From Myxococcales bacterium (GTDB lineage Bacteria > Myxococcota_A > UBA9042), in contig JAGSHB010000019.1 in assembly GCA_023954815.1 (NCBI GenBank), positions 1-54,166 of the forward strand: 54,166 bases of DNA, written 5' to 3'. The notes beneath the pieces were generated by a model, which ran no database searches, had not been told where the DNA came from, and was given only the letters and a program-made list of their open reading frames with translations. Below are positions 1 through 54,166 of the stretch, in pieces; positions within the stretch are counted from its first letter, which is position 1; the number at the start of each line of letters is the position of its first letter. The position numbers and the translations under genes are program-made.

Positions 1-435
1 GATCCCGACCCGGGCATAGAGATTCGGACCGCTGAGGGTACCCTTGAGCAGGCCCTCGGTCGGCAGTAGGTAGTGATCGCTCTCTGGGTGGGTGAAGGTG
101 TTGTTCCAAGCGCCGTCAAATTGGTCGAGCCCTGTGGACTGAAAGTTGATGCCGACGTTCCAGTTGCCCGCTCCGATCCCAGTCGCGGGCGCGCCTTGTT
201 TGTAGGCGGAGAGCAGGCCGATCTGCCTGGAAAAGCGTTGGAACTGCCCGAGGGTCAGCTGCGGCGAAAACTGCATCATGCACTCGGAGATGCCGGGGTT
301 GAGGTTGAGCGACGGCGCGGCGCCGCCATGGGCCTGTGCCTGCGAGGCGGTCACGAGCAGCAGCAGACTGGTCAGCAGCGCGGGTACGAGCCTGGCAGTG
401 GCGCGTTTGGGGACGTGGCGGGCGAGAATCTGCAT
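1..435 (-). CDS. Partial secreted protein, probably outer-membrane (C-terminus beyond window)
   Basis: The minus-strand frame is open from the start codon to the window edge, so only the first 145 residues are visible. The ATG at 435 has GGAGG four bases upstream; an in-frame ATG at 459 would add eight residues but has no Shine-Dalgarno. The N-terminus is a clear signal peptide: basic residues (RH, K, R, R), a Leu/Val-rich core, and a TASQAQA-HG cleavage site near residue 31. The mature part is rich in Gly, Asn and aromatic residues (for example GNWNVGINFQ), as in outer-membrane or beta-barrel proteins. I do not recognise the family. It diverges from the kinase gene at 690, and the 254 bases between them should hold both promoters. 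Confidence 0.7.
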   Translation of the reverse strand, partial: MQILARHVPKRATARLVPALLTSLLLLVTASQAQAHGGAAPSLNLNPGISECMMQFSPQLTLGQFQRFSRQIGLLSAYKQGAPATGIGAGNWNVGINFQSTGLDQFDGAWNNTFTHPESDHYLLPTEGLLKGTLSGPNLYARVGI

Positions 436-689
436 GAGGCCTCCGAGCGGGACAGTCATCGCCGGAGAGGCAGACGCAGGGCGCTCAGAGATTGAAACAC
501 CGCTGGGCGCACGAGTTGTTACTTCGCTGCCGGTGTCACCCAGGCTCCACCCGGTCATCCCTCCACCAGCGATGGTGCTGAGTTCGCCTGATGTTGCCCC
601 AGTCTGTGCTCGTGGGATCATCATGGCCGGGCAGCAGTGCTATGGTCCGCTCCATAGACGCCTGTGCCAAACGCGGACGGAGCTTGTCG

Positions 690-2252
690 ATGATCTGCGC
701 CGCCTGCGGAGAACCCAACCAGGACCAGCAAGCCGACGTCTGTGGGGCGTGCGGTGCCGATCCGCTGCTCGCCGGCCGCTATCGCCTGCTGGGGACCCTC
801 GGTCACGGCGGCGTGGCGACGACTTACGAGGCCGAGCAACTGTCGGACGGGGTGCACGTCGCCATCAAAGAGCTGCTGCTGCGGCGGATGGATGCGTTCA
901 AGACCAAAGACCTCTTTCACCGTGAAGCCCAGGTGCTGCGGACCCTCGATCATCCGGGGATCCCGCGCTATATCGACGAGCTGACCGCCGGCAGCGGCAA
1001 GCACATGGCGTTTTATCTGGTGCAGGAGCTGGTGCGCGGCCAGAACCTGCAAGCCGAACTATCCGATAAGCGTCAGACCGAGCGCGAGGTCGCAGCGACC
1101 CTGGCCGAGCTAGCAGAGATCTTGAGCTACCTGCACAGCCTGCGGCCGCCCGTGATTCACCGAGACCTCAAACCGTCGAACGTCATGCGCCGAGAGGCGG
1201 ACAGCAAGCTGATGCTCATCGACTTCGGTGCGGTGCGGGAGGCGGCCACCACCCGCGGCCAGGGCGGCAGCACGGTCGCGGGTACGTTTGGTTTCATGGC
1301 GCCGGAGCAATTCGCGGGTCAGGCCAGCCCGGCGACCGATCTCTACGGCCTAGGCACCACCGCGGTCGCCCTGCTGACCCACCGCTCGCCCCAGGAGCTC
1401 CTCGACGCGACCCACGAGCTGCGTTGGCGGGAGGTGGTCAGCGCCAGCCCCGCGCTGACCGCTATCCTGGAGGAGCTGCTGGTTCGTGATCCGGCCCATC
1501 GGGCCAGCGACGCAGCCGAGGTAGGTCGGCGCTTGCAGGCCGTCGCCGACGGCACAGCGCCCGCCTTTTCACCCACCGGTAGTTGGAGCGCCAAGCCCCA
1601 GCCCAAGGCGGAGCCCGGACGGCCGATCTTGGGCGGCGCGACCCTCAAGGAGGTCATGCGCGGCGAGGTGCCGGTGGGCGACCTCATCGAGAGCCTGCGG
1701 GATGGCAGCCTGCTGCGGGGCGGGCCAAGGCAGCCGCCCGACCTGTACCTCAAGCCGCCACCCGCACCTCGGCCGTCGGGGCTGTGGCTGGCGCGCAAGC
1801 GGGATGCGGTGGCCGGGTTCAAGTTCATGTTCGGCGCTATTTTCGGCGGGGTGGGCACCATCGTCGGCGTGCCCCTGGTGCTGACCTCGCTCTTTGGCGC
1901 CATGGAGCCCCTCGCCGGGCTCATCGGCGGCGGGTTGGGCGTCATTTTTGCGGCCATCGGTGGCGTGGTCGGACTCAGCGGCTTGCAGCGCTTACAACAG
2001 ATCTCGGCGCTATGGCAGGACGGCCACGAGGTCATCGGCCACATCGAGCATATTGAGATGAATCGGCAAATCACCGTCAACGGCAGGTCGCCCTGGCAGG
2101 TGCACTACACCTATCGGGTCCATGGGCGGCCTTATTCGGGCTCAGGAACCACGTTCGACCGCAAGATGCGCCGAGCCCAGCGCGGCCAGCCTGTGGCGGT
2201 GGTGTTTGATCCGAATAATCCGGGCGACAGTGTGGTGAACCTGCCGTCGTAG
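690..2252 (+). CDS. Zinc-ribbon Ser/Thr protein kinase with C-terminal DUF3592-like domain
   Basis: A 520-residue protein. The frame is open further upstream, but the ATG at 690 has CGGAG seven bases before it and opens directly with a zinc ribbon (C3/C6 and C18/C21). A Hanks-type kinase domain follows at about 30-290: Gly loop GHGG (38-41), VAIK Lys60, Glu79, HRDLKPSN (157-164), DFG (178-180) and APEQF. All catalytic residues are present. After a Pro-rich linker there are two hydrophobic segments (about 375-430). The last ~70 residues (VHYTYRVHGRPY through FDPNNPGDS) resemble DUF3592, a beta-rich domain. Presumably an inner-membrane signalling kinase; its substrates are unknown. The kinase call is very secure and the DUF3592 call is moderate. 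Confidence 0.92.
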   Translation: MICAACGEPNQDQQADVCGACGADPLLAGRYRLLGTLGHGGVATTYEAEQLSDGVHVAIKELLLRRMDAFKTKDLFHREAQVLRTLDHPGIPRYIDELTAGSGKHMAFYLVQELVRGQNLQAELSDKRQTEREVAATLAELAEILSYLHSLRPPVIHRDLKPSNVMRREADSKLMLIDFGAVREAATTRGQGGSTVAGTFGFMAPEQFAGQASPATDLYGLGTTAVALLTHRSPQELLDATHELRWREVVSASPALTAILEELLVRDPAHRASDAAEVGRRLQAVADGTAPAFSPTGSWSAKPQPKAEPGRPILGGATLKEVMRGEVPVGDLIESLRDGSLLRGGPRQPPDLYLKPPPAPRPSGLWLARKRDAVAGFKFMFGAIFGGVGTIVGVPLVLTSLFGAMEPLAGLIGGGLGVIFAAIGGVVGLSGLQRLQQISALWQDGHEVIGHIEHIEMNRQITVNGRSPWQVHYTYRVHGRPYSGSGTTFDRKMRRAQRGQPVAVVFDPNNPGDSVVNLPS

Positions 2253-2538
2253 GTCGGGTTTGGCCGGGTCCAGCGCGTGGTCTTGGGGCGCGCAGCGGCC
2301 CTTCGCCGTGATTGAGTTGGGTTCGACGCTGCATCGATGAAGGCACGGTGGACAAAGAAGGCCATACGGCCGCGATCAAGTTGAGGTGCAGTAGCAGCGA
2401 AAAGTAACGTGATCCTAGGCATACCAACGCAAATATACGGGTACATAAAGAGAAACACTTTGGGTCCTTGTTTTCGAGATAGTTCTAGTCCAGACTTTCG
2501 CGGAAATAGCCTCCCGCCCCCTCTCCCAAGGATCTCCA

Positions 2539-4668
2539 ATGAACACAAGCTGTTCTCGAGCACTATTGCTCTTTGCATTCCTCTTCGCGCCAGCTCTCGC
2601 AACCGCTACTACCTGTCCTGCGACCAACGTCATCACGGACAATCAAGCCTTCAACTGGACGTACCATCCGGCGGACGCCAACAATCCGCAGCCCTACTAC
2701 AGCGGCACCATGGAGATGGGCGAAGCGTCCCTGTCGATCGGCGGCTACTCGCTCACCACCCGCGCGTACCGTCAGGCGGGCGGCCAGTACTCGATCCCAG
2801 GCCCGACCCTGAAGATGAAGCCCGGCGAGAAGTACGTGCTCAGCTTCCACAACACGCTGCCCTACGAGATGCCGAGCCCCGAGCACAACGTCTACAAAGA
2901 CCCGAATATCAGCAATATCCATACACACGGCCTGCACATCTCGGGGCAGTCTCCCGGCGATGACGTGACCCGCTCGTTCGAGGGCGGCTACGGCGGCGAC
3001 TTTGTGTACGACATGCCGGCTGACCACATGGGCGGTACATTTTGGTACCACGCTCACCACCACGGCTCGACGTACCTACAGGTCTCCGGTGGCGCGTTCG
3101 GTCTCCTCGTCGTCGACGATAGCGCTGACCAAATTCCCGCCAATGTCGCCGCCATGGAGGAGCGTGAGCTCGTCATCGCCTACCTCGACACCGGCGCTGC
3201 CGGCACCGGTGGCGACTCCCTGCTCAGCGGCAACCTGCCCAGCACCTGGACCGTCAACGGAAAGATCGCCGGCAACTTCTGCATGCCTCCCAACACGTGG
3301 CAGCACTGGCGCGTGCTGTTGGCTGACCGCAACGCGATGGAAAAGACCGTGACTGTCGGCGCGAACTGCGAGGTTAAATTGCTAGCCCGTGATGGCGTCT
3401 GGCGTACCACTGCCCCGAAGACGTTGACGACCAACGGCCTGTCCCTCACCGGCGCCTCTCGTGCGGATTTCGCGGTCCGCTGCCAGGGTGATTCGACCCT
3501 GAGCGTCAACAACACGGTCGTGGCCAACGTCTACGTCGACGGAAGCGCCGACACTGCGCCCAACCCGTACGCCGCAGACGGTGTCTCCTCCTGGTCCGCT
3601 GCGCGCCCGAGCTACCTGCGTGACTTGCGCAATGAGACCAACGTCAACACGGAGTCGGTGCAAATGGGCGCCCGCACCGTCAACGGCAGCAAGTTTGATC
3701 ACATGACGCCGACCTTTTCTCTTGCGCCGACCCACGTACAGGAGTGGTCGGTCAATGGCGCCGCTCGCCACCCCTTCCACCTGCACGTCTACCACGTGCA
3801 ATCGCTGAACTGCGGTGGTGACTTTGAGGACGGTGAGTACTACGACGTGGTTGCGTCAAACTGCTCGATTCGCTTCGACCTGAACGCGGCGACGTCGACG
3901 CCGTACTACGGCCGCACGATCATGCACTGCCACATCCTCGCCCACGAAGATCAGGGCGCCATGGGCTGGTTGCAGGTCACGGGCGGCACGGGCGCGCCGA
4001 CCTTTCCAGCGGACGGTAACGTGCCAGCCTACGGCGCGTACTACGCCTTCGGTGGTGGCACCACGCCGACCGCCCCGAACGCACCCAGCAACTTGGCGGC
4101 TGCTGCCGTCTCCGCCGCGCAGATCGACTTGAGTTGGACCGACAACAGCGGCGATGAGCAGGGCTTTGAGATCTATCGCTCCAGCGATGGTCAGAGCTTC
4201 AACTTGCTCGACACCGTCGGCGCCGACATCACGTCGTACAGCGACACCGCTTCCCTGTCGCCGTCGAGCACCTACTGGTACCACGTCGTCGCCTACAACG
4301 GCGCCGGCTCCTCCGATCTGTCCAACACCGCCTCCGCGACCACCCAGGCCGGGGGAACCCCTACCGCGGTGACAGTCGGCTCCATCTCGGTGTCGACCTA
4401 CGGCGCTGGTCAGGGCAAGAAAGGTGGCCGCGCGGTCATCGTCGTCCGTGACGACCAGGGCGGTCTCGTCGAGGGCGCCATTGTGAGCGGCGCCTTCAGC
4501 GGCTCCTTCACAGAGTCCGCCACCAGCAGCGCGACGGACGCCAGCGGCTCGACCACCGTCGACACCACCGCGACCGCCAAAGGCAACGTGGCAGTCACCT
4601 TCTGCGTGACGTCCATCAGCCACGCGAGCCTGACCAACTTCAGCGGCTCGATCTGCGCATCGCTGTAG
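2539..4668 (+). CDS. Secreted multicopper oxidase with C-terminal Fn3 and Ig-like domains
   Basis: 709 residues, with AAGGA seven bases before the ATG. Signal peptide at 1-23 (LLLFAFLFAPALATA). Copper motifs occur in the order expected for a three-cupredoxin oxidase: HTHGLH (128-133), WYHAHHHG (169-176), HPFHLH (411-416) and HCHILAH (463-469), giving the type 1 Cys464 and the trinuclear His set. By spacing from Cys464 the type 1 axial position is Ala474, with Met475 next to it, so the site may lack an axial Met. Residues about 510-605 form a fibronectin type III-like domain, and the last ~100 residues are an Ig-like beta domain. Likely periplasmic or extracellular; the substrate (metal ion or phenolic) cannot be told. 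A strong terminator follows. Confidence 0.93.
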   Translation: MNTSCSRALLLFAFLFAPALATATTCPATNVITDNQAFNWTYHPADANNPQPYYSGTMEMGEASLSIGGYSLTTRAYRQAGGQYSIPGPTLKMKPGEKYVLSFHNTLPYEMPSPEHNVYKDPNISNIHTHGLHISGQSPGDDVTRSFEGGYGGDFVYDMPADHMGGTFWYHAHHHGSTYLQVSGGAFGLLVVDDSADQIPANVAAMEERELVIAYLDTGAAGTGGDSLLSGNLPSTWTVNGKIAGNFCMPPNTWQHWRVLLADRNAMEKTVTVGANCEVKLLARDGVWRTTAPKTLTTNGLSLTGASRADFAVRCQGDSTLSVNNTVVANVYVDGSADTAPNPYAADGVSSWSAARPSYLRDLRNETNVNTESVQMGARTVNGSKFDHMTPTFSLAPTHVQEWSVNGAARHPFHLHVYHVQSLNCGGDFEDGEYYDVVASNCSIRFDLNAATSTPYYGRTIMHCHILAHEDQGAMGWLQVTGGTGAPTFPADGNVPAYGAYYAFGGGTTPTAPNAPSNLAAAAVSAAQIDLSWTDNSGDEQGFEIYRSSDGQSFNLLDTVGADITSYSDTASLSPSSTYWYHVVAYNGAGSSDLSNTASATTQAGGTPTAVTVGSISVSTYGAGQGKKGGRAVIVVRDDQGGLVEGAIVSGAFSGSFTESATSSATDASGSTTVDTTATAKGNVAVTFCVTSISHASLTNFSGSICASL

Positions 4669-4693
4669 ATCTTTCGGCATAGCCAGAGACCAA

Positions 4694-4738
4694 CAAGGCA
4701 GAGCGGTCCCACCCTACGCGGTGTGGCCGCTCTGCTTG
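4694..4738 (+). terminator. Rho-independent terminator after the multicopper oxidase gene
   Basis: A long inverted repeat starts 25 bases after the stop codon. The outer arms CAAGGCAGAGCGG and CCGCTCTGCTTG pair with a single bulged G; the helix continues inward through CCACC/GGTGTGG to a loop around CTACGC. It is followed by TGTGGTTTTGG, a modest T-rich tail. Position and stem length support termination. Confidence 0.75.
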
Positions 4739-5173
4739 TGGTTTTGGCTTGAGTTGACGCTACGCGCCCCAGGACGGCCGATCGGGCCCGACCCCCACTA
4801 ACCTACCTCCCCACCCCTATTGACGTCCGCTGGGGCCATCCTTGGTCACGCAACAGCCAGTTCGCCCTGCAAAAACCGTTCACGCGGGCCCTCCAACCGC
4901 CCTATTTGGTTTGGCAGGCCGGCTTGACATAGCACGCCGAGTTGGGTCGATAGCCTCTTGAAATCTTTGGGTCATCGCCGATGTCGATGGTACGCCGAAC
5001 GCTCCTTGCCCGCCGCCAGTTTTCAGCTGAATGGATGTTGTCTCCTTGCGCGTAGAGCGATTGGAGGTCGGCCTTGTCGAGACGAAAAATGAATCAAAAT
5101 CGGAAAAGTAGCCTCGCCAGGGCTACGATAGAGATTGACGGCGAGGGGGCTGCGGGTCACTGCGGAGGTGGAG
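4739..5173. other. Gene-free stretch upstream of the Lys-rich protein
   Basis: No coding frame with a plausible start and composition was found here. A perfect TTGACA hexamer lies at 4924-4929, but no acceptable -10 box follows at 16-18 bases. A short inverted repeat, GTAGCC-N7-GGCTAC, lies at 5108-5126, about 50 bases before the start at 5174. The promoter of the downstream gene is presumably here but is not resolved. Confidence 0.5.
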
Positions 5174-5950
<777 letters not shown>

Positions 5951-6013
5951 TCACGGCTGAGGCCTGACGGCTGCGCCGCTTGGTGCAATCGTGCGTCTCA
6001 GCCTCGTTCACCC

Positions 6014-6054
6014 ATGAAGACCGCCCCTGACCTAGCTCAGTGGGTGGTCTTCAT
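6014..6054. terminator. Bidirectional terminator between converging genes
   Basis: A 13-bp stem, ATGAAGACCGCCC / GGGTGGTCTTCAT, with one G-T pair and a 15-base loop. It is followed by GATTTT on the plus strand. It sits between the stops of the Lys-rich protein (5950, +) and the membrane-anchored protein (6094, -), so it can serve both. Confidence 0.8.
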
Positions 6055-6093
6055 GATTTTGGTACCCCAAGTCAGCGAGGTTGTGGTCTCGAC

Positions 6094-6744
6094 TCACCTT
6101 GGTCGCCACGCGCGGCCTGCTGAACCGGTGCCGAGCGCCGCCCGCATCCCTGCCAAGGTCTCCAACCCCTGCCGCATCCGCTCCGTATCGGCGTCCGCAT
6201 CCAGCTCCAGATTCAGGCGATAACCCGTCCACCCCACCATCAACTGGTCCGCCAGACTCCCAGGCAGCAGCTGATTGGCGTCCAGCGCCAGGGTCCACAC
6301 ATCAGCCGGCACCTGCGGCACCAAGTCCGCGACGGTTCGCTCGGTCCACCGTTTGAGCGTGTCCTTCGCTGGCGGCTTGCCAAAGTAGCGCGGCTGCCCT
6401 CGGCGCTTGTAGCGAAACCACACCACCGAGCCCTGCGCGGGGGCATCCGTCGGGACCTCCATCAGCAGCTGTACGACCAGCCTGGCGCCCATCTGATCAC
6501 CCGGCGAATCGACCTTGGCCAGCTGCACGGCCACACGCGCGTCGCCGTAGGTGCCGACGGTTGCTGTTTGGGCGACGCGGGTGCCGGTGAAGGTGAGCGG
6601 CTGTAGACCGAGCGCAGCGCATTGCGCGAAGAAGCGCTGTTGTTGCGCTGCGAGCTTGGCAAACGCCCGTGAGCGGAGGACTGAGAGCAGGACGATGAGG
6701 CCCAGGACCAAGAGGATGCCGACTGCGATGGCGAGGGTGGGCAT
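6094..6744 (-). CDS. Membrane-anchored protein of unknown function
   Basis: 216 residues, with AGGAG eight bases before the ATG. One N-terminal transmembrane helix (about 4-23, AIAVGILLVLGLIVLLSVL), then a basic, Gln-rich juxtamembrane segment and a soluble domain of about 180 residues, probably cytoplasmic since a basic stretch follows the helix. No motif was recognised; WFRYKRRGQPRYFGKPP near the middle may be a family signature. Monocistronic by position: it ends at a shared terminator, and a 22-bp dyad lies 73 bases upstream of its start. Confidence 0.75.
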   Translation of the reverse strand: MPTLAIAVGILLVLGLIVLLSVLRSRAFAKLAAQQQRFFAQCAALGLQPLTFTGTRVAQTATVGTYGDARVAVQLAKVDSPGDQMGARLVVQLLMEVPTDAPAQGSVVWFRYKRRGQPRYFGKPPAKDTLKRWTERTVADLVPQVPADVWTLALDANQLLPGSLADQLMVGWTGYRLNLELDADADTERMRQGLETLAGMRAALGTGSAGRAWRPR

Positions 6745-6816
6745 GGGGCGCTACTCCTGCGGCATCGGGGAGGGTTGGGGACAAAAATGACATCGCGACG
6801 TCGATTTTTCGAGGAA

Positions 6817-6838
6817 AATGCGCATTGCGATGCGCATT
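6817..6838. promoter_or_regulatory. Perfect 9-4-9 dyad, possible operator
   Basis: AATGCGCAT-TGCG-ATGCGCATT is a perfect inverted repeat, and each arm also contains the self-complementary octamer ATGCGCAT. It lies in the 287-base gap upstream of the minus-strand gene starting at 6744, where an operator or upstream regulatory site would be expected. The rest of that gap holds no convincing gene. Confidence 0.5.
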
Positions 6839-7031
6839 CTGTCGACACCTACGCCGACCTTGGACTGCGAAAGCCCAAGTCAGTCGCCATCAGCCTTTGT
6901 CGCGCCTGTGGCCATAAATGTGAGTGGAGTTCGCTACTTTCTGCTCATCCAGACCAGTGGTGGCGCGGAGGTGAGCGTCAGGCCATGGGCACGGCGCCCC
7001 AATGACGTCGGTCGAAGCGCGTTGTTCGTGC

Positions 7032-7406
7032 TCAGGCCGCTAACTCGGTCGAGTCGTTGCCGATCAAGACATCAGCTGACAGCCCGAGGCCATCGCGCAG
7101 ACGCCGGATCATGGGCAGCGTCAATGTCCGCTTTCTGTTCAAGATCTCCGAGACGCGACTACGGCTGCCCAGCATGGGCACGAGGTCTTTGCGGGTCAGT
7201 CCCTGCTGCTCCATGACAAAGATGATGGCGTCAACTGGATCGGGTGGCGGGATGATATGGTGCTTGTGCTCGTAGGCATCGATGAGCGTGACCAAGATCT
7301 CGAGATGCTCGGCCTCAAGCGACCCCGCTTCGGCTCCCCAAAGGGACTCGAGCTGGACCATCGCCCGTGCGTGGTCGGCATCGTTACGGATGGCGCGGAT
7401 CTTCAT
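7032..7406 (-). CDS. higA: Antitoxin HigA (XRE family)
   Basis: 124 residues. The N-terminal ~65 residues form the helical HigA part (HARAMVQLESLW, then HIIPPPDPVDAIIFVMEQQGL). Residues about 60-110 are a helix-turn-helix (LTRKDLVPMLGSRSRVSEILNRKRTLTL). This is the HigA type usually paired with PF09907 HigB toxins, with the toxin gene first. The start is 32 bases after the higB stop, so the two should be co-transcribed. HigA normally binds HigB and represses the operon; the paired operators upstream of higB fit that. Confidence 0.9.
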   Translation of the reverse strand: MKIRAIRNDADHARAMVQLESLWGAEAGSLEAEHLEILVTLIDAYEHKHHIIPPPDPVDAIIFVMEQQGLTRKDLVPMLGSRSRVSEILNRKRTLTLPMIRRLRDGLGLSADVLIGNDSTELAA

Positions 7407-7438
7407 GGTTTGTCCCTGCTGTCAGCTGTCCCAACACC

Positions 7439-7735
7439 CTAGAGTTCGCCGACGTCGATTGCGTCGTACTGCTTATGTGTGCCGATGAACTTCACCCACA
7501 CAGTTTGACCTGGGAACCAGAGCTTGGCGATGAGTCGGTACTTGTTACCGCCAATGTTGAAGACCACGCGCTCACTGTCGATGACGCTCGCATGGCGATA
7601 GCGCCGCTTGATGTCGGCCATCGAGGTCCAGTTCGCTTTGCTGACCTCCGCAAACCAAGCCTTGAGAGGCTGCTCCGCTGCCGCGTGGCCGGACTCCCAG
7701 AAGGTCCTGAGTGTCTTCCGGGCGATGATGCGCAT
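7439..7735 (-). CDS. higB: mRNA interferase toxin HigB (PF09907 type)
   Basis: 98 residues, full length for the family. Family signatures run throughout: MRIIARKTLRTFWE, AEQPLKAWF, ERVVFNIGGNKYRLIAKL and VKFIGTHKQYDAIDV. HigB toxins are RelE-fold ribonucleases that cut mRNA, usually on the ribosome. The gene comes first in a two-gene operon with higA, the typical order for this subgroup. Nothing suggests inactivation. Identity is confident; toxicity is inferred from the family. Confidence 0.93.
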   Translation of the reverse strand: MRIIARKTLRTFWESGHAAAEQPLKAWFAEVSKANWTSMADIKRRYRHASVIDSERVVFNIGGNKYRLIAKLWFPGQTVWVKFIGTHKQYDAIDVGEL

Positions 7736-7747
7736 GGACCTCCCGTG

Positions 7748-7764
7748 GTTCCCGCGGTGGGAAC
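7748..7764. promoter_or_regulatory. Operator 1 of higBA
   Basis: GTTCCC-N5-GGGAAC, perfect 6-bp arms, just downstream of the -10 box. Together with the second site it is the likely HigA or HigBA binding site. Confidence 0.65.
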
Positions 7765-7793
7765 ATACTAGGATGTTCCCGAGGTGGGATCAA
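7765..7793 (-). promoter_or_regulatory. Promoter of higBA
   Basis: Read on the minus strand, TTGATC (7793-7788), a 17-base spacer and TAGTAT (7770-7765) form a sigma-70-type promoter. Transcription would begin roughly 20-25 bases before the higB ATG. Both hexamers are overlapped or flanked by the GTTCCC/GGGAAC operators. Confidence 0.65.
7775..7791. promoter_or_regulatory. Operator 2 of higBA
   Basis: GTTCCC-N5-GGGATC, a second copy of the same element with one arm change. It is centred 27 bases from operator 1 and covers the spacer and part of the -35 box. Occupancy of both would cover the whole promoter. Confidence 0.65.
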
Positions 7794-7977
7794 GCGATAC
7801 TTGGTCGTTGTTGGGCGTAGATTCGCGGCGAGATATGGGCATGCCTTCGCCCGTTTTGAGGTCGGGCAGCCTCATGTTGGTGGCGACCAACCTCAGTCGT
7901 ACGCAATGCCTCGTCGCACGAAGTGGGCGGTCATGACGCGCCAAGCGGTCATTCATCGGTCTCGGGACAGACGAGCG

Positions 7978-9528
7978 TTAGCCCAGCCCAACAGCCACCC
8001 GCGCCGCTTCCATCACCGGCCCGGGAAACAACCCCACAGCCATGGTCAGCAGCGCCAGCAGCAAAATCGCCAACCCCAGCTCCATGCGGGCCGTCACCTT
8101 GGGCAGGTCCCCCTCCGGCGTCATGTACATCGAGCGGGCGATCTGCAGGTAGTAAAACAACCCCGCCGCACTGAGCGCCGCAGCCAGCACAACCAGCCAG
8201 CCATAGCCCGCCGTCCACAGCCCAAGCAGCACCCAGACCTTGGCCCAAAATCCAATGGCGAAGGGAATTCCGCCGAGACTCAACACAAAGAGCAGCCCCG
8301 CCAAGGCCAGCCCAGGCGAGCGCGCATGCAATCCGCGAAACACAGCCAAGGTGTCGTCTGAGTCCTTCTCATCGGCCGTCTCGTCCTCTGTACGCCCAGA
8401 CGCAGCCACCGCTTCGATGACAAAGAACACGCCCATATTGGCGACCATGTAGGCAGCCAGGAAGAACAGCAGCGTCGCTAAGCCCTCGCTCTTTTGCCCC
8501 GAGGTATGGGCCACCGTGCCCGCCGCCAGCAGCGCCATGAGGCCAAAACCCATCTGCGCCACGCCCGAAAAGCCGAGCATGCGCTTGACGTTCTGTTGGG
8601 GCACCGCCATCAGGTTGCCGACCAGCAGACTGACGATGATGAGGGCGAGCACCAGGGGCATCCAGGTGTCCGTGTGACCGGCGAGCGGCCCGAGCAGCAG
8701 CTGCACCAGAGCGGCAAAGCCGGCCGCTTTCGGGGCGACACTTAGAAAAGCGACGAACGGCGTACTGGCGCCCTGGTAGGTGTCTGGGACCCACATGTGA
8801 AAGGGCGCAGCACCGATTTTGAAGGCGAAACCACCGACGATCATGGCCACCGCCAAGCTCATCACCGGGCCGGCGTTCATGGTCCGGGCGAGCACGTCGA
8901 AGCGGGTCGAGCCGCCGATGCCGAAGAGCAGGCTGATGCCGTAGAGCGCCACCACGCTGCTCACCGCGCCGACCAGGTAGAGCTTCAGCCCTGCCTCAGC
9001 GGGCCTGTGCCACTTGGTCTTGGCGGGCAGCTCCATAGATGGCAGCGGGCCCTTGCGCTTGGGGTAGGTGCCGATGCCGCCCCAGGCTGCCATGGCATAC
9101 AGCGGCAGGCTCATGAGCTCGAAGCTGACCATGAGCAAGATGAGGTCTCTGGCGCCGGCGAGCAGGGTCATGCCCAGCAGGCTCATCATCAGCAGCTGGT
9201 AGTACTCACCCTGGCGCCGGGGCCCGATGCGGGCGGTCTCGTCCATGCCGCCCAGCACGCCGAAGAAGCCCGCCGCGAGGAAGATGCGTTTACACCAGAT
9301 GGCGAAGCCATCGCCCACGTAGGCGCCGCCCAGGGCCGTGCCGGTGAGATCGAGGGTGAAGGTGGCGGTGAACCCCAAGGCCAACAGCAACAGCGTGCAG
9401 TAGCCCAAGATGCGCTTGTTACCGGCGGGCATGGCCACATCGGCGAGGAGCAGGCCCAGGGCGCCGACAGCGACGATGCCGTCGACGGCCAGAATCTCGA
9501 CCCCATTGAGTGCGTCAAATGCGCTCAT
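7978..9528 (-). CDS. nuoN: NADH-quinone oxidoreductase subunit N
   Basis: 516 residues, a polytopic antiporter-like subunit of the complex I membrane arm that takes part in proton pumping. Its start overlaps the nuoM stop by four bases. Family features: many transmembrane helices, the FELMSLPLYAMAAWG segment, the FKIGAAPFHMWVPDTYQGA loop with its functional Lys and the conserved VKRMLGFSGVAQMGF stretch. A charged cytoplasmic insert rich in Glu and Asp (around residues 370-390, GRTEDETADEKDSDD) lies between helices and is longer than usual. This is the last gene of the operon. Confidence 0.97.
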   Translation of the reverse strand: MSAFDALNGVEILAVDGIVAVGALGLLLADVAMPAGNKRILGYCTLLLLALGFTATFTLDLTGTALGGAYVGDGFAIWCKRIFLAAGFFGVLGGMDETARIGPRRQGEYYQLLMMSLLGMTLLAGARDLILLMVSFELMSLPLYAMAAWGGIGTYPKRKGPLPSMELPAKTKWHRPAEAGLKLYLVGAVSSVVALYGISLLFGIGGSTRFDVLARTMNAGPVMSLAVAMIVGGFAFKIGAAPFHMWVPDTYQGASTPFVAFLSVAPKAAGFAALVQLLLGPLAGHTDTWMPLVLALIIVSLLVGNLMAVPQQNVKRMLGFSGVAQMGFGLMALLAAGTVAHTSGQKSEGLATLLFFLAAYMVANMGVFFVIEAVAASGRTEDETADEKDSDDTLAVFRGLHARSPGLALAGLLFVLSLGGIPFAIGFWAKVWVLLGLWTAGYGWLVVLAAALSAAGLFYYLQIARSMYMTPEGDLPKVTARMELGLAILLLALLTMAVGLFPGPVMEAARVAVGLG

Positions 9529-11111
9529 CGCAGCACCTCCAAGGCTTGGCCGGCCACGCGGGGCAGGGTCTCAGCGGTCGTCAGGTCGATAAAGTCCATG
9601 ACCAATCCAGGCACGGCGCCGAAGACCACCAGGGCCAAGCCCAGCAGCCACAGGGCGACCCACTCGGTGCCGATGGGATCGCGTATGTCGGTCCATTTGG
9701 GATCTGGCGCGGGTCCCCAGAAGATGCGGCGGGTGGCGCGCAGCACGTAGATCGCGGTGATCCAAGCGCCGAGCAGGCCGACGATGGCCCACCACGAAAA
9801 CGCGCTCTGCCAGGCGCCCAAGAACACCAGCCACTCGGCGACAAAGCCGGCCAAACCGGGCAAGCCGAGGGAGCTGAGGCAGCCTAGGGTGAAAAACGCC
9901 GCGATGAAGGGCTGCTTCTTGGCGAAGCCGCCGAAATCGGGGATCCACCGGCTGTGGGCCTGCTCGTAAATCAAGCCGACGAGGGCAAAGAACAGGCCGG
10001 TCATCAGGCCGTGGGCGAACATCTGGTAGACCGCGCCGTTCCAGCCGTTGACCGTCAACGTCGCCGCCCCGAGCATCACCACGCCCATGTGACTCACCGA
10101 GCTATACGCGATGATGTACTTGAGGTCCTTCTGCGCCATGGCCGCAAACGCGCCGTATAGGATGTTGATCGCAGCGACCCCGCCGACCAGCCACGCCCAC
10201 TCGCGCGCGCCCTCCGGCAGCAGCACCATGCCGATACGCATGACCCCGAAGGCGCCGAGCTTCATCAGCACACCGGCGTGTAGCATCGACACCGCCGTTG
10301 GAGCGGAGGCGTGACCATCGGGCGACCACGTGTGAAAGGGCCAGATACCGGCCAGCGTGCCGAAGCCGATCCACAGGGCGGGAAAGGCCCACATCTGTAG
10401 CCCGAGGGAGAAGTGCGTCTTCTCTAGGTGCCGAAGATCGAAGCTGGTTGAGCCCGCCTCGATGTACATGGCGATCATGGCCGCCACGATGAGCGCCGAG
10501 CCGATGAGCAGCATCAAGGTGAGCTTCATCGCCGCGTATTCTTTGCCGCCGACGTCGAGCAGCTTCCAGATGAACTTGAAGGGGCCTGCGTCCGCGACCT
10601 TGTTGGACGAACCCCAGATGCCGATGAGCAGGTACATCGGCAGCACGGCGATCTCGTAGAACAGGAAAAAGACGAACAAATCCAGGCTGACAAAGACGCC
10701 GAAGACGCCGGTGACCAGCACCAGCAGCATCAGGTAGAACTCGCGGCCGCGGGTCTTGACCGTCCACGAGGCGAAGGCGCCAGCGAACATGATGAGGCCC
10801 GTCAGCAGCAGCAGACTCACCCCCCAGCCGTCGACGCCGAGCTCTAGAGAGATGCCCAGCGACGGCACCAGCGGCAGGCTGGAGGTCATCTGGATGCCGC
10901 CGGCGGTCATGTCGTAGGCCAGAGCGATGGCGACCGAGGCGATGAGGCTCACGGTCGAACCGGCGACGCCGATGAGGCGCACGGCGAGCGGTTTGGTGTC
11001 GTTGATAAAGAGCAGCAGCATGGCGGCCACAAAGGGCGCGGCCACGACGATGTGTAGCAGGGGCAACTCAGCGAGTGCGGCTGCGTTTGCAGGTGAGAGC
11101 AGTCCAGTCAT
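9525..11111 (-). CDS. nuoM: NADH-quinone oxidoreductase subunit M
   Basis: 528 residues, antiporter-like proton-pumping subunit of the membrane arm. Typical motifs: FFLFYEIAVLPMYLLIGIWG, the FHTWSPDGHASAPTAVSMLHAGVLMKLGAFG region and KDLKYIIAYSSVSHMG. Its start lies two bases after the nuoL stop and its end overlaps nuoN by four bases. A somewhat polar, Lys-containing loop follows the GIWGSS motif, as in many bacterial homologues. Full length. Confidence 0.97.
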   Translation of the reverse strand: MTGLLSPANAAALAELPLLHIVVAAPFVAAMLLLFINDTKPLAVRLIGVAGSTVSLIASVAIALAYDMTAGGIQMTSSLPLVPSLGISLELGVDGWGVSLLLLTGLIMFAGAFASWTVKTRGREFYLMLLVLVTGVFGVFVSLDLFVFFLFYEIAVLPMYLLIGIWGSSNKVADAGPFKFIWKLLDVGGKEYAAMKLTLMLLIGSALIVAAMIAMYIEAGSTSFDLRHLEKTHFSLGLQMWAFPALWIGFGTLAGIWPFHTWSPDGHASAPTAVSMLHAGVLMKLGAFGVMRIGMVLLPEGAREWAWLVGGVAAINILYGAFAAMAQKDLKYIIAYSSVSHMGVVMLGAATLTVNGWNGAVYQMFAHGLMTGLFFALVGLIYEQAHSRWIPDFGGFAKKQPFIAAFFTLGCLSSLGLPGLAGFVAEWLVFLGAWQSAFSWWAIVGLLGAWITAIYVLRATRRIFWGPAPDPKWTDIRDPIGTEWVALWLLGLALVVFGAVPGLVMDFIDLTTAETLPRVAGQALEVLR

Positions 11112-11113
11112 GG

Positions 11114-12952
11114 CTACATCACCCCCATGGCGGTCAGGGCAATTAAGCCGGCAATCACCGCGTAGATGTAATCGGCAGGGCGACCGGTTTGCAGCCGGCG
11201 GAAGCGCTCGGCGCCCTTGAGTACGGCCCAGCCACTCAGGTTGATGAGCGCGTCGATGATGTAGCGGTCAAACCAGGCCACGCCGGCCGCAGCGGTGAGC
11301 ATGACGCGGCGGTAGAACAGGGCGAAGGCGCGGTCGACGGGGGCGTTGCCTGTCAACCAGGTGACAAATCGCATGGGCGCGCTGACCCACTGGCTGCCGA
11401 CGGCGGCCCGCTTGCCTGGGGAGAAGCGCCAGAGGCCAGCGGCGATACCGGTCAGGCCTGTTGCGGTGGCGATGATGCCGACTGGAGTGATGTGAAACGC
11501 CGCTTCAGCGCCGGCCATCTTGGCGAAGTCGCCGTGCAGCAGCCCGCCAACCAGCGCCAGGGCGCCGAGCAGGGCCATAGGAGCGAGCATCACGGCGGGG
11601 CTCTCGTGGGCGTGCTCCGCGGCCTCAGACGGCGCGCCAAACAGGGACAGCATCACCACGCGGGTCATGTAAAAGGCCGTCAGCCCGGCGGCGGCGATGG
11701 CGGCGATGAGCGGCACGATGTGGCCGGCGTGCAGCAGCTCTTCTAAGATGAGATCCTTGGAGAAAAAGCCCGATGTCATCGGAAAACCGGCCAAGGCGAG
11801 GGACCCGATAATGAGCAGCACGCCGGTGGGCTTCATCTTCTTCCAGAGGCCGCCCATGTCGTGGAGGCTGTTGCTGTGCACCGCGTGGATGAGCGAACCG
11901 GCCGTCAGAAACAGCAGCGCCTTGAAGAACGCGTGGGTCGTCAGGTGGAAGTAGCCGCTGACCATGGAGCCGGTACCCAAGGCGGCGACCATGTAGCCCA
12001 GCTGGCTGCAGGTCGAAAACGCGAGCACCTTCTTAATGTCGTCTTGGAACACGGCGACGATGGCGGCAAAAAGCGCGGTGAAGGCGCCGAGGTAGACCAT
12101 GAACGTCAGCACAGTCGGCGCTAGGGAGAAGATCGGGTAGGCGCGCACGATGAGGTAGACGCCCGCTGCGACCATGGTGGCGGCGTGCAGCAGCGCGCTG
12201 ACCGGCGTGGGGCCCTCCATGGCGTCCGGTAGCCAGATGTGCATGGGGAACTGGGCGCTTTTGCCGACCACGGCGAGGAACAGCAGCCCCGCGATGACCT
12301 CGGCGTCGGCCGTCATCAGCACCTGGCCGGGCGGCACCGTCCAGTCGAACCCGCCGGTCTTCACGAACAGGACCATCAGCCCGAGCATCAGGCCCATATC
12401 AGCGAATTTCGTCACCCAGAAGGCCTTGAGCGCCGCTTGACCCGCCGAAGGTTTGGTCCAGTAGTAGCCGATGAGCAGGTAGGAGGCTAAGCCGACCAAC
12501 TCCCAACAGAGGAACAATTGCAATAGGTTCGGCGCCATGACCAGGCCGAGCATCGAAAACGCAAATAGGGCGTGATAGGCGAAGTAGCGGCCTCTATCCC
12601 GGCTGGGCTCATGGCCCAGGTAGCCGAGCGAGTAGACCTGCACGCAGAGCGCAACCAGGGCGACGACCACCATCATCGGCGCGGCGACCGGATCGACGTA
12701 GACGCCGACGGTGGACAGCACCTTGCCGCCGCCGGGCAACCACGCGGCCTGGATGTCCACGTTGGGGGCCGACTGGCCGAACATCCGCGCCATGGCGAGC
12801 ATCACGGATGCGCCCAGGGAGATGGCCGTCGAGGCGATGGTGATGCCGGCTGAGACCGGACCACGGACGCGTAGCGGCGCCACGATAAAGAGCACCACCG
12901 CAGCCACAAGGGGCGACAACAGGACAAAGAGCGCTAGGGTTTGGTGTGACAC
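11114..12952 (-). CDS. nuoL: NADH-quinone oxidoreductase subunit L
   Basis: 612 residues. The start is GTG at 12952 with GGAGG seven bases upstream. It is the distal antiporter-like subunit with the C-terminal lateral helix. Motifs: LFLCWELVGLASYLLIGYYW, the FPMHIWLPDAMEGPTPVSALLHAATMVAAGVYL region, DDIKKVLAFSTCSQLGYMV and HAFFKALLFLTAGSLIHA. Length is normal for the family. There is a 20-base gap after nuoK carrying the ribosome site. Confidence 0.97.
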   Translation of the reverse strand: MSHQTLALFVLLSPLVAAVVLFIVAPLRVRGPVSAGITIASTAISLGASVMLAMARMFGQSAPNVDIQAAWLPGGGKVLSTVGVYVDPVAAPMMVVVALVALCVQVYSLGYLGHEPSRDRGRYFAYHALFAFSMLGLVMAPNLLQLFLCWELVGLASYLLIGYYWTKPSAGQAALKAFWVTKFADMGLMLGLMVLFVKTGGFDWTVPPGQVLMTADAEVIAGLLFLAVVGKSAQFPMHIWLPDAMEGPTPVSALLHAATMVAAGVYLIVRAYPIFSLAPTVLTFMVYLGAFTALFAAIVAVFQDDIKKVLAFSTCSQLGYMVAALGTGSMVSGYFHLTTHAFFKALLFLTAGSLIHAVHSNSLHDMGGLWKKMKPTGVLLIIGSLALAGFPMTSGFFSKDLILEELLHAGHIVPLIAAIAAAGLTAFYMTRVVMLSLFGAPSEAAEHAHESPAVMLAPMALLGALALVGGLLHGDFAKMAGAEAAFHITPVGIIATATGLTGIAAGLWRFSPGKRAAVGSQWVSAPMRFVTWLTGNAPVDRAFALFYRRVMLTAAAGVAWFDRYIIDALINLSGWAVLKGAERFRRLQTGRPADYIYAVIAGLIALTAMGVM

Positions 12953-12972
12953 AAAGTCCTCCGTGTGGCCGG

Positions 12973-13290
12973 TCAGCCGTGCAACTGCGCTGCAGCGTCC
13001 GTCTCCGTAGAGCGACGCGAGCGATGCAACAAGATGACCAGCGCGAGACCGACTGCGACTTCTGCGACAGTCAACGCGATGGTGAACAGGGTGAAGACCT
13101 GGCCAGCGGTGCCGCCCTGATGGCGAGCGAAGGCGACGAGGTTGATGTTGACGGCGTTGGCCATCAGCTCGAGGCCGATGAGCAGGCCGATGATGTTCTT
13201 GCGGGTCAGCACGCCGTACACCCCGAGGGAGAACAGGGCGGCGCTGAGCAGCAGGAGCAGCTGCAAGACCTCTGCGTTAACGGCGATCAT
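12973..13290 (-). CDS. nuoK: NADH-quinone oxidoreductase subunit K
   Basis: 105 residues with three transmembrane helices. The conserved Glu residues of the pumping channel are visible in GLELMANAVNINLV and in TVAEVAVGLALVI. ALFSLGVYGVLTRKNIIGLL is the typical first-helix and loop signature. It overlaps nuoJ by four bases. Confidence 0.97.
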   Translation of the reverse strand: MIAVNAEVLQLLLLLSAALFSLGVYGVLTRKNIIGLLIGLELMANAVNINLVAFARHQGGTAGQVFTLFTIALTVAEVAVGLALVILLHRSRRSTETDAAAQLHG

Positions 13291-13775
13291 GGATCCCTCC
13301 GGCGGGCCACCACGATGGCGGCCAGCATGGCGGCGAGCAGCAAGATAGACAGGGCTTCGAAGGCCAACAGGTGCTCTGTCAGCAGCGCCTGGCCGATGGC
13401 TTTGGTGTGCACGATGGTGCTGCCGCCGCCGGTGAAGCTCATGGAGCTGACCGCGCTGGCGATGAGCGCAAAGACGGCCAAGGCACTCACCGCGCCGAGG
13501 CGTTTGCGCTCGGATGGGTTGCCGATTTTGGTGGTCTCATTGCGGTCCGTCAGCATGACGCCAAAGAGCATCAGCGTGATGACGCCGCCGGTGTAGAGGA
13601 TGATTTGAATCGCTGACAGGAATGACGCACCGACCATGAGGTAGAGCGCGCTGGTGCCAGCCAACGACACGGCCAGCCAGAGCACCGAGTGCACCAAGTT
13701 GGTGCTGCGAACGGCGAAGAGACCGGCGCTGACCACGCAGAGCGCGATGAGGCTGAGGGCTATCATGGCGATCAT
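13287..13775 (-). CDS. nuoJ: NADH-quinone oxidoreductase subunit J
   Basis: 162 residues, polytopic. NLVHSVLWLAVSLAGTSALYLMVGASFLSAIQIILYTGGVITLMLFGVML is the family core, including the helix involved in coupling (written here as a family-level match and not as a contiguous motif claim). It overlaps nuoI by four bases and nuoK by four bases, suggesting translational coupling along the operon. Slightly shorter than E. coli NuoJ at the C-terminus. Confidence 0.96.
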   Translation of the reverse strand: MIAMIALSLIALCVVSAGLFAVRSTNLVHSVLWLAVSLAGTSALYLMVGASFLSAIQIILYTGGVITLMLFGVMLTDRNETTKIGNPSERKRLGAVSALAVFALIASAVSSMSFTGGGSTIVHTKAIGQALLTEHLLAFEALSILLLAAMLAAIVVARRRDP

Positions 13776-14551
13776 GAGCGCACCTCCTCGGCGCCATCTG
13801 CGCCTGCTTCGGGTGGGGCCGTGGGCGCCGCTTCTTCGGCCGGTTTGGCTTCCTCAGCCGCAGCTACCTCGGCCGGTTTGGCTTCCCCAGCTGCTTTTTC
13901 TTCGGCTGCCTTGGCTTCCTCAGCCGCTTTTTCTTCAGCTGCCTTGGCTTCCTCAGCCGCTTTCTGTGCAGCGAGCTCGGCCTTCTTCGCTGCCGCCGCC
14001 GCCATCTGCGCGTCTTTGGCGGCTTGCTGCTCGGGGCTGAGGCGATTGGGGTCCTGCATATCGACGAGCTTGGCGCCCGTTGCCCATGCCGGTTTGCGCA
14101 GGTGCTCGTTGGCGTAGAGCTTGTCCTTCGTCAGCAGTAGGTCTTCGCGGAAAAACACCGGCTCCGTCGGCTCCTTGCACATGACGATGGCGTCGGTCGG
14201 GCAGACCTGCACGCACAGCTCGCAGAAGATGCAGGCGTTCATGTCGAGGGTGTAGTCGTCGAGGTAGCCGCGCTTTTTACCTGTGGTCGGGCTGACGCCC
14301 TTCTTCGCGGCTTTGACGGTGATGATGGCGCTCGGGCAGATGAGCTCGCACTTTCTGCAGCCGATGCAGGCCTCCTCAGGGCCGCTCTCCGGGGTGTTTT
14401 CGCCCACTGGCTCGTAGACCAAGGCGAAGGAGTTGCGGTAGCGCTCGGGGCGCACGCGTTCGGGGTGGCCGAAGCCCTCGGTGGTGGGCGGGCGAATCGC
14501 GTTTTTCAGCGCGATGCCCATGGAGCGCAGGGAGTAAACAAGCGTCTTCAC
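13772..14551 (-). CDS. nuoI: NADH-quinone oxidoreductase subunit I, with Ala/Glu/Lys tail
   Basis: 259 residues. The frame stays open upstream, but the true start is the GTG at 14551: it has GGAGG six bases before it, forms a GTGA overlap with the nuoH stop and begins the family sequence (KTLVYSLRSMGIALKN). Two 4Fe-4S motifs, CIGCRKCELICP and CIFCELCVQVCP, carry clusters N6a and N6b, linking the peripheral arm to NuoB. The last ~85 residues are an Ala/Glu/Lys/Pro low-complexity tail with repeated KAAEEAKAAEE units, absent from ordinary NuoI. The tail may be a helical tether (inference). Confidence 0.96.
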   Translation of the reverse strand: MKTLVYSLRSMGIALKNAIRPPTTEGFGHPERVRPERYRNSFALVYEPVGENTPESGPEEACIGCRKCELICPSAIITVKAAKKGVSPTTGKKRGYLDDYTLDMNACIFCELCVQVCPTDAIVMCKEPTEPVFFREDLLLTKDKLYANEHLRKPAWATGAKLVDMQDPNRLSPEQQAAKDAQMAAAAAKKAELAAQKAAEEAKAAEEKAAEEAKAAEEKAAGEAKPAEVAAAEEAKPAEEAAPTAPPEAGADGAEEVRS

Positions 14552-15600
14552 GCGGCACCTCCAGAAAAGGCGACCCACAGGGCGGCGCCGCAGACGGCCA
14601 GCAGACTCAGCGGCACCAGCCATAGCCAGCACAGGCGCATCAGCTGGTCGGCGCGGAAACGCACCAAGCTCCAACGGGCCCAGAAGATGACGAAGAACAG
14701 GAACAGGGTCTTGCCGAGCATCCAGTGCAGCCCGGGCGCCCAGCCGAAGGGGCCGTACCAGCCGCCGAGAAAGAGCGCTGAGGCCAGGGCGCTGGCGATG
14801 AGGGTGTGCACGTACTCGGTCATGGGGAACAGGCCCCACATCATCGCCGAGTACTCCACGGTGACGCCGGCGACGAGCTCGCTCTCTGCTTCGGGGATGT
14901 CGAAGGGGATGCGGTTGGCCTCGGCCAGGGACGCGACGAAGAAGATGACAAAGCCCAGCGCGCCAGGGCCTACAGGCCAGAACAGCAGCCATCCATGCTC
15001 GCCCTGAAAGCGTACGATGTCGGCGATGGAAAAGGAGCCCACGGCGACCACCGGTACGATGGCGCTCAGCAGCAGCGGCACCTCGTAGCTGATCCCTTGG
15101 GCGACGGCGCGCATGGCGGCGAATAGCGCGTATTTATTGTTGCTTGACCAGCCTGCGATCCACGTTGGAAAGAGCATCAGCCCGGAGAAGGCGAGCACCC
15201 ACAGCAGGCCGATATCCAGATCGGCGATGAGCAGGTCTTCGCTCAGGGGGATGGTCGCCAGGGTCGCCAGGGTGAAGAAGAGCGTCAGCGGCGGGGCCAT
15301 CCAAAACAGCACCTTGTCGGCGCCGGATGGGGTCAGCATCTCCTTGCGCATCATCTTGATGGCGTCTGCCAAGGGCTGAAACAGGCCAGCCGGGCCGACC
15401 ATGTTGGGGCCGACGCGGCTCTGCATGCGACCGGCGAAGCGGCGCTCGAACCAGATGGACCAGGCGCTGACCATCATGAAGAACGTCATGACGATGCCGC
15501 CGATGATGACGCCGTGACCCACCGGATGGGCCAGGATGTCGCTCAGCGGGGCGGGGAGTGAGGCGGCTAGGGACGAGCCGGATGCAGCTGCTGCGCTCAT
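14548..15600 (-). CDS. nuoH: NADH-quinone oxidoreductase subunit H
   Basis: 350 residues, about eight transmembrane helices; forms the quinone-binding heel of the membrane arm. Signatures: RVGPNMVGPAGLFQPLADAIK, GWSSNNKYALFAAMRAVAQ, the IPFDIPEAESELVAGVTVEYS acidic loop, and the ARWSLVRFRADQLMRLCW terminus. Its start overlaps the nuoD stop by four bases and its end overlaps nuoI (GTGA). Confidence 0.97.
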   Translation of the reverse strand: MSAAAASGSSLAASLPAPLSDILAHPVGHGVIIGGIVMTFFMMVSAWSIWFERRFAGRMQSRVGPNMVGPAGLFQPLADAIKMMRKEMLTPSGADKVLFWMAPPLTLFFTLATLATIPLSEDLLIADLDIGLLWVLAFSGLMLFPTWIAGWSSNNKYALFAAMRAVAQGISYEVPLLLSAIVPVVAVGSFSIADIVRFQGEHGWLLFWPVGPGALGFVIFFVASLAEANRIPFDIPEAESELVAGVTVEYSAMMWGLFPMTEYVHTLIASALASALFLGGWYGPFGWAPGLHWMLGKTLFLFFVIFWARWSLVRFRADQLMRLCWLWLVPLSLLAVCGAALWVAFSGGAA

Positions 15601-16790
15601 CGGTCGACCTCCCCCATGATGGGATCGAGGGACCCCAAGATGGCGATGGCGTCGCTCAGGTTATTGCCCGGCAACAGGTGTTCGACCAAGGAGACCGCGT
15701 GCAGGCTGGGTGGCCTGATCTTCATGCGGAAGGGCTGCGTGCCCTTGGTCGTGGGAATCAAGAAGGTGCCGAGCTCGCCGCGGGGGCTCTCGACGGCGAC
15801 GTAGACGGCCTCGCCCTTGGCGCGCACGGACGTTGGCCCGATGTTGGGCTTCTGGCTGCAGATGGCGCCCTCGGGCACCCCAGCGAGCAGCTGCCGGCAC
15901 AGGCGAATCGACTCACGCACCTCTTCAACCCGCACGTCGTAGCGCGCTTCGCAGTCACCCGCGGTGCGCACGGGCACGTTGATCTGGAGCTCGTCGTAGC
16001 AGTGATACGGCGCGTCGCGGCGCAGGTCGTGATCGACCCCGCTCGCCCGGCCCAAGGGCCCTGATAGACCCAGCTCCAGGGCGAGACCCCGACCCAAGAC
16101 GCCGATGCCGCGGCAACGGTCGACGAAGATGGGGTTGGCGGTAGCAAAGTCGGCGTACTCGACCATGCGGCGCTCGATTTGGTCCAGCGCCTTGTGCACG
16201 CCCTTGTCCCAGCCGGCTGGCAGGTCGTGGCGCTGACCGCCGAAGCAGCTGGTGTTGTAGTGAAAACGCGAACCGGTGAGCTCTTCGAAGGAGTTGAGGA
16301 TCAGCTCGCGCTCGCGGAAGGTCCACATGAACAGGTTGGTGCCGCCACCGATGGCGCCGCCGATGTCCATGGCGAAGGTGCCGATGGCGATGAGGTGCGA
16401 GGCGATCCGCTGCATCTCGGCCAGCAAGGTGCGAATCCACCGGCCCCGGCGCGGCACCTCGACGCCGGCAATTTTCTCCAACGCCATGTTGAAGGCCTGC
16501 TCGCTGATCATGGGCGAGAGGTAGTCGTTCTTGTCCAAGATGGGTGTGATGTTGGCGAAGTTGAGCTTCTCGCAGAGCTTTTCGACGCCGCGGTGCAGAT
16601 AGCCCGGGTGGCCGACCGCTTTGACGATGATCTCGCCGTCGAGCACCAACTTGATGCGAAACACGCCGTGGGTACTCGGGTGCTGTGGTCCCAGGTTGAG
16701 GACCATGAGGTCGCCGTCGGCTTCAAACTCGCTGAGATCGACGTGCGGGTCGACTCGGGGCGGCGGCGCTAGGGCGGTGGGGGTAGACAT
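15597..16790 (-). CDS. nuoD: NADH-quinone oxidoreductase subunit D
   Basis: 397 residues from the ATG at 16790, which has GGAG nine bases upstream; a TTG at 16826 would add twelve residues. The 49-kDa subunit lines the quinone site with NuoB. Motifs: LNLGPQHPSTHGVFR, GYLHRGVEKLCE, DYLSPM and LGSLDPIMGEVDR at the C-terminus. It is followed directly by nuoH, where nuoE, nuoF and nuoG would normally come in a 14-gene operon. Confidence 0.96.
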   Translation of the reverse strand: MSTPTALAPPPRVDPHVDLSEFEADGDLMVLNLGPQHPSTHGVFRIKLVLDGEIIVKAVGHPGYLHRGVEKLCEKLNFANITPILDKNDYLSPMISEQAFNMALEKIAGVEVPRRGRWIRTLLAEMQRIASHLIAIGTFAMDIGGAIGGGTNLFMWTFRERELILNSFEELTGSRFHYNTSCFGGQRHDLPAGWDKGVHKALDQIERRMVEYADFATANPIFVDRCRGIGVLGRGLALELGLSGPLGRASGVDHDLRRDAPYHCYDELQINVPVRTAGDCEARYDVRVEEVRESIRLCRQLLAGVPEGAICSQKPNIGPTSVRAKGEAVYVAVESPRGELGTFLIPTTKGTQPFRMKIRPPSLHAVSLVEHLLPGNNLSDAIAILGSLDPIMGEVDR

Positions 16791-16835
16791 GTCAGGGGTC
16801 TCCGGCGTTGGCGGTCCAATGGACAAGCGGCGGCG

Positions 16836-17414
16836 TTAACGCCAGGGCGCGTGGGGCGTGTCGATGGCGTAGTCCTTGCGCAAGGGGTGGCCCTGCCAGT
16901 CCTCCGGCAGCATCAAGCGACGCAAATCCGGGTGGTTACTAAAGACGACGCCCACCAAGTCCCACTGCTCGCGCTCCTGCCAGTCGGCACCGGCAAAGAG
17001 GCTGACCAGCGAATCGATGGGCTCACCGGGGGCCAGATCCACGCTCCACCAAAAAGCGGGCGAGTCCCCGGCAGACGGGTTGCGCAACACCGTCGCCACT
17101 TTGAAGTGCTCCGGCGGCGGATCGGGGTTTTTGCGCGACTTCTTCTCTTGCGGCCAATGGCTAGCCGCGACCGTCACGTAGAGGTTGTAACCGCGGTTTT
17201 TCAGCAGCTCGGCGAGGGCGAAATGCGCCGCGGCTGGCACGGTCATGCCGCTCTCGACGACCACGGGGGCGGGCTCTGGCGCTGGGGCGGGCGCAGCTTC
17301 GGTGACTTCCGAAGTGTCGCCGTCGGCGCTGGCCTCGGACTCCTCTGGAGCGGGCGGCGGTGGCGTATGCGCTTCGACGAGCGCTGCGATGGCGGCTGAT
17401 AGTTCCGGGCTCAT
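16836..17414 (-). CDS. nuoC: NADH-quinone oxidoreductase subunit C, with Pro/Ala/Glu insert
   Basis: 192 residues. The C-terminal half carries the 30-kDa signature (WWSVDLAPGEPIDSLVSLF, then WQEREQWDLVGVVFSNHPDLRRLMLPEDW). Residues about 16-52 are a Pro/Ala/Glu-rich low-complexity stretch in the otherwise structured N-terminal part, so the fold may be preceded by a flexible arm. A second polar insert (PQEKKSRKNPDPPPE) follows at about 88-102. Overlaps nuoB by four bases. Confidence 0.95.
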   Translation of the reverse strand: MSPELSAAIAALVEAHTPPPPAPEESEASADGDTSEVTEAAPAPAPEPAPVVVESGMTVPAAAHFALAELLKNRGYNLYVTVAASHWPQEKKSRKNPDPPPEHFKVATVLRNPSAGDSPAFWWSVDLAPGEPIDSLVSLFAGADWQEREQWDLVGVVFSNHPDLRRLMLPEDWQGHPLRKDYAIDTPHAPWR

Positions 17415-18334
17415 GCCGCACCTCCGTCTGGCGTCTGCTTGCCTGAGATCGACAGCTGCGAAGGGTCGAGCAAGTTGCCGTGCTGTTCACCAGAGGTGCG
17501 GCGCTCGTTGCCGTCAAAGCCTAGGGATCTAGATGCCTCACGTTGGGCGTCGAAGAGGTCTGGATCTCGCGCTGGATCGCCGATGCGCTTGATACCGCCG
17601 AGCTGCAAGGACGCCGTCTCTGGGCGCTCTTCCGCCGGAATGCCGCTGCCTTCCCACGTGCCTTCGCGCTGCATGGCGATCTTCACCTGCAGACGTTTGA
17701 GGCCCTTCATCAGCTCTTCGGGGTTGGGCGGGCAGCCGGGCACGTAGACGTCCACGGGCACGAACGTGTCGATGCCGGGCACGACCGAGTAGATGTCGCG
17801 GTAGAAGTCGCCGCTGATGGCGCAGGAGCCCATGGCCACGCACCACTTGGGTTCGGGCATCTGGTCCCAGAGTTTGCGCACGCGCGGCGCCATCTTCACC
17901 GTGATGGTGCCAGCGACGACCATGACATCGCACTGCCGGGGCGTGGGCCGGATGATCGCCCCCATGCGGTCGAGATCGACCCTGGACGCCGCCGCCGCCA
18001 TGAACTCGATGCCGCAGCAGCTCGTCGCCATGGGGAAGATGAACAGGCTGCTCGACGAGGCCCAATCCAGCAGGCGCTCGACATTGCTAACCGCCACATC
18101 GAGACCGGGCACGCTGATCACTTTTTCGAGCAGGGGGTTGGTGTAGGCGCGGCTGTCACGGGAGGCCTGGATCTGACCTGATCGCAGCGCTGCAGCTAAG
18201 GCCTGAGCTTCGGCCGGGTCGACGTCAGGGGGCGTGACCTCGCCGTCGCCGCCAGCTTCGTGAGACGGCGCTGTTGGCACTTCTCCCACGACTTCCGCTG
18301 CCTCAACGGTCGGCTGATCGGTGTCTACTGCCAT
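17411..18334 (-). CDS. nuoB: NADH-quinone oxidoreductase subunit B, with N- and C-terminal extensions
   Basis: 307 residues from the ATG at 18334, which overlaps the nuoA end by ten bases; an in-frame start at 18367 lies well inside nuoA. The core has the N2 cluster ligands in ATSCCGIEF, VAMGSCAISG and VPGCPPNPEEL. NuoB is usually about 160-220 residues. Here an acidic Ala/Glu/Pro N-terminal arm of about 60 residues and a ~90-residue polar C-terminal tail are added. Peripheral-arm subunit next to the quinone site. Confidence 0.95.
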   Translation of the reverse strand: MAVDTDQPTVEAAEVVGEVPTAPSHEAGGDGEVTPPDVDPAEAQALAAALRSGQIQASRDSRAYTNPLLEKVISVPGLDVAVSNVERLLDWASSSSLFIFPMATSCCGIEFMAAAASRVDLDRMGAIIRPTPRQCDVMVVAGTITVKMAPRVRKLWDQMPEPKWCVAMGSCAISGDFYRDIYSVVPGIDTFVPVDVYVPGCPPNPEELMKGLKRLQVKIAMQREGTWEGSGIPAEERPETASLQLGGIKRIGDPARDPDLFDAQREASRSLGFDGNERRTSGEQHGNLLDPSQLSISGKQTPDGGAA

Positions 18335-18687
18335 TGGATGGCCCCCTTGCGCACGGCGTAGAGCCAACCCAGCATCAAAATGGCCAGGAAGACGAACATC
18401 TCAGCGATGGCAAAATCGCCGAGTTCTCGAATGTTGAGCGCCCACGGCAGGACAAAAGCCGCCTCGGCGTCGAACAGTACAAAGACCAGCGCCACGATGT
18501 AGTAGCGCGGGTGAAAGCGAATCCAGGTGCCGCCATCGGGCTCCTCTCCGCATTCGTAGGTGTCGTATTTCGACGGTTCGTCGACCTTGGCCTTCACGCG
18601 CAGGATCAGCCCCGCGATGATCATCACCATGGCAGCTGAGGCCGCGATGGCGAGGTAGACAAAGGCGGGGATCCACTGCTGGGCCAT
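18325..18687 (-). CDS. nuoA: NADH-quinone oxidoreductase subunit A
   Basis: 120 residues from the ATG at 18687 (GAGGAAAG eight bases upstream); the open frame extends to 18831 but without a good start. Three transmembrane helices and the family signature KYDTYECGEEPDGGTWIRF and RYYIVALVFVLFDAEAAFV. First gene of the nuoABCDHIJKLMN operon. The 292-base gap to the divergent muiA-like gene holds its promoter. Confidence 0.97.
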   Translation of the reverse strand: MAQQWIPAFVYLAIAASAAMVMIIAGLILRVKAKVDEPSKYDTYECGEEPDGGTWIRFHPRYYIVALVFVLFDAEAAFVLPWALNIRELGDFAIAEMFVFLAILMLGWLYAVRKGAIQWQ

Positions 18688-18787
18688 GGAACTTTCCTCG
18701 GAGAAGCGTTTGTTTACGTGACGGGAACTCTCTTTGAGGTAGCGGGTGGTGTTGCGAACCAACATCACAGAGGGGAGTTTGCGGCAA

Positions 18788-18816
18788 ATCATAGGCTCGC
18801 GCCTGCCGATCGTCAC
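18788..18816 (-). promoter_or_regulatory. Candidate promoter of the nuo operon
   Basis: On the minus strand GTGACG (18816-18811), a 17-base spacer and TATGAT (18793-18788) form a reasonable sigma-70-type promoter. It would give a 5' leader of about 90 bases before nuoA. The gap is shared with the divergent plus-strand gene at 18980, whose own promoter I could not resolve. Confidence 0.45.
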
Positions 18817-18979
18817 CCCCGATCTGCGCACTCGTCACAATTGTCTTTGCACAGTCGCGGATTTACCGGCCTGTTCGCCGCACTGCGAGCTCATCGGAAT
18901 GTCAGCGGGATTCGAGGGTTGCCTCATGACCCTACGCCCGTCACCGTCTGCCCGCCCGAATCTATCCAGGGAGTTCTTC

Positions 18980-20830
18980 ATGTACGCTCGCTTGTTGCCG
19001 CGCCGCGCCGCCCCGGCCCCGCTCTCGGCTCTCGTTGTCTCTTGTCTCGTGGTCACCGCACCTGTGCTCGCTGCGACCACCGCCCCCAAAGTCCCCATCG
19101 CCTCGAGCCGGGTGACCGCGGTGACGCTCTATCGCGGCCAAGCGCTCGTCAGCCGCACCGTCAACGTGCCGGCTGGTACCGGTGAGCTGCAGTTGGTGGT
19201 CGATGGCCTGCCCAGTCGCGTCAACGGCTCCAGCCTCACAGCCCAAGCGCGTGGCAACAGCGGATTGACGGTGCGGTCGGTGCGTTATCAGCGAAAGTCC
19301 ACCTCAAAGGCGGCCAATCCCAAGGTCGCTGCGCTCGACGAGAAAATGGCCGAGCTGCGCACCGACAGGCAGACCGAGCGCGAGTACGTGCGGCTGCTCG
19401 ATGACAAGTACAAGGTCTACCAGCGGCAGATGGGTTTTGTAGCGCCGACGGCCAAGCAAGAGATGGCCAAAGGCGTGCTCAACCCCAAGAAGCTGGCCAA
19501 AATCACGGACGCTAACCTCGCCGCCCGCGAGGCGATCGTCACCGCCCGGATCGCGCGGCGGGCGAAGATCAGAAAGATCGACAAGGAGCTGCGCTTGCTC
19601 AGTCGGCAGCGCCGGGAGCTGAGTCGCGGTCGTCACATGAGCAGTCGGCAGGCGGTGATCTACCTCAACAAGCGGCGCGCAGGCCGGACGACGCTGCGGC
19701 TGGACTACCTGGTGCACGGCGCGGGCTGGACGCCGACCTACAACGTGCGCGCCTCGAGAAATGGCCGCGGTGTGCAGCTTGAGTACCTGGCCGAAGTGCG
19801 CCAGATGAGCGGTGAGCCGTGGAATGGCGTGAGAGTGACCCTGTCGACAGCCACCCCGCAAATGAGCGCCGAGAGCCCCCTGCTGGGCCCGCTGTGGGTC
19901 GGCCTCGGTGGCGCTCCGACCAAGGTGCGTCATCGCCGCAAGAAGCGCATGAGCTTTAAGTCCTACGCCTCGTCGCAAAATCGGATTCGTGTCCAGCAGC
20001 AGCGTCTACGTAGCCGGCCTAGTCGGGCGCGGGCCGGCTGGATGATGAACAAACTCGCCGCGCAGGGTCAGCGGATGGAGCTCAATGCAGACCGCGCGGT
20101 GGTGCGTGCTGGGCGGCGTTCGGTCAAGGCGTCAGAAGAGGCGCTGGCGGTGTCCTACAAGCTGCCCGGCAAGATGCGGCTGGAGAGCCGGTCGGATAGG
20201 CAGCTGGTCAAGGTGGCGATGCTCAAGCTGCAGGCGGACATCTTCTACGAAGCGGTGCCGCTGTTTTCGTCCTACGTCACCCGCTACGCCCGCGTGGTCA
20301 ACACCAGTGACCTGCCGTTGCTCGCTGGTTCGTACCGGGCGTTTAGCGATGGCGAGTTCGTCGGCAAGGGCAAGGTGCCGGTCATCGCCCGTGGGCAGGA
20401 CTTCACCATCGGCCTCGGCGCCGACACCCAGCTGCGCTGCTACCGGGAGCTGGTCGACAAGACCGACGAGACCTCGTGGGGCTCGCGCGTGCAGTCGTTT
20501 GACTATCGCCTGCGGATCGAGAGCTACAAGCGCGGGCAGGTCAAGGTGCGGGTGTATGACCGCATCCCCGCCAGCAAGACCAAGGAGCTGGAGATCAAGC
20601 TGACCAAGCACAGCCGCGGGCTGAGCAGCGAGGCGGTGTACAAGCGGGACCATCGGCCGCGCGGGATCTTGCGTTGGGATTTGAAGGTGGCGCCGGGGAG
20701 CAATGGCGCCAAGGCGCTGGATATGACCTATCGCTTCGAGATGAAGTACGAAAAGGGCAAGCACGTCGGCCGGCAGGCGACGGGGCTGATGCGCGTGATG
20801 GAGAAGGACTTCCGGGCGATGAGCCGGTAG
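18980..20830 (+). CDS. MuiA-like protein (DUF4140/DUF4139)
   Basis: 616 residues from the ATG at 18980, which has AGGGAG six bases upstream; the longer open frame from 18746 has no such site. Signal peptide at 1-31 (ALVVSCLVVTAPVLA-AT). Residues about 45-110 match DUF4140 (VTAVTLYRGQALVSRTVNV). A basic coiled-coil region follows at about 115-220, then DUF4139 (LDYLVHGAGWTPTYNVRAS, then GEPWNGVRVTLSTATPQMS) to the end, interrupted by an Arg/Lys/Ser-rich insert (about 330-375). The family is called mucoidy inhibitor A, but its biochemical role is unknown. Likely periplasmic. Confidence 0.88.
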   Translation: MYARLLPRRAAPAPLSALVVSCLVVTAPVLAATTAPKVPIASSRVTAVTLYRGQALVSRTVNVPAGTGELQLVVDGLPSRVNGSSLTAQARGNSGLTVRSVRYQRKSTSKAANPKVAALDEKMAELRTDRQTEREYVRLLDDKYKVYQRQMGFVAPTAKQEMAKGVLNPKKLAKITDANLAAREAIVTARIARRAKIRKIDKELRLLSRQRRELSRGRHMSSRQAVIYLNKRRAGRTTLRLDYLVHGAGWTPTYNVRASRNGRGVQLEYLAEVRQMSGEPWNGVRVTLSTATPQMSAESPLLGPLWVGLGGAPTKVRHRRKKRMSFKSYASSQNRIRVQQQRLRSRPSRARAGWMMNKLAAQGQRMELNADRAVVRAGRRSVKASEEALAVSYKLPGKMRLESRSDRQLVKVAMLKLQADIFYEAVPLFSSYVTRYARVVNTSDLPLLAGSYRAFSDGEFVGKGKVPVIARGQDFTIGLGADTQLRCYRELVDKTDETSWGSRVQSFDYRLRIESYKRGQVKVRVYDRIPASKTKELEIKLTKHSRGLSSEAVYKRDHRPRGILRWDLKVAPGSNGAKALDMTYRFEMKYEKGKHVGRQATGLMRVMEKDFRAMSR

Positions 20831-21252
20831 GTGGTGCCGCGGGGTGAATTCGGGGATTTCGGAAGGTCAAAAGGCCGCTGCGGGGGCAAGGATGGCCCTA
20901 GCGGGCGTTTGGTGGCTTGGAACGCATACTAAGTGGGGGCGGCGACCCATCGGCCCGTGGCTGGCCTCGTACGCGCACATCACCATCGCACTCCGAAGGT
21001 GTCGATGCCCGCCCACTGAGGCCCGCAGCCACAGACTTCAGCCCGGTACGCCCGGCTGGGAGCGCTACTAACAATCCCCAAAAGCAGACCACATCGATCC
21101 GAGTTTTCGACACGAAACACCACAGCTATTTTCATCTCTAACAACCAATTGCACTGTCCCGGTTCGTGCATGGTTGGTAGGCTGGTCCCACTCAAAGTGT
21201 CCAACTGGACCGGTGTGCCCGAAATCTGGGGCCGCCGTGTGTGGAGAGATTG
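20831..21252. other. Gene-free stretch before the giant lipoprotein gene
   Basis: This 422-base gap holds copy A of the ~95-bp direct repeat at 20865-20960. From there to the ATG at 21253 the sequence turns AT-richer around 21070-21150, where a promoter is likely. I found no hexamer pair good enough to name and no coding frame. Confidence 0.5.
20865..20960 (+). repeat. Direct repeat element, copy A (structured ~95-bp element)
   Basis: Starts GGTCAAAAGGCCGCTGCG and continues through AAGGATG, CTAGCGGGCGTTTG, GCATACTA and GTGGGG to CGGCGACC. Copy B at 29633 matches it closely in the same orientation (my hand alignment). The first half folds: outer helix CCGCT/AGCGG with flanking AAA/TTT pairing, inner helix GGGC/GCCC closing an AAGGATG loop. 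The inner helix of copy B is GGCC/GGCC, a compensating change. It lies 34 bases after the stop of the MuiA-like gene. Confidence 0.75.
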
Positions 21253-24200
21253 ATGACTCGTTCCCTATCTTGGCGCGCGCTGCTGTGCTGCCTCGTTGCT
21301 CCCGTGATTTTCGCCGCTTGTGGGGATGACCCTGAGATAAAGACCGACGGACCGGCGGCGGATGTGTCGGTCGCCGACGCGCCGTTGGCCGACCAGCTCG
21401 ATGAGGACGCCACACCCGACACAGGCATTGATCCCTCCGATGGCACCGCCTCCGATACGGTTGCGGCCGACGCGACGGTTGCAGACGGTGGCGAGAGCGC
21501 TGACGTCGTGGCTGACATGGACAGCGCAGTGGGTGGCGATGCCGCGGATGGGGCGTCACTCGACGTAGCCGGCTCTGGAGATACGGCGTCTGCTGATGGC
21601 GGTCCCGTGGCGGCATGCCCCGGCGCCAAGGGCTGCGGCTGCAAGGTGGATGCCGAGTGCAACAGCGGCGCTTGCGTGCTGTGGACAACTGGCTCGCGGC
21701 AGTGCGGTACGCCGTGCAAGAGCACAGGCGACTGCCAGAGCGGACAAATTTGCAGCAACGGCGACAACGCTGTGTGTGTGCCCGCGGCCATCGCTTTGTG
21801 TCAGCCGTGCGTGGGGGACAACGAGTGCCAGGTCGGCGCGCCCGATGGCGTCTGCATCGATGGCGGTGCTGCCGGGTCGTTCTGTGGCGTCAGCTGCAGC
21901 ACCGATAGCGATTGCCCGACGGGCAGCAAGACGGTCTGCAAGGAGAGCAAGTCGCTCAGCGGCAAGAGCGTCAAGCAGTGCGTGCCAGCGAAGGGTGAGT
22001 CCTGCAGCTGCTCCGACTACGCCATGGCCCTGAGCGCCAAGACCACCTGCTTTGCGCCTGGCCTGCCTGGCTGCGCGGCAGTGCGGCAGTGCTTGCCCGC
22101 CGGTGCGCCTGGCGCGCCCAAGGGCGGTGGGCTCGGAGCGTGCACCCCGCAGAAATCGGCCAAAGAGACCTGCGACGGCATCGACAACAACTGCGACGGG
22201 GTCACCGATGAAGGGCTCGACACCCTCTGCGATGACAACAACCCGTGCACCAAAGGTAGCTGCAAGGGCGGCAAGGGCTGCGAGCAAGCACAGGCCAGCG
22301 GCGCTTGTGACGACAGCAACGCCTGCACCAAAGACGACGGATGCGCTGTGGGGCTGTGCCAGGGCGTGACCGTCACCTGCGACGACAAGGAGCCTTGCAC
22401 GACCGACAGCTGCAGCCCAAAGACCGGTTGCGTCCACAAGGCGCTCACTGGCGGCTGCGATGATGGCGACGCGTGTACTGAGGGCGACAGCTGCGCCAAA
22501 GCTAAGTGCACCGGCACCAAGAAGGACTGCAACGACGGCAACAAGTGCACCACCGACAGCTGCGACCTGGCCACGGGATGCACCGCGACCGCCAGCACCG
22601 GGCCGTGCGACGACGACGACAGCTGCACGACCGACGACGCCTGCACTGGCGGGCTCTGCACCGGCAAGAAGAAGGTCTGCGACGACAACAACCCGTGCAC
22701 GACCGACAGCTGTGACGCAAAGAAGGGCTGTGTGAGCGCCTTCGCCAAGGGTGCGTGCTCCGACGACGACGCCTGCACCGACAAGGACACGTGCATCAAT
22801 GGCGCCTGCGCCGGTCAGGCGAAGGACTGCGATGATGACAACGCGTGCACCTCTGACAGCTGCGACAAGGACACCGGCTGCAAGGTCAGCTACTTGACAG
22901 ATGCCTGCGACGACGGCAGCGCCTGCACTGAAAAAGACACGTGCGACAAGGGCGCATGCACCGGCAAGGGGCTCGCTTGCGATGACAACAACCCTTGTAC
23001 GACCGATAGCTGCGACAAGGTCAAAGGCTGCGCTTCCGTGGTTCATGAAAAGGGCTGTGATGACGGCGACGGCTGCACCGAGTCGGATGTGTGCAAAGGC
23101 GGCACGTGTGCGGGCAAGGCCAAGGACTGCGATGACGACAACGCGTGTACGGCCGATAGCTGCTCTGACGGCGTCTGCTTGGCCAAGGCGCTGACGGGGA
23201 CCACCTGCACCGATGGCGACGCTTGTACCAGCGGCGATACCTGCTCCGGGGCAGGGACCTGCGGCGGCAAGACCATCTCCTGTGAGGATGGGAACACCTG
23301 CACCGACGATCCCTGCGATCCGAAGACCGGCTGCGCGGCGAAGAAGATGACCACCAAGAGCTGCGACGACGGCAGCAAATGCACCACGTCGGATATGTGC
23401 GACGGCAAGGGCAAGTGCGTGGGCGCTGCGCTCAAGTGCGACGACAACAAGCCGTGCACGACCGACAGCTGCGATCCGGAAAAGGGCTGCGTCCATGCCA
23501 ACAACACCCTGCCGTGTAACGACGGCGACAGCTGCACGGGCGGCCCGGGCGGCTTCGGCGACATCTGCGAGAGCGGCGTCTGCAAGCCGGGCAAGAGCGT
23601 CTGCAGTTGCAAATCCGATGCGGACTGCGCCAAGCAGAGCAGCAATCTGTGTCTCGGTAAGCAGACCTGCAACAAGGGCAAGTGCGAGCTGGTCAGCGGT
23701 AGCGGCGTGACCTGCAAAGACGACGGCGACAGCTGCAGCCTGGAGAGCTGTGATCCGAAGACCGGCAAGTGCGTCGTGGCCTCGGCCAAAGATGGCACCA
23801 GCTGCGACAAGGACGGCACGGTCTGCACCCAGGGGGACGCCTGTAAGAGCGGCGCATGCACGGCGGGTAAAAAGCGCGACTGCGATGACAACAAGCCCTG
23901 CACCGCTGACGTCTGCCACAAGCTGGCCGGGTGTCTGCACAACGCCCAGGCTGGGACGTGCACCGACGGCAACGCCTGCACGGCCAAGGACGCCTGCATC
24001 AACGGCAGCTGCCAGGGTGCGCTGGTCGTATGCAACGACGGCAAGGCCTGCACCAAGGACAGCTGCGACAAGCAAAAGGGCTGCGTGACGGCGGCGTTGA
24101 CGGGGACGACGTGTGACGACGGCAGCGCTTGCACCGAAAAGGATGTGTGCACGGCTGGGGTCTGCAAGGGCGGCGCTGCCAAGAGCTGCGATGATAGCAA

Positions 24201-27200
24201 CGCCTGCACCAAGGACAGCTGCGATCCAAAGTCGGGCTGTTCGTCGGTGGCGCTGCCCAATGCCGTGAGCTGCTCCGATGGCGATCCGTGCACCAGCGGC
24301 GACGCCTGCGCTGGGGGCAAGTGCGCCGTGGGGCCGAAGAAGACCTGTGATGACGGTAATGTGTGCACCATCGATGCCTGCGACGACAAGAGCGGCAAGT
24401 GCAGCACCTCGCCGGCAAAGAAGGGCGCGCCTTGCGACGACGGGAACCTCTGCACGGCGAGTGGCTGTGACAGTGGCAAGTGCGTGGCGACGAGCACCAA
24501 GGCCTGCACCGACAGCAACAAATGCACCGCGGATGGCAAGTGCGATCCGAAGACCGGCGCGTGCTCGGTCGGCCAGACCAAGGCGTGTGATGACGGCGAC
24601 AAGTGCACGCTGGATCTGTGCGACCCGGCCAGCGGCGGCTGCGTGGCCTCGCCCATCGCGGGCTGCTCCGGGCCGTGCCTGTCGAACACGGACTGCGACG
24701 ACGGCAACCCGTGCACGTTGGGGACCTGCGACATCAAGACTGGCGACTGCAGCCACAAGCTCAGCGCCGAGCGCAAGGTCTGTGGCGAGGGGCTTGTGTG
24801 CGGCGCCAAAGCGACATGCGTGGCTGTGAGCAAGGGCTGGGCGCGGCGGATCTTCTCGAGTGACACCGCCTATCATTACTGCGCGATCACGTGGAACGGC
24901 CATGTCGCGTGCTGGGGCAGAAACAACGCCAAGCAGGTCGATGGCTCCGCTGCGGCCACAATCTCGCTACCCCGGTATTACCCGGGGTTGAGTGACGTGA
25001 CCAAGGTTGCGGTGTGCCCAAGTCACACCTGCGCGTTGACGAAAGCCGGCGAAGTGTGGTGCTGGGGCGACAATTATTACGGTCAGTCTCTACCCGGCAA
25101 GCCCAAGAGCGTGCCGCAGGTGCTCAAGCCGACCAAGACCTTGGCGTTTGGCAAGGCCAAGGACATCAGTTGCGGTACGGGCTTCACTTGCGTGGTGGGG
25201 ACGGACAGCAAGGTGCGCTGCGTTGGGTCGGGAACCAGCGGTCAGCTCGGCGATGGGCTCAGCCAGACGTCCACGTCCAGTACGCTGCGCGTCGTGAAGG
25301 GACTCTCCAAGGTGACGAAGGTGTTTTCAGCATACCAGAGGACGTGTGCCCTCGACGGTGGTGAGGTGTGGTGCTGGGGGCGCGGCGCCCGCTACACGAT
25401 CACGACCAACAGCTACTCCACGGTAGCGGCGCCCGTGCGGATCTCCACCCCGGTCAAGGTGGCGACTGAGCTAGGCGGCGGCCGCCATGTCAACTGCGTC
25501 GGCAACAAGAGCCAGTTCGGCTGTTGGGGGTACAACTCCGAGGGGCAGTTGGGGCTCGACAAGAAGTCCAGTGCGCAGGCAACTTGGGCGGCGCCGCTGG
25601 GAGTGACTGGCGTCCTACAGATGCTCGGAAGCAACACCGTGATGCTACTCGACCGGGCCGGTCGCTCATGGAGCGCGGGGAGCGGCAACTACACCTACGG
25701 CACGCTGATGCGCAAAGTGAACGACATCTACCGCTTCCAGCGGACCGAGGTCAGTGAGGTCGCCACGGACATCGCTACCAGTCGCTACGTGTCGTGCGTG
25801 CTCACAGCCGCCGGCCAGGTCTGGTGCGGCGGCAGAAACTCCTACGGTGAGCTCGGCACCGGCAAGATCAGCAACGGGTCGGTGAACAAGTCGCTGGTGC
25901 ATGGCCTCTGCTTGAATGATGCCATGTGTGATGACGGCCTGCCCTGCACGAAGGACGTCTGCGACACGGCCATCGCGCGTTGCACCTACGCCGTGCTCGA
26001 CAAGAAACCCTGTGACGACGGGCTCCCATGCACGACGGACGACGCGTGCGTGGCCAGCAAGTGCGTGGGCAAGGCGAAGGTCTGCGATGACCAGAACAAG
26101 TGCACCGTCGACTCCTGCGACTCGACCAGCGGCAAGTGTCTGACCAAGCCTGCCGTCGACTGCGATGACAAGAACAACTGCACCACCGATAGCTGCACAG
26201 CCGCGACCGGTGATTGCGCGCACAAAGTCATCGCTGGCTGCGTGCGCACGTGCGAATCCATCGCCGACTGTGATGACGGTTCGCCCTGCACCACAGACCT
26301 GTGCACGGACGGCAAGTGTAAGTGGGACGCGTCCTCATCCGAAGGCAACGTCTGCGTTGACGGCGTGTGCAACAAGGGCCAATGCGGGCCCCCAACCAAG
26401 GGCTGGGTCAAGCAGCTGGCTTCCTTCGGGGCTGGCTATCACTATTGCGCCCTGAGTCATCAGGGGCAGGTGTTCTGTTGGGGCACGACCAACTCAGATG
26501 GCCAACTCGGCAACGGCACGACGACGACGAGCAAGCAGCCCGTGCGTGTCTTTGGTCTAGAGAACATCACCTCTGTCGTCGTTGGTTCGAGATCGTCGTG
26601 TGCGCTCGACAAGGACAAGAAAGTCTGGTGCTGGGGGCGCAATAATTACGGCCAACTGGGAACAGGAGCAACCTCCGGCGATCAGACAAAGCCCGTCGCG
26701 GCCACGCAGCTTAGCGGCGCCGTGCAGATTGCCATGGGGCAGTACAATACGTGTGGGCGGTTCACGGACGGCACCGTGCGTTGCGTCGGCTATGGCTTCT
26801 TTTCCGGCTCCGGCTCCGGCGAGGTTACGGCCCTCAAAGCACACACGGTCAAGAACCTGACTGACGCGACCTGGGTGTCCCTCGGCAACAACTACGGTTG
26901 CGCCCGCTCCAAGTCCAACGGCACGGTTTGCTGGGGTCACAACTACGCCAAAGTGATCCCGGGTATCACATCGAATGTCGTCGTTGGAGCCACGGCCATC
27001 GTGGGCCTGTCTGGACCGCTCATGGAGGTGGGCTCTCACAATACCTGTTGGAAGAATGGCGCTGGTGCGTACTGCGTCGGCCAGGGCAACTACGGCCAGC
27101 TGGGCAAGTCCACCGGTACGAGCTCGATCGCCACTCCCGTCGCCGTCAAACTACCCGGCGCGGTCTTGCGCCGCTCGGGCAGCCGCTACCACCAGCTCAT

Positions 27201-29568
27201 GCTCGATGACACAGGGGACCTGTACGCGGCCGGCTATGGCAGCGGTCGTCGCTTTGGCACCACCGGCTACACCACCGCCTATTGGAAGAAGACGACGCCC
27301 GGCGGACCGGTGGCGTTGATCGCTGCGACGGATAATGCCAGCTGCGCCGTGCGGCTCGATGGCGTCTTGATGTGCACGGGAACCTACCTCACCGGCAGCG
27401 GCTGGAAGGCCCTGCAGGTTCCTTGCACGAAAGCCACAGACTGCAACGACGACAGCGTCTGCACGACCGATAGTTGCACCGGCGGGTATTGCGTGCATGG
27501 CGCCGCCGCGGGCTCTTGTGACGATGGCGAGGCCTGCACTACCGGCGACGCTTGTAGCAGCGGTGCGTGCGTCGGCAAGGCGACGACGGACAAGTGTGAC
27601 GACGGCGATATCTGCACCAGCGGCGACGTTTGTTCGGGCGGCAAGTGCACCGCCAAGCTAGCGGTCTGTTCCGACGGAGACGCTTGCACCACAGGCGACA
27701 CGTGCGTCGCGGTCAGCGGCAAGACTACCTGTCAAGCGACAGGGAAGAAGGCCTGCGATGACGGCAACCCCTGCACCGCCGATAGCTGTGATCCGAAGAC
27801 GGGCCAGTGCGGTATCAAACCCACGGACAACTGCGCGAAGAAGTGCACGCAGGCATCCGATTGCTTCGACGGCAACCCTTGTACGCTGGACGTTTGCACT
27901 CAGGCAGGCACCTGCAGCGTCACACTGTCTCAGGACGGTTTGGTCTGCGCCGAGGGGCGGAGCTGCTCGAGCGGCCTGTGCGCCAAGCCGAGCAAGGGCT
28001 GGGCGAGCGCGATCGCGTCGAATCCGAGCGCCTTCCACGTCTGTGCGCTATCACACGGCGGCGAGGTATACTGCTGGGGTCGCAACGAATATGGTCAGTT
28101 GGGGGACGGGACAAAGACCCAACGCAGTGTGCCGACGAAAGTTAAGGGCCTGACGAATGTGATCCAAGTGGCTGTGGGTACCTACCACACCTGCGCCAGA
28201 ACCAGCAGCTACGATGTCTACTGTTGGGGTCTCAACTATTATGGCGCACTCGGCACGGGCTACAGCGGTGGTTTTTCGTCTCCAGTCCTCACGCCGACCC
28301 TTGCCAAGGCGCTCGGAAAGACGGGGCGGCTCTCGCTGGGCAAATACTTTACCTGTGCCACGTACGGTGGTGGCACGGTCTACTGCCTTGGTGTGGGTTA
28401 CAACGGGCAGCTCGGTGACGGCTACAAAAAGGATAGCACGACCCCTAGAAAAGCCTACGGGCTCACCGGCGCTAGCCAGTTGACCTCTGGCGGTTACGGC
28501 TCCTGCGCCGCTACGGGCTCGGGCGTCAAGTGTTGGGGCCGCAACTATGGCAGGGCGCTGACGACCCACTCGGAGGGGGCCATCATCAGCTACCCCTGGG
28601 TACGCGGCGGCGCGACCTACCCTTCATCCATGTCGTTGGCCAGCACGACCTTCATCTGGGTGCGCAACGGCGTCGCATATGGCGTAGGCACACCGTCTCC
28701 ATACTATTGGCAGTTTGGTCAGGCGGGTGGGACGACCTATCAAGCCAAGGTGCACAAGCTGTTTGACAAGGACGTGAGGCTCGTCAGCGCGGGTAACACT
28801 ACGTCCGTCATGGTCGACAAGAATGGCGCGATATGGGGGTTGGGGAGCGCAGTCTATCTCGGCATCGGTCAGACCTCTGGCCACGCGAAGATCCCGACCA
28901 AAGCTCCCCTGCCGGTCGCGACCCTGCAGGTCGCGTCGAGCGCTGTCGTGACGTGCGCCCTGGGTGCCGATGGGCAGGTCCGTTGTGCCGGTAGATCCTA
29001 CCAGGGAGAGCTGGGCAACGGCGTCCTCAAGACCACCGCTGCAAACTTTGTGATGACCGCGGGACCGTGTCAGGACAAGTCGGACTGCAACGACAGCGAC
29101 GTCTGCACCGTCGATAGCTGCGAGAGCGGTCACTGCGCGTTCAAGGGCACCACCGGCGGCAGCTGCGATGACGGCGACCCGTGTACGCCAACCTCGGCCT
29201 GCGCAGCGGGTGTGTGCACCGGAAAGGTGCAGACCTGCTCGGATGACAACGCTTGCACCAAGGATGACGCCTGCTACGCCAAGGACGGAAAGGCGGCGTG
29301 TGCGGGCACGCCGAATGTGGTCTGCGATGACAAGAAGCCGTGCACGGCAGACAGCTGTGACCCGAAGACCGGCAAGTGCGTCTTCAAACCCATCGCTGGC
29401 TGCGCGATTGGCTGCACCACGGACACCGTGTGCAATGACGGCAACATCTGCACCAAGCCCGTCTGCAACCTGGTGACCGGCGGCTGCTCGTACAAGACGC
29501 CGCAGAACGAGGGCAAGTCGTGCGCGTCGGGTAAGGTCTGCAAGTCTGGGCAGTGTTTGGCGCCGTAG
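21253..29568 (+). CDS. Giant lipoprotein: CTDC-type Cys/Asp repeats alternating with three RCC1 propellers
   Basis: 2771 residues. The ATG at 21253 has GGAG six bases upstream; a GTG at 21241 is less likely. Lipobox FAAC-G at about residue 25, then an Asp/Ala-rich linker to ~115. CETCDGIDNNCDGVTDEG-type motif at ~306. About 31 Cys/Asp repeats of the form CDDxNxCTxDSC run to ~1190, resembling the Dictyostelium CTDC repeat. Then RCC1 propeller 1 (~1192-1550), 5 repeats, propeller 2 (~1714-2053), 6 repeats, propeller 3 (~2246-2600) and 5 repeats. Propeller units look like VYCWGRNEYGQLGDGT. Each propeller begins at a KGW boundary. Probably outer-membrane-anchored and extracellular, Ca2+- or disulfide-stabilised and adhesive or matrix-forming (inference). 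No enzyme motif was seen. Confidence 0.92.
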   Translation: MTRSLSWRALLCCLVAPVIFAACGDDPEIKTDGPAADVSVADAPLADQLDEDATPDTGIDPSDGTASDTVAADATVADGGESADVVADMDSAVGGDAADGASLDVAGSGDTASADGGPVAACPGAKGCGCKVDAECNSGACVLWTTGSRQCGTPCKSTGDCQSGQICSNGDNAVCVPAAIALCQPCVGDNECQVGAPDGVCIDGGAAGSFCGVSCSTDSDCPTGSKTVCKESKSLSGKSVKQCVPAKGESCSCSDYAMALSAKTTCFAPGLPGCAAVRQCLPAGAPGAPKGGGLGACTPQKSAKETCDGIDNNCDGVTDEGLDTLCDDNNPCTKGSCKGGKGCEQAQASGACDDSNACTKDDGCAVGLCQGVTVTCDDKEPCTTDSCSPKTGCVHKALTGGCDDGDACTEGDSCAKAKCTGTKKDCNDGNKCTTDSCDLATGCTATASTGPCDDDDSCTTDDACTGGLCTGKKKVCDDNNPCTTDSCDAKKGCVSAFAKGACSDDDACTDKDTCINGACAGQAKDCDDDNACTSDSCDKDTGCKVSYLTDACDDGSACTEKDTCDKGACTGKGLACDDNNPCTTDSCDKVKGCASVVHEKGCDDGDGCTESDVCKGGTCAGKAKDCDDDNACTADSCSDGVCLAKALTGTTCTDGDACTSGDTCSGAGTCGGKTISCEDGNTCTDDPCDPKTGCAAKKMTTKSCDDGSKCTTSDMCDGKGKCVGAALKCDDNKPCTTDSCDPEKGCVHANNTLPCNDGDSCTGGPGGFGDICESGVCKPGKSVCSCKSDADCAKQSSNLCLGKQTCNKGKCELVSGSGVTCKDDGDSCSLESCDPKTGKCVVASAKDGTSCDKDGTVCTQGDACKSGACTAGKKRDCDDNKPCTADVCHKLAGCLHNAQAGTCTDGNACTAKDACINGSCQGALVVCNDGKACTKDSCDKQKGCVTAALTGTTCDDGSACTEKDVCTAGVCKGGAAKSCDDSNACTKDSCDPKSGCSSVALPNAVSCSDGDPCTSGDACAGGKCAVGPKKTCDDGNVCTIDACDDKSGKCSTSPAKKGAPCDDGNLCTASGCDSGKCVATSTKACTDSNKCTADGKCDPKTGACSVGQTKACDDGDKCTLDLCDPASGGCVASPIAGCSGPCLSNTDCDDGNPCTLGTCDIKTGDCSHKLSAERKVCGEGLVCGAKATCVAVSKGWARRIFSSDTAYHYCAITWNGHVACWGRNNAKQVDGSAAATISLPRYYPGLSDVTKVAVCPSHTCALTKAGEVWCWGDNYYGQSLPGKPKSVPQVLKPTKTLAFGKAKDISCGTGFTCVVGTDSKVRCVGSGTSGQLGDGLSQTSTSSTLRVVKGLSKVTKVFSAYQRTCALDGGEVWCWGRGARYTITTNSYSTVAAPVRISTPVKVATELGGGRHVNCVGNKSQFGCWGYNSEGQLGLDKKSSAQATWAAPLGVTGVLQMLGSNTVMLLDRAGRSWSAGSGNYTYGTLMRKVNDIYRFQRTEVSEVATDIATSRYVSCVLTAAGQVWCGGRNSYGELGTGKISNGSVNKSLVHGLCLNDAMCDDGLPCTKDVCDTAIARCTYAVLDKKPCDDGLPCTTDDACVASKCVGKAKVCDDQNKCTVDSCDSTSGKCLTKPAVDCDDKNNCTTDSCTAATGDCAHKVIAGCVRTCESIADCDDGSPCTTDLCTDGKCKWDASSSEGNVCVDGVCNKGQCGPPTKGWVKQLASFGAGYHYCALSHQGQVFCWGTTNSDGQLGNGTTTTSKQPVRVFGLENITSVVVGSRSSCALDKDKKVWCWGRNNYGQLGTGATSGDQTKPVAATQLSGAVQIAMGQYNTCGRFTDGTVRCVGYGFFSGSGSGEVTALKAHTVKNLTDATWVSLGNNYGCARSKSNGTVCWGHNYAKVIPGITSNVVVGATAIVGLSGPLMEVGSHNTCWKNGAGAYCVGQGNYGQLGKSTGTSSIATPVAVKLPGAVLRRSGSRYHQLMLDDTGDLYAAGYGSGRRFGTTGYTTAYWKKTTPGGPVALIAATDNASCAVRLDGVLMCTGTYLTGSGWKALQVPCTKATDCNDDSVCTTDSCTGGYCVHGAAAGSCDDGEACTTGDACSSGACVGKATTDKCDDGDICTSGDVCSGGKCTAKLAVCSDGDACTTGDTCVAVSGKTTCQATGKKACDDGNPCTADSCDPKTGQCGIKPTDNCAKKCTQASDCFDGNPCTLDVCTQAGTCSVTLSQDGLVCAEGRSCSSGLCAKPSKGWASAIASNPSAFHVCALSHGGEVYCWGRNEYGQLGDGTKTQRSVPTKVKGLTNVIQVAVGTYHTCARTSSYDVYCWGLNYYGALGTGYSGGFSSPVLTPTLAKALGKTGRLSLGKYFTCATYGGGTVYCLGVGYNGQLGDGYKKDSTTPRKAYGLTGASQLTSGGYGSCAATGSGVKCWGRNYGRALTTHSEGAIISYPWVRGGATYPSSMSLASTTFIWVRNGVAYGVGTPSPYYWQFGQAGGTTYQAKVHKLFDKDVRLVSAGNTTSVMVDKNGAIWGLGSAVYLGIGQTSGHAKIPTKAPLPVATLQVASSAVVTCALGADGQVRCAGRSYQGELGNGVLKTTAANFVMTAGPCQDKSDCNDSDVCTVDSCESGHCAFKGTTGGSCDDGDPCTPTSACAAGVCTGKVQTCSDDNACTKDDACYAKDGKAACAGTPNVVCDDKKPCTADSCDPKTGKCVFKPIAGCAIGCTTDTVCNDGNICTKPVCNLVTGGCSYKTPQNEGKSCASGKVCKSGQCLAP

Positions 29569-29632
29569 GGCGGACGCGGGCATGCCGATTCGCCGTCTCC
29601 TCGGCGGACGCCGATTCTTGGCCATTTTCCGG

Positions 29633-29728
29633 GGTCAAAAGGCCGCTGCGTGGCCAAGGATGGGCCTAGCGGGCGTTTGCGCGGCTTGTGGGCATACTAG
29701 TGGGGACGGCGACCTGATGGCCCTCTGG
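29633..29728 (+). repeat. Direct repeat element, copy B
   Basis: Second copy of the element at 20865, same orientation, 64 bases after the stop of the giant gene and about 40 bases before the ABA4-like gene. The first 18 bases are identical to copy A. GGCCTAGCGGGCGTTTG and GCATACTAGTGGGG are conserved with few changes. Inner stem GGCC/GGCC, with the same AAGGATG loop. Confidence 0.75.
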
Positions 29729-29767
29729 CGCCGTTCTGGGTCATCGCCCCCAGCATGAGGAGTACCC

Positions 29768-30241
29768 ATGACCGCTGACAACTGGCTCCTGTGGGCCGCC
29801 TACGCAGCCATCCTGCCCGCCTGGCTCATGCTCATCGCCGCTCCCTCGTGGCGCTGGACCCAAGCCCTCTGTCGAACCATCGCCGTCAGCTTGGCGCTCT
29901 GCGGCGTCTACGTCGCGCTGCTCGTACTGAACCTGCCCAACGCCACCGACGGCGCTGGCGTCTGGTCCATGGAGCAGCTGGTCCTGCTCTTTTCAAGCCG
30001 GTCCGTCGTCCTCATCGGCTGGGTGCACTACCTCGCCTTCGATCTCTTCGTTGGCAGCTGGGTCGCTTCGGATGCCGCCGCCAGACAGCTCTCCAGGGTT
30101 CTCGTCGCACCCTGCCTGCTGCTCGTGCTGATGGTCGGGCCGGCGGGGCTATTGAGCTACGCCGTCCTGCGACGGGTGATCAGCGGCAGTTGGTCGGTAT
30201 TCGGCGATGCCTTGATCCGTAAACCCACGGCGGTCCGATAG
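29768..30241 (+). CDS. ABA4-like (DUF4281) integral membrane protein
   Basis: 157 residues, with AGGAG seven bases before the ATG. Four hydrophobic segments. WVHYLAFDLFVGSWVASDA is the family signature, followed by GPAGLLSYAVLR near the end. Plant ABA4 is needed for neoxanthin formation; the bacterial homologues have no firm function, so only the family is asserted. It stands alone, 47 bases before the LysR gene, with repeat copy B in its upstream region. Confidence 0.85.
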   Translation: MTADNWLLWAAYAAILPAWLMLIAAPSWRWTQALCRTIAVSLALCGVYVALLVLNLPNATDGAGVWSMEQLVLLFSSRSVVLIGWVHYLAFDLFVGSWVASDAAARQLSRVLVAPCLLLVLMVGPAGLLSYAVLRRVISGSWSVFGDALIRKPTAVR

Positions 30242-30288
30242 CCTACCTGCGCGACCGTTCGACAGGCCGCCATGCTATCCTGGGTCCC

Positions 30289-31257
30289 ATGGATTGGAAC
30301 GACGTACGCCACTTCTTAGCTCTCGCCCGCCACGGCTCCGTTCGCGCCGCCGGCGCTGCGCTTGGGGTCAGCCACTCCACCGTCGCGCGTCGCATCGAAG
30401 CCCTTGAAGTTCAGCTCACCGCTCGCCTCTTCGATCGCACCCGTGAGGGTTTTGCGCTGACGGAAGCGGGCCACAACATGCTGCCCCGTGCCGAGCGCAT
30501 CGAGCTGGAGATGGCGGCGCTCGAGCGCAACCTCGTGGGCCGTGATACCCGCCTGTCTGGGCCCGTAGCGTTGACCTGTTGCGACACCTACGTCGCTCGC
30601 TTGCTGCTACGTGAGCTGCTGCCCTTTTGCCAGGATCATCCAGACATCGAGCTGCAGTGGACCACCGACAGTCGCGCTTTTGACCTGACGAAACGCGAGG
30701 CTGACATCGCCGTTCGCATCTTGGCCCAGGGCGCCCAGCCGCCGGAGTTTCTCATCGGCCAGAAGCTGGTGCCGCTGGTGGTCGCCAACTACGTCGCCCG
30801 GGCGCATGCTGACCGCTTGGATCCCGATTTACCCGGTACCGCGCCCCGTTGGCTGGCCACGGATCCGCGCGCCATCATCGAGCAGATGATCGCGACGGGC
30901 AGCTACCCCACCGTGCCCGCCTGGGGTGGGTTCTCGTCCCTGGATTTGCTGGTCGGTGCGGCCAAGGAGGGGGTCGGGTTGGTGATGCTGCCGACCTACG
31001 TGGGCGACGCAGAACCGGCGCTGCGGCGATTGGCTCAGCCTGACTTGCGCCATCTGGCCGACCTCTGGTTGCTCAGCCACCCGGACCTCCGCAAGAACAC
31101 GCGCTTGCGCATGACCCGCAGCCACGTCGCTGATGGATTGCGGCGCCACATGGCCTTGTTCTCGGGTGACTTGCCCATCCAGCCTGGCCGGTTCGCAGGT
31201 GCAACAGCGGGTCCCAAAAACGCAACATCCGACGGACAAAGCCTTGAGGTACAGTGA
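30289..31257 (+). CDS. LysR-family transcriptional regulator
   Basis: 322 residues. N-terminal winged helix-turn-helix at about 1-60 (WNDVRHFLALARHGSVRAAG, then GVSHSTVARRIEALE). Residues about 90-295 form a LysR substrate-binding domain. A polar tail of about 25 residues follows. Members of this subgroup often regulate a neighbouring gene; here the next gene, 26 bases downstream on the same strand, encodes a methyltransferase, so the two may be co-transcribed. The effector is not predictable. Confidence 0.9.
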   Translation: MDWNDVRHFLALARHGSVRAAGAALGVSHSTVARRIEALEVQLTARLFDRTREGFALTEAGHNMLPRAERIELEMAALERNLVGRDTRLSGPVALTCCDTYVARLLLRELLPFCQDHPDIELQWTTDSRAFDLTKREADIAVRILAQGAQPPEFLIGQKLVPLVVANYVARAHADRLDPDLPGTAPRWLATDPRAIIEQMIATGSYPTVPAWGGFSSLDLLVGAAKEGVGLVMLPTYVGDAEPALRRLAQPDLRHLADLWLLSHPDLRKNTRLRMTRSHVADGLRRHMALFSGDLPIQPGRFAGATAGPKNATSDGQSLEVQ

Positions 31258-31283
31258 CTTCTCACCAACGAGGAGCATGACCG

Positions 31284-31919
31284 ATGACCACCGCAAACGC
31301 CGCCTTCTGGGATGAACTCGCCGAGCGCTACGCCGCCAAGCCGGTGGAGCTGCCCGACGCCTTCGAACGCAAGATCGCGATCACGCAGGCCCGGATGACC
31401 CCACAGTCAGTCGTGCTCGACATCGGCTGCGGCACGGGATCGCTGGCCTTACGTCTGGCTGACCACGGCGCGCAGATACACGGCCTCGATGTGTCCGGCG
31501 AGATGATCCGCATCGCGCGGCAGAAGACGGCAGCTGCCAGCGTCGACAACGTGCAGTTTCATCTTGGCCCATGCGACGAGCGACTGGCCGCCTTCGATAC
31601 GGGCAGCCTGGACGGCATCTGCGCCTACAGCATCCTGCATCTCCTCGGCGACAGGCAGGCGGCGCTCCAGGAGATCTACCGGCTGCTCAAGCCCGGCGGC
31701 TTCTTCATCTCGTCGACCGTGTGCCTGGGGGAATCCAAGATCCCGATGCTGCCGCTCATCACCGTCATGCGGTGGCTCGGTAAAGCGCCCATGGTCAAGT
31801 CCGTCACCAAGGCGGCGTTGGTGGCTGAGATGGCTGAGGCCGGTTTCGTCGACTTTCAGCAGCCCGAGGTGGGCGCAAAGGCGACGACGGCGTTCATTGT
31901 TGCGACCAAGCCGCTTTGA
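31284..31919 (+). CDS. Class I SAM-dependent methyltransferase
   Basis: 211 residues. GAGGAG lies nine bases before the ATG. Rossmann motif I is VVLDIGCGTGSLALRLADHG (about 40-60), motif II HGLDVSGEMIRIAR, then LDGICAYSILHLL and LKPGGFFISSTVCLGES, typical of Methyltransf_11/25 proteins. The substrate is unknown. Its TGA stop overlaps by one base an ATG that opens a 44-codon frame (31919-32053). Confidence 0.88.
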   Translation: MTTANAAFWDELAERYAAKPVELPDAFERKIAITQARMTPQSVVLDIGCGTGSLALRLADHGAQIHGLDVSGEMIRIARQKTAAASVDNVQFHLGPCDERLAAFDTGSLDGICAYSILHLLGDRQAALQEIYRLLKPGGFFISSTVCLGESKIPMLPLITVMRWLGKAPMVKSVTKAALVAEMAEAGFVDFQQPEVGAKATTAFIVATKPL

Positions 31920-32053
31920 TGGCGTCCGCTGCTCACCTAGCCGCAGCGGGTCTTCCTATCCTGCGACCCACTCGAGGCTATCAACAGACCGGCATCGACA
32001 AAAAGCGCATTGTCCGTGTGCTCAAATCCAGCTTTTCGATCGCGGAAGTCTAG
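31919..32053 (+). CDS. Possible small ORF after the methyltransferase, or remnant
   Basis: A 44-codon frame starts in a TGATG overlap with the methyltransferase stop and ends at TAG 32051-32053. Its C-terminal half (GIDKKRIVRVLKSSFSIAEV) looks protein-like. The same frame then continues without another stop into the lipoprotein gene at 32147, so this may be the head of a once longer gene cut by one amber codon. Neither a family nor expression can be supported. Confidence 0.25.
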   Translation: MASAAHLAAAGLPILRPTRGYQQTGIDKKRIVRVLKSSFSIAEV

Positions 32054-32146
32054 CGAGAAGTCGCCGAGCCGCTCACCGAGAAACCCTGGCGCGCTTGGCT
32101 GCGACGACTGGTCAGCGCCTGGGTTCGCACGCTAGGTTGGTGGGCC

Positions 32147-32764
32147 ATGCTGCCACTGCTCGAAGCCATGCTGCGTCCGCTCCGCCCCCTTGCGCTCAGC
32201 TGGACCTTCCTCTGCGCCGCTGTCCTGTGCGTTGGCTGCGTCGATAGCGCGACCAATCCGTGTCAGAGCGAGGCGGGCCAATCGCTCATCGATCACACGC
32301 GGTGGACGATTCAGGGACCTGGGCACGACCTCTTTGGTGACAACCCCGCGGGGCTGAGCTGTGATCCGACGGGCGTGACCGCTGAAAATGACGCGATTGA
32401 GGTGCATACCGGCACCTGCCTACACGCAAATCTGCAGCAGCCGAGCCTCGTTGGCGTACCCACGGGTGGCAAACTCAAGTTGGTGCTCTGGCATCAGCAG
32501 CTCAAGGGCGCCGATTCGGATAGCGATTCGTCCGCGCCAGAGCCGGCAGCTGTCTCTGGCCACATGGCGGTGCGCGTCGGTGACGCCGTCGTCTTCGACA
32601 AGACGGTGGCTATCCCATCGCTTGGCCAGAGCTACGTCACCACCGTGACGGTGAGTGACGGATTCTGCGAAGGCGCACCGGTGACGTTTCATGTGCACAA
32701 TCACGGAAACAATACTTGGAGCCTGCAGTCCATTGTCGTAACCGGTCAGACTTCGGCAGACTAG
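32147..32764 (+). CDS. Secreted or lipoprotein of unknown function
   Basis: 205 residues from the ATG at 32147. The ATG at 32168 gives a more typical signal peptide (MLRPLRPLALSWTFLCAAVLCVGC), and neither has a strong ribosome site. The Cys at residue 31 sits in an imperfect lipobox (CVGC), so lipidation is possible but uncertain. The mature part is about 175 residues and beta-rich, with two Cys pairs, an acidic Ser/Asp loop (KGADSDSDSSAPEP) and a C-terminal FHVHNHGNNTWSLQSIVV segment reminiscent of carbohydrate-binding beta-sandwiches. I do not recognise the family. The YHYH gene follows 59 bases later. Confidence 0.7.
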   Translation: MLPLLEAMLRPLRPLALSWTFLCAAVLCVGCVDSATNPCQSEAGQSLIDHTRWTIQGPGHDLFGDNPAGLSCDPTGVTAENDAIEVHTGTCLHANLQQPSLVGVPTGGKLKLVLWHQQLKGADSDSDSSAPEPAAVSGHMAVRVGDAVVFDKTVAIPSLGQSYVTTVTVSDGFCEGAPVTFHVHNHGNNTWSLQSIVVTGQTSAD

Positions 32765-32823
32765 CGGCGAACCAACTCTCAATCGTTCCCAGCCCATGTC
32801 GGACAAAATCCCTGGAGAAATCG

Positions 32824-33699
32824 ATGCGAAAGCGCAAATGGAGCTCAGCACTACTCGCCGCTAGCGCGATCATCGCGGCCGCTGGTTGTGGCAGCGACGA
32901 CCCCGGGACCGTCTCTGGCAGCGAGGTGTATGATACGTGCACAACGTCGATCGCCGACAACGTGCCCGCCTTTTACAAGACCTACTTTCGCTGCGTCACC
33001 ATCACCATGAGCGGCGACACGGTGGTCATCAAGACCGATGGGCTGCCGCCCCACAACACGTATTACTATGGCTCTGGGCACGACAAATACGTCGCCTTCG
33101 ATTTTTCCAAGGGCAGCGACTACCACCCCAATCCGAACACGCTCAAGCAGCAAAATGTGACGATTCAGATCCCGGCCGCACCCAAGGCGCGGGGGCTGAC
33201 CATCAACGCCGCGGCGGTCGACGCTAAGGTCAATAGCAGCAGCAATGAGTACGGCTTGGGTCCGCGTGGCGTGGCGCTCGATGGGGTCAGCCTGTTCAAC
33301 CCGCTCGCCGCGCCGGGGGATGATATCGAGGACGAAAAGTACACCTTCGATCCCTACAACGCCCACCCGACGAACAACGGCGCCTACCACTACCACACGA
33401 CCAGCAAGGGTCCGTTGGAGCTGCTCAAGAAGCTCGGCAAGACCACCAACACAACGCCTGGTCAGGCCGAAATCGAGGTCTACGGCATGATGTGTGACGG
33501 CACGCTGCTGCTCGGCTGCAAGGAGCTCGATGGCTCGGCACCGGCGGCCGGGCTTGATTCACAAAATGGCCACGTCCACGACATCAAAGACAAGGCAGGT
33601 ACCGTGCACTTCACGGGGCGGTACCACACCCATGTCTGCACTTCGATCGGCAGTCACAAGTACACCCCAGAGATTCAGTACTACGACACCTGCAAGTAG
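32824..33699 (+). CDS. YHYH-domain lipoprotein
   Basis: 291 residues from the ATG at 32824 (GGAG eight bases upstream); the open frame reaches back to 32716 inside the previous gene. Lipobox AAAGC with Cys22. The YHYH domain is at about 140-200: GPRGVALDGVSLFNPLAAPG, then FDPYNAHPTNNGAYHYH, whose His pairs could bind metal. A second His cluster, GHVHDI and GRYHTHVC, lies near the C-terminus. The family is often secreted in marine and predatory bacteria; its function is not established. It converges on arsM with 32 bases between stops. Confidence 0.88.
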   Translation: MRKRKWSSALLAASAIIAAAGCGSDDPGTVSGSEVYDTCTTSIADNVPAFYKTYFRCVTITMSGDTVVIKTDGLPPHNTYYYGSGHDKYVAFDFSKGSDYHPNPNTLKQQNVTIQIPAAPKARGLTINAAAVDAKVNSSSNEYGLGPRGVALDGVSLFNPLAAPGDDIEDEKYTFDPYNAHPTNNGAYHYHTTSKGPLELLKKLGKTTNTTPGQAEIEVYGMMCDGTLLLGCKELDGSAPAAGLDSQNGHVHDIKDKAGTVHFTGRYHTHVCTSIGSHKYTPEIQYYDTCK

Positions 33700-33731
33700 C
33701 TGAACCACTGATTTCGCCGCATTTCTGACAT

Positions 33732-34604
33732 TCAGCAGCAGCTCGACTTGGCCGGTTTGCGTGCCTCGATGGTGGCGGACAATACGTAGTCCTCGACACC
33801 ACTGCCCGGCGCCCAGTCGCTGATGAAGCTGCGCGATTCGTCCTTTGGGGCGATGCGGACATCGACGAACCCCGCCGCCGTGATGGCCGCGTCGAGGTCA
33901 GAGATCAGCGCAGCGTTGCCCATACAGCCGGCGATGAGCATCGGGTCGTCGCGCATCTCGGCGGGCAATTCGGTGGTGGCGACGACGTCGGAGATGGCGA
34001 GTCGACCGCCAGCCTTCAGCACACGAAACGCCTCCCGGAAGACCTGCGGCTTGTCCGGCGACAGGTTGATCACGCAGTTGGAGATGATCACGTCGACGGC
34101 GGAGTCGGCCACGGGAAGGTGCTCGATCTCGCCCAGTCGGAACTCGACTTGGCCGAATTGCCCCTTGTCCGCGTTGACGCGGGCCTTGGAGATCATGGCG
34201 GGCGTCATGTCGACCCCGATGACCTGACCGGACTCTCCGACTTCACCAGCCGCTAAGAAGCAGTCGAATCCGGCGCCAGAGCCTAGATCGACGACCGTTT
34301 CGCCAGCTTTGAGCGACGCGATGGCCTTGGGGTTGCCGCAGCCAAGACCGAGGTCTGCACCCGATGGGGCGGCGGCCATGTCGGCTGTGGAGTAGCCCAA
34401 TCGGCTGGAGACCAGGGTGTTGATCGCGCCGTCGTCACTCACGCCGCAACAGCTCTGGGCAGCGTCCGTGCCGAGGCCAGCGGTATCAGCTTCGGCGACC
34501 TGGGCGTAGGCGTCTCGTACCTGGGCTCTGAGGGCGTCGTTGTCGACCGCGGTTGGCGCGGCGGCAGTGTCGGGTGTCGATGGTCCGCAGCATTTAGTGG
34601 TCAT
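33732..34604 (-). CDS. arsM: Arsenite S-adenosylmethionine methyltransferase
   Basis: 290 residues, with AAGGAG nine bases before the ATG. SAM motif VVDLGSGAGFDCFLAAG (about 104-120), and the arsenite-binding Cys set: C53 within SCCGVSDDGAIN, C177 within ISNCVINL and C227 within LIAGCMGNA. N-terminal KCCGP and C-terminal SSCC add further Cys pairs, as in bacterial ArsM. It methylates As(III) to volatile or less toxic forms in the cytoplasm. Its start overlaps the arsR end by 11 bases, so it is in the arsR transcript and presumably induced by arsenite. Confidence 0.95.
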   Translation of the reverse strand: MTTKCCGPSTPDTAAAPTAVDNDALRAQVRDAYAQVAEADTAGLGTDAAQSCCGVSDDGAINTLVSSRLGYSTADMAAAPSGADLGLGCGNPKAIASLKAGETVVDLGSGAGFDCFLAAGEVGESGQVIGVDMTPAMISKARVNADKGQFGQVEFRLGEIEHLPVADSAVDVIISNCVINLSPDKPQVFREAFRVLKAGGRLAISDVVATTELPAEMRDDPMLIAGCMGNAALISDLDAAITAAGFVDVRIAPKDESRSFISDWAPGSGVEDYVLSATIEARKPAKSSCC

Positions 34605-34962
34605 GGCGATGGTCTCCTTGGGCTGGGTCGACGATTGGTGTGGCGTCGCTGAGCGGGGTGAGGAAGAAATGGGAGAGGTTCAACAGGACGTTGGGATCGA
34701 CCCAACACTCGACCTGCTTGCCGCGCCTAGCCGAGGCGATGAGGCCCGCTTGGCGCAAGACCTTCAGGTGGTGTGCGAGAGTCGATGGGGCGATGTCGAG
34801 CATCCCCGTGAGGTCGGCGATGCAGACCCGGGAGGACGCGTTCCACGTTGTCCCCGGCGCGCAGCAGGATGTGAGTCGCCGAAAGAGGGCCAGGCGATGG
34901 GGGTGGCCCAGGGCGGAGAAGGCTGCGGCGAGTTGTTCTGTTTCATTTCGATAATTCGACAT
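34594..34962 (-). CDS. arsR: ArsR-family repressor
   Basis: 122 residues from the ATG at 34962. The frame extends to 35034, but that longer start would lie upstream of the promoter. Winged helix: CIADLTGMLDIAPSTLAHHLKVLRQAGLI (about 47-75, described here as a region). Cys33-Cys34 and Cys47 are arranged like metalloid-sensing sites, with Cys86 further on. It should bind the 9-6-9 dyad covering its own start codon and -10 box and leave it on binding As(III). With the -10 ending seven bases before the ATG, the mRNA would be leaderless or nearly so. Confidence 0.93.
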   Translation of the reverse strand: MSNYRNETEQLAAAFSALGHPHRLALFRRLTSCCAPGTTWNASSRVCIADLTGMLDIAPSTLAHHLKVLRQAGLIASARRGKQVECWVDPNVLLNLSHFFLTPLSDATPIVDPAQGDHRHDH

Positions 34963-34974
34963 GTTTCGAATTAT
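34951..34974. promoter_or_regulatory. ArsR operator (perfect 9-6-9 dyad)
   Basis: ATAATTCGA-N6-TCGAATTAT is a perfect inverted repeat. It overlaps the -10 box of the arsR promoter and includes the arsR start codon. AT-rich dyads of this form over the promoter are typical ArsR/SmtB binding sites. Confidence 0.8.
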
Positions 34975-34997
34975 AGGATCGTATTCGTCGCCGTCAA
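34970..34997 (-). promoter_or_regulatory. Promoter of arsRM
   Basis: TTGACG (34997-34992), a 16-base spacer and a perfect TATAAT (34975-34970), read on the minus strand. The -10 ends seven bases upstream of the arsR ATG, implying a leaderless transcript. Confidence 0.8.
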
Positions 34998-35078
34998 GGG
35001 GACCCGCTTTGGGTCGAATCGGCTGTGTTTTCAATCTTTTTCCTAAAACCCAACAAACGAAAGGACTCCCAGTCTTCT

Positions 35079-35165
35079 GAGAAGTGCCAGGCGTTTCGCA
35101 GAGAAGTGCCAGGCGTTTCGCAGAGAAGTGTCAGGCGTTTCGCAGAAAGTGCCTGCCACTCTGCA
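35079..35165 (+). repeat. 22-bp tandem repeat, three near-perfect copies plus one degenerate
   Basis: Units at 35079, 35101 and 35123 read GAGAAGTGCCAGGCGTTTCGCA, shown here only by its start GAGAAGTG and end TTTCGCA, with a single C-to-T change in the third. A fourth, decayed 21-base copy ends at 35165 (GAAAGTG through CTCTGCA). A 22-base period is about two helical turns, so bound proteins would line up on one face. It lies about 130-215 bases upstream of the operon start. Confidence 0.85.
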
Positions 35166-35187
35166 GACCACTTTATAGAAAATGGTC
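35166..35187. promoter_or_regulatory. Inverted repeat GACCA / TGGTC
   Basis: GACCA, then TTT with a one-base bulge, an AT-rich centre, AAA and TGGTC. It directly follows the 22-bp repeats and lies about 108 bases before the operon start, where a regulator site would be expected. The protein that would bind is unknown. Confidence 0.4.
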
Positions 35188-35295
35188 CGATGTCATTCGC
35201 AGAGACGACGTTGCGCGCGTGACCTTTCGCGGTGAGCCCAGACCGCGCTATGCTGCCGGCCGTTTCAACCGGACTCGCATCTGCAGGTGGCCCCC

Positions 35296-37754
35296 ATGCC
35301 CGACGGAAATCAGCTTTCAAAAGACCACCGGGTCGGCAAATCGATCCCCCGCCCCGACGCCAAGGTCAAAGTCACCGGCGCGCTGCACTACGTCGACGAC
35401 CTGCCCTTCGAGGGACTGTACGGCGCCACGGTCCGCACAAAAACCGCCCGCGGCCGCATGACCGGCCTGCGTTTCAAGGACGGCGTCGACGTCGGCGTCG
35501 ACTGGCGTGAGTTCGCCGTCGTGACCGCCAACGACATCCCCCGCACCTCCAAGCTCGACGGCATCGACCCCAATCAGGTCATGCTCATCGACCGCGATCA
35601 GCCCTTCTTGGTGCGCGACGAGTTCCGCCACGTCGGCGAGCCGGTCTGCCTGCTCGCGCACCCCGATCCCGAGGTGCTCCGCCGCGCCGTAGACCTCGTC
35701 GAGATCAAGACCGAGTCCCTACCCGCCGTGCTCGATTACCGGCAGCCACCCACCGACGCTCAGGTGCAGCGCGGCGAGCCCGGTCCAGACGCCAACCTGT
35801 TCAAGCGCATCGTCGTCAGCAAAGGCGCCGCCGACGAGGGCGATGACGCCTTCAGCAAGGTCTTTGAGGACGCTGCACACATCGTCTCCGGTACCTACGA
35901 AACGCAAGCCCAAGAGCAGTGCTACATCGAACCCAATGGCATCATCGCCCGGGTCGAGGTCAGCGAGGCCGACGCGCAGGGCGCCCTCTGGCCGGCCAAT
36001 CCGTGGAAGCTGATCATCGAAGGCTCCATGCAGTGCCCCTATTACGTGCACAAGGCCATCACCCACCTCTTTCAACTGCCCGACGACGGCGTCCAGATCA
36101 TCCAGGCGGCCACCGGTGGCGGCTTTGGCGGCAAGGAGGACTATCCCTCCATCATCTCCGGCCACGCCGGGCTGCTCGCCCTGAAGACCCGCCAGCCCGT
36201 GAAGCTGATCTACGATCGCGTCGAGGACATGGCCTTTACCACCAAGCGTCACCCCAGCCGCACCCACCTCCGCGCGGCCCTCGATGCCGACGGCAAGCTG
36301 CTGGGCATCGACATGGACGTCACCCTGGACGGCGGCGCCTACCTGACGCTGTCTCCGGTGGTGCTATCCCGCGGTGCGATTCACGCTGTTGGGCCCTATC
36401 GCGTGCCCCACGTTCGTGTGCACAACCGTGCGGTGCTATCGAACACCCCGCCACACGGCGCTTTTCGTGGGTTTGGTGCGCCGCAGACGGTGTTTGCGTT
36501 CGAGCGCCATCTCGACCGTTGCGCGAGGGAGGTCGGCATCGATCCCGTCGAGCTGCGCCGGCGAAACCTCATCATCCGCGGCGACGCGTTGGCCATCAGT
36601 CAGCGTATCGACGAGCCCATCGAGCTGCACAAGTGGATGGACGAGGCCTTGACGGCAGGAAAGTACGAAGAGCGCCGAGCAGCCCACGCGGCCTTTAACG
36701 AAGCGGCCGAGACCAGCGGAAGCCCCTTGCGCCGGGGGGTTGGCGTCGCGACGTTCATGCACGGGGCCGGTTTTACGGGCTCTGGCGAGGACTATCTCGC
36801 TTCTGAAGTGATGATCCGGGCCGCTGTGGGAGCAGATGGGCTTGGCGGCGTTGAGGTCTGCACGGCCAACACCGAGATCGGCCAGGGTGCCATCACCATC
36901 TTCACCCAGATCGCCGCCGACGCGCTTGGGCTCCCGCTCTCAGCGGTGCAAATCGCGAAACCAGACACCGATCAGGTACCGAACTCGGGCCCCACCGTGG
37001 CGTCACGTACCTCCATGGTGGTGGGGCATCTCGTCGCGCGCGCCAGTGACGATCTCGTCCGCAAGCTGGAGAGCCAGGGCACGCTGAGCGACGGCGACCT
37101 GCACCCCAATCCCGACGATGACCGCGCCTCAGCCCTGTCCGACGCGCGCGGCCGCAAGTTTGAGCCCACAGCCCTCCGCGGCGCCTTGGCCACAGCGGCT
37201 GCGCAAGATGGCGGCGCGCTCGAAGGCTGGGCGACCTACCAGCGCCCGCCCGGCGGTAAGTGGAACGACGTCACCTACAAGGGCATCGCGTACGGCACGT
37301 ATGCTTGGGCGACCTACCTCGCCGACGTGGAGGTCGACCTGACGACCTTCGAGACGCGGATCACCGACTTCGTCGCCAGCCAGGAGATCGGTCGCGTGCT
37401 CAACCCGTTGCTCGCCGAAGGGCAGATCCAGGGCGGCGTGGTCCAGGCCATGGGCTGGGCCCTGCTCGAAGACACCGTCTACAAAGACGGCCGCATCACC
37501 AACCCCAACATGACCAACTACGTGGTGCCGACCTTCGCCGATGTGCCCGACGTGCAGGTCCTGTTCCAGGAGAGCCCGTACGCCTACGGCCCCTGGGGCG
37601 CCAAAGGTATCGGTGAGCTGCCCATGGACGGACCAGCGCCTGCCATCCTCAACGCCATCTCTGCTGCGGTCGGTGTCGAAATCGACGCCTTGCCTGCATC
37701 CCCCGAGCGCGTCATGCGTGCCGTGCTCGCCGCTCAATCCTCGGAGGTCTCCTC

Positions 37755-37758
<4 letters not shown>
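35296..37758 (+). CDS. Molybdenum hydroxylase large (Moco) subunit, xanthine dehydrogenase-like
   Basis: 820 residues from the ATG at 35296 (AGGTGG six bases upstream); a GTG at 35287 adds only three. N-terminal Ald_Xan_dh domain at about 10-130 and the Moco-binding domain after it. Motifs: GGGFGGKEDYPS near residue 274, GAFRGFGAPQ near 389 and GPWGAKGIGELP near 765, with the catalytic Glu in KGIGE. The family hydroxylates purines, aldehydes or N-heterocycles; sequence alone favours XDH-like but does not fix the substrate. First gene of a six-gene operon; overlaps the FeS subunit by four bases. Confidence 0.93.
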
Positions 37759-38258
<500 letters not shown>

Positions 38259-39020
38259 ATGAGCGCTCAGGTCGCCGCACCGAAGCCCCGCCGGAAGCTG
38301 CTCATCGCAGCTTTTGTGGTGCTGCTCGTGGGTACAGGGCTGGCCTACAAGCCCGCCACCTTGTACTGGGCGATCGCGCATCCCAAGGTGCAGAACCTGC
38401 CCTTGCCCGCTGAGCTGTGGGCGATGGAGGGTCCCAAAGGCAAGGCGCTGACGGAGCGCAATGCCGCCGGTACCGACCACAAGGCCTTGAAACCCGTCTT
38501 TCAGAGTCAGATCTACGGCAGCTACTGCGGCGTCGCCAGCGCGGTCATCGCCCTTGGCGCGCTGGGCCAGACAGGCGTCACACAGGCCACATTTTTCACC
38601 GACAAGACCGAGCCGATTCGCAGCGAAAAGGCCGTGTTTTACGGCGGAATGACCCTAGATGAGCTGGGCGGCTTGCTCAAAGCCCACGGCGCTGACGTTA
38701 CGGTGACCCACGCCGGCGACAGCACAGTCGATGCCTTTCGGCAGGCCGCGAAGGCCAACCTGCAGCGCACCGGGGACGTGCTGCTCGTGAACTACCTGCG
38801 CCGCGCCATCAGCCAGAAAAGCGGCGGCCATGTCTCACCGGTCAGCGCGTACGACGCCCAGACGGATCGCATGCTCGTGCTCGACGTCTCCACCTACAAA
38901 TATCCACCTGTCTGGGTGGGCACTGCGGCCTTGTTTGCCGCTATGAACACCACCGATAGCAGCGCCGACAAGACGCGCGGCTGGGTGCGGGTTCAGCTGC
39001 CCACCGCCGGTTCCAACTAA
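38259..39020 (+). CDS. Phytochelatin-synthase-like Cys peptidase, membrane-anchored
   Basis: 253 residues. The catalytic triad of the PF05023 family is intact: Cys90 in YGSYCGVASAV, His191 in SGGHVSPVSAY and Asp209 in VLDVSTYKYPPVWV. An N-terminal hydrophobic segment (RRKLLIAAFVVLLVGTGLAY, about 11-30) makes it a signal-anchored or periplasmic protein. Bacterial members cut the Gly from glutathione (gamma-glutamyl-Cys plus Gly) and generally do not polymerise phytochelatins. It is one-domain length, like cyanobacterial NsPCS. The odd point is its place: exactly between the FeS and FAD subunit genes of a Mo hydroxylase, with zero spacing upstream. Confidence 0.92.
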   Translation: MSAQVAAPKPRRKLLIAAFVVLLVGTGLAYKPATLYWAIAHPKVQNLPLPAELWAMEGPKGKALTERNAAGTDHKALKPVFQSQIYGSYCGVASAVIALGALGQTGVTQATFFTDKTEPIRSEKAVFYGGMTLDELGGLLKAHGADVTVTHAGDSTVDAFRQAAKANLQRTGDVLLVNYLRRAISQKSGGHVSPVSAYDAQTDRMLVLDVSTYKYPPVWVGTAALFAAMNTTDSSADKTRGWVRVQLPTAGSN

Positions 39021-39038
39021 GCTCACCGAGGTAAACCC

Positions 39039-39914
39039 ATGACCGCCATCGCCCATAGCGCCGTCAGTGTCCATCGCGCCCGGACCTTGCAAGATGCGCT
39101 CGATCAGCTGTCTCAGGCGCCGCTGCAGCTGCTCGCCGGCGGCACCGACATCATGGTCGAGGCCAACCATGGTGGGCTGCGCGGCCGTCACTTTCTCGAC
39201 ATCTCCGGTCTGGGTTCGGAGCTCGGCGGTCACAGCTGGCTGCCCGACGGCGCCCTGCGCATCGGCGCTTTGTGCACCTACGCGCAGCTGCAGGCCGACG
39301 CTCGCGCACAGGCTGAGCTGCCCATGCTGATGGCTGCGTCCAGACTTGTCGGCGCGACCCAGATCCAGTCCCGGGGCACCTATGCCGGCAACGTCGAAAA
39401 CGGCTCGCCGGCTGCCGATGCGGCGCCCGCACTACTGGCATTGGATGCCGTCGTTGAGCTGCGCAGTCTCGCTGGCACGCGCACGGTGCCCTTGGCCCAC
39501 TACTACACCGGCTACCGCAGCACAGCTCGTCGTTCCGATGAGCTCATCAGCGCTCTGATCGTGCCCAAACCCGACGGCGGGGTGAGCTGCCAGTTCTTCC
39601 GCAAGGTGGGCACGCGCGCCTTTCAGGCCATCACCAAGGTCGGGCTTAGCGCGCGGATCGTGTGGCAGGGCGGCCAGATCACCGACGCCCGCATCGTCGC
39701 GACCTCCATGGCGGCGACCATCTGCCGGGCCCATCACATCGAAAACGCCCTGCGTGGTCTCAGTGACATCGACGCAGCCGCCAAGTCTGCGCTCCGCCGT
39801 GCCCAGGACGCCGACTTGCGGCCGATGGATGATGTGCGTTCCAGCGCCGACTACCGGGCCGAGGTCTTTCACCGCCTCGTCCTGCAGGCAGCCAGCGAGA
39901 CCCGTCCTTCGTGA
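39039..39914 (+). CDS. Molybdenum hydroxylase FAD-binding subunit
   Basis: 291 residues. The FAD-binding PCMH-type motifs are LLAGGTDIMVE (about 32-42) and SRGTYAGNVENGSPAADAAPAL (about 112-135, AGN-xx-N/G-xP pattern), followed by the CO dehydrogenase flavoprotein C-terminal domain. It oxidises the reduced FeS subunit and hands electrons to NAD+ or another acceptor. An 18-base gap separates it from the PCS-like gene, and its stop overlaps the following GTG start by four bases. Confidence 0.92.
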   Translation: MTAIAHSAVSVHRARTLQDALDQLSQAPLQLLAGGTDIMVEANHGGLRGRHFLDISGLGSELGGHSWLPDGALRIGALCTYAQLQADARAQAELPMLMAASRLVGATQIQSRGTYAGNVENGSPAADAAPALLALDAVVELRSLAGTRTVPLAHYYTGYRSTARRSDELISALIVPKPDGGVSCQFFRKVGTRAFQAITKVGLSARIVWQGGQITDARIVATSMAATICRAHHIENALRGLSDIDAAAKSALRRAQDADLRPMDDVRSSADYRAEVFHRLVLQAASETRPS

Positions 39915-40927
39915 CCGGCGTATCCGCAGCTGCGGTGAGGATGGATCCTGACGGCGCTCAACTCGTCGCCAGCCTGCCGTCGCTCCTGCCCGCCGGTGCG
40001 CCGCCGGCGGCGCTGGTCACCGTGGTCGCTGCCCAAGGGTCGGCTCCGCGCGGTCCGGGTGCCCGGATGGTTGTGCGCGGCGGAAAGCTCCTCGCCGGCA
40101 CCATCGGCGGTGGCCATCTCGAGCAGCTCGCCACCGACGAAGCGAGCGATCTGCTAGCAAAGAGCCCGAATTTTCAGCCTGTGATGCGCGATTGGGCTTT
40201 GGGACCGGCGCTCGCCCAGTGCTGCGGCGGCCGTGTGGCGGTCCGACTTGAGCCCATCTCCTCCGCCTCCGCGCGGACCCTCACCCAGGCGCTCAACCTG
40301 GCGCAGTCCACAGATGGCTTGTTCCAGACGGGAGAGGGGCCGCACCTCCTCGTCGAGCGACCGGTGCTCCAGCCGAGCGTCGTCATTTTCGGTGCCGGTC
40401 ACGTCGCCCGCGCCCTCGCCCACGTGCTCGCCGTGCATCCCTGGCGCGTCGTGGTCGTCGATGAGCGTCCAGACTGGGCCGACCCAGGGGCCTTCTGTGT
40501 GGGCACCGAGGTCCGTGCCACGGCGCCGCTGGCCGCCCTGCAGCAGTGGGGTTGGCTGGGCGGCGACCAGCAGCCGACCCCTTCGCCCCCGCTGCTCAGT
40601 CAGAGCTTCGCTGTCATCATGACCCACGACCACGAGCTCGATCGGCAGATCGCCTGGGCGCTGCTTCGCCATGAGGCCGATCAGCACTTGCCCTATGTGG
40701 GCGTCATCGGCTCCAAGACCAAGATCGCCACCCTGCACAGGCGTCTGGCAGGTCAGGGCATCACCCCAGCGCAGCTGCAGCATCTGACAGCGCCGATAGG
40801 TCTCCTGCGGCCGGCAGCCAATGGCCAGCCCAGACCGATCGGCGGCAAGCGCCCGGGCGAAATAGCCACGTCGGTCGCGGCAGATTTGATGCTGCGCATC
40901 GCGACCTGGACGGAGGCGGCGCAGTGA
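39911..40927 (+). CDS. xdhC: XdhC/CoxI-family Moco sulfuration and insertion factor
   Basis: 338 residues from GTG 39911, which overlaps the FAD subunit stop. N-terminal XdhC/CoxI domain (VVAAQGSAPRGPGARMVV, then LLAGTIGGGHLEQLA, with CC in ALAQCCGGRVAV), then a Rossmann-like C-terminal domain (VVIFGAGHVARALAHVLA, then YVGVIGSKTKI). XdhC binds Moco, promotes its sulfuration and loads it into the large subunit. A Pro/Gln-rich insert (GGDQQPTPSPPLL) sits within the second domain. Confidence 0.93.
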   Translation: MTGVSAAAVRMDPDGAQLVASLPSLLPAGAPPAALVTVVAAQGSAPRGPGARMVVRGGKLLAGTIGGGHLEQLATDEASDLLAKSPNFQPVMRDWALGPALAQCCGGRVAVRLEPISSASARTLTQALNLAQSTDGLFQTGEGPHLLVERPVLQPSVVIFGAGHVARALAHVLAVHPWRVVVVDERPDWADPGAFCVGTEVRATAPLAALQQWGWLGGDQQPTPSPPLLSQSFAVIMTHDHELDRQIAWALLRHEADQHLPYVGVIGSKTKIATLHRRLAGQGITPAQLQHLTAPIGLLRPAANGQPRPIGGKRPGEIATSVAADLMLRIATWTEAAQ

Positions 40928-41580
40928 ATACGGGTCAGCCGACGCCGCACGCCAGTGCTCAGGCCACGCCGCCGCTCCGTGCGGCCACTGCGGTGGTCAT
41001 CGCTGGCGGTCACGGTCGTCGCGCTGGTGGCCCTAAAGCCTTGAAGATCCGGGATGGCGAGCTGATGTGGCGCTGGCAAGCTCGGCATCTACAAGCCCTC
41101 GGCTGCGCGCCCGTCGCCTGCGTGCTGCACCCAGCCGCGCTGCCCGAGATCTCCCCGAACTCATCTGACCAGACGCCGCTCATCGTCGTCCCAGCCGACC
41201 CGGATGCCGAGATGTTGGCGTCCCTGCAGGCGGGGCTCGCTGCCTTGCCGCCCGATCAGCCGGTGTTTGTGCTGCCCGTCGACTGTCCGTGCCCGCCGAG
41301 TGCGGTCTTCCATGCGCTCGCCGCACGGTCCAACGCCGCGGCCGCTGCGGAGCAAGATTGGCAGGTCATCCGCCCGTTCATTCACACCCCAGACGGGCCA
41401 CGGCGAGGGCATCCGGTGTTGCTCTCCCCCGGCTTTGTCAGGGAGATCGCTGCGGCCGACCCGGAGTCCGACCGTCTCGACCACCTCATCGCCAAGCTGC
41501 ACGAAACGCAGCGCCCAGACGTCGAGGTCACCAGCGACGCCATCGTCGCCAACCACAACTACGGCGGCCTCGCACGTTAG
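40924..41580 (+). CDS. MobA/MocA-like molybdenum cofactor nucleotidyltransferase
   Basis: 218 residues from GTG 40924 in a GTGA overlap with xdhC. The NTP-binding loop is VVIAGGHGRRAGGPKAL (about 24-40), followed by FVLPVDCPCPPSAVF, the metal-binding Asp region of NTP_transf_3 proteins. RGHPVLLSPGF is the MobA/MocA signature. It would attach CMP or GMP to Moco; which one cannot be told, although XDH-type enzymes in many bacteria use MCD, favouring a MocA role. The first loop is GGHGRR where LAAGxSxRMG is usual, a mild deviation. Last gene of the operon. Confidence 0.85.
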   Translation: MNTGQPTPHASAQATPPLRAATAVVIAGGHGRRAGGPKALKIRDGELMWRWQARHLQALGCAPVACVLHPAALPEISPNSSDQTPLIVVPADPDAEMLASLQAGLAALPPDQPVFVLPVDCPCPPSAVFHALAARSNAAAAAEQDWQVIRPFIHTPDGPRRGHPVLLSPGFVREIAAADPESDRLDHLIAKLHETQRPDVEVTSDAIVANHNYGGLAR

Positions 41581-41614
41581 GGGGTTGACCGGACGGTTCG
41601 CACCCCGGCGCGCG

Positions 41615-42244
41615 CTATTCGGACGGCGTGATCGCGCTGAAGAAGCGAGCCTCGACCGCTGCAGGGCGGGCCATCAACGGGCCCAGGTAGTCGGCCACAT
41701 CAGCCAGTTCACACAGCCCACCGGAGATCGCCAGCCGCAGAGTGTACGCGGCCTGCATATCGGCCAGGGTGAAGCGACCGGCGACCAGGAAACCCGACTT
41801 GGGCAATTGCCCCAGCAGCACACCCACCCGCGAGCGAAGTCGCCGTTCGGAGAGCTCCGCCACAGCCGCCGGTAGCAGCCCCGCACGACTGATGACGAAT
41901 TCGACCAGTTTGCCTTCAAAAGTCTCAGCAAAGAGCGAGCACCACTGCAGATAAGCGGCGCGATCCGGCTCACCGGCCTCCACCACCAAACCCAACTCGC
42001 CCCGGTCCATCGCCGTGGTCTCAGCGATTAGCGTTAGGGTCGCGAAGGACTCGATCAGGGTATGGCCACGCCACAGCGTCGTCGGCACCATGCCGTACGG
42101 GTTGAGATCGGTGTACGGTGGCTTGCGATGAGCCCCCAAACCCAGCCGCTCCTCGGTGATGTCGATCCCAAGTTCATGAGCCAGCCACCTAATTTTGCCG
42201 CTGCGGTCATTGAGACCGAATCCGTAGAGGGTCAGTTGCGTCAT
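41615..42244 (-). CDS. Glutathione S-transferase-family protein
   Basis: 209 residues, with AGGAG five bases before the ATG. N-terminal thioredoxin-like domain (TLYGFGLNDRSGKIRWLAHELG, then NPYGMVPTTLWRGHTLIESFA with the cis-Pro and the ES glutathione-binding pair) and a helical C-terminal domain (FLVAGRFTLADMQAAYTL). Ser16 of NDRSGKIRW could be the catalytic residue of a theta- or beta-like enzyme (inference). Cytosolic. It converges on the Mo-hydroxylase operon with 34 bases between stops. Not evidently linked to the PCS-like gene. Confidence 0.88.
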   Translation of the reverse strand: MTQLTLYGFGLNDRSGKIRWLAHELGIDITEERLGLGAHRKPPYTDLNPYGMVPTTLWRGHTLIESFATLTLIAETTAMDRGELGLVVEAGEPDRAAYLQWCSLFAETFEGKLVEFVISRAGLLPAAVAELSERRLRSRVGVLLGQLPKSGFLVAGRFTLADMQAAYTLRLAISGGLCELADVADYLGPLMARPAAVEARFFSAITPSE

Positions 42245-42366
42245 CAGTTCTCCTGGGCGCCGCGTGCATTGTCCGCTGGGTTACCTGTGAATTGGGCGCT
42301 GACCCTACATGCCCGACAGCGAGATGGGCATAGGGTATCTTCAGGCAACGTGCTCCCGGAGGTGTC

Positions 42367-43863
42367 ATGCGTCATCGGATCATCCTGCATAGCCGCAGCC
42401 AGCAGACTGGCCAGATTTCCGCTCGAAGGCCGCTAAATCATTCCAAACGACTCAGATCGGCTTGGCGACGACGACTTGTACCGATGGTGCTCTTGGCTTG
42501 GACGCTGACCCTTGGGATGGCGCCCTCGCCCGCGTTCGCTGGTCCCAAGACGATGAAGTTCGCCGATGGCGGCGTCTACAAAGGGGCGATCAAAGACGGG
42601 CAACGCCACGGCCAGGGCACGATGCGATGGGCCAATGGCGACCGCTACGACGGCATGTGGCAGCGCGGTAAAATGCACGGCCAGGGCAAGTTCATCATCC
42701 GCCGCGGTGGCAGCTACGAGGGCCAGTGGGTCCAGGACAATATGGACGGTAAGGGCAAGCGCATCTTCCGCAACGGCACGGTCTACGTCGGGCTCATGAA
42801 GGCCGATCAGCCCCACGGTCTCGGCAAGAAGATCTACAAGGACAAGCGCACGTGGCAGGGCATCTTCGTCGCTGGAAAACGGCGAGACGCCAAGGGCTGC
42901 GTGGCGACCTGGCCCAACGGTAGCGTCTACAAAGGCGGCTGGAATCGGTCTGGACCCCACGGCGACGGTCAGTGGAAGTGGAAAGACGGCTCGCACTACG
43001 TCGGCGCGTGGAAAAACGGCAAACGCGACGGCAAGGGCGCGTTCACTTGGAAAAATGGCACCCGCTACGTCGGTACGTTCAGCCGCGATCGGCTCACGGG
43101 CAAAGGTAAGAAACGCTTTCGGGACGGCACGGTCTACGAGGGGCCGGTGGTCGATGGACTCGCTCACGGCAAGGGCACCAAGACCTGGAAAGATGGCAAC
43201 ACCTACACCGGCGCCTTCGTGCGCGGCGAGCGTCACGGCAAGGGTTTCCAGCGTCTGAGCGACAAGAGCACGTACAGCGGCGATTTCGTGCGCGGGTCCA
43301 TGACAGGTCGTGCCGAGAAGGTGTGGGCCAACGGCGACCGGTTCAATGGCCAATGGAGAAAGGGCCAGATGGGCGGGCGGGGGACCTACACCTGGAAAAA
43401 CGGCGACACGTACACCGGCGCGTTCAGAAAAGGCGTGCCCACGGGCCGCGGAAAGAAGCAGTGGAAGGCCGGCGGCAGCTACGACGGGACCTGGAAAAAG
43501 GGTGAGCAAGACGGTCGTGGTCTACGCATTTGGCCGACAAAGCACCGCTACAAAGGCCAGTGGCGGGCCGGAAAAATGCACGGAAAGGGGAAATATACCT
43601 GGGCCGATGGCAGTTCCTACACCGGGGACTTCGCCAAGGGTCACAAGCGTGGCCGCGGCACCCACATCTTCAAGGGCGACGGTAAATACAAAGGCCAGTG
43701 GCAGAACGACCAGATGCACGGCAAGGGCGTGCGCACCTACAAAGACGGCTCTCGCCACGACGGGCAGTTTGTGCGCGGCGAGGTGCACGGTCCGGGGGTG
43801 TTGATCCACAAGGACGGTCGTCGGGAAAAAGGAACTTGGGCCCACGGTAAACGGGTGAAGTAG
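42367..43863 (+). CDS. Secreted MORN-repeat protein (about 18 repeats)
   Basis: 498 residues, with GGAGG four bases before the ATG. A basic N-region of about 35 residues precedes a signal sequence (VPMVLLAWTLTLGMAPSPAFA, cleavage near 60). The rest is an uninterrupted run of about 18 MORN repeats of ~23 residues with the pattern YxGxWxxGxxxGxGxxxxxxG. One repeat (GIFVAGKRRDAKGC) is irregular. MORN arrays form elongated beta sheets used for membrane or protein binding. With a Sec signal this one should act in the periplasm or outside the cell. The pilT-like gene follows after six bases, so the two are probably co-transcribed. Confidence 0.9.
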   Translation: MRHRIILHSRSQQTGQISARRPLNHSKRLRSAWRRRLVPMVLLAWTLTLGMAPSPAFAGPKTMKFADGGVYKGAIKDGQRHGQGTMRWANGDRYDGMWQRGKMHGQGKFIIRRGGSYEGQWVQDNMDGKGKRIFRNGTVYVGLMKADQPHGLGKKIYKDKRTWQGIFVAGKRRDAKGCVATWPNGSVYKGGWNRSGPHGDGQWKWKDGSHYVGAWKNGKRDGKGAFTWKNGTRYVGTFSRDRLTGKGKKRFRDGTVYEGPVVDGLAHGKGTKTWKDGNTYTGAFVRGERHGKGFQRLSDKSTYSGDFVRGSMTGRAEKVWANGDRFNGQWRKGQMGGRGTYTWKNGDTYTGAFRKGVPTGRGKKQWKAGGSYDGTWKKGEQDGRGLRIWPTKHRYKGQWRAGKMHGKGKYTWADGSSYTGDFAKGHKRGRGTHIFKGDGKYKGQWQNDQMHGKGVRTYKDGSRHDGQFVRGEVHGPGVLIHKDGRREKGTWAHGKRVK

Positions 43864-43869
43864 GAAGCG

Positions 43870-45072
43870 ATGAACCTGAGTACGCTGATTGCTGAAGCAC
43901 GAGAAAAACAAGCCAGTGACCTGCACCTTGAGCCCGGTTTGCCGCCTGCATTTCGGGTCCGAGGCAAGCTGGAGTTGGGACCGCAGCCGCTTGGTGGGCG
44001 GATCTTGCTGGACTTGGCCAGGGAAGTGATAGGCGAGGGCAGCTGGCCGGACTTCATCGCGCGGCGCTCGTTTGATGGGTCGCGGGTCGTCGCTGGTGCC
44101 CGCATTCGGGTCAATGTGCTGCAGACGGCACGTGGCGTGGGCATGGCGATCCGCCTGCTGGGCGCCACGCAGCCGTCGTTGGAGAGCCTGAACCTCCATC
44201 CCGACCTGGCGAAGTTGGTCACTCCGAGTCACGGGCTGGTGCTGGTGTCAGGGCCGACCGGCTCCGGCAAGACGGCGACGTTGGCGGCCTTGGTCGAGCA
44301 CATCAACGGCCGTCAGGCGCGCCATGTGCTGAGTATCGAGCAACCGATTGAGTACGTCTTTCGCCCGCGGCGCGCTTTCATTCGGCAGCGGGAAGTAGGG
44401 CGGGACACGCCGAGCTTCGATCAGGCCCTGCTCGACGCGCTGCGCGAAGATCCCGACGTCATCGTCGTCGGTGAGATGCGCGATCCCGAGACCATGCGCC
44501 TGACGCTCGCGGCTGCGGAGACAGGCCACCTCGTCCTCGCCACGCTCCACGCGTCTACGGCGGGCGAGGCCCTCAGCCGCCTCGTCGCCAGCTTTCCGGC
44601 TGAGGCGCAGTCCGGCGTCCGCGCGCAGCTCGCAGCCTGTCTCAACGCGGTGGTCTGTCAGCGGCTGACTTGGTGGCCCGCTGCTGGTTGCCGCGTGCCG
44701 GAGATCGAGCTCCTGACTGCCACCGACGCCGTGCGTAATCACATCCGCGAGGGCAACATCTTCAAGGTCCGGAGCGCGATGGATACGGGCGCGAGGGACG
44801 GCATGTGGACTCGTCCGCGCTACCAACGCTGGCTGAGCGAACGCAGCCAATTTCACCGCCCCGACGCCCGCCAGACCGCGCCCGTCAGCACCTTTGAATC
44901 TGAAGCCATCCGTCCCGCCGGTGCGATGACGCCGCCCAGAGCCCGGTCCCGTCAGGCACCCCGCCCGCCCGCAGCAGCGCCCGCGACGCCTCCGCCTGCC
45001 GATGGCGCGGTGGTCATCGAAGACGACCACGTTCACATCGGTGACCTGATCGCGCAGATCGAGCGCAGTTGA
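43870..45072 (+). CDS. PilT/PilU-like type IV pilus ATPase with Pro-rich tail
   Basis: 400 residues. N-terminal PAS-like domain opening with ASDLHLEPGLPPAFRVRGKL, then the AAA+ core: Walker A GPTGSGKT (128-135), Asp box around FIRQREVG, Walker B DVIVVGEMRD (195-205) and His box TGHLVLATLHAS (218-229). The Glu of GEMRD is the PilT/PilU form. Residues about 335-400 are a Pro/Ala-rich linker and an acidic C-terminal segment not found in PilT. The AIRAG motif of canonical PilT is not evident. Retraction ATPase is the best guess; no other pilus gene is in view. Confidence 0.9.
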   Translation: MNLSTLIAEAREKQASDLHLEPGLPPAFRVRGKLELGPQPLGGRILLDLAREVIGEGSWPDFIARRSFDGSRVVAGARIRVNVLQTARGVGMAIRLLGATQPSLESLNLHPDLAKLVTPSHGLVLVSGPTGSGKTATLAALVEHINGRQARHVLSIEQPIEYVFRPRRAFIRQREVGRDTPSFDQALLDALREDPDVIVVGEMRDPETMRLTLAAAETGHLVLATLHASTAGEALSRLVASFPAEAQSGVRAQLAACLNAVVCQRLTWWPAAGCRVPEIELLTATDAVRNHIREGNIFKVRSAMDTGARDGMWTRPRYQRWLSERSQFHRPDARQTAPVSTFESEAIRPAGAMTPPRARSRQAPRPPAAAPATPPPADGAVVIEDDHVHIGDLIAQIERS

Positions 45073-45160
45073 AGCGGCAAACGGCCCGGGTGACCCAACA
45101 AGGTCTGCCGAGAGGCTGTCTTGTCCTGCAGGCGCTTGCGCTGGTTGGGGATTGACCGCC

Positions 45161-46255
45161 ATGCTCGGCGCCATGCATGCACTAGAGCCCATTTTATTCG
45201 CGCTGCCTCGCTTCGTCGCAGCCTTCATCTTTCTCATGGCCGCCCGCTGGATCTTCCCGAAAGTGACGCCATATGACGTCACCAAAGAGATCTCAGAGGC
45301 CGACAATCCGGCGTTTTCGGCGGTTTTCTCGGGCTATATGCTCGCCGCCGCCTTCGCCTTGTGCGGCGCCTTGTATGGGGCCGAGGGCGACCTGGTTGGC
45401 GATCTGATCTCGGTGTCCATCGGCGGCGCAGCGACCCTGACGTTGCTGCCCCTGAGCCTCTGGCTGATTGACCGCGGGCTGTTGCGCGCGTACCCGGTCG
45501 CCCGTGAGGTGTCTGAAGATCGCAACTTGGGCGCTGGCTTTGTCCTCGGCGGTGCCGCGCTGGCCACAGGCCTCGTCATCGAAGGCGCGCTGACCGGTCA
45601 CAGCGACGGCATCACCGCCCTCATCCGAGACATCGTCGTCTATTGGGCTGCCGGGCAATTGCTCTTGCTCGTCAGCGGCGCCGTCTTTCAAAAGCTCATG
45701 CCATTCGACGTCCATGCGCGCATCGAACAGGACGACAACGCCGCGGTCGGCCTCGCCTTCGGTGGTTTCTTGGCCGGTATGGGTGTCGTCGTTCGCGCCT
45801 CGCTAGAGGGCGCATCCAGCGACGTCTGGGTCGAACTTGGGGTCATCGCCCTCTGGGGGCTCATGGGGTTGGTCGTACTCAGCGTCGCCGCTGCGTTGCT
45901 CGATCGGGTGCTCTTGCCGAAAGTCGACATCGCCTACGAGTTGGTCAACGACCGCAACCTCGCTGTCGGCGGGGTGGTTGCGTCGTCCTTTGTCGCTGCG
46001 GCCATCCTCTTGGCGGCGGCGCTGCATCCTTCGAGTCACGGCACGCCAGCCGCGCCGGCTGCGCCCACCGCTGCTAGTCACGAAACCGCCGGTGGACCGG
46101 ATGACCTGGGCGAGCCGGGCAAGTCTGCCGGGGCTGTCGAGTCTGCCGAGTTTGCCGAGCCTGGCGACTCAGAAGAGCTCGGCGGAGCCCACGCCCCGCC
46201 CGGGCAACTCCCTGGCGCCACAACCCCCGTACACGGCCAGGAGGTGACGCCATGA
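45161..46255 (+). CDS. Membrane protein with two DUF350 domains
   Basis: 364 residues from ATG 45161; a TTG at 45152 and an ATG at 45173 are alternatives and none has a strong ribosome site. Eight predicted helices as two four-helix DUF350 units (about 20-150 and 160-290). Each unit has the same internal pattern: an acidic stretch (EISEADNPAFSAVFSGY; EQDDNAAVGLAFGGF), then VSEDRNLGAGFVLGG or ELVNDRNLAVGGVV. The C-terminal ~75 residues are Ala/Glu/Pro low complexity. DUF350 proteins (YjfL-like) lie in a conserved operon with PspA, DUF2491 and DUF4178 proteins. The stop overlaps the next gene by four bases. Confidence 0.88.
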   Translation: MLGAMHALEPILFALPRFVAAFIFLMAARWIFPKVTPYDVTKEISEADNPAFSAVFSGYMLAAAFALCGALYGAEGDLVGDLISVSIGGAATLTLLPLSLWLIDRGLLRAYPVAREVSEDRNLGAGFVLGGAALATGLVIEGALTGHSDGITALIRDIVVYWAAGQLLLLVSGAVFQKLMPFDVHARIEQDDNAAVGLAFGGFLAGMGVVVRASLEGASSDVWVELGVIALWGLMGLVVLSVAAALLDRVLLPKVDIAYELVNDRNLAVGGVVASSFVAAAILLAAALHPSSHGTPAAPAAPTAASHETAGGPDDLGEPGKSAGAVESAEFAEPGDSEELGGAHAPPGQLPGATTPVHGQEVTP

Positions 46256-47850
46256 GTCGTCTGACGCCATCGGCCACCCGCCTCCTCCGGGCGCGCTCGC
46301 CCCTGAGTCTGTTGCTTATCCTAGCTGTCGTCGGCAGCGGATTTATCGCTTGGCTGCCCACAGAGGCTGACGCTCGCGGCTTTCGGCGCTCCCGCTTCCG
46401 CTCGTCCCGGCGCTCGTGGAGCTCGTCGCGTCGTCGATCGACCTATCGCCCGCGCACCCGCCGCAAGGCTCGCACCCGGTCGCGCACCCGGTCCCGCAGT
46501 CGGTCGCGGCCGTCCCGCAAGCGCACGACCACCCGCTCTACGAGACGGACGCGGTCCAATTCGGCTGCGCGCTCCCGTCGCAGCAGGCAAGCAGCGCGCT
46601 ATCGGCCGCGGTCCCACCGCAGCCCGCTCAGCCGTCGTTCGCGCCCCCATGCCTACAGGCAAGCCCGGCGCGCGCGCAGTGCCTATCGCCAGGCGCGCAA
46701 CCTCGGTCTCGCGTTCGCGACGTACTCCTTGGCTCGGTCTCATTTTCAGACCACCCACGCGGCCCGCTATCCGACCGCATTTTCCGTGCGACCGACCACC
46801 CGGCCAGCCTACATCCCCAAGACCACGCTGGTCGGCGGGGTCGCTACGCCGGTGCGTTGGTCCAATTCGCTTCACCGCTATGGGGTCCGTAAAAACGGGC
46901 ACATGGCGCCATATCAGCTGTGGTCCGACCGCGCGGCCACAAGTGGGCTGATGACCTCAGCGGGCTACTTCTGGGGGCCCAAGCCGAAGTCTGCCAGCGG
47001 CGGATGGGGTCTGTTCATCGGTCTGGCTATCGGCGGGGTCATCTTCTTCGTCCTGATCTTCATCGGGTTCTTGGTCCTGCGCGCGATTCGCAAAAGCCTG
47101 ACCGGCGGCGGACCGAAGAAGGTCACAGCATCCAAGCGGCAACCCATCTTACCCCCGCCCGGTCTGCGTCACGATGAGCCCATGCACCCCGACTACTGGA
47201 TGCAGCTCGCCATCGGGGATTTTGTCGTGATCCACGATTTCCAGGCGTTCGAGGACGCGCTAGACGGGCCCAAGGGCGTGCGCTACGGCGACGATTTCCG
47301 AATCAAGAGCCTGATTCGGTTGCGCGGCGCTGCGGCCGGCAGTTGGGACGGCGTGCTGGCCGAATTGGAGCAGATGGGGCTGCAGTCCCTCTGGCTCTTG
47401 GCGTGGCGGCAGGGGGGGCAGACCCAACTGAGTGTCTACTACGCCCCCACCGGCTTTGAGCCTGGCACGCGGACGGCGCTGCTCGATCGCGACGAAACGT
47501 GGCCTTTCCAGGAGCCGACATCCGATGATTGGCGCCCCGGCGAGTTGGCGTACAACCACGAGGTCACCCATGTCGGCACGGGTGCAGATGGCGCGGAGAC
47601 GGAGCAGCGCTTTGTGCAATTGCCCGGTGGTCCCGCCGCCGCTGGTTCGAGCAGCGAGCCCGGCGCAGCCAATCTGCAGGCCGCGACGGTGGTGCGTTGG
47701 CGCTGTGCTGATGCGCCCCACAACCCGCTGATGCTGCTGTTGGAGCAAGGCGCGAGCGCCGACATGGCGGGCGGTCACTTGCGCCTGTGGTTGGGGACGC
47801 CAGTGGACTCGCACGAGGTCGGCGTCACGCCCGTGAGCGTGCGGAGCTAG
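46252..47850 (+). CDS. Arg/Ser-rich membrane protein with C-terminal domain possibly DUF2491/DUF4178-like
   Basis: 532 residues. Signal sequence at 1-41 (SLLLILAVVGSGFIAWLPTEADA). Residues about 43-155 are an extreme Arg/Ser block with dozens of RS and SR pairs. There is a central Tyr/Thr segment, one transmembrane helix (~252-277, FIGLAIGGVIFFVLIFIGFLVL), and a C-terminal cytoplasmic domain from about 305 (YWMQLAIGDFVVIH, then YGDDFRIKSLIRLRG, then LLDRDETWPF). That domain is in the right genomic place for DUF2491 or DUF4178, which accompany DUF350. I cannot decide between them by eye. The basic block would lie outside the cytoplasm, where it could bind nucleic acid or polyanions (inference). 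Confidence 0.75.
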   Translation: MSRLTPSATRLLRARSPLSLLLILAVVGSGFIAWLPTEADARGFRRSRFRSSRRSWSSSRRRSTYRPRTRRKARTRSRTRSRSRSRPSRKRTTTRSTRRTRSNSAARSRRSRQAARYRPRSHRSPLSRRSRPHAYRQARRARSAYRQARNLGLAFATYSLARSHFQTTHAARYPTAFSVRPTTRPAYIPKTTLVGGVATPVRWSNSLHRYGVRKNGHMAPYQLWSDRAATSGLMTSAGYFWGPKPKSASGGWGLFIGLAIGGVIFFVLIFIGFLVLRAIRKSLTGGGPKKVTASKRQPILPPPGLRHDEPMHPDYWMQLAIGDFVVIHDFQAFEDALDGPKGVRYGDDFRIKSLIRLRGAAAGSWDGVLAELEQMGLQSLWLLAWRQGGQTQLSVYYAPTGFEPGTRTALLDRDETWPFQEPTSDDWRPGELAYNHEVTHVGTGADGAETEQRFVQLPGGPAAAGSSSEPGAANLQAATVVRWRCADAPHNPLMLLLEQGASADMAGGHLRLWLGTPVDSHEVGVTPVSVRS

Positions 47851-47905
47851 TCCGTCACTCGATCAGCTAGATCACCGCAATGACCTTGGTTTTGTGGGCA
47901 GTCTT

Positions 47906-49693
47906 CTACGTCAGCGGCTTCACGCCTGCGATGGTGAGCACCGCATTGACGATGCCCATGAGGCCTTCGCCAGCGACCAATCCCGAAGCCAGCGCGAAGT
48001 TGAACTTGTCGACCGCGCTAGGGTTCACTTTGCGCCAGATCATCCACGCCAGCATGCCGTAGACCATGACCAGGCTGTAGTACGCCGGGATGATGAAGGC
48101 GATGCCCATGGCGAGGCCGCTCGGCACCCACTTGGCGATGGCCGGGATCTTGCGGAGCAGCGGTACCGCCATGCCAACCAGGGCCGCGCCGATGACCGCC
48201 TCGACGGCGTGGGGGGGCAACGCATCAAAGCCCTTGGCCAGCAGCTCAGCCATGGCCTTCCATGCAAAGGCCGCCGGCGCAGGCAGCTTCTCGCCACCGA
48301 TCTCGTAGCTGGTGGTGAACAGGGCGTAGACCGGCACCACGAAGAACACACCCGCGCAGATACCGGCGAGCTGAGCGAAGAACTGTTTGCGGGGCGAGGC
48401 GCCGAGCAGGTGGCCAGTCTTCAGGTCCTGCATCATGTCGCCGGCCTGGGACGCGCCCGCGCCGGTGATCGCCGCGGCCATGAGGTTGGTGCTCATGGCG
48501 CCGGGAGCGATACCGCCGTAGACCAGCTGGGTCACCTTACCCATACCGCCAATCGGGTTGATGTCCGTCTCACCGACCGAGCGCACGGCCACGATGGCGA
48601 GCACCGACGACAGCGCGATCGCGACCACCGTCATCAGCGGGTGAATGTCGAAGAGGTAAAAAGCGATGGTCGCCGTCAGCACGGAGCCAGCGGCTAGGCC
48701 ACCCATCCACCAGCTGTTGGGGATGTGGGAGTCATCCGCCGATCCGTCGCCGCCGGTCGTCTTCTTGGCCATGGTCAGCGCGCGGGCGAAGGTCTTCCAG
48801 CTCATCGCTAGGCTCATCAGCGCCTCGGAGACCATCAAGGCCACACCGGGCCAGAGCAACCAGCCACGGGCGCCGGTTTTGTAGGACATGATCTTGCCAG
48901 GCGCCCAGCCTTGCTCCAGCGCCATCGGCCCAAGACCGACCCAGGCGATCAGCGCGCCGAGGAGCAGCGATAGACACACGCGGGGGCCGATAAGGAAACC
49001 AGCGCCGAAGAGACTCGGTCCGAGGTAGAGCTTAAAGCCCCACGATGCGGCGAGGGTGATGGCGGCGACGTCGACCCATTTGTAGATCGGCGGTGACTCG
49101 AGCTGCGGCACAAAGTGCGACGTCAGGGTGAACAGACCGGCAGCCAAACCGGCGTAGATCAGCACTTTGGCCTTGGCGAGGGCTTCCCCGGCGTCTGAGA
49201 ACATGGCCAAGATCGTCTCGGCGGTAGCGGTGCCGGTAGGAAAGCGCAGCTTCTCCTCGACCACCATCTGACGGCGCAGCGGCACGGCGAAAAACACACC
49301 CAGAAAGGCGACAGCCAGGGACCAGAGCACGAGGCCGGTCCACGAGATCTTGTAGCCCAGCAGGTTCATCGCGGGGATGGCCGCCACCAACCCTGCAGCC
49401 GAAGCCATGGAGCCCGCAGCGGAGCCGGCGGTCTGGGTGATGTTGGTCTCCAGCACGCTGAGGTGCTTGCCCATGAGGCGGAACACCGCGAAGCCGAGCA
49501 CCGCGCTGACGATAGATGCACCAAAGGTCCAGCCGATCTTCAACCCGATGTAGATGTTGGTGCAGGCGACCACGCTACCGACCAAGCAGCCGACGATGAT
49601 CGCGCGGGCGGTGAGCTGTTTTTCACCTGGCTTAGGGAAGTACTTCTGGTCGCTCTCTGGTTGCGTTTCGAGCTGAACTGGCGCGTCGGACAT
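47906..49693 (-). CDS. OPT-family oligopeptide transporter
   Basis: 595 residues from ATG 49693; a TTG at 49711 is the alternative. About 14 membrane helices. The family features ARAIIVGCLVGSVVACTNIYIGLKIGWTFG, the ITQTAGSAAGSMASAAGLVA segment, PTGTATAETI and the MMQDLKTGHLLGASPRKQF loop (given as regions) are present. OPT proteins are proton-coupled importers of peptides, glutathione or metal chelates. The charged N-terminus of about 25 residues is cytosolic. Located downstream of a surface lipoprotein on the same strand, 89 bases apart. Confidence 0.9.
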   Translation of the reverse strand: MSDAPVQLETQPESDQKYFPKPGEKQLTARAIIVGCLVGSVVACTNIYIGLKIGWTFGASIVSAVLGFAVFRLMGKHLSVLETNITQTAGSAAGSMASAAGLVAAIPAMNLLGYKISWTGLVLWSLAVAFLGVFFAVPLRRQMVVEEKLRFPTGTATAETILAMFSDAGEALAKAKVLIYAGLAAGLFTLTSHFVPQLESPPIYKWVDVAAITLAASWGFKLYLGPSLFGAGFLIGPRVCLSLLLGALIAWVGLGPMALEQGWAPGKIMSYKTGARGWLLWPGVALMVSEALMSLAMSWKTFARALTMAKKTTGGDGSADDSHIPNSWWMGGLAAGSVLTATIAFYLFDIHPLMTVVAIALSSVLAIVAVRSVGETDINPIGGMGKVTQLVYGGIAPGAMSTNLMAAAITGAGASQAGDMMQDLKTGHLLGASPRKQFFAQLAGICAGVFFVVPVYALFTTSYEIGGEKLPAPAAFAWKAMAELLAKGFDALPPHAVEAVIGAALVGMAVPLLRKIPAIAKWVPSGLAMGIAFIIPAYYSLVMVYGMLAWMIWRKVNPSAVDKFNFALASGLVAGEGLMGIVNAVLTIAGVKPLT

Positions 49694-49782
49694 GCTGTTT
49701 ACTGGCTCCAAAAAAGGGGGCGTGCGGCGGCAGAGTGCGTTGTAAAGCCGGGCAGTTCAAGTGGGGGGCGAGCGGTCAAAGG

Positions 49783-50496
49783 CTACGGCGCGCTGTGAAT
49801 CAGGGCGACGGCGTCGAGGTCAAAACCAGCCGACGGTGCATCGCACGCGTTGTGGCCCGTGTCTGTGATGCGCACATAGCGAGCGGACTTCACGCCGATG
49901 GTGGCCAGATCAAACGCGTCCCCGCCCGCCGTGTCGGGATCGATAGGACCAGGGTCAGTGGTGCTGTTGGCCAGTACGGGACTTACCCCCGCGCAGCCTG
50001 GAAACCCGGCCTCCTTGTCGGTCGGATCGCACGGCCACTCGGTCCAATGCTCGCCGTCTTTGCTCACGGCCACACGACCGGTCTCGGTCCAGCCGGGGAA
50101 GGGGTTTTCGAACACCAAGAGATCGGGGCCCGGCTTATCGATGAGGGTGCGCTCGCCAAAACTGAGCACGATGCTGCCGCCGCATCCCAAGGACACGACA
50201 TCGAGTGAGCCTGAATTGGCGCCGCCGCCAACTGGGCCTCCCAGAACGACGCCGGGAAGCTTGTCTTGGCCAAAACCGCCGCCTTTTCCGGCCGAAAAGC
50301 TGACAACCTGCTTCGCGAACGGGCCATGGATTGCGGCATCACTGGCTTGTGCGCCGTCCGTCGCCCCGCCGTCTGTAGCGCCATCATCTGTCGTCACGCC
50401 GAGGGCCGAGCCGCCTTGGCCGCACCCGCCGAGCAAAGCAAGAACGACCAGGACGACCAGGGCGATGGTTGATTTACTGGACCGATGATCTACCAC
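49783..50496 (-). CDS. Surface lipoprotein of unknown function
   Basis: 237 residues from GTG 50496 (AGGA six bases upstream), overlapping the crotonase stop by seven bases. Lipobox LLGGC at about residue 25, then an Asp/Gly/Ala linker (DDGATDGGATDGAQASDAA). The mature domain has a GPDLLVFENPFPGW motif and VAVSKDGEHWTEWPCD, ending FDLDAVALIHS. This pattern recurs in cell-surface proteins of Myxococcota and Bradymonadota (from memory), where it forms a beta-sandwich. The C-terminal part resembles F5/8-type discoidin folds (inference). Confidence 0.75.
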   Translation of the reverse strand: MVDHRSSKSTIALVVLVVLALLGGCGQGGSALGVTTDDGATDGGATDGAQASDAAIHGPFAKQVVSFSAGKGGGFGQDKLPGVVLGGPVGGGANSGSLDVVSLGCGGSIVLSFGERTLIDKPGPDLLVFENPFPGWTETGRVAVSKDGEHWTEWPCDPTDKEAGFPGCAGVSPVLANSTTDPGPIDPDTAGGDAFDLATIGVKSARYVRITDTGHNACDAPSAGFDLDAVALIHSAP

Positions 50497-51296
50497 TGAC
50501 GTTCCTGAAATGGGGTGTCAGGCGCCTTGGTATTGCGCTTGGTGGCGATGCGCTGATTCTTGGAACGCAGCATCCGCAATTGCCAACGCCGCTCGGCCGC
50601 CAATGCGGTGGTCTCGTCCGCGCCCCAGGCCTGGGTGAACAGGTGTTTGGCGCCGGCTGTCGCGTCCGGTGAGCGCTGGGCGATCTCCTCGATCAGCGCC
50701 TTCGCTGCGCCCATTGGATCGGTCTCCACGCGCGTGATCAGCCCGATGTCTTCCGCCTCCGTGCCCGAGAGCACCTTCGCCGTCCACGTCAGCTCTAAGG
50801 CCACGTCGCGGCCCACCACCTCCCGCAGCAGCACCGTACCGCCCATGTCCGGCACGAGCCCCCACTTGGCCTCCATGATCGACAGCTGCGCATCTGGCGT
50901 CGCAAAGCGAATGTCTGCTCCGAGCGCCAGCTGCATCCCCGCGCCAAAACAGCTGCCCTCGATCGCGGCGATCACGGGCACAGACAGATCGCGCCAGCAC
51001 AAATTGACCTTCTGAAAGCGATTGATCGTCGGCTTGAGCAACGCGGCCGCCGCCCACGCCGCACGGGCCGGGCTGCCCATGACGCTCTTGATGTCCAAGC
51101 CTGCACAAAAAGACGGTCCCTGGCCGTGCACAATGACGCCGCGGATCTGACGATCGCGCTGCAGCGTCGCCGCCGCCGCGATCAACTCGTCGACCATCTG
51201 TAGGTCCATGCCATTGTGTTTGTCGGGGCGGCACAGGGAAACGACAGCGATTGCGCCATCTGTCTGCACATCGACGCGTGGGGATTGTTGGCTCAC
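50490..51296 (-). CDS. Enoyl-CoA hydratase/isomerase-family protein
   Basis: 268 residues from GTG 51296 with GGAGT seven bases upstream; the frame is open to 51452 but the extra 52 residues do not look like crotonase. Oxyanion-hole segments are GPSFCAGLDIKS and GSCFGAGMQLALGADIR. In the second, Gln replaces the first catalytic Glu of true hydratases, while the Glu and Asp of IMEAKWGLVPDMGG fit the spacing in dienoyl-CoA isomerases. It may therefore be an isomerase rather than a hydratase (inference). The start is 194 bases from the divergent XRE-cupin gene. Confidence 0.88.
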   Translation of the reverse strand: MSQQSPRVDVQTDGAIAVVSLCRPDKHNGMDLQMVDELIAAAATLQRDRQIRGVIVHGQGPSFCAGLDIKSVMGSPARAAWAAAALLKPTINRFQKVNLCWRDLSVPVIAAIEGSCFGAGMQLALGADIRFATPDAQLSIMEAKWGLVPDMGGTVLLREVVGRDVALELTWTAKVLSGTEAEDIGLITRVETDPMGAAKALIEEIAQRSPDATAGAKHLFTQAWGADETTALAAERRWQLRMLRSKNQRIATKRNTKAPDTPFQERQW

Positions 51297-51490
51297 GGGT
51301 GACTCCACAGCTGATCCCAGATCACATGGGACGGCATTTCGTAGCCCGACTGCGCCGGAAAAGGAAGCCGCCGCTTCCAGCTTCTCATCTGTAGCTTCAC
51401 ATTTGTGGCGACGCATCTCGGAGTGCCCAAGGGGCGGGATTTGTAGGCGCATGGGCCACGGCTGGCAGACAGATGCGCTACCCTCCGGTC

Positions 51491-52087
51491 ATGAACGACG
51501 CGCCTCCCGACATCTCATGCACGCCCCTGGCAAGTCGTGCTGGCGACCCTGGCATCTGGTTGGCCGACAATGTGCGGGCGCTCCGTGAGTCTCGGCAGCT
51601 CAGTCAGCGCCGGTTGGCGACGCTGGCGGGGGTACCGCGGGCTACCTGCACGCACCTGGAGTCCGGTGCTGCCAACCCGACCCTGCTCGTCCTGATGAAG
51701 GTCGCCGCCGCCCTGCAAGTCAGTGTTGACGAGCTCATCGCGCCGCCCCGCGCGGTCTTTCAAGTCTTCCCGGCCGACGCCCTCCGGCAGCGCACCAAGG
51801 GCGGGGTACACGTCCGCAAATTGCTGCCAGCGCCCCTGCCCGGACTCGATCTCGAGCGCCTGCAATTGGCCGCTGGCGCGCGGATGGCTGGGGTGCCTCA
51901 CACACCGGGCACCCAGGAGTATCTCGCTTGTGAATCCGGTGAGGTCGAGCTGGTTGTCAGCGGTGAGGTCGTGCAGCTGAAATCCGGCGAAATTGTTGTT
52001 TTTCGGGGCGATCAGCGCCATAGCTACGGCAATCCTGGCAAACAAATCGCCGTCGCCTATAGCGCCGTGGTCCGCAACGACGGCTGA
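51491..52087 (+). CDS. XRE-family regulator with C-terminal cupin domain
   Basis: 198 residues from ATG 51491; an ATG at 51473 is possible and neither has a strong ribosome site. Helix-turn-helix at about 24-80 (LADNVRALRESRQLSQRRLATLAGVPRATCTHLES given as a region) and a cupin at about 120-190 (GTQEYLACESGEVELVV, then VVFRGDQRHSYGNPG). Such proteins regulate small-molecule catabolism or transport genes, often near themselves. The divergent crotonase and the convergent MFS transporter are candidates. It overlaps the MFS gene by 31 bases on the opposite strand. Confidence 0.88.
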   Translation: MNDAPPDISCTPLASRAGDPGIWLADNVRALRESRQLSQRRLATLAGVPRATCTHLESGAANPTLLVLMKVAAALQVSVDELIAPPRAVFQVFPADALRQRTKGGVHVRKLLPAPLPGLDLERLQLAAGARMAGVPHTPGTQEYLACESGEVELVVSGEVVQLKSGEIVVFRGDQRHSYGNPGKQIAVAYSAVVRNDG

Positions 52088-53298
52088 CGGGCGTGCCGCA
52101 ATCTGAAGCCCGTCCAAACCAGCACGCCGACCATCATCGTGGCCAGCGCCGCCGAACGAACAGACACGCCGCCGTCCACCGCGGCTGCCGCGAATAGTAC
52201 CGACACACTCAAGGCCGTCGTTCTCAGCGCGCCGTCCAGCGCGCCGACCCGGCCCAGGTAGGCACGCCGCGTCCGCAACTGCAGCAGCGAGCTCGATAGC
52301 GTCCAGTTGCTACCGGTCCCCAATCCCCAAACGAAGACACCCACAAGCGCCAGCCCCGGCCAGGGTGCTACCGCCGTGACCAACAATCCCACAGCCGTCA
52401 GCACCTGTGCGGCCCGCAGCGCGCCGACTGTCGGCGTGCCCAGCCAACTCGCGGTCGCCGTCGGGCCGATGCCCGTGCCAATACCGCGCAGGGCGTGCAG
52501 CAATCCCAGCCCGAGACCAGTCGTCGCAGCCCCCGTCAGCCACTCCGCCTCCAAGTGAATCAGCAGCCAGACGCCAGCACCCGCTAGCGTGACGTTGGCC
52601 TTGGCGATCACCGCCTCGATCAGCACCGGATCGGTCCGCACCTCAGCGATCGCTGCTGGCAGGGCCATCGCTCCATCGCGCAGCGCGCCAGTCAGGCCTT
52701 CCGTCTCTCCCATCTCCGGCGGCGGCATCGCTGGCAGCCCACCCAAGATGCCTGCCGCCACCACGAAGGTCAGCGCGTCGATGCCCAGAGCAATCTCCGG
52801 TCCCAACAGGCTCAGCACACCACCCAGCGCCATCCCCACCGAGAACATCACGCTCCAGGTCGCGGCGTTGAGCGCGTTGGCGCTGACCAGATCTTGATCG
52901 TCGACCAGATGCCGCAGCGCGACGCCCCACGTGGGGTAGGCCATTGCCGACACACTCGCGCGGACAAAGACCAAGACTTGCACCACCAGCAACGATTCGT
53001 AGTAGGCCGCCAGCAGCAATCCGACCGTCAGCCCTGCCTCACCCAACGCCGCGAATTGCATCCATCGCCGCGCCTCAAGCCTGTCGGCGAGCAGCCCGGC
53101 CATCGGCGAAAAGAGCGCGTGAGGTAGCGTATGCAGCACCAACACCGACGCAAGGGCCAGCGCCCCCTGCCCGCTATGCAGGGCGAGCAGGCTAATGGCC
53201 ACAAAGCTCAGCCAGTCGCCCGCCATCGACACCACCTCCGCCAGCCACAGCCGCCGAAGTTGGTGATGGGTCTTGAGTAGTTGCATCATCTTGGTCAT
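52057..53298 (-). CDS. MFS transporter
   Basis: 413 residues with 10-12 hydrophobic segments. The N-terminal half carries the MFS_3-type pattern AEVVSMAGDWLSFVAISLLAL, and PMAGLLADRLEARRWM is the loop 2-3 motif. Such proteins (enterobactin-exporter-like MFS_3 group) usually export drugs or siderophores; the substrate cannot be told. The 3' end overlaps the convergent XRE-cupin gene by 31 bases, so the two transcripts would be antisense there. Confidence 0.87.
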   Translation of the reverse strand: MTKMMQLLKTHHQLRRLWLAEVVSMAGDWLSFVAISLLALHSGQGALALASVLVLHTLPHALFSPMAGLLADRLEARRWMQFAALGEAGLTVGLLLAAYYESLLVVQVLVFVRASVSAMAYPTWGVALRHLVDDQDLVSANALNAATWSVMFSVGMALGGVLSLLGPEIALGIDALTFVVAAGILGGLPAMPPPEMGETEGLTGALRDGAMALPAAIAEVRTDPVLIEAVIAKANVTLAGAGVWLLIHLEAEWLTGAATTGLGLGLLHALRGIGTGIGPTATASWLGTPTVGALRAAQVLTAVGLLVTAVAPWPGLALVGVFVWGLGTGSNWTLSSSLLQLRTRRAYLGRVGALDGALRTTALSVSVLFAAAAVDGGVSVRSAALATMMVGVLVWTGFRLRHARQPSLRTTAL

Positions 53299-53451
53299 GG
53301 GGACGCCTCGCTGCCCTCGTCTCCGGGCTTGTCACCATGAAAATCGATTTGACCGCTAAATCATCTAAAACGGCCAATATACGGGCCATAAGCTGCCGGA
53401 TGGGTCACCGTCGTCCTGCCCCTTGGGCGACGTCTAACGCCCAGCCGCCTC

Positions 53452-53868
53452 CTAACGAGATGAATCTGCAATGTGAACAACGACTTCTCTACGACCGCCC
53501 CGGTGCCGATGTTCCCACAGGAAGATCCCCTGCCACGTACCGAGCACCAGACGCCCACCCAAGATGGGGATGCCGAGGGAGGTCGCGGTCAGCGCTGCCT
53601 TGATGTGGGCGGGCATGTCGTCGGGCCCCTCCGCGGTGTGGGTGTACAGCGGGTCTCTCTCCGGCACGAGACGGTGGAGCCAGCGTTCCAGATCGCGCTT
53701 GGCGCTTGGGTCCGCATTTTCCTGAATCAGCAGGCTGCAGGAGGTGTGGCGCACAAAGAGCGTGCACAGCCCCTCCATAATCCTGGCGTGGGTGATGGCT
53801 TGGTGGACCTCGTCGGTGAACTCCACCAGCCCTTGGCCACGCGCGTCGATCTGCAGGGTCGCAATCAT
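53452..53868 (-). CDS. YjbQ-family (UPF0047) protein
   Basis: 138 residues, full length for the family; GGAG seven bases before the ATG. Signatures: HARIMEGLCTLFVRHTSCSLLIQENADPS, then DPLYTHTAEGPDDMPAHIKAALTATSLGIPI and GTWQGIFLWEHRHRGGRREVVVHI (given as regions). The His residues of THT, HIK and WEHRH are the conserved set. YjbQ has been reported as a secondary thiamine-phosphate synthase; the native role is unsettled. The 111-bp repeat array lies directly upstream. Confidence 0.92.
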   Translation of the reverse strand: MIATLQIDARGQGLVEFTDEVHQAITHARIMEGLCTLFVRHTSCSLLIQENADPSAKRDLERWLHRLVPERDPLYTHTAEGPDDMPAHIKAALTATSLGIPILGGRLVLGTWQGIFLWEHRHRGGRREVVVHIADSSR

Positions 53869-53912
53869 TGGTATACTCCGCGGTTTGCTAGCAGCCTGCG
53901 CTTCTTCTCGAT

Positions 53913-54166
53913 ATTAACTACGCCGCACGCTGCCGGGATGGGGAAGTCGCGGCTTGCCGCGACTGGGGGCGCTCTTAGCCCCCCCAAAGATGAAGAAAAG
54001 GAGCCGTGTGCTGCGACAGTAATCTTGATTACGCGGCACACAGCCGGGATGGGGAAGTCGCGGCTTGCCGCGACTGGGGGCGCTCTTAGCCCCCCCAAAG
54101 ATGAAGAAAAGGAGCCGTGTGCTGCGACAGTAATCTTGATTACGCGGCACACAGCCGGGATGGGGA
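53913..54166. repeat. 111-bp tandem repeat array, continuing past the contig end
   Basis: The period is exactly 111 bases: GCCGGGATGGGGA recurs at 53932, 54043 and 54154. Unit 2 is essentially identical to unit 1, and a decayed partial copy (TACGCCGCACGCTGCC against TACGCGGCACACAGCC) lies before 53932. Each unit can form three hairpins: AGTCGCGG-CTTG-CCGCGACT (53945-53964 in unit 1), GGGGGC-N7-GCCCCC (53965-53983), and GTGTGCTGCG with GTAATC/GATTAC closing to GCGGCACAC (54006-54041). The array stops only because the sequence stops, so the true copy number is unknown. Confidence 0.9.

Follow-up and report, generated by a model that had tools for sequence, protein, structure and literature searches.

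Little is known of the physiology of bacterial phytochelatin-synthase-like (PCS-like) enzymes. The reference protein is alr0975 (NsPCS) of Nostoc sp. PCC 7120 (PDB 2btw, 2bu3 and 6tho), a half-size enzyme made of the catalytic domain alone, which deglycylates glutathione (GSH) at a high rate and synthesizes PC2 weakly, and in which Gln64, Arg173, Lys206 and Tyr207 line a second substrate cavity (PMC3855540). Eukaryotic enzymes such as AtPCS1 have an N-terminal catalytic domain followed by a C-terminal regulatory domain. Two further systems are relevant here, namely periplasmic glutathione salvage with gamma-glutamyltransferase (GGT), and the three-subunit bacterial xanthine dehydrogenase operons, in which genes for the molybdopterin-binding (MoL), [2Fe-2S] (FeS) and FAD subunits are followed by those for XdhC and a MobA/MocA-like nucleotidyltransferase.

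We analysed a stretch of 54,166 nucleotides from a Myxococcales bacterium (contig JAGSHB010000019.1, hereafter the window), in which a PCS-like gene lies between the FeS and FAD genes of such an operon. Comparison of genomes shows a real insertion, genus-wide and of single origin, of a gene that probably encodes an exported glutathione deglycylase into a xanthine dehydrogenase operon. A genus in which a PCS is fixed in a metabolic operon offers a testable clue to when extracytoplasmic cutting of glutathione is wanted. The locus further shows cleanly how a gene can land at the tight junction of two subunit genes of one enzyme and be retained with the junctions unbroken.

The PCS-like protein and its active site

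The open reading frame at 38259–39020 (+ strand) encodes a 253-aa PCS-like protein (PF05023, alr0975 type), annotated from Pfam, the alr0975 structures and its triad as a membrane-anchored cysteine peptidase and predicted glutathione or glutathione-conjugate deglycylase. A whole-genome profile search found this single PF05023 gene, with a match over residues 45–242 at an E-value of 4.6e-48 (163.7 bits against a curated cut-off of 24.9). In a sequence search the closest solved structures were those of alr0975 (E 3e-47), and because of this match the alr0975-type fold is regarded as fixed. Cys90, His191 and Asp209 (codons at 38526–38528, 38829–38831 and 38883–38885, all +) align to the alr0975 catalytic triad, as the preliminary description had claimed in calling the triad and its motifs intact; its coordinates, frame and neighbours were likewise exact. 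Moreover, Gln84, Arg181, Lys214 and Tyr215, the counterparts of the four cavity residues of NsPCS, are all retained, and triad and substrate-site residues are unbroken in the PCS of all four genomes of the genus (G000, which is this genome, and G001–G003).

Like NsPCS, the window protein is half-size and belongs to the same PCS branch as cyanobacterial proteins bearing signal peptides, but it is ∼12 residues shorter past the Cys helix, it has a membrane anchor where NsPCS has a likely cleaved signal peptide, and its gene is embedded in a xanthine dehydrogenase operon. With eukaryotic PCS it shares the N-terminal catalytic domain and the active-site residues, but the C-terminal regulatory domain is absent, as the protein stops at the catalytic domain; moreover, it is predicted to be exported, and phytochelatin synthesis is not expected to dominate. 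Elsewhere in the alignment, two PCS-family proteins (loci L012 and L013, genomes G099 and G087) show the catalytic Cys replaced by G or S and a conserved Arg replaced by G, and are possibly inactive or repurposed.

The N-terminal anchor and the predicted location

Residues 14–32 (38298–38354, +) form a hydrophobic segment preceded by KPRRK, with a maximal 19-residue hydropathy of 1.89 and four K/R and no D/E before it. From hydropathy and charge we infer a signal anchor with the C-terminus outside the cytoplasm, and the catalytic domain is thus predicted to face outward, in agreement with the membrane anchor proposed earlier. A hydrophobic stretch behind positive charges is found in this genome, G002 and G003, and the PCS of G001 has a shorter stretch ending in LGAGC, which is lipobox-like. 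Among related proteins, those of G070 and Nostoc 210A have anchors, and cyanobacterial types have signal-peptide-like N-termini that end before QTLPL. Because relatives carry signal peptides or membrane anchors, the anchor can be taken as a family trait, and what the preliminary description found puzzling is ordinary in this branch.

This location bears on an idea raised in the same description, that sulfuration of the molybdenum cofactor draws on a thiol made by the PCS, or that the PCS guards metal sites. Although the gene sits in the same tight one-strand run as FeS, FAD and XdhC, its catalytic domain is predicted to lie outside the cytoplasm, export-type N-termini were not seen in the xanthine dehydrogenase subunits on inspection by eye, and orthologous operons of sister genera have XdhC but no PCS, an outcome that the preliminary description had itself named as refuting its idea. 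We therefore regard such a role as extremely improbable.

The xanthine dehydrogenase operon

Profile searches identified all three subunits of a molybdenum enzyme: MoL (35296–37758), FeS (37755–38258) and FAD (39039–39914), followed by an XdhC-type maturation factor (39911–40927) and, by profile matches, a MobA/MocA-like nucleotidyltransferase of Moco maturation (40924–41580), all on the + strand. The start of MoL is most likely the ATG at 35296 (MPDG..., conserved in G002 and G003) and not the GTG at 35287 of the open reading frame list. The gene order and the conserved purine-binding residues are those of the three-subunit operons described above, from which the window differs in having the PCS-like gene between FeS and FAD and in subunits whose scores do not reach the equivalog cut-offs that NCBIfam sets for xanthine dehydrogenase subunits with a name. 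The best models for the subunits are nevertheless xanthine dehydrogenase models (best pucD, 447.5 against 783.65 bits), and the sole NCBIfam model above its cut-off in the operon is that of the XdhC accessory protein, TIGR02964.

The motifs GGGFGGKE, AFRGFG and G(I/V/L)GE(L/I)P (the last with GIGELP among its forms) are present in all 20 MoL orthologues aligned. At the first two sites, the MoL paralogue encoded in another part of this genome reads GGAFGGKS and PKRGHG. We take the three motifs to contain the equivalents of bovine Glu802, Arg880 and Glu1261 (E802, R880, E1261), respectively. The roles of these bovine residues are taken from PMC3624778. In the PCS-less relative G004, genes for the urate oxidase PuuD, the allantoinase AllB and an allantoicase lie beside the orthologous operon on the opposite strand. 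Because of the active-site residues and this gene context in relatives, we name the window enzyme a xanthine dehydrogenase specifically, as distinct from a CoxL type, an assignment made from sequence comparison. A genome search did not find PuuD in this genome; it did not find allantoicase either, in a search that missed the control genomes too.

The PCS gene is tightly packed between its neighbours. The FeS stop codon TAG (38256–38258) directly abuts the PCS ATG (38259), and 18 bases separate the PCS stop codon TAA (39018–39020) from the FAD ATG (39039), this being the only junction of the operon in the window that is neither an abutment nor a 4-base overlap. In G002, FeS and PCS share GTGA and PCS and FAD share ATGA; GTGA is also shared at the FeS/PCS junction of G003 and at the PCS/FAD junction of G001. 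That four species have such one-strand runs, with genes that abut or overlap, argues for the earlier claim that the PCS is co-expressed with the molybdenum enzyme, and the tight PCS junctions are probably translationally coupled.

Distribution and origin of the insertion

The order MoL-FeS-PCS-FAD-XdhC is present in all four genomes of the genus. Because three other genomes have the same order, the arrangement is neither chance nor an assembly artefact. In a survey of 185 relatives, the 18 further genomes of the same family all lacked PCS, and in 13 of 14 loci of PCS-less relatives the FAD start overlaps the FeS stop or lies at most 7 bases from it, the gap in G149 being longer. Hence the operon before the insertion would have been without PCS, with FeS joined directly to FAD. 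As a separate arrangement, in a sister genus (g8) MoL lies apart from an FeS-FAD-XdhC trio without PCS (L055–L058 and L027 versus L159–L163).

The four PCS of the genus form one clade (100/97), and so do the four MoL (100/100), with the MoL of the PCS-less G009 as sister (98/96); the two trees disagree on the branching order within the genus. The two clades together with the PCS-less relatives point to a gene inserted once, between FeS and FAD, in the ancestor of the genus. Closest to the PCS clade in the tree are PCS from other families of the phylum, along with a Nostoc type that has an anchor, and because the placing forks have 85–86% bootstrap, the donor is not fixed. A viral or phage origin was rejected, as no PCS relative occurs in the viral contigs or phage records.

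In the same phylum 33 other PCS-bearing genomes were found, the loci of 28 of which were examined, and 29 of 292 cyanobacterial genomes have a PCS match; Pseudomonadota loci were sampled from plasmid records only. No relatives of MoL, FeS, FAD or XdhC were found by tblastn near the PCS in ∼57 other PCS-bearing genomes (flanks mostly 1.5 kb on each side). Exact peptide patterns, an approach limited to close relatives, gave four loci among 84,980 species genomes, with the arrangement only in L002, the same contig as G002. No paper on a PCS/xanthine dehydrogenase operon was found in the literature searched, which covers few subscription journals. Thus the gene order, whose recurrence the preliminary description had suggested surveying, extends beyond this genome to the whole genus but does not recur in the other lineages sampled, and orthologous operons of sister genera lack PCS. 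A general link between glutathione and xanthine dehydrogenase is not supported by the survey.

Because close relatives run the operon without PCS, the protein would accompany the enzyme through co-expression, as passenger or partner, without belonging to it, and a direct role in the molybdenum enzyme is unlikely. We consider it fairly probable that an exported, anchored deglycylase was inserted once, in the genus ancestor, and is linked to xanthine dehydrogenase by shared expression alone. Another account is that the gene landed by chance and was kept for a working promoter and the FeS/FAD coupling, its glutathione turnover being unrelated to purines. Such a neutral or regulatory history agrees with a single event in one genus, with the absence of recurrence elsewhere, with sister-genus operons that run without PCS, and with the other PCS genes of the phylum, which sit outside molybdenum operons; however, the active site is intact and the slot and tight junctions are the same in all four species, down to 51% PCS identity. 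Hence we treat it as a tentative alternative, clearly less likely than the linkage by shared expression.

Selection on the PCS

Amino acid identity among the four genomes is 51–63% for PCS, 66–75% for FAD and 73–85% for FeS, and that of MoL goes down to 73%. For the three pairs less saturated in dS, NG86 dN/dS is ∼0.4 for PCS, 0.21–0.31 for FAD and 0.13–0.18 for FeS. The PCS is constrained, though less than the xanthine dehydrogenase subunits. Because active site, slot and tight junctions are kept in all four species, the PCS itself is under purifying selection. Since it changes more quickly than the adjoining genes, it may have shifted in substrate.

Glutathione context and the proposed role

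This genome has a candidate GCS2-type glutamate-cysteine ligase (GshA), a glutathione synthase GshB that passes its equivalog cut-off, and a GGT gene on a different contig from the PCS, a set by which glutathione would be both synthesized and degraded. Under shared expression of an exported deglycylase with xanthine dehydrogenase, the half-size alr0975-type PCS, facing the periplasm, would remove glycine from glutathione or its conjugates, and the GGT would then free cysteine and glutamate. Its gene would have been inserted exactly at the FeS|FAD junction with the tight junctions preserved, and the protein would have no part in catalysis or maturation of the dehydrogenase. As the reason for shared expression we infer, most plausibly, joint scavenging of organic N and S, from purines and from glutathione, or a common response to redox or metal stress. 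Counting against the purine side of scavenging is that the searches of this genome turned up neither PuuD nor allantoicase. A more specific scheme, in which PCS and GGT trim glutathione-conjugated N-heterocycles outside the cytoplasm and the heterocycle is imported and hydroxylated by the molybdenum enzyme, seems to us very unlikely; if true, the PCS family would for the first time be tied in function to enzymes of the xanthine dehydrogenase kind.

As in periplasmic glutathione salvage, a GGT gene is present in this genome, and in Pantoea a PCS adjoins ggt; the difference is that here the PCS belongs to the xdh operon, with ggt on another contig. The Pantoea case is plasmid pJZ29-01 (L086, 4294–7524), where dsbB-like, distant PCS-family and ggt genes stand in a row that is likely a periplasmic glutathione-breakdown cluster.

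Divergent from the operon lie genes for an ArsR-family regulator (34594–35034, −; same arrangement in G003 only) and, outside the operon, an ArsM-like arsenite methyltransferase (33732–34604, −), for which the matches are methyltransferase domains only and the ArsM name comes from the G003 neighbour. It might be supposed that gamma-Glu-Cys or short phytochelatins produced by the PCS bind As or Cd, and that the PCS is expressed with ArsR/ArsM via the shared intergenic region; phytochelatins are described as handling As(III) and Cd (PMC9917255). However, the divergent arsR/arsM pair is found in two of the four species, this genome and G003, and G001 and G002 keep the PCS without adjoining arsR/arsM; the intergenic regions of this genome and G003 are poorly conserved; and the half-size type makes PC2 weakly (PMC3855540). 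We hold metal(loid) defence to be unlikely and reject a conserved ars linkage of the PCS, arsenic being at most a secondary context of the operon. For shared expression of the exported deglycylase with the dehydrogenase, the ArsR/ArsM pairing in two of four species permits the stress reading as readily as scavenging.

Other features of the window and of further PCS loci

Two genes downstream of the operon were rejected as partners: in neither G001 nor G003 does the operon have the GST-like gene (41615–42244) beside it, the contig of G002 stopping short of that point, and an OPT oligopeptide transporter gene (47906–49711) is not in the G003 flank examined. In G001, modABC-like genes lie downstream of the operon. 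Between arsR and the xdh operon of the window, a 22-bp tandem repeat of 3.5 copies, GAGAAGTGCCAGGCGTTTCGCA, occupies 35079–35153 and is not evident in the G003 region. The window also encodes a 2775-residue protein with RCC1-like and Dictyostelium-type (Dicty_CTDC) repeats (21241–29568) and, at 42367–43863, a protein with MORN repeats, after which come a type II/IV secretion-type ATPase and a DUF350 membrane protein. Finally, a plasmid of Salipiger sp. CCB-MM3 (L084, 6444–9521) provides another case of a PCS inside a redox operon, one unrelated to that of the window. There, a PCS-family gene overlaps genes for a cytochrome c and for the small subunit of a sugar dehydrogenase, a GMC oxidoreductase gene follows, and the operon also has a multicopper oxidase.
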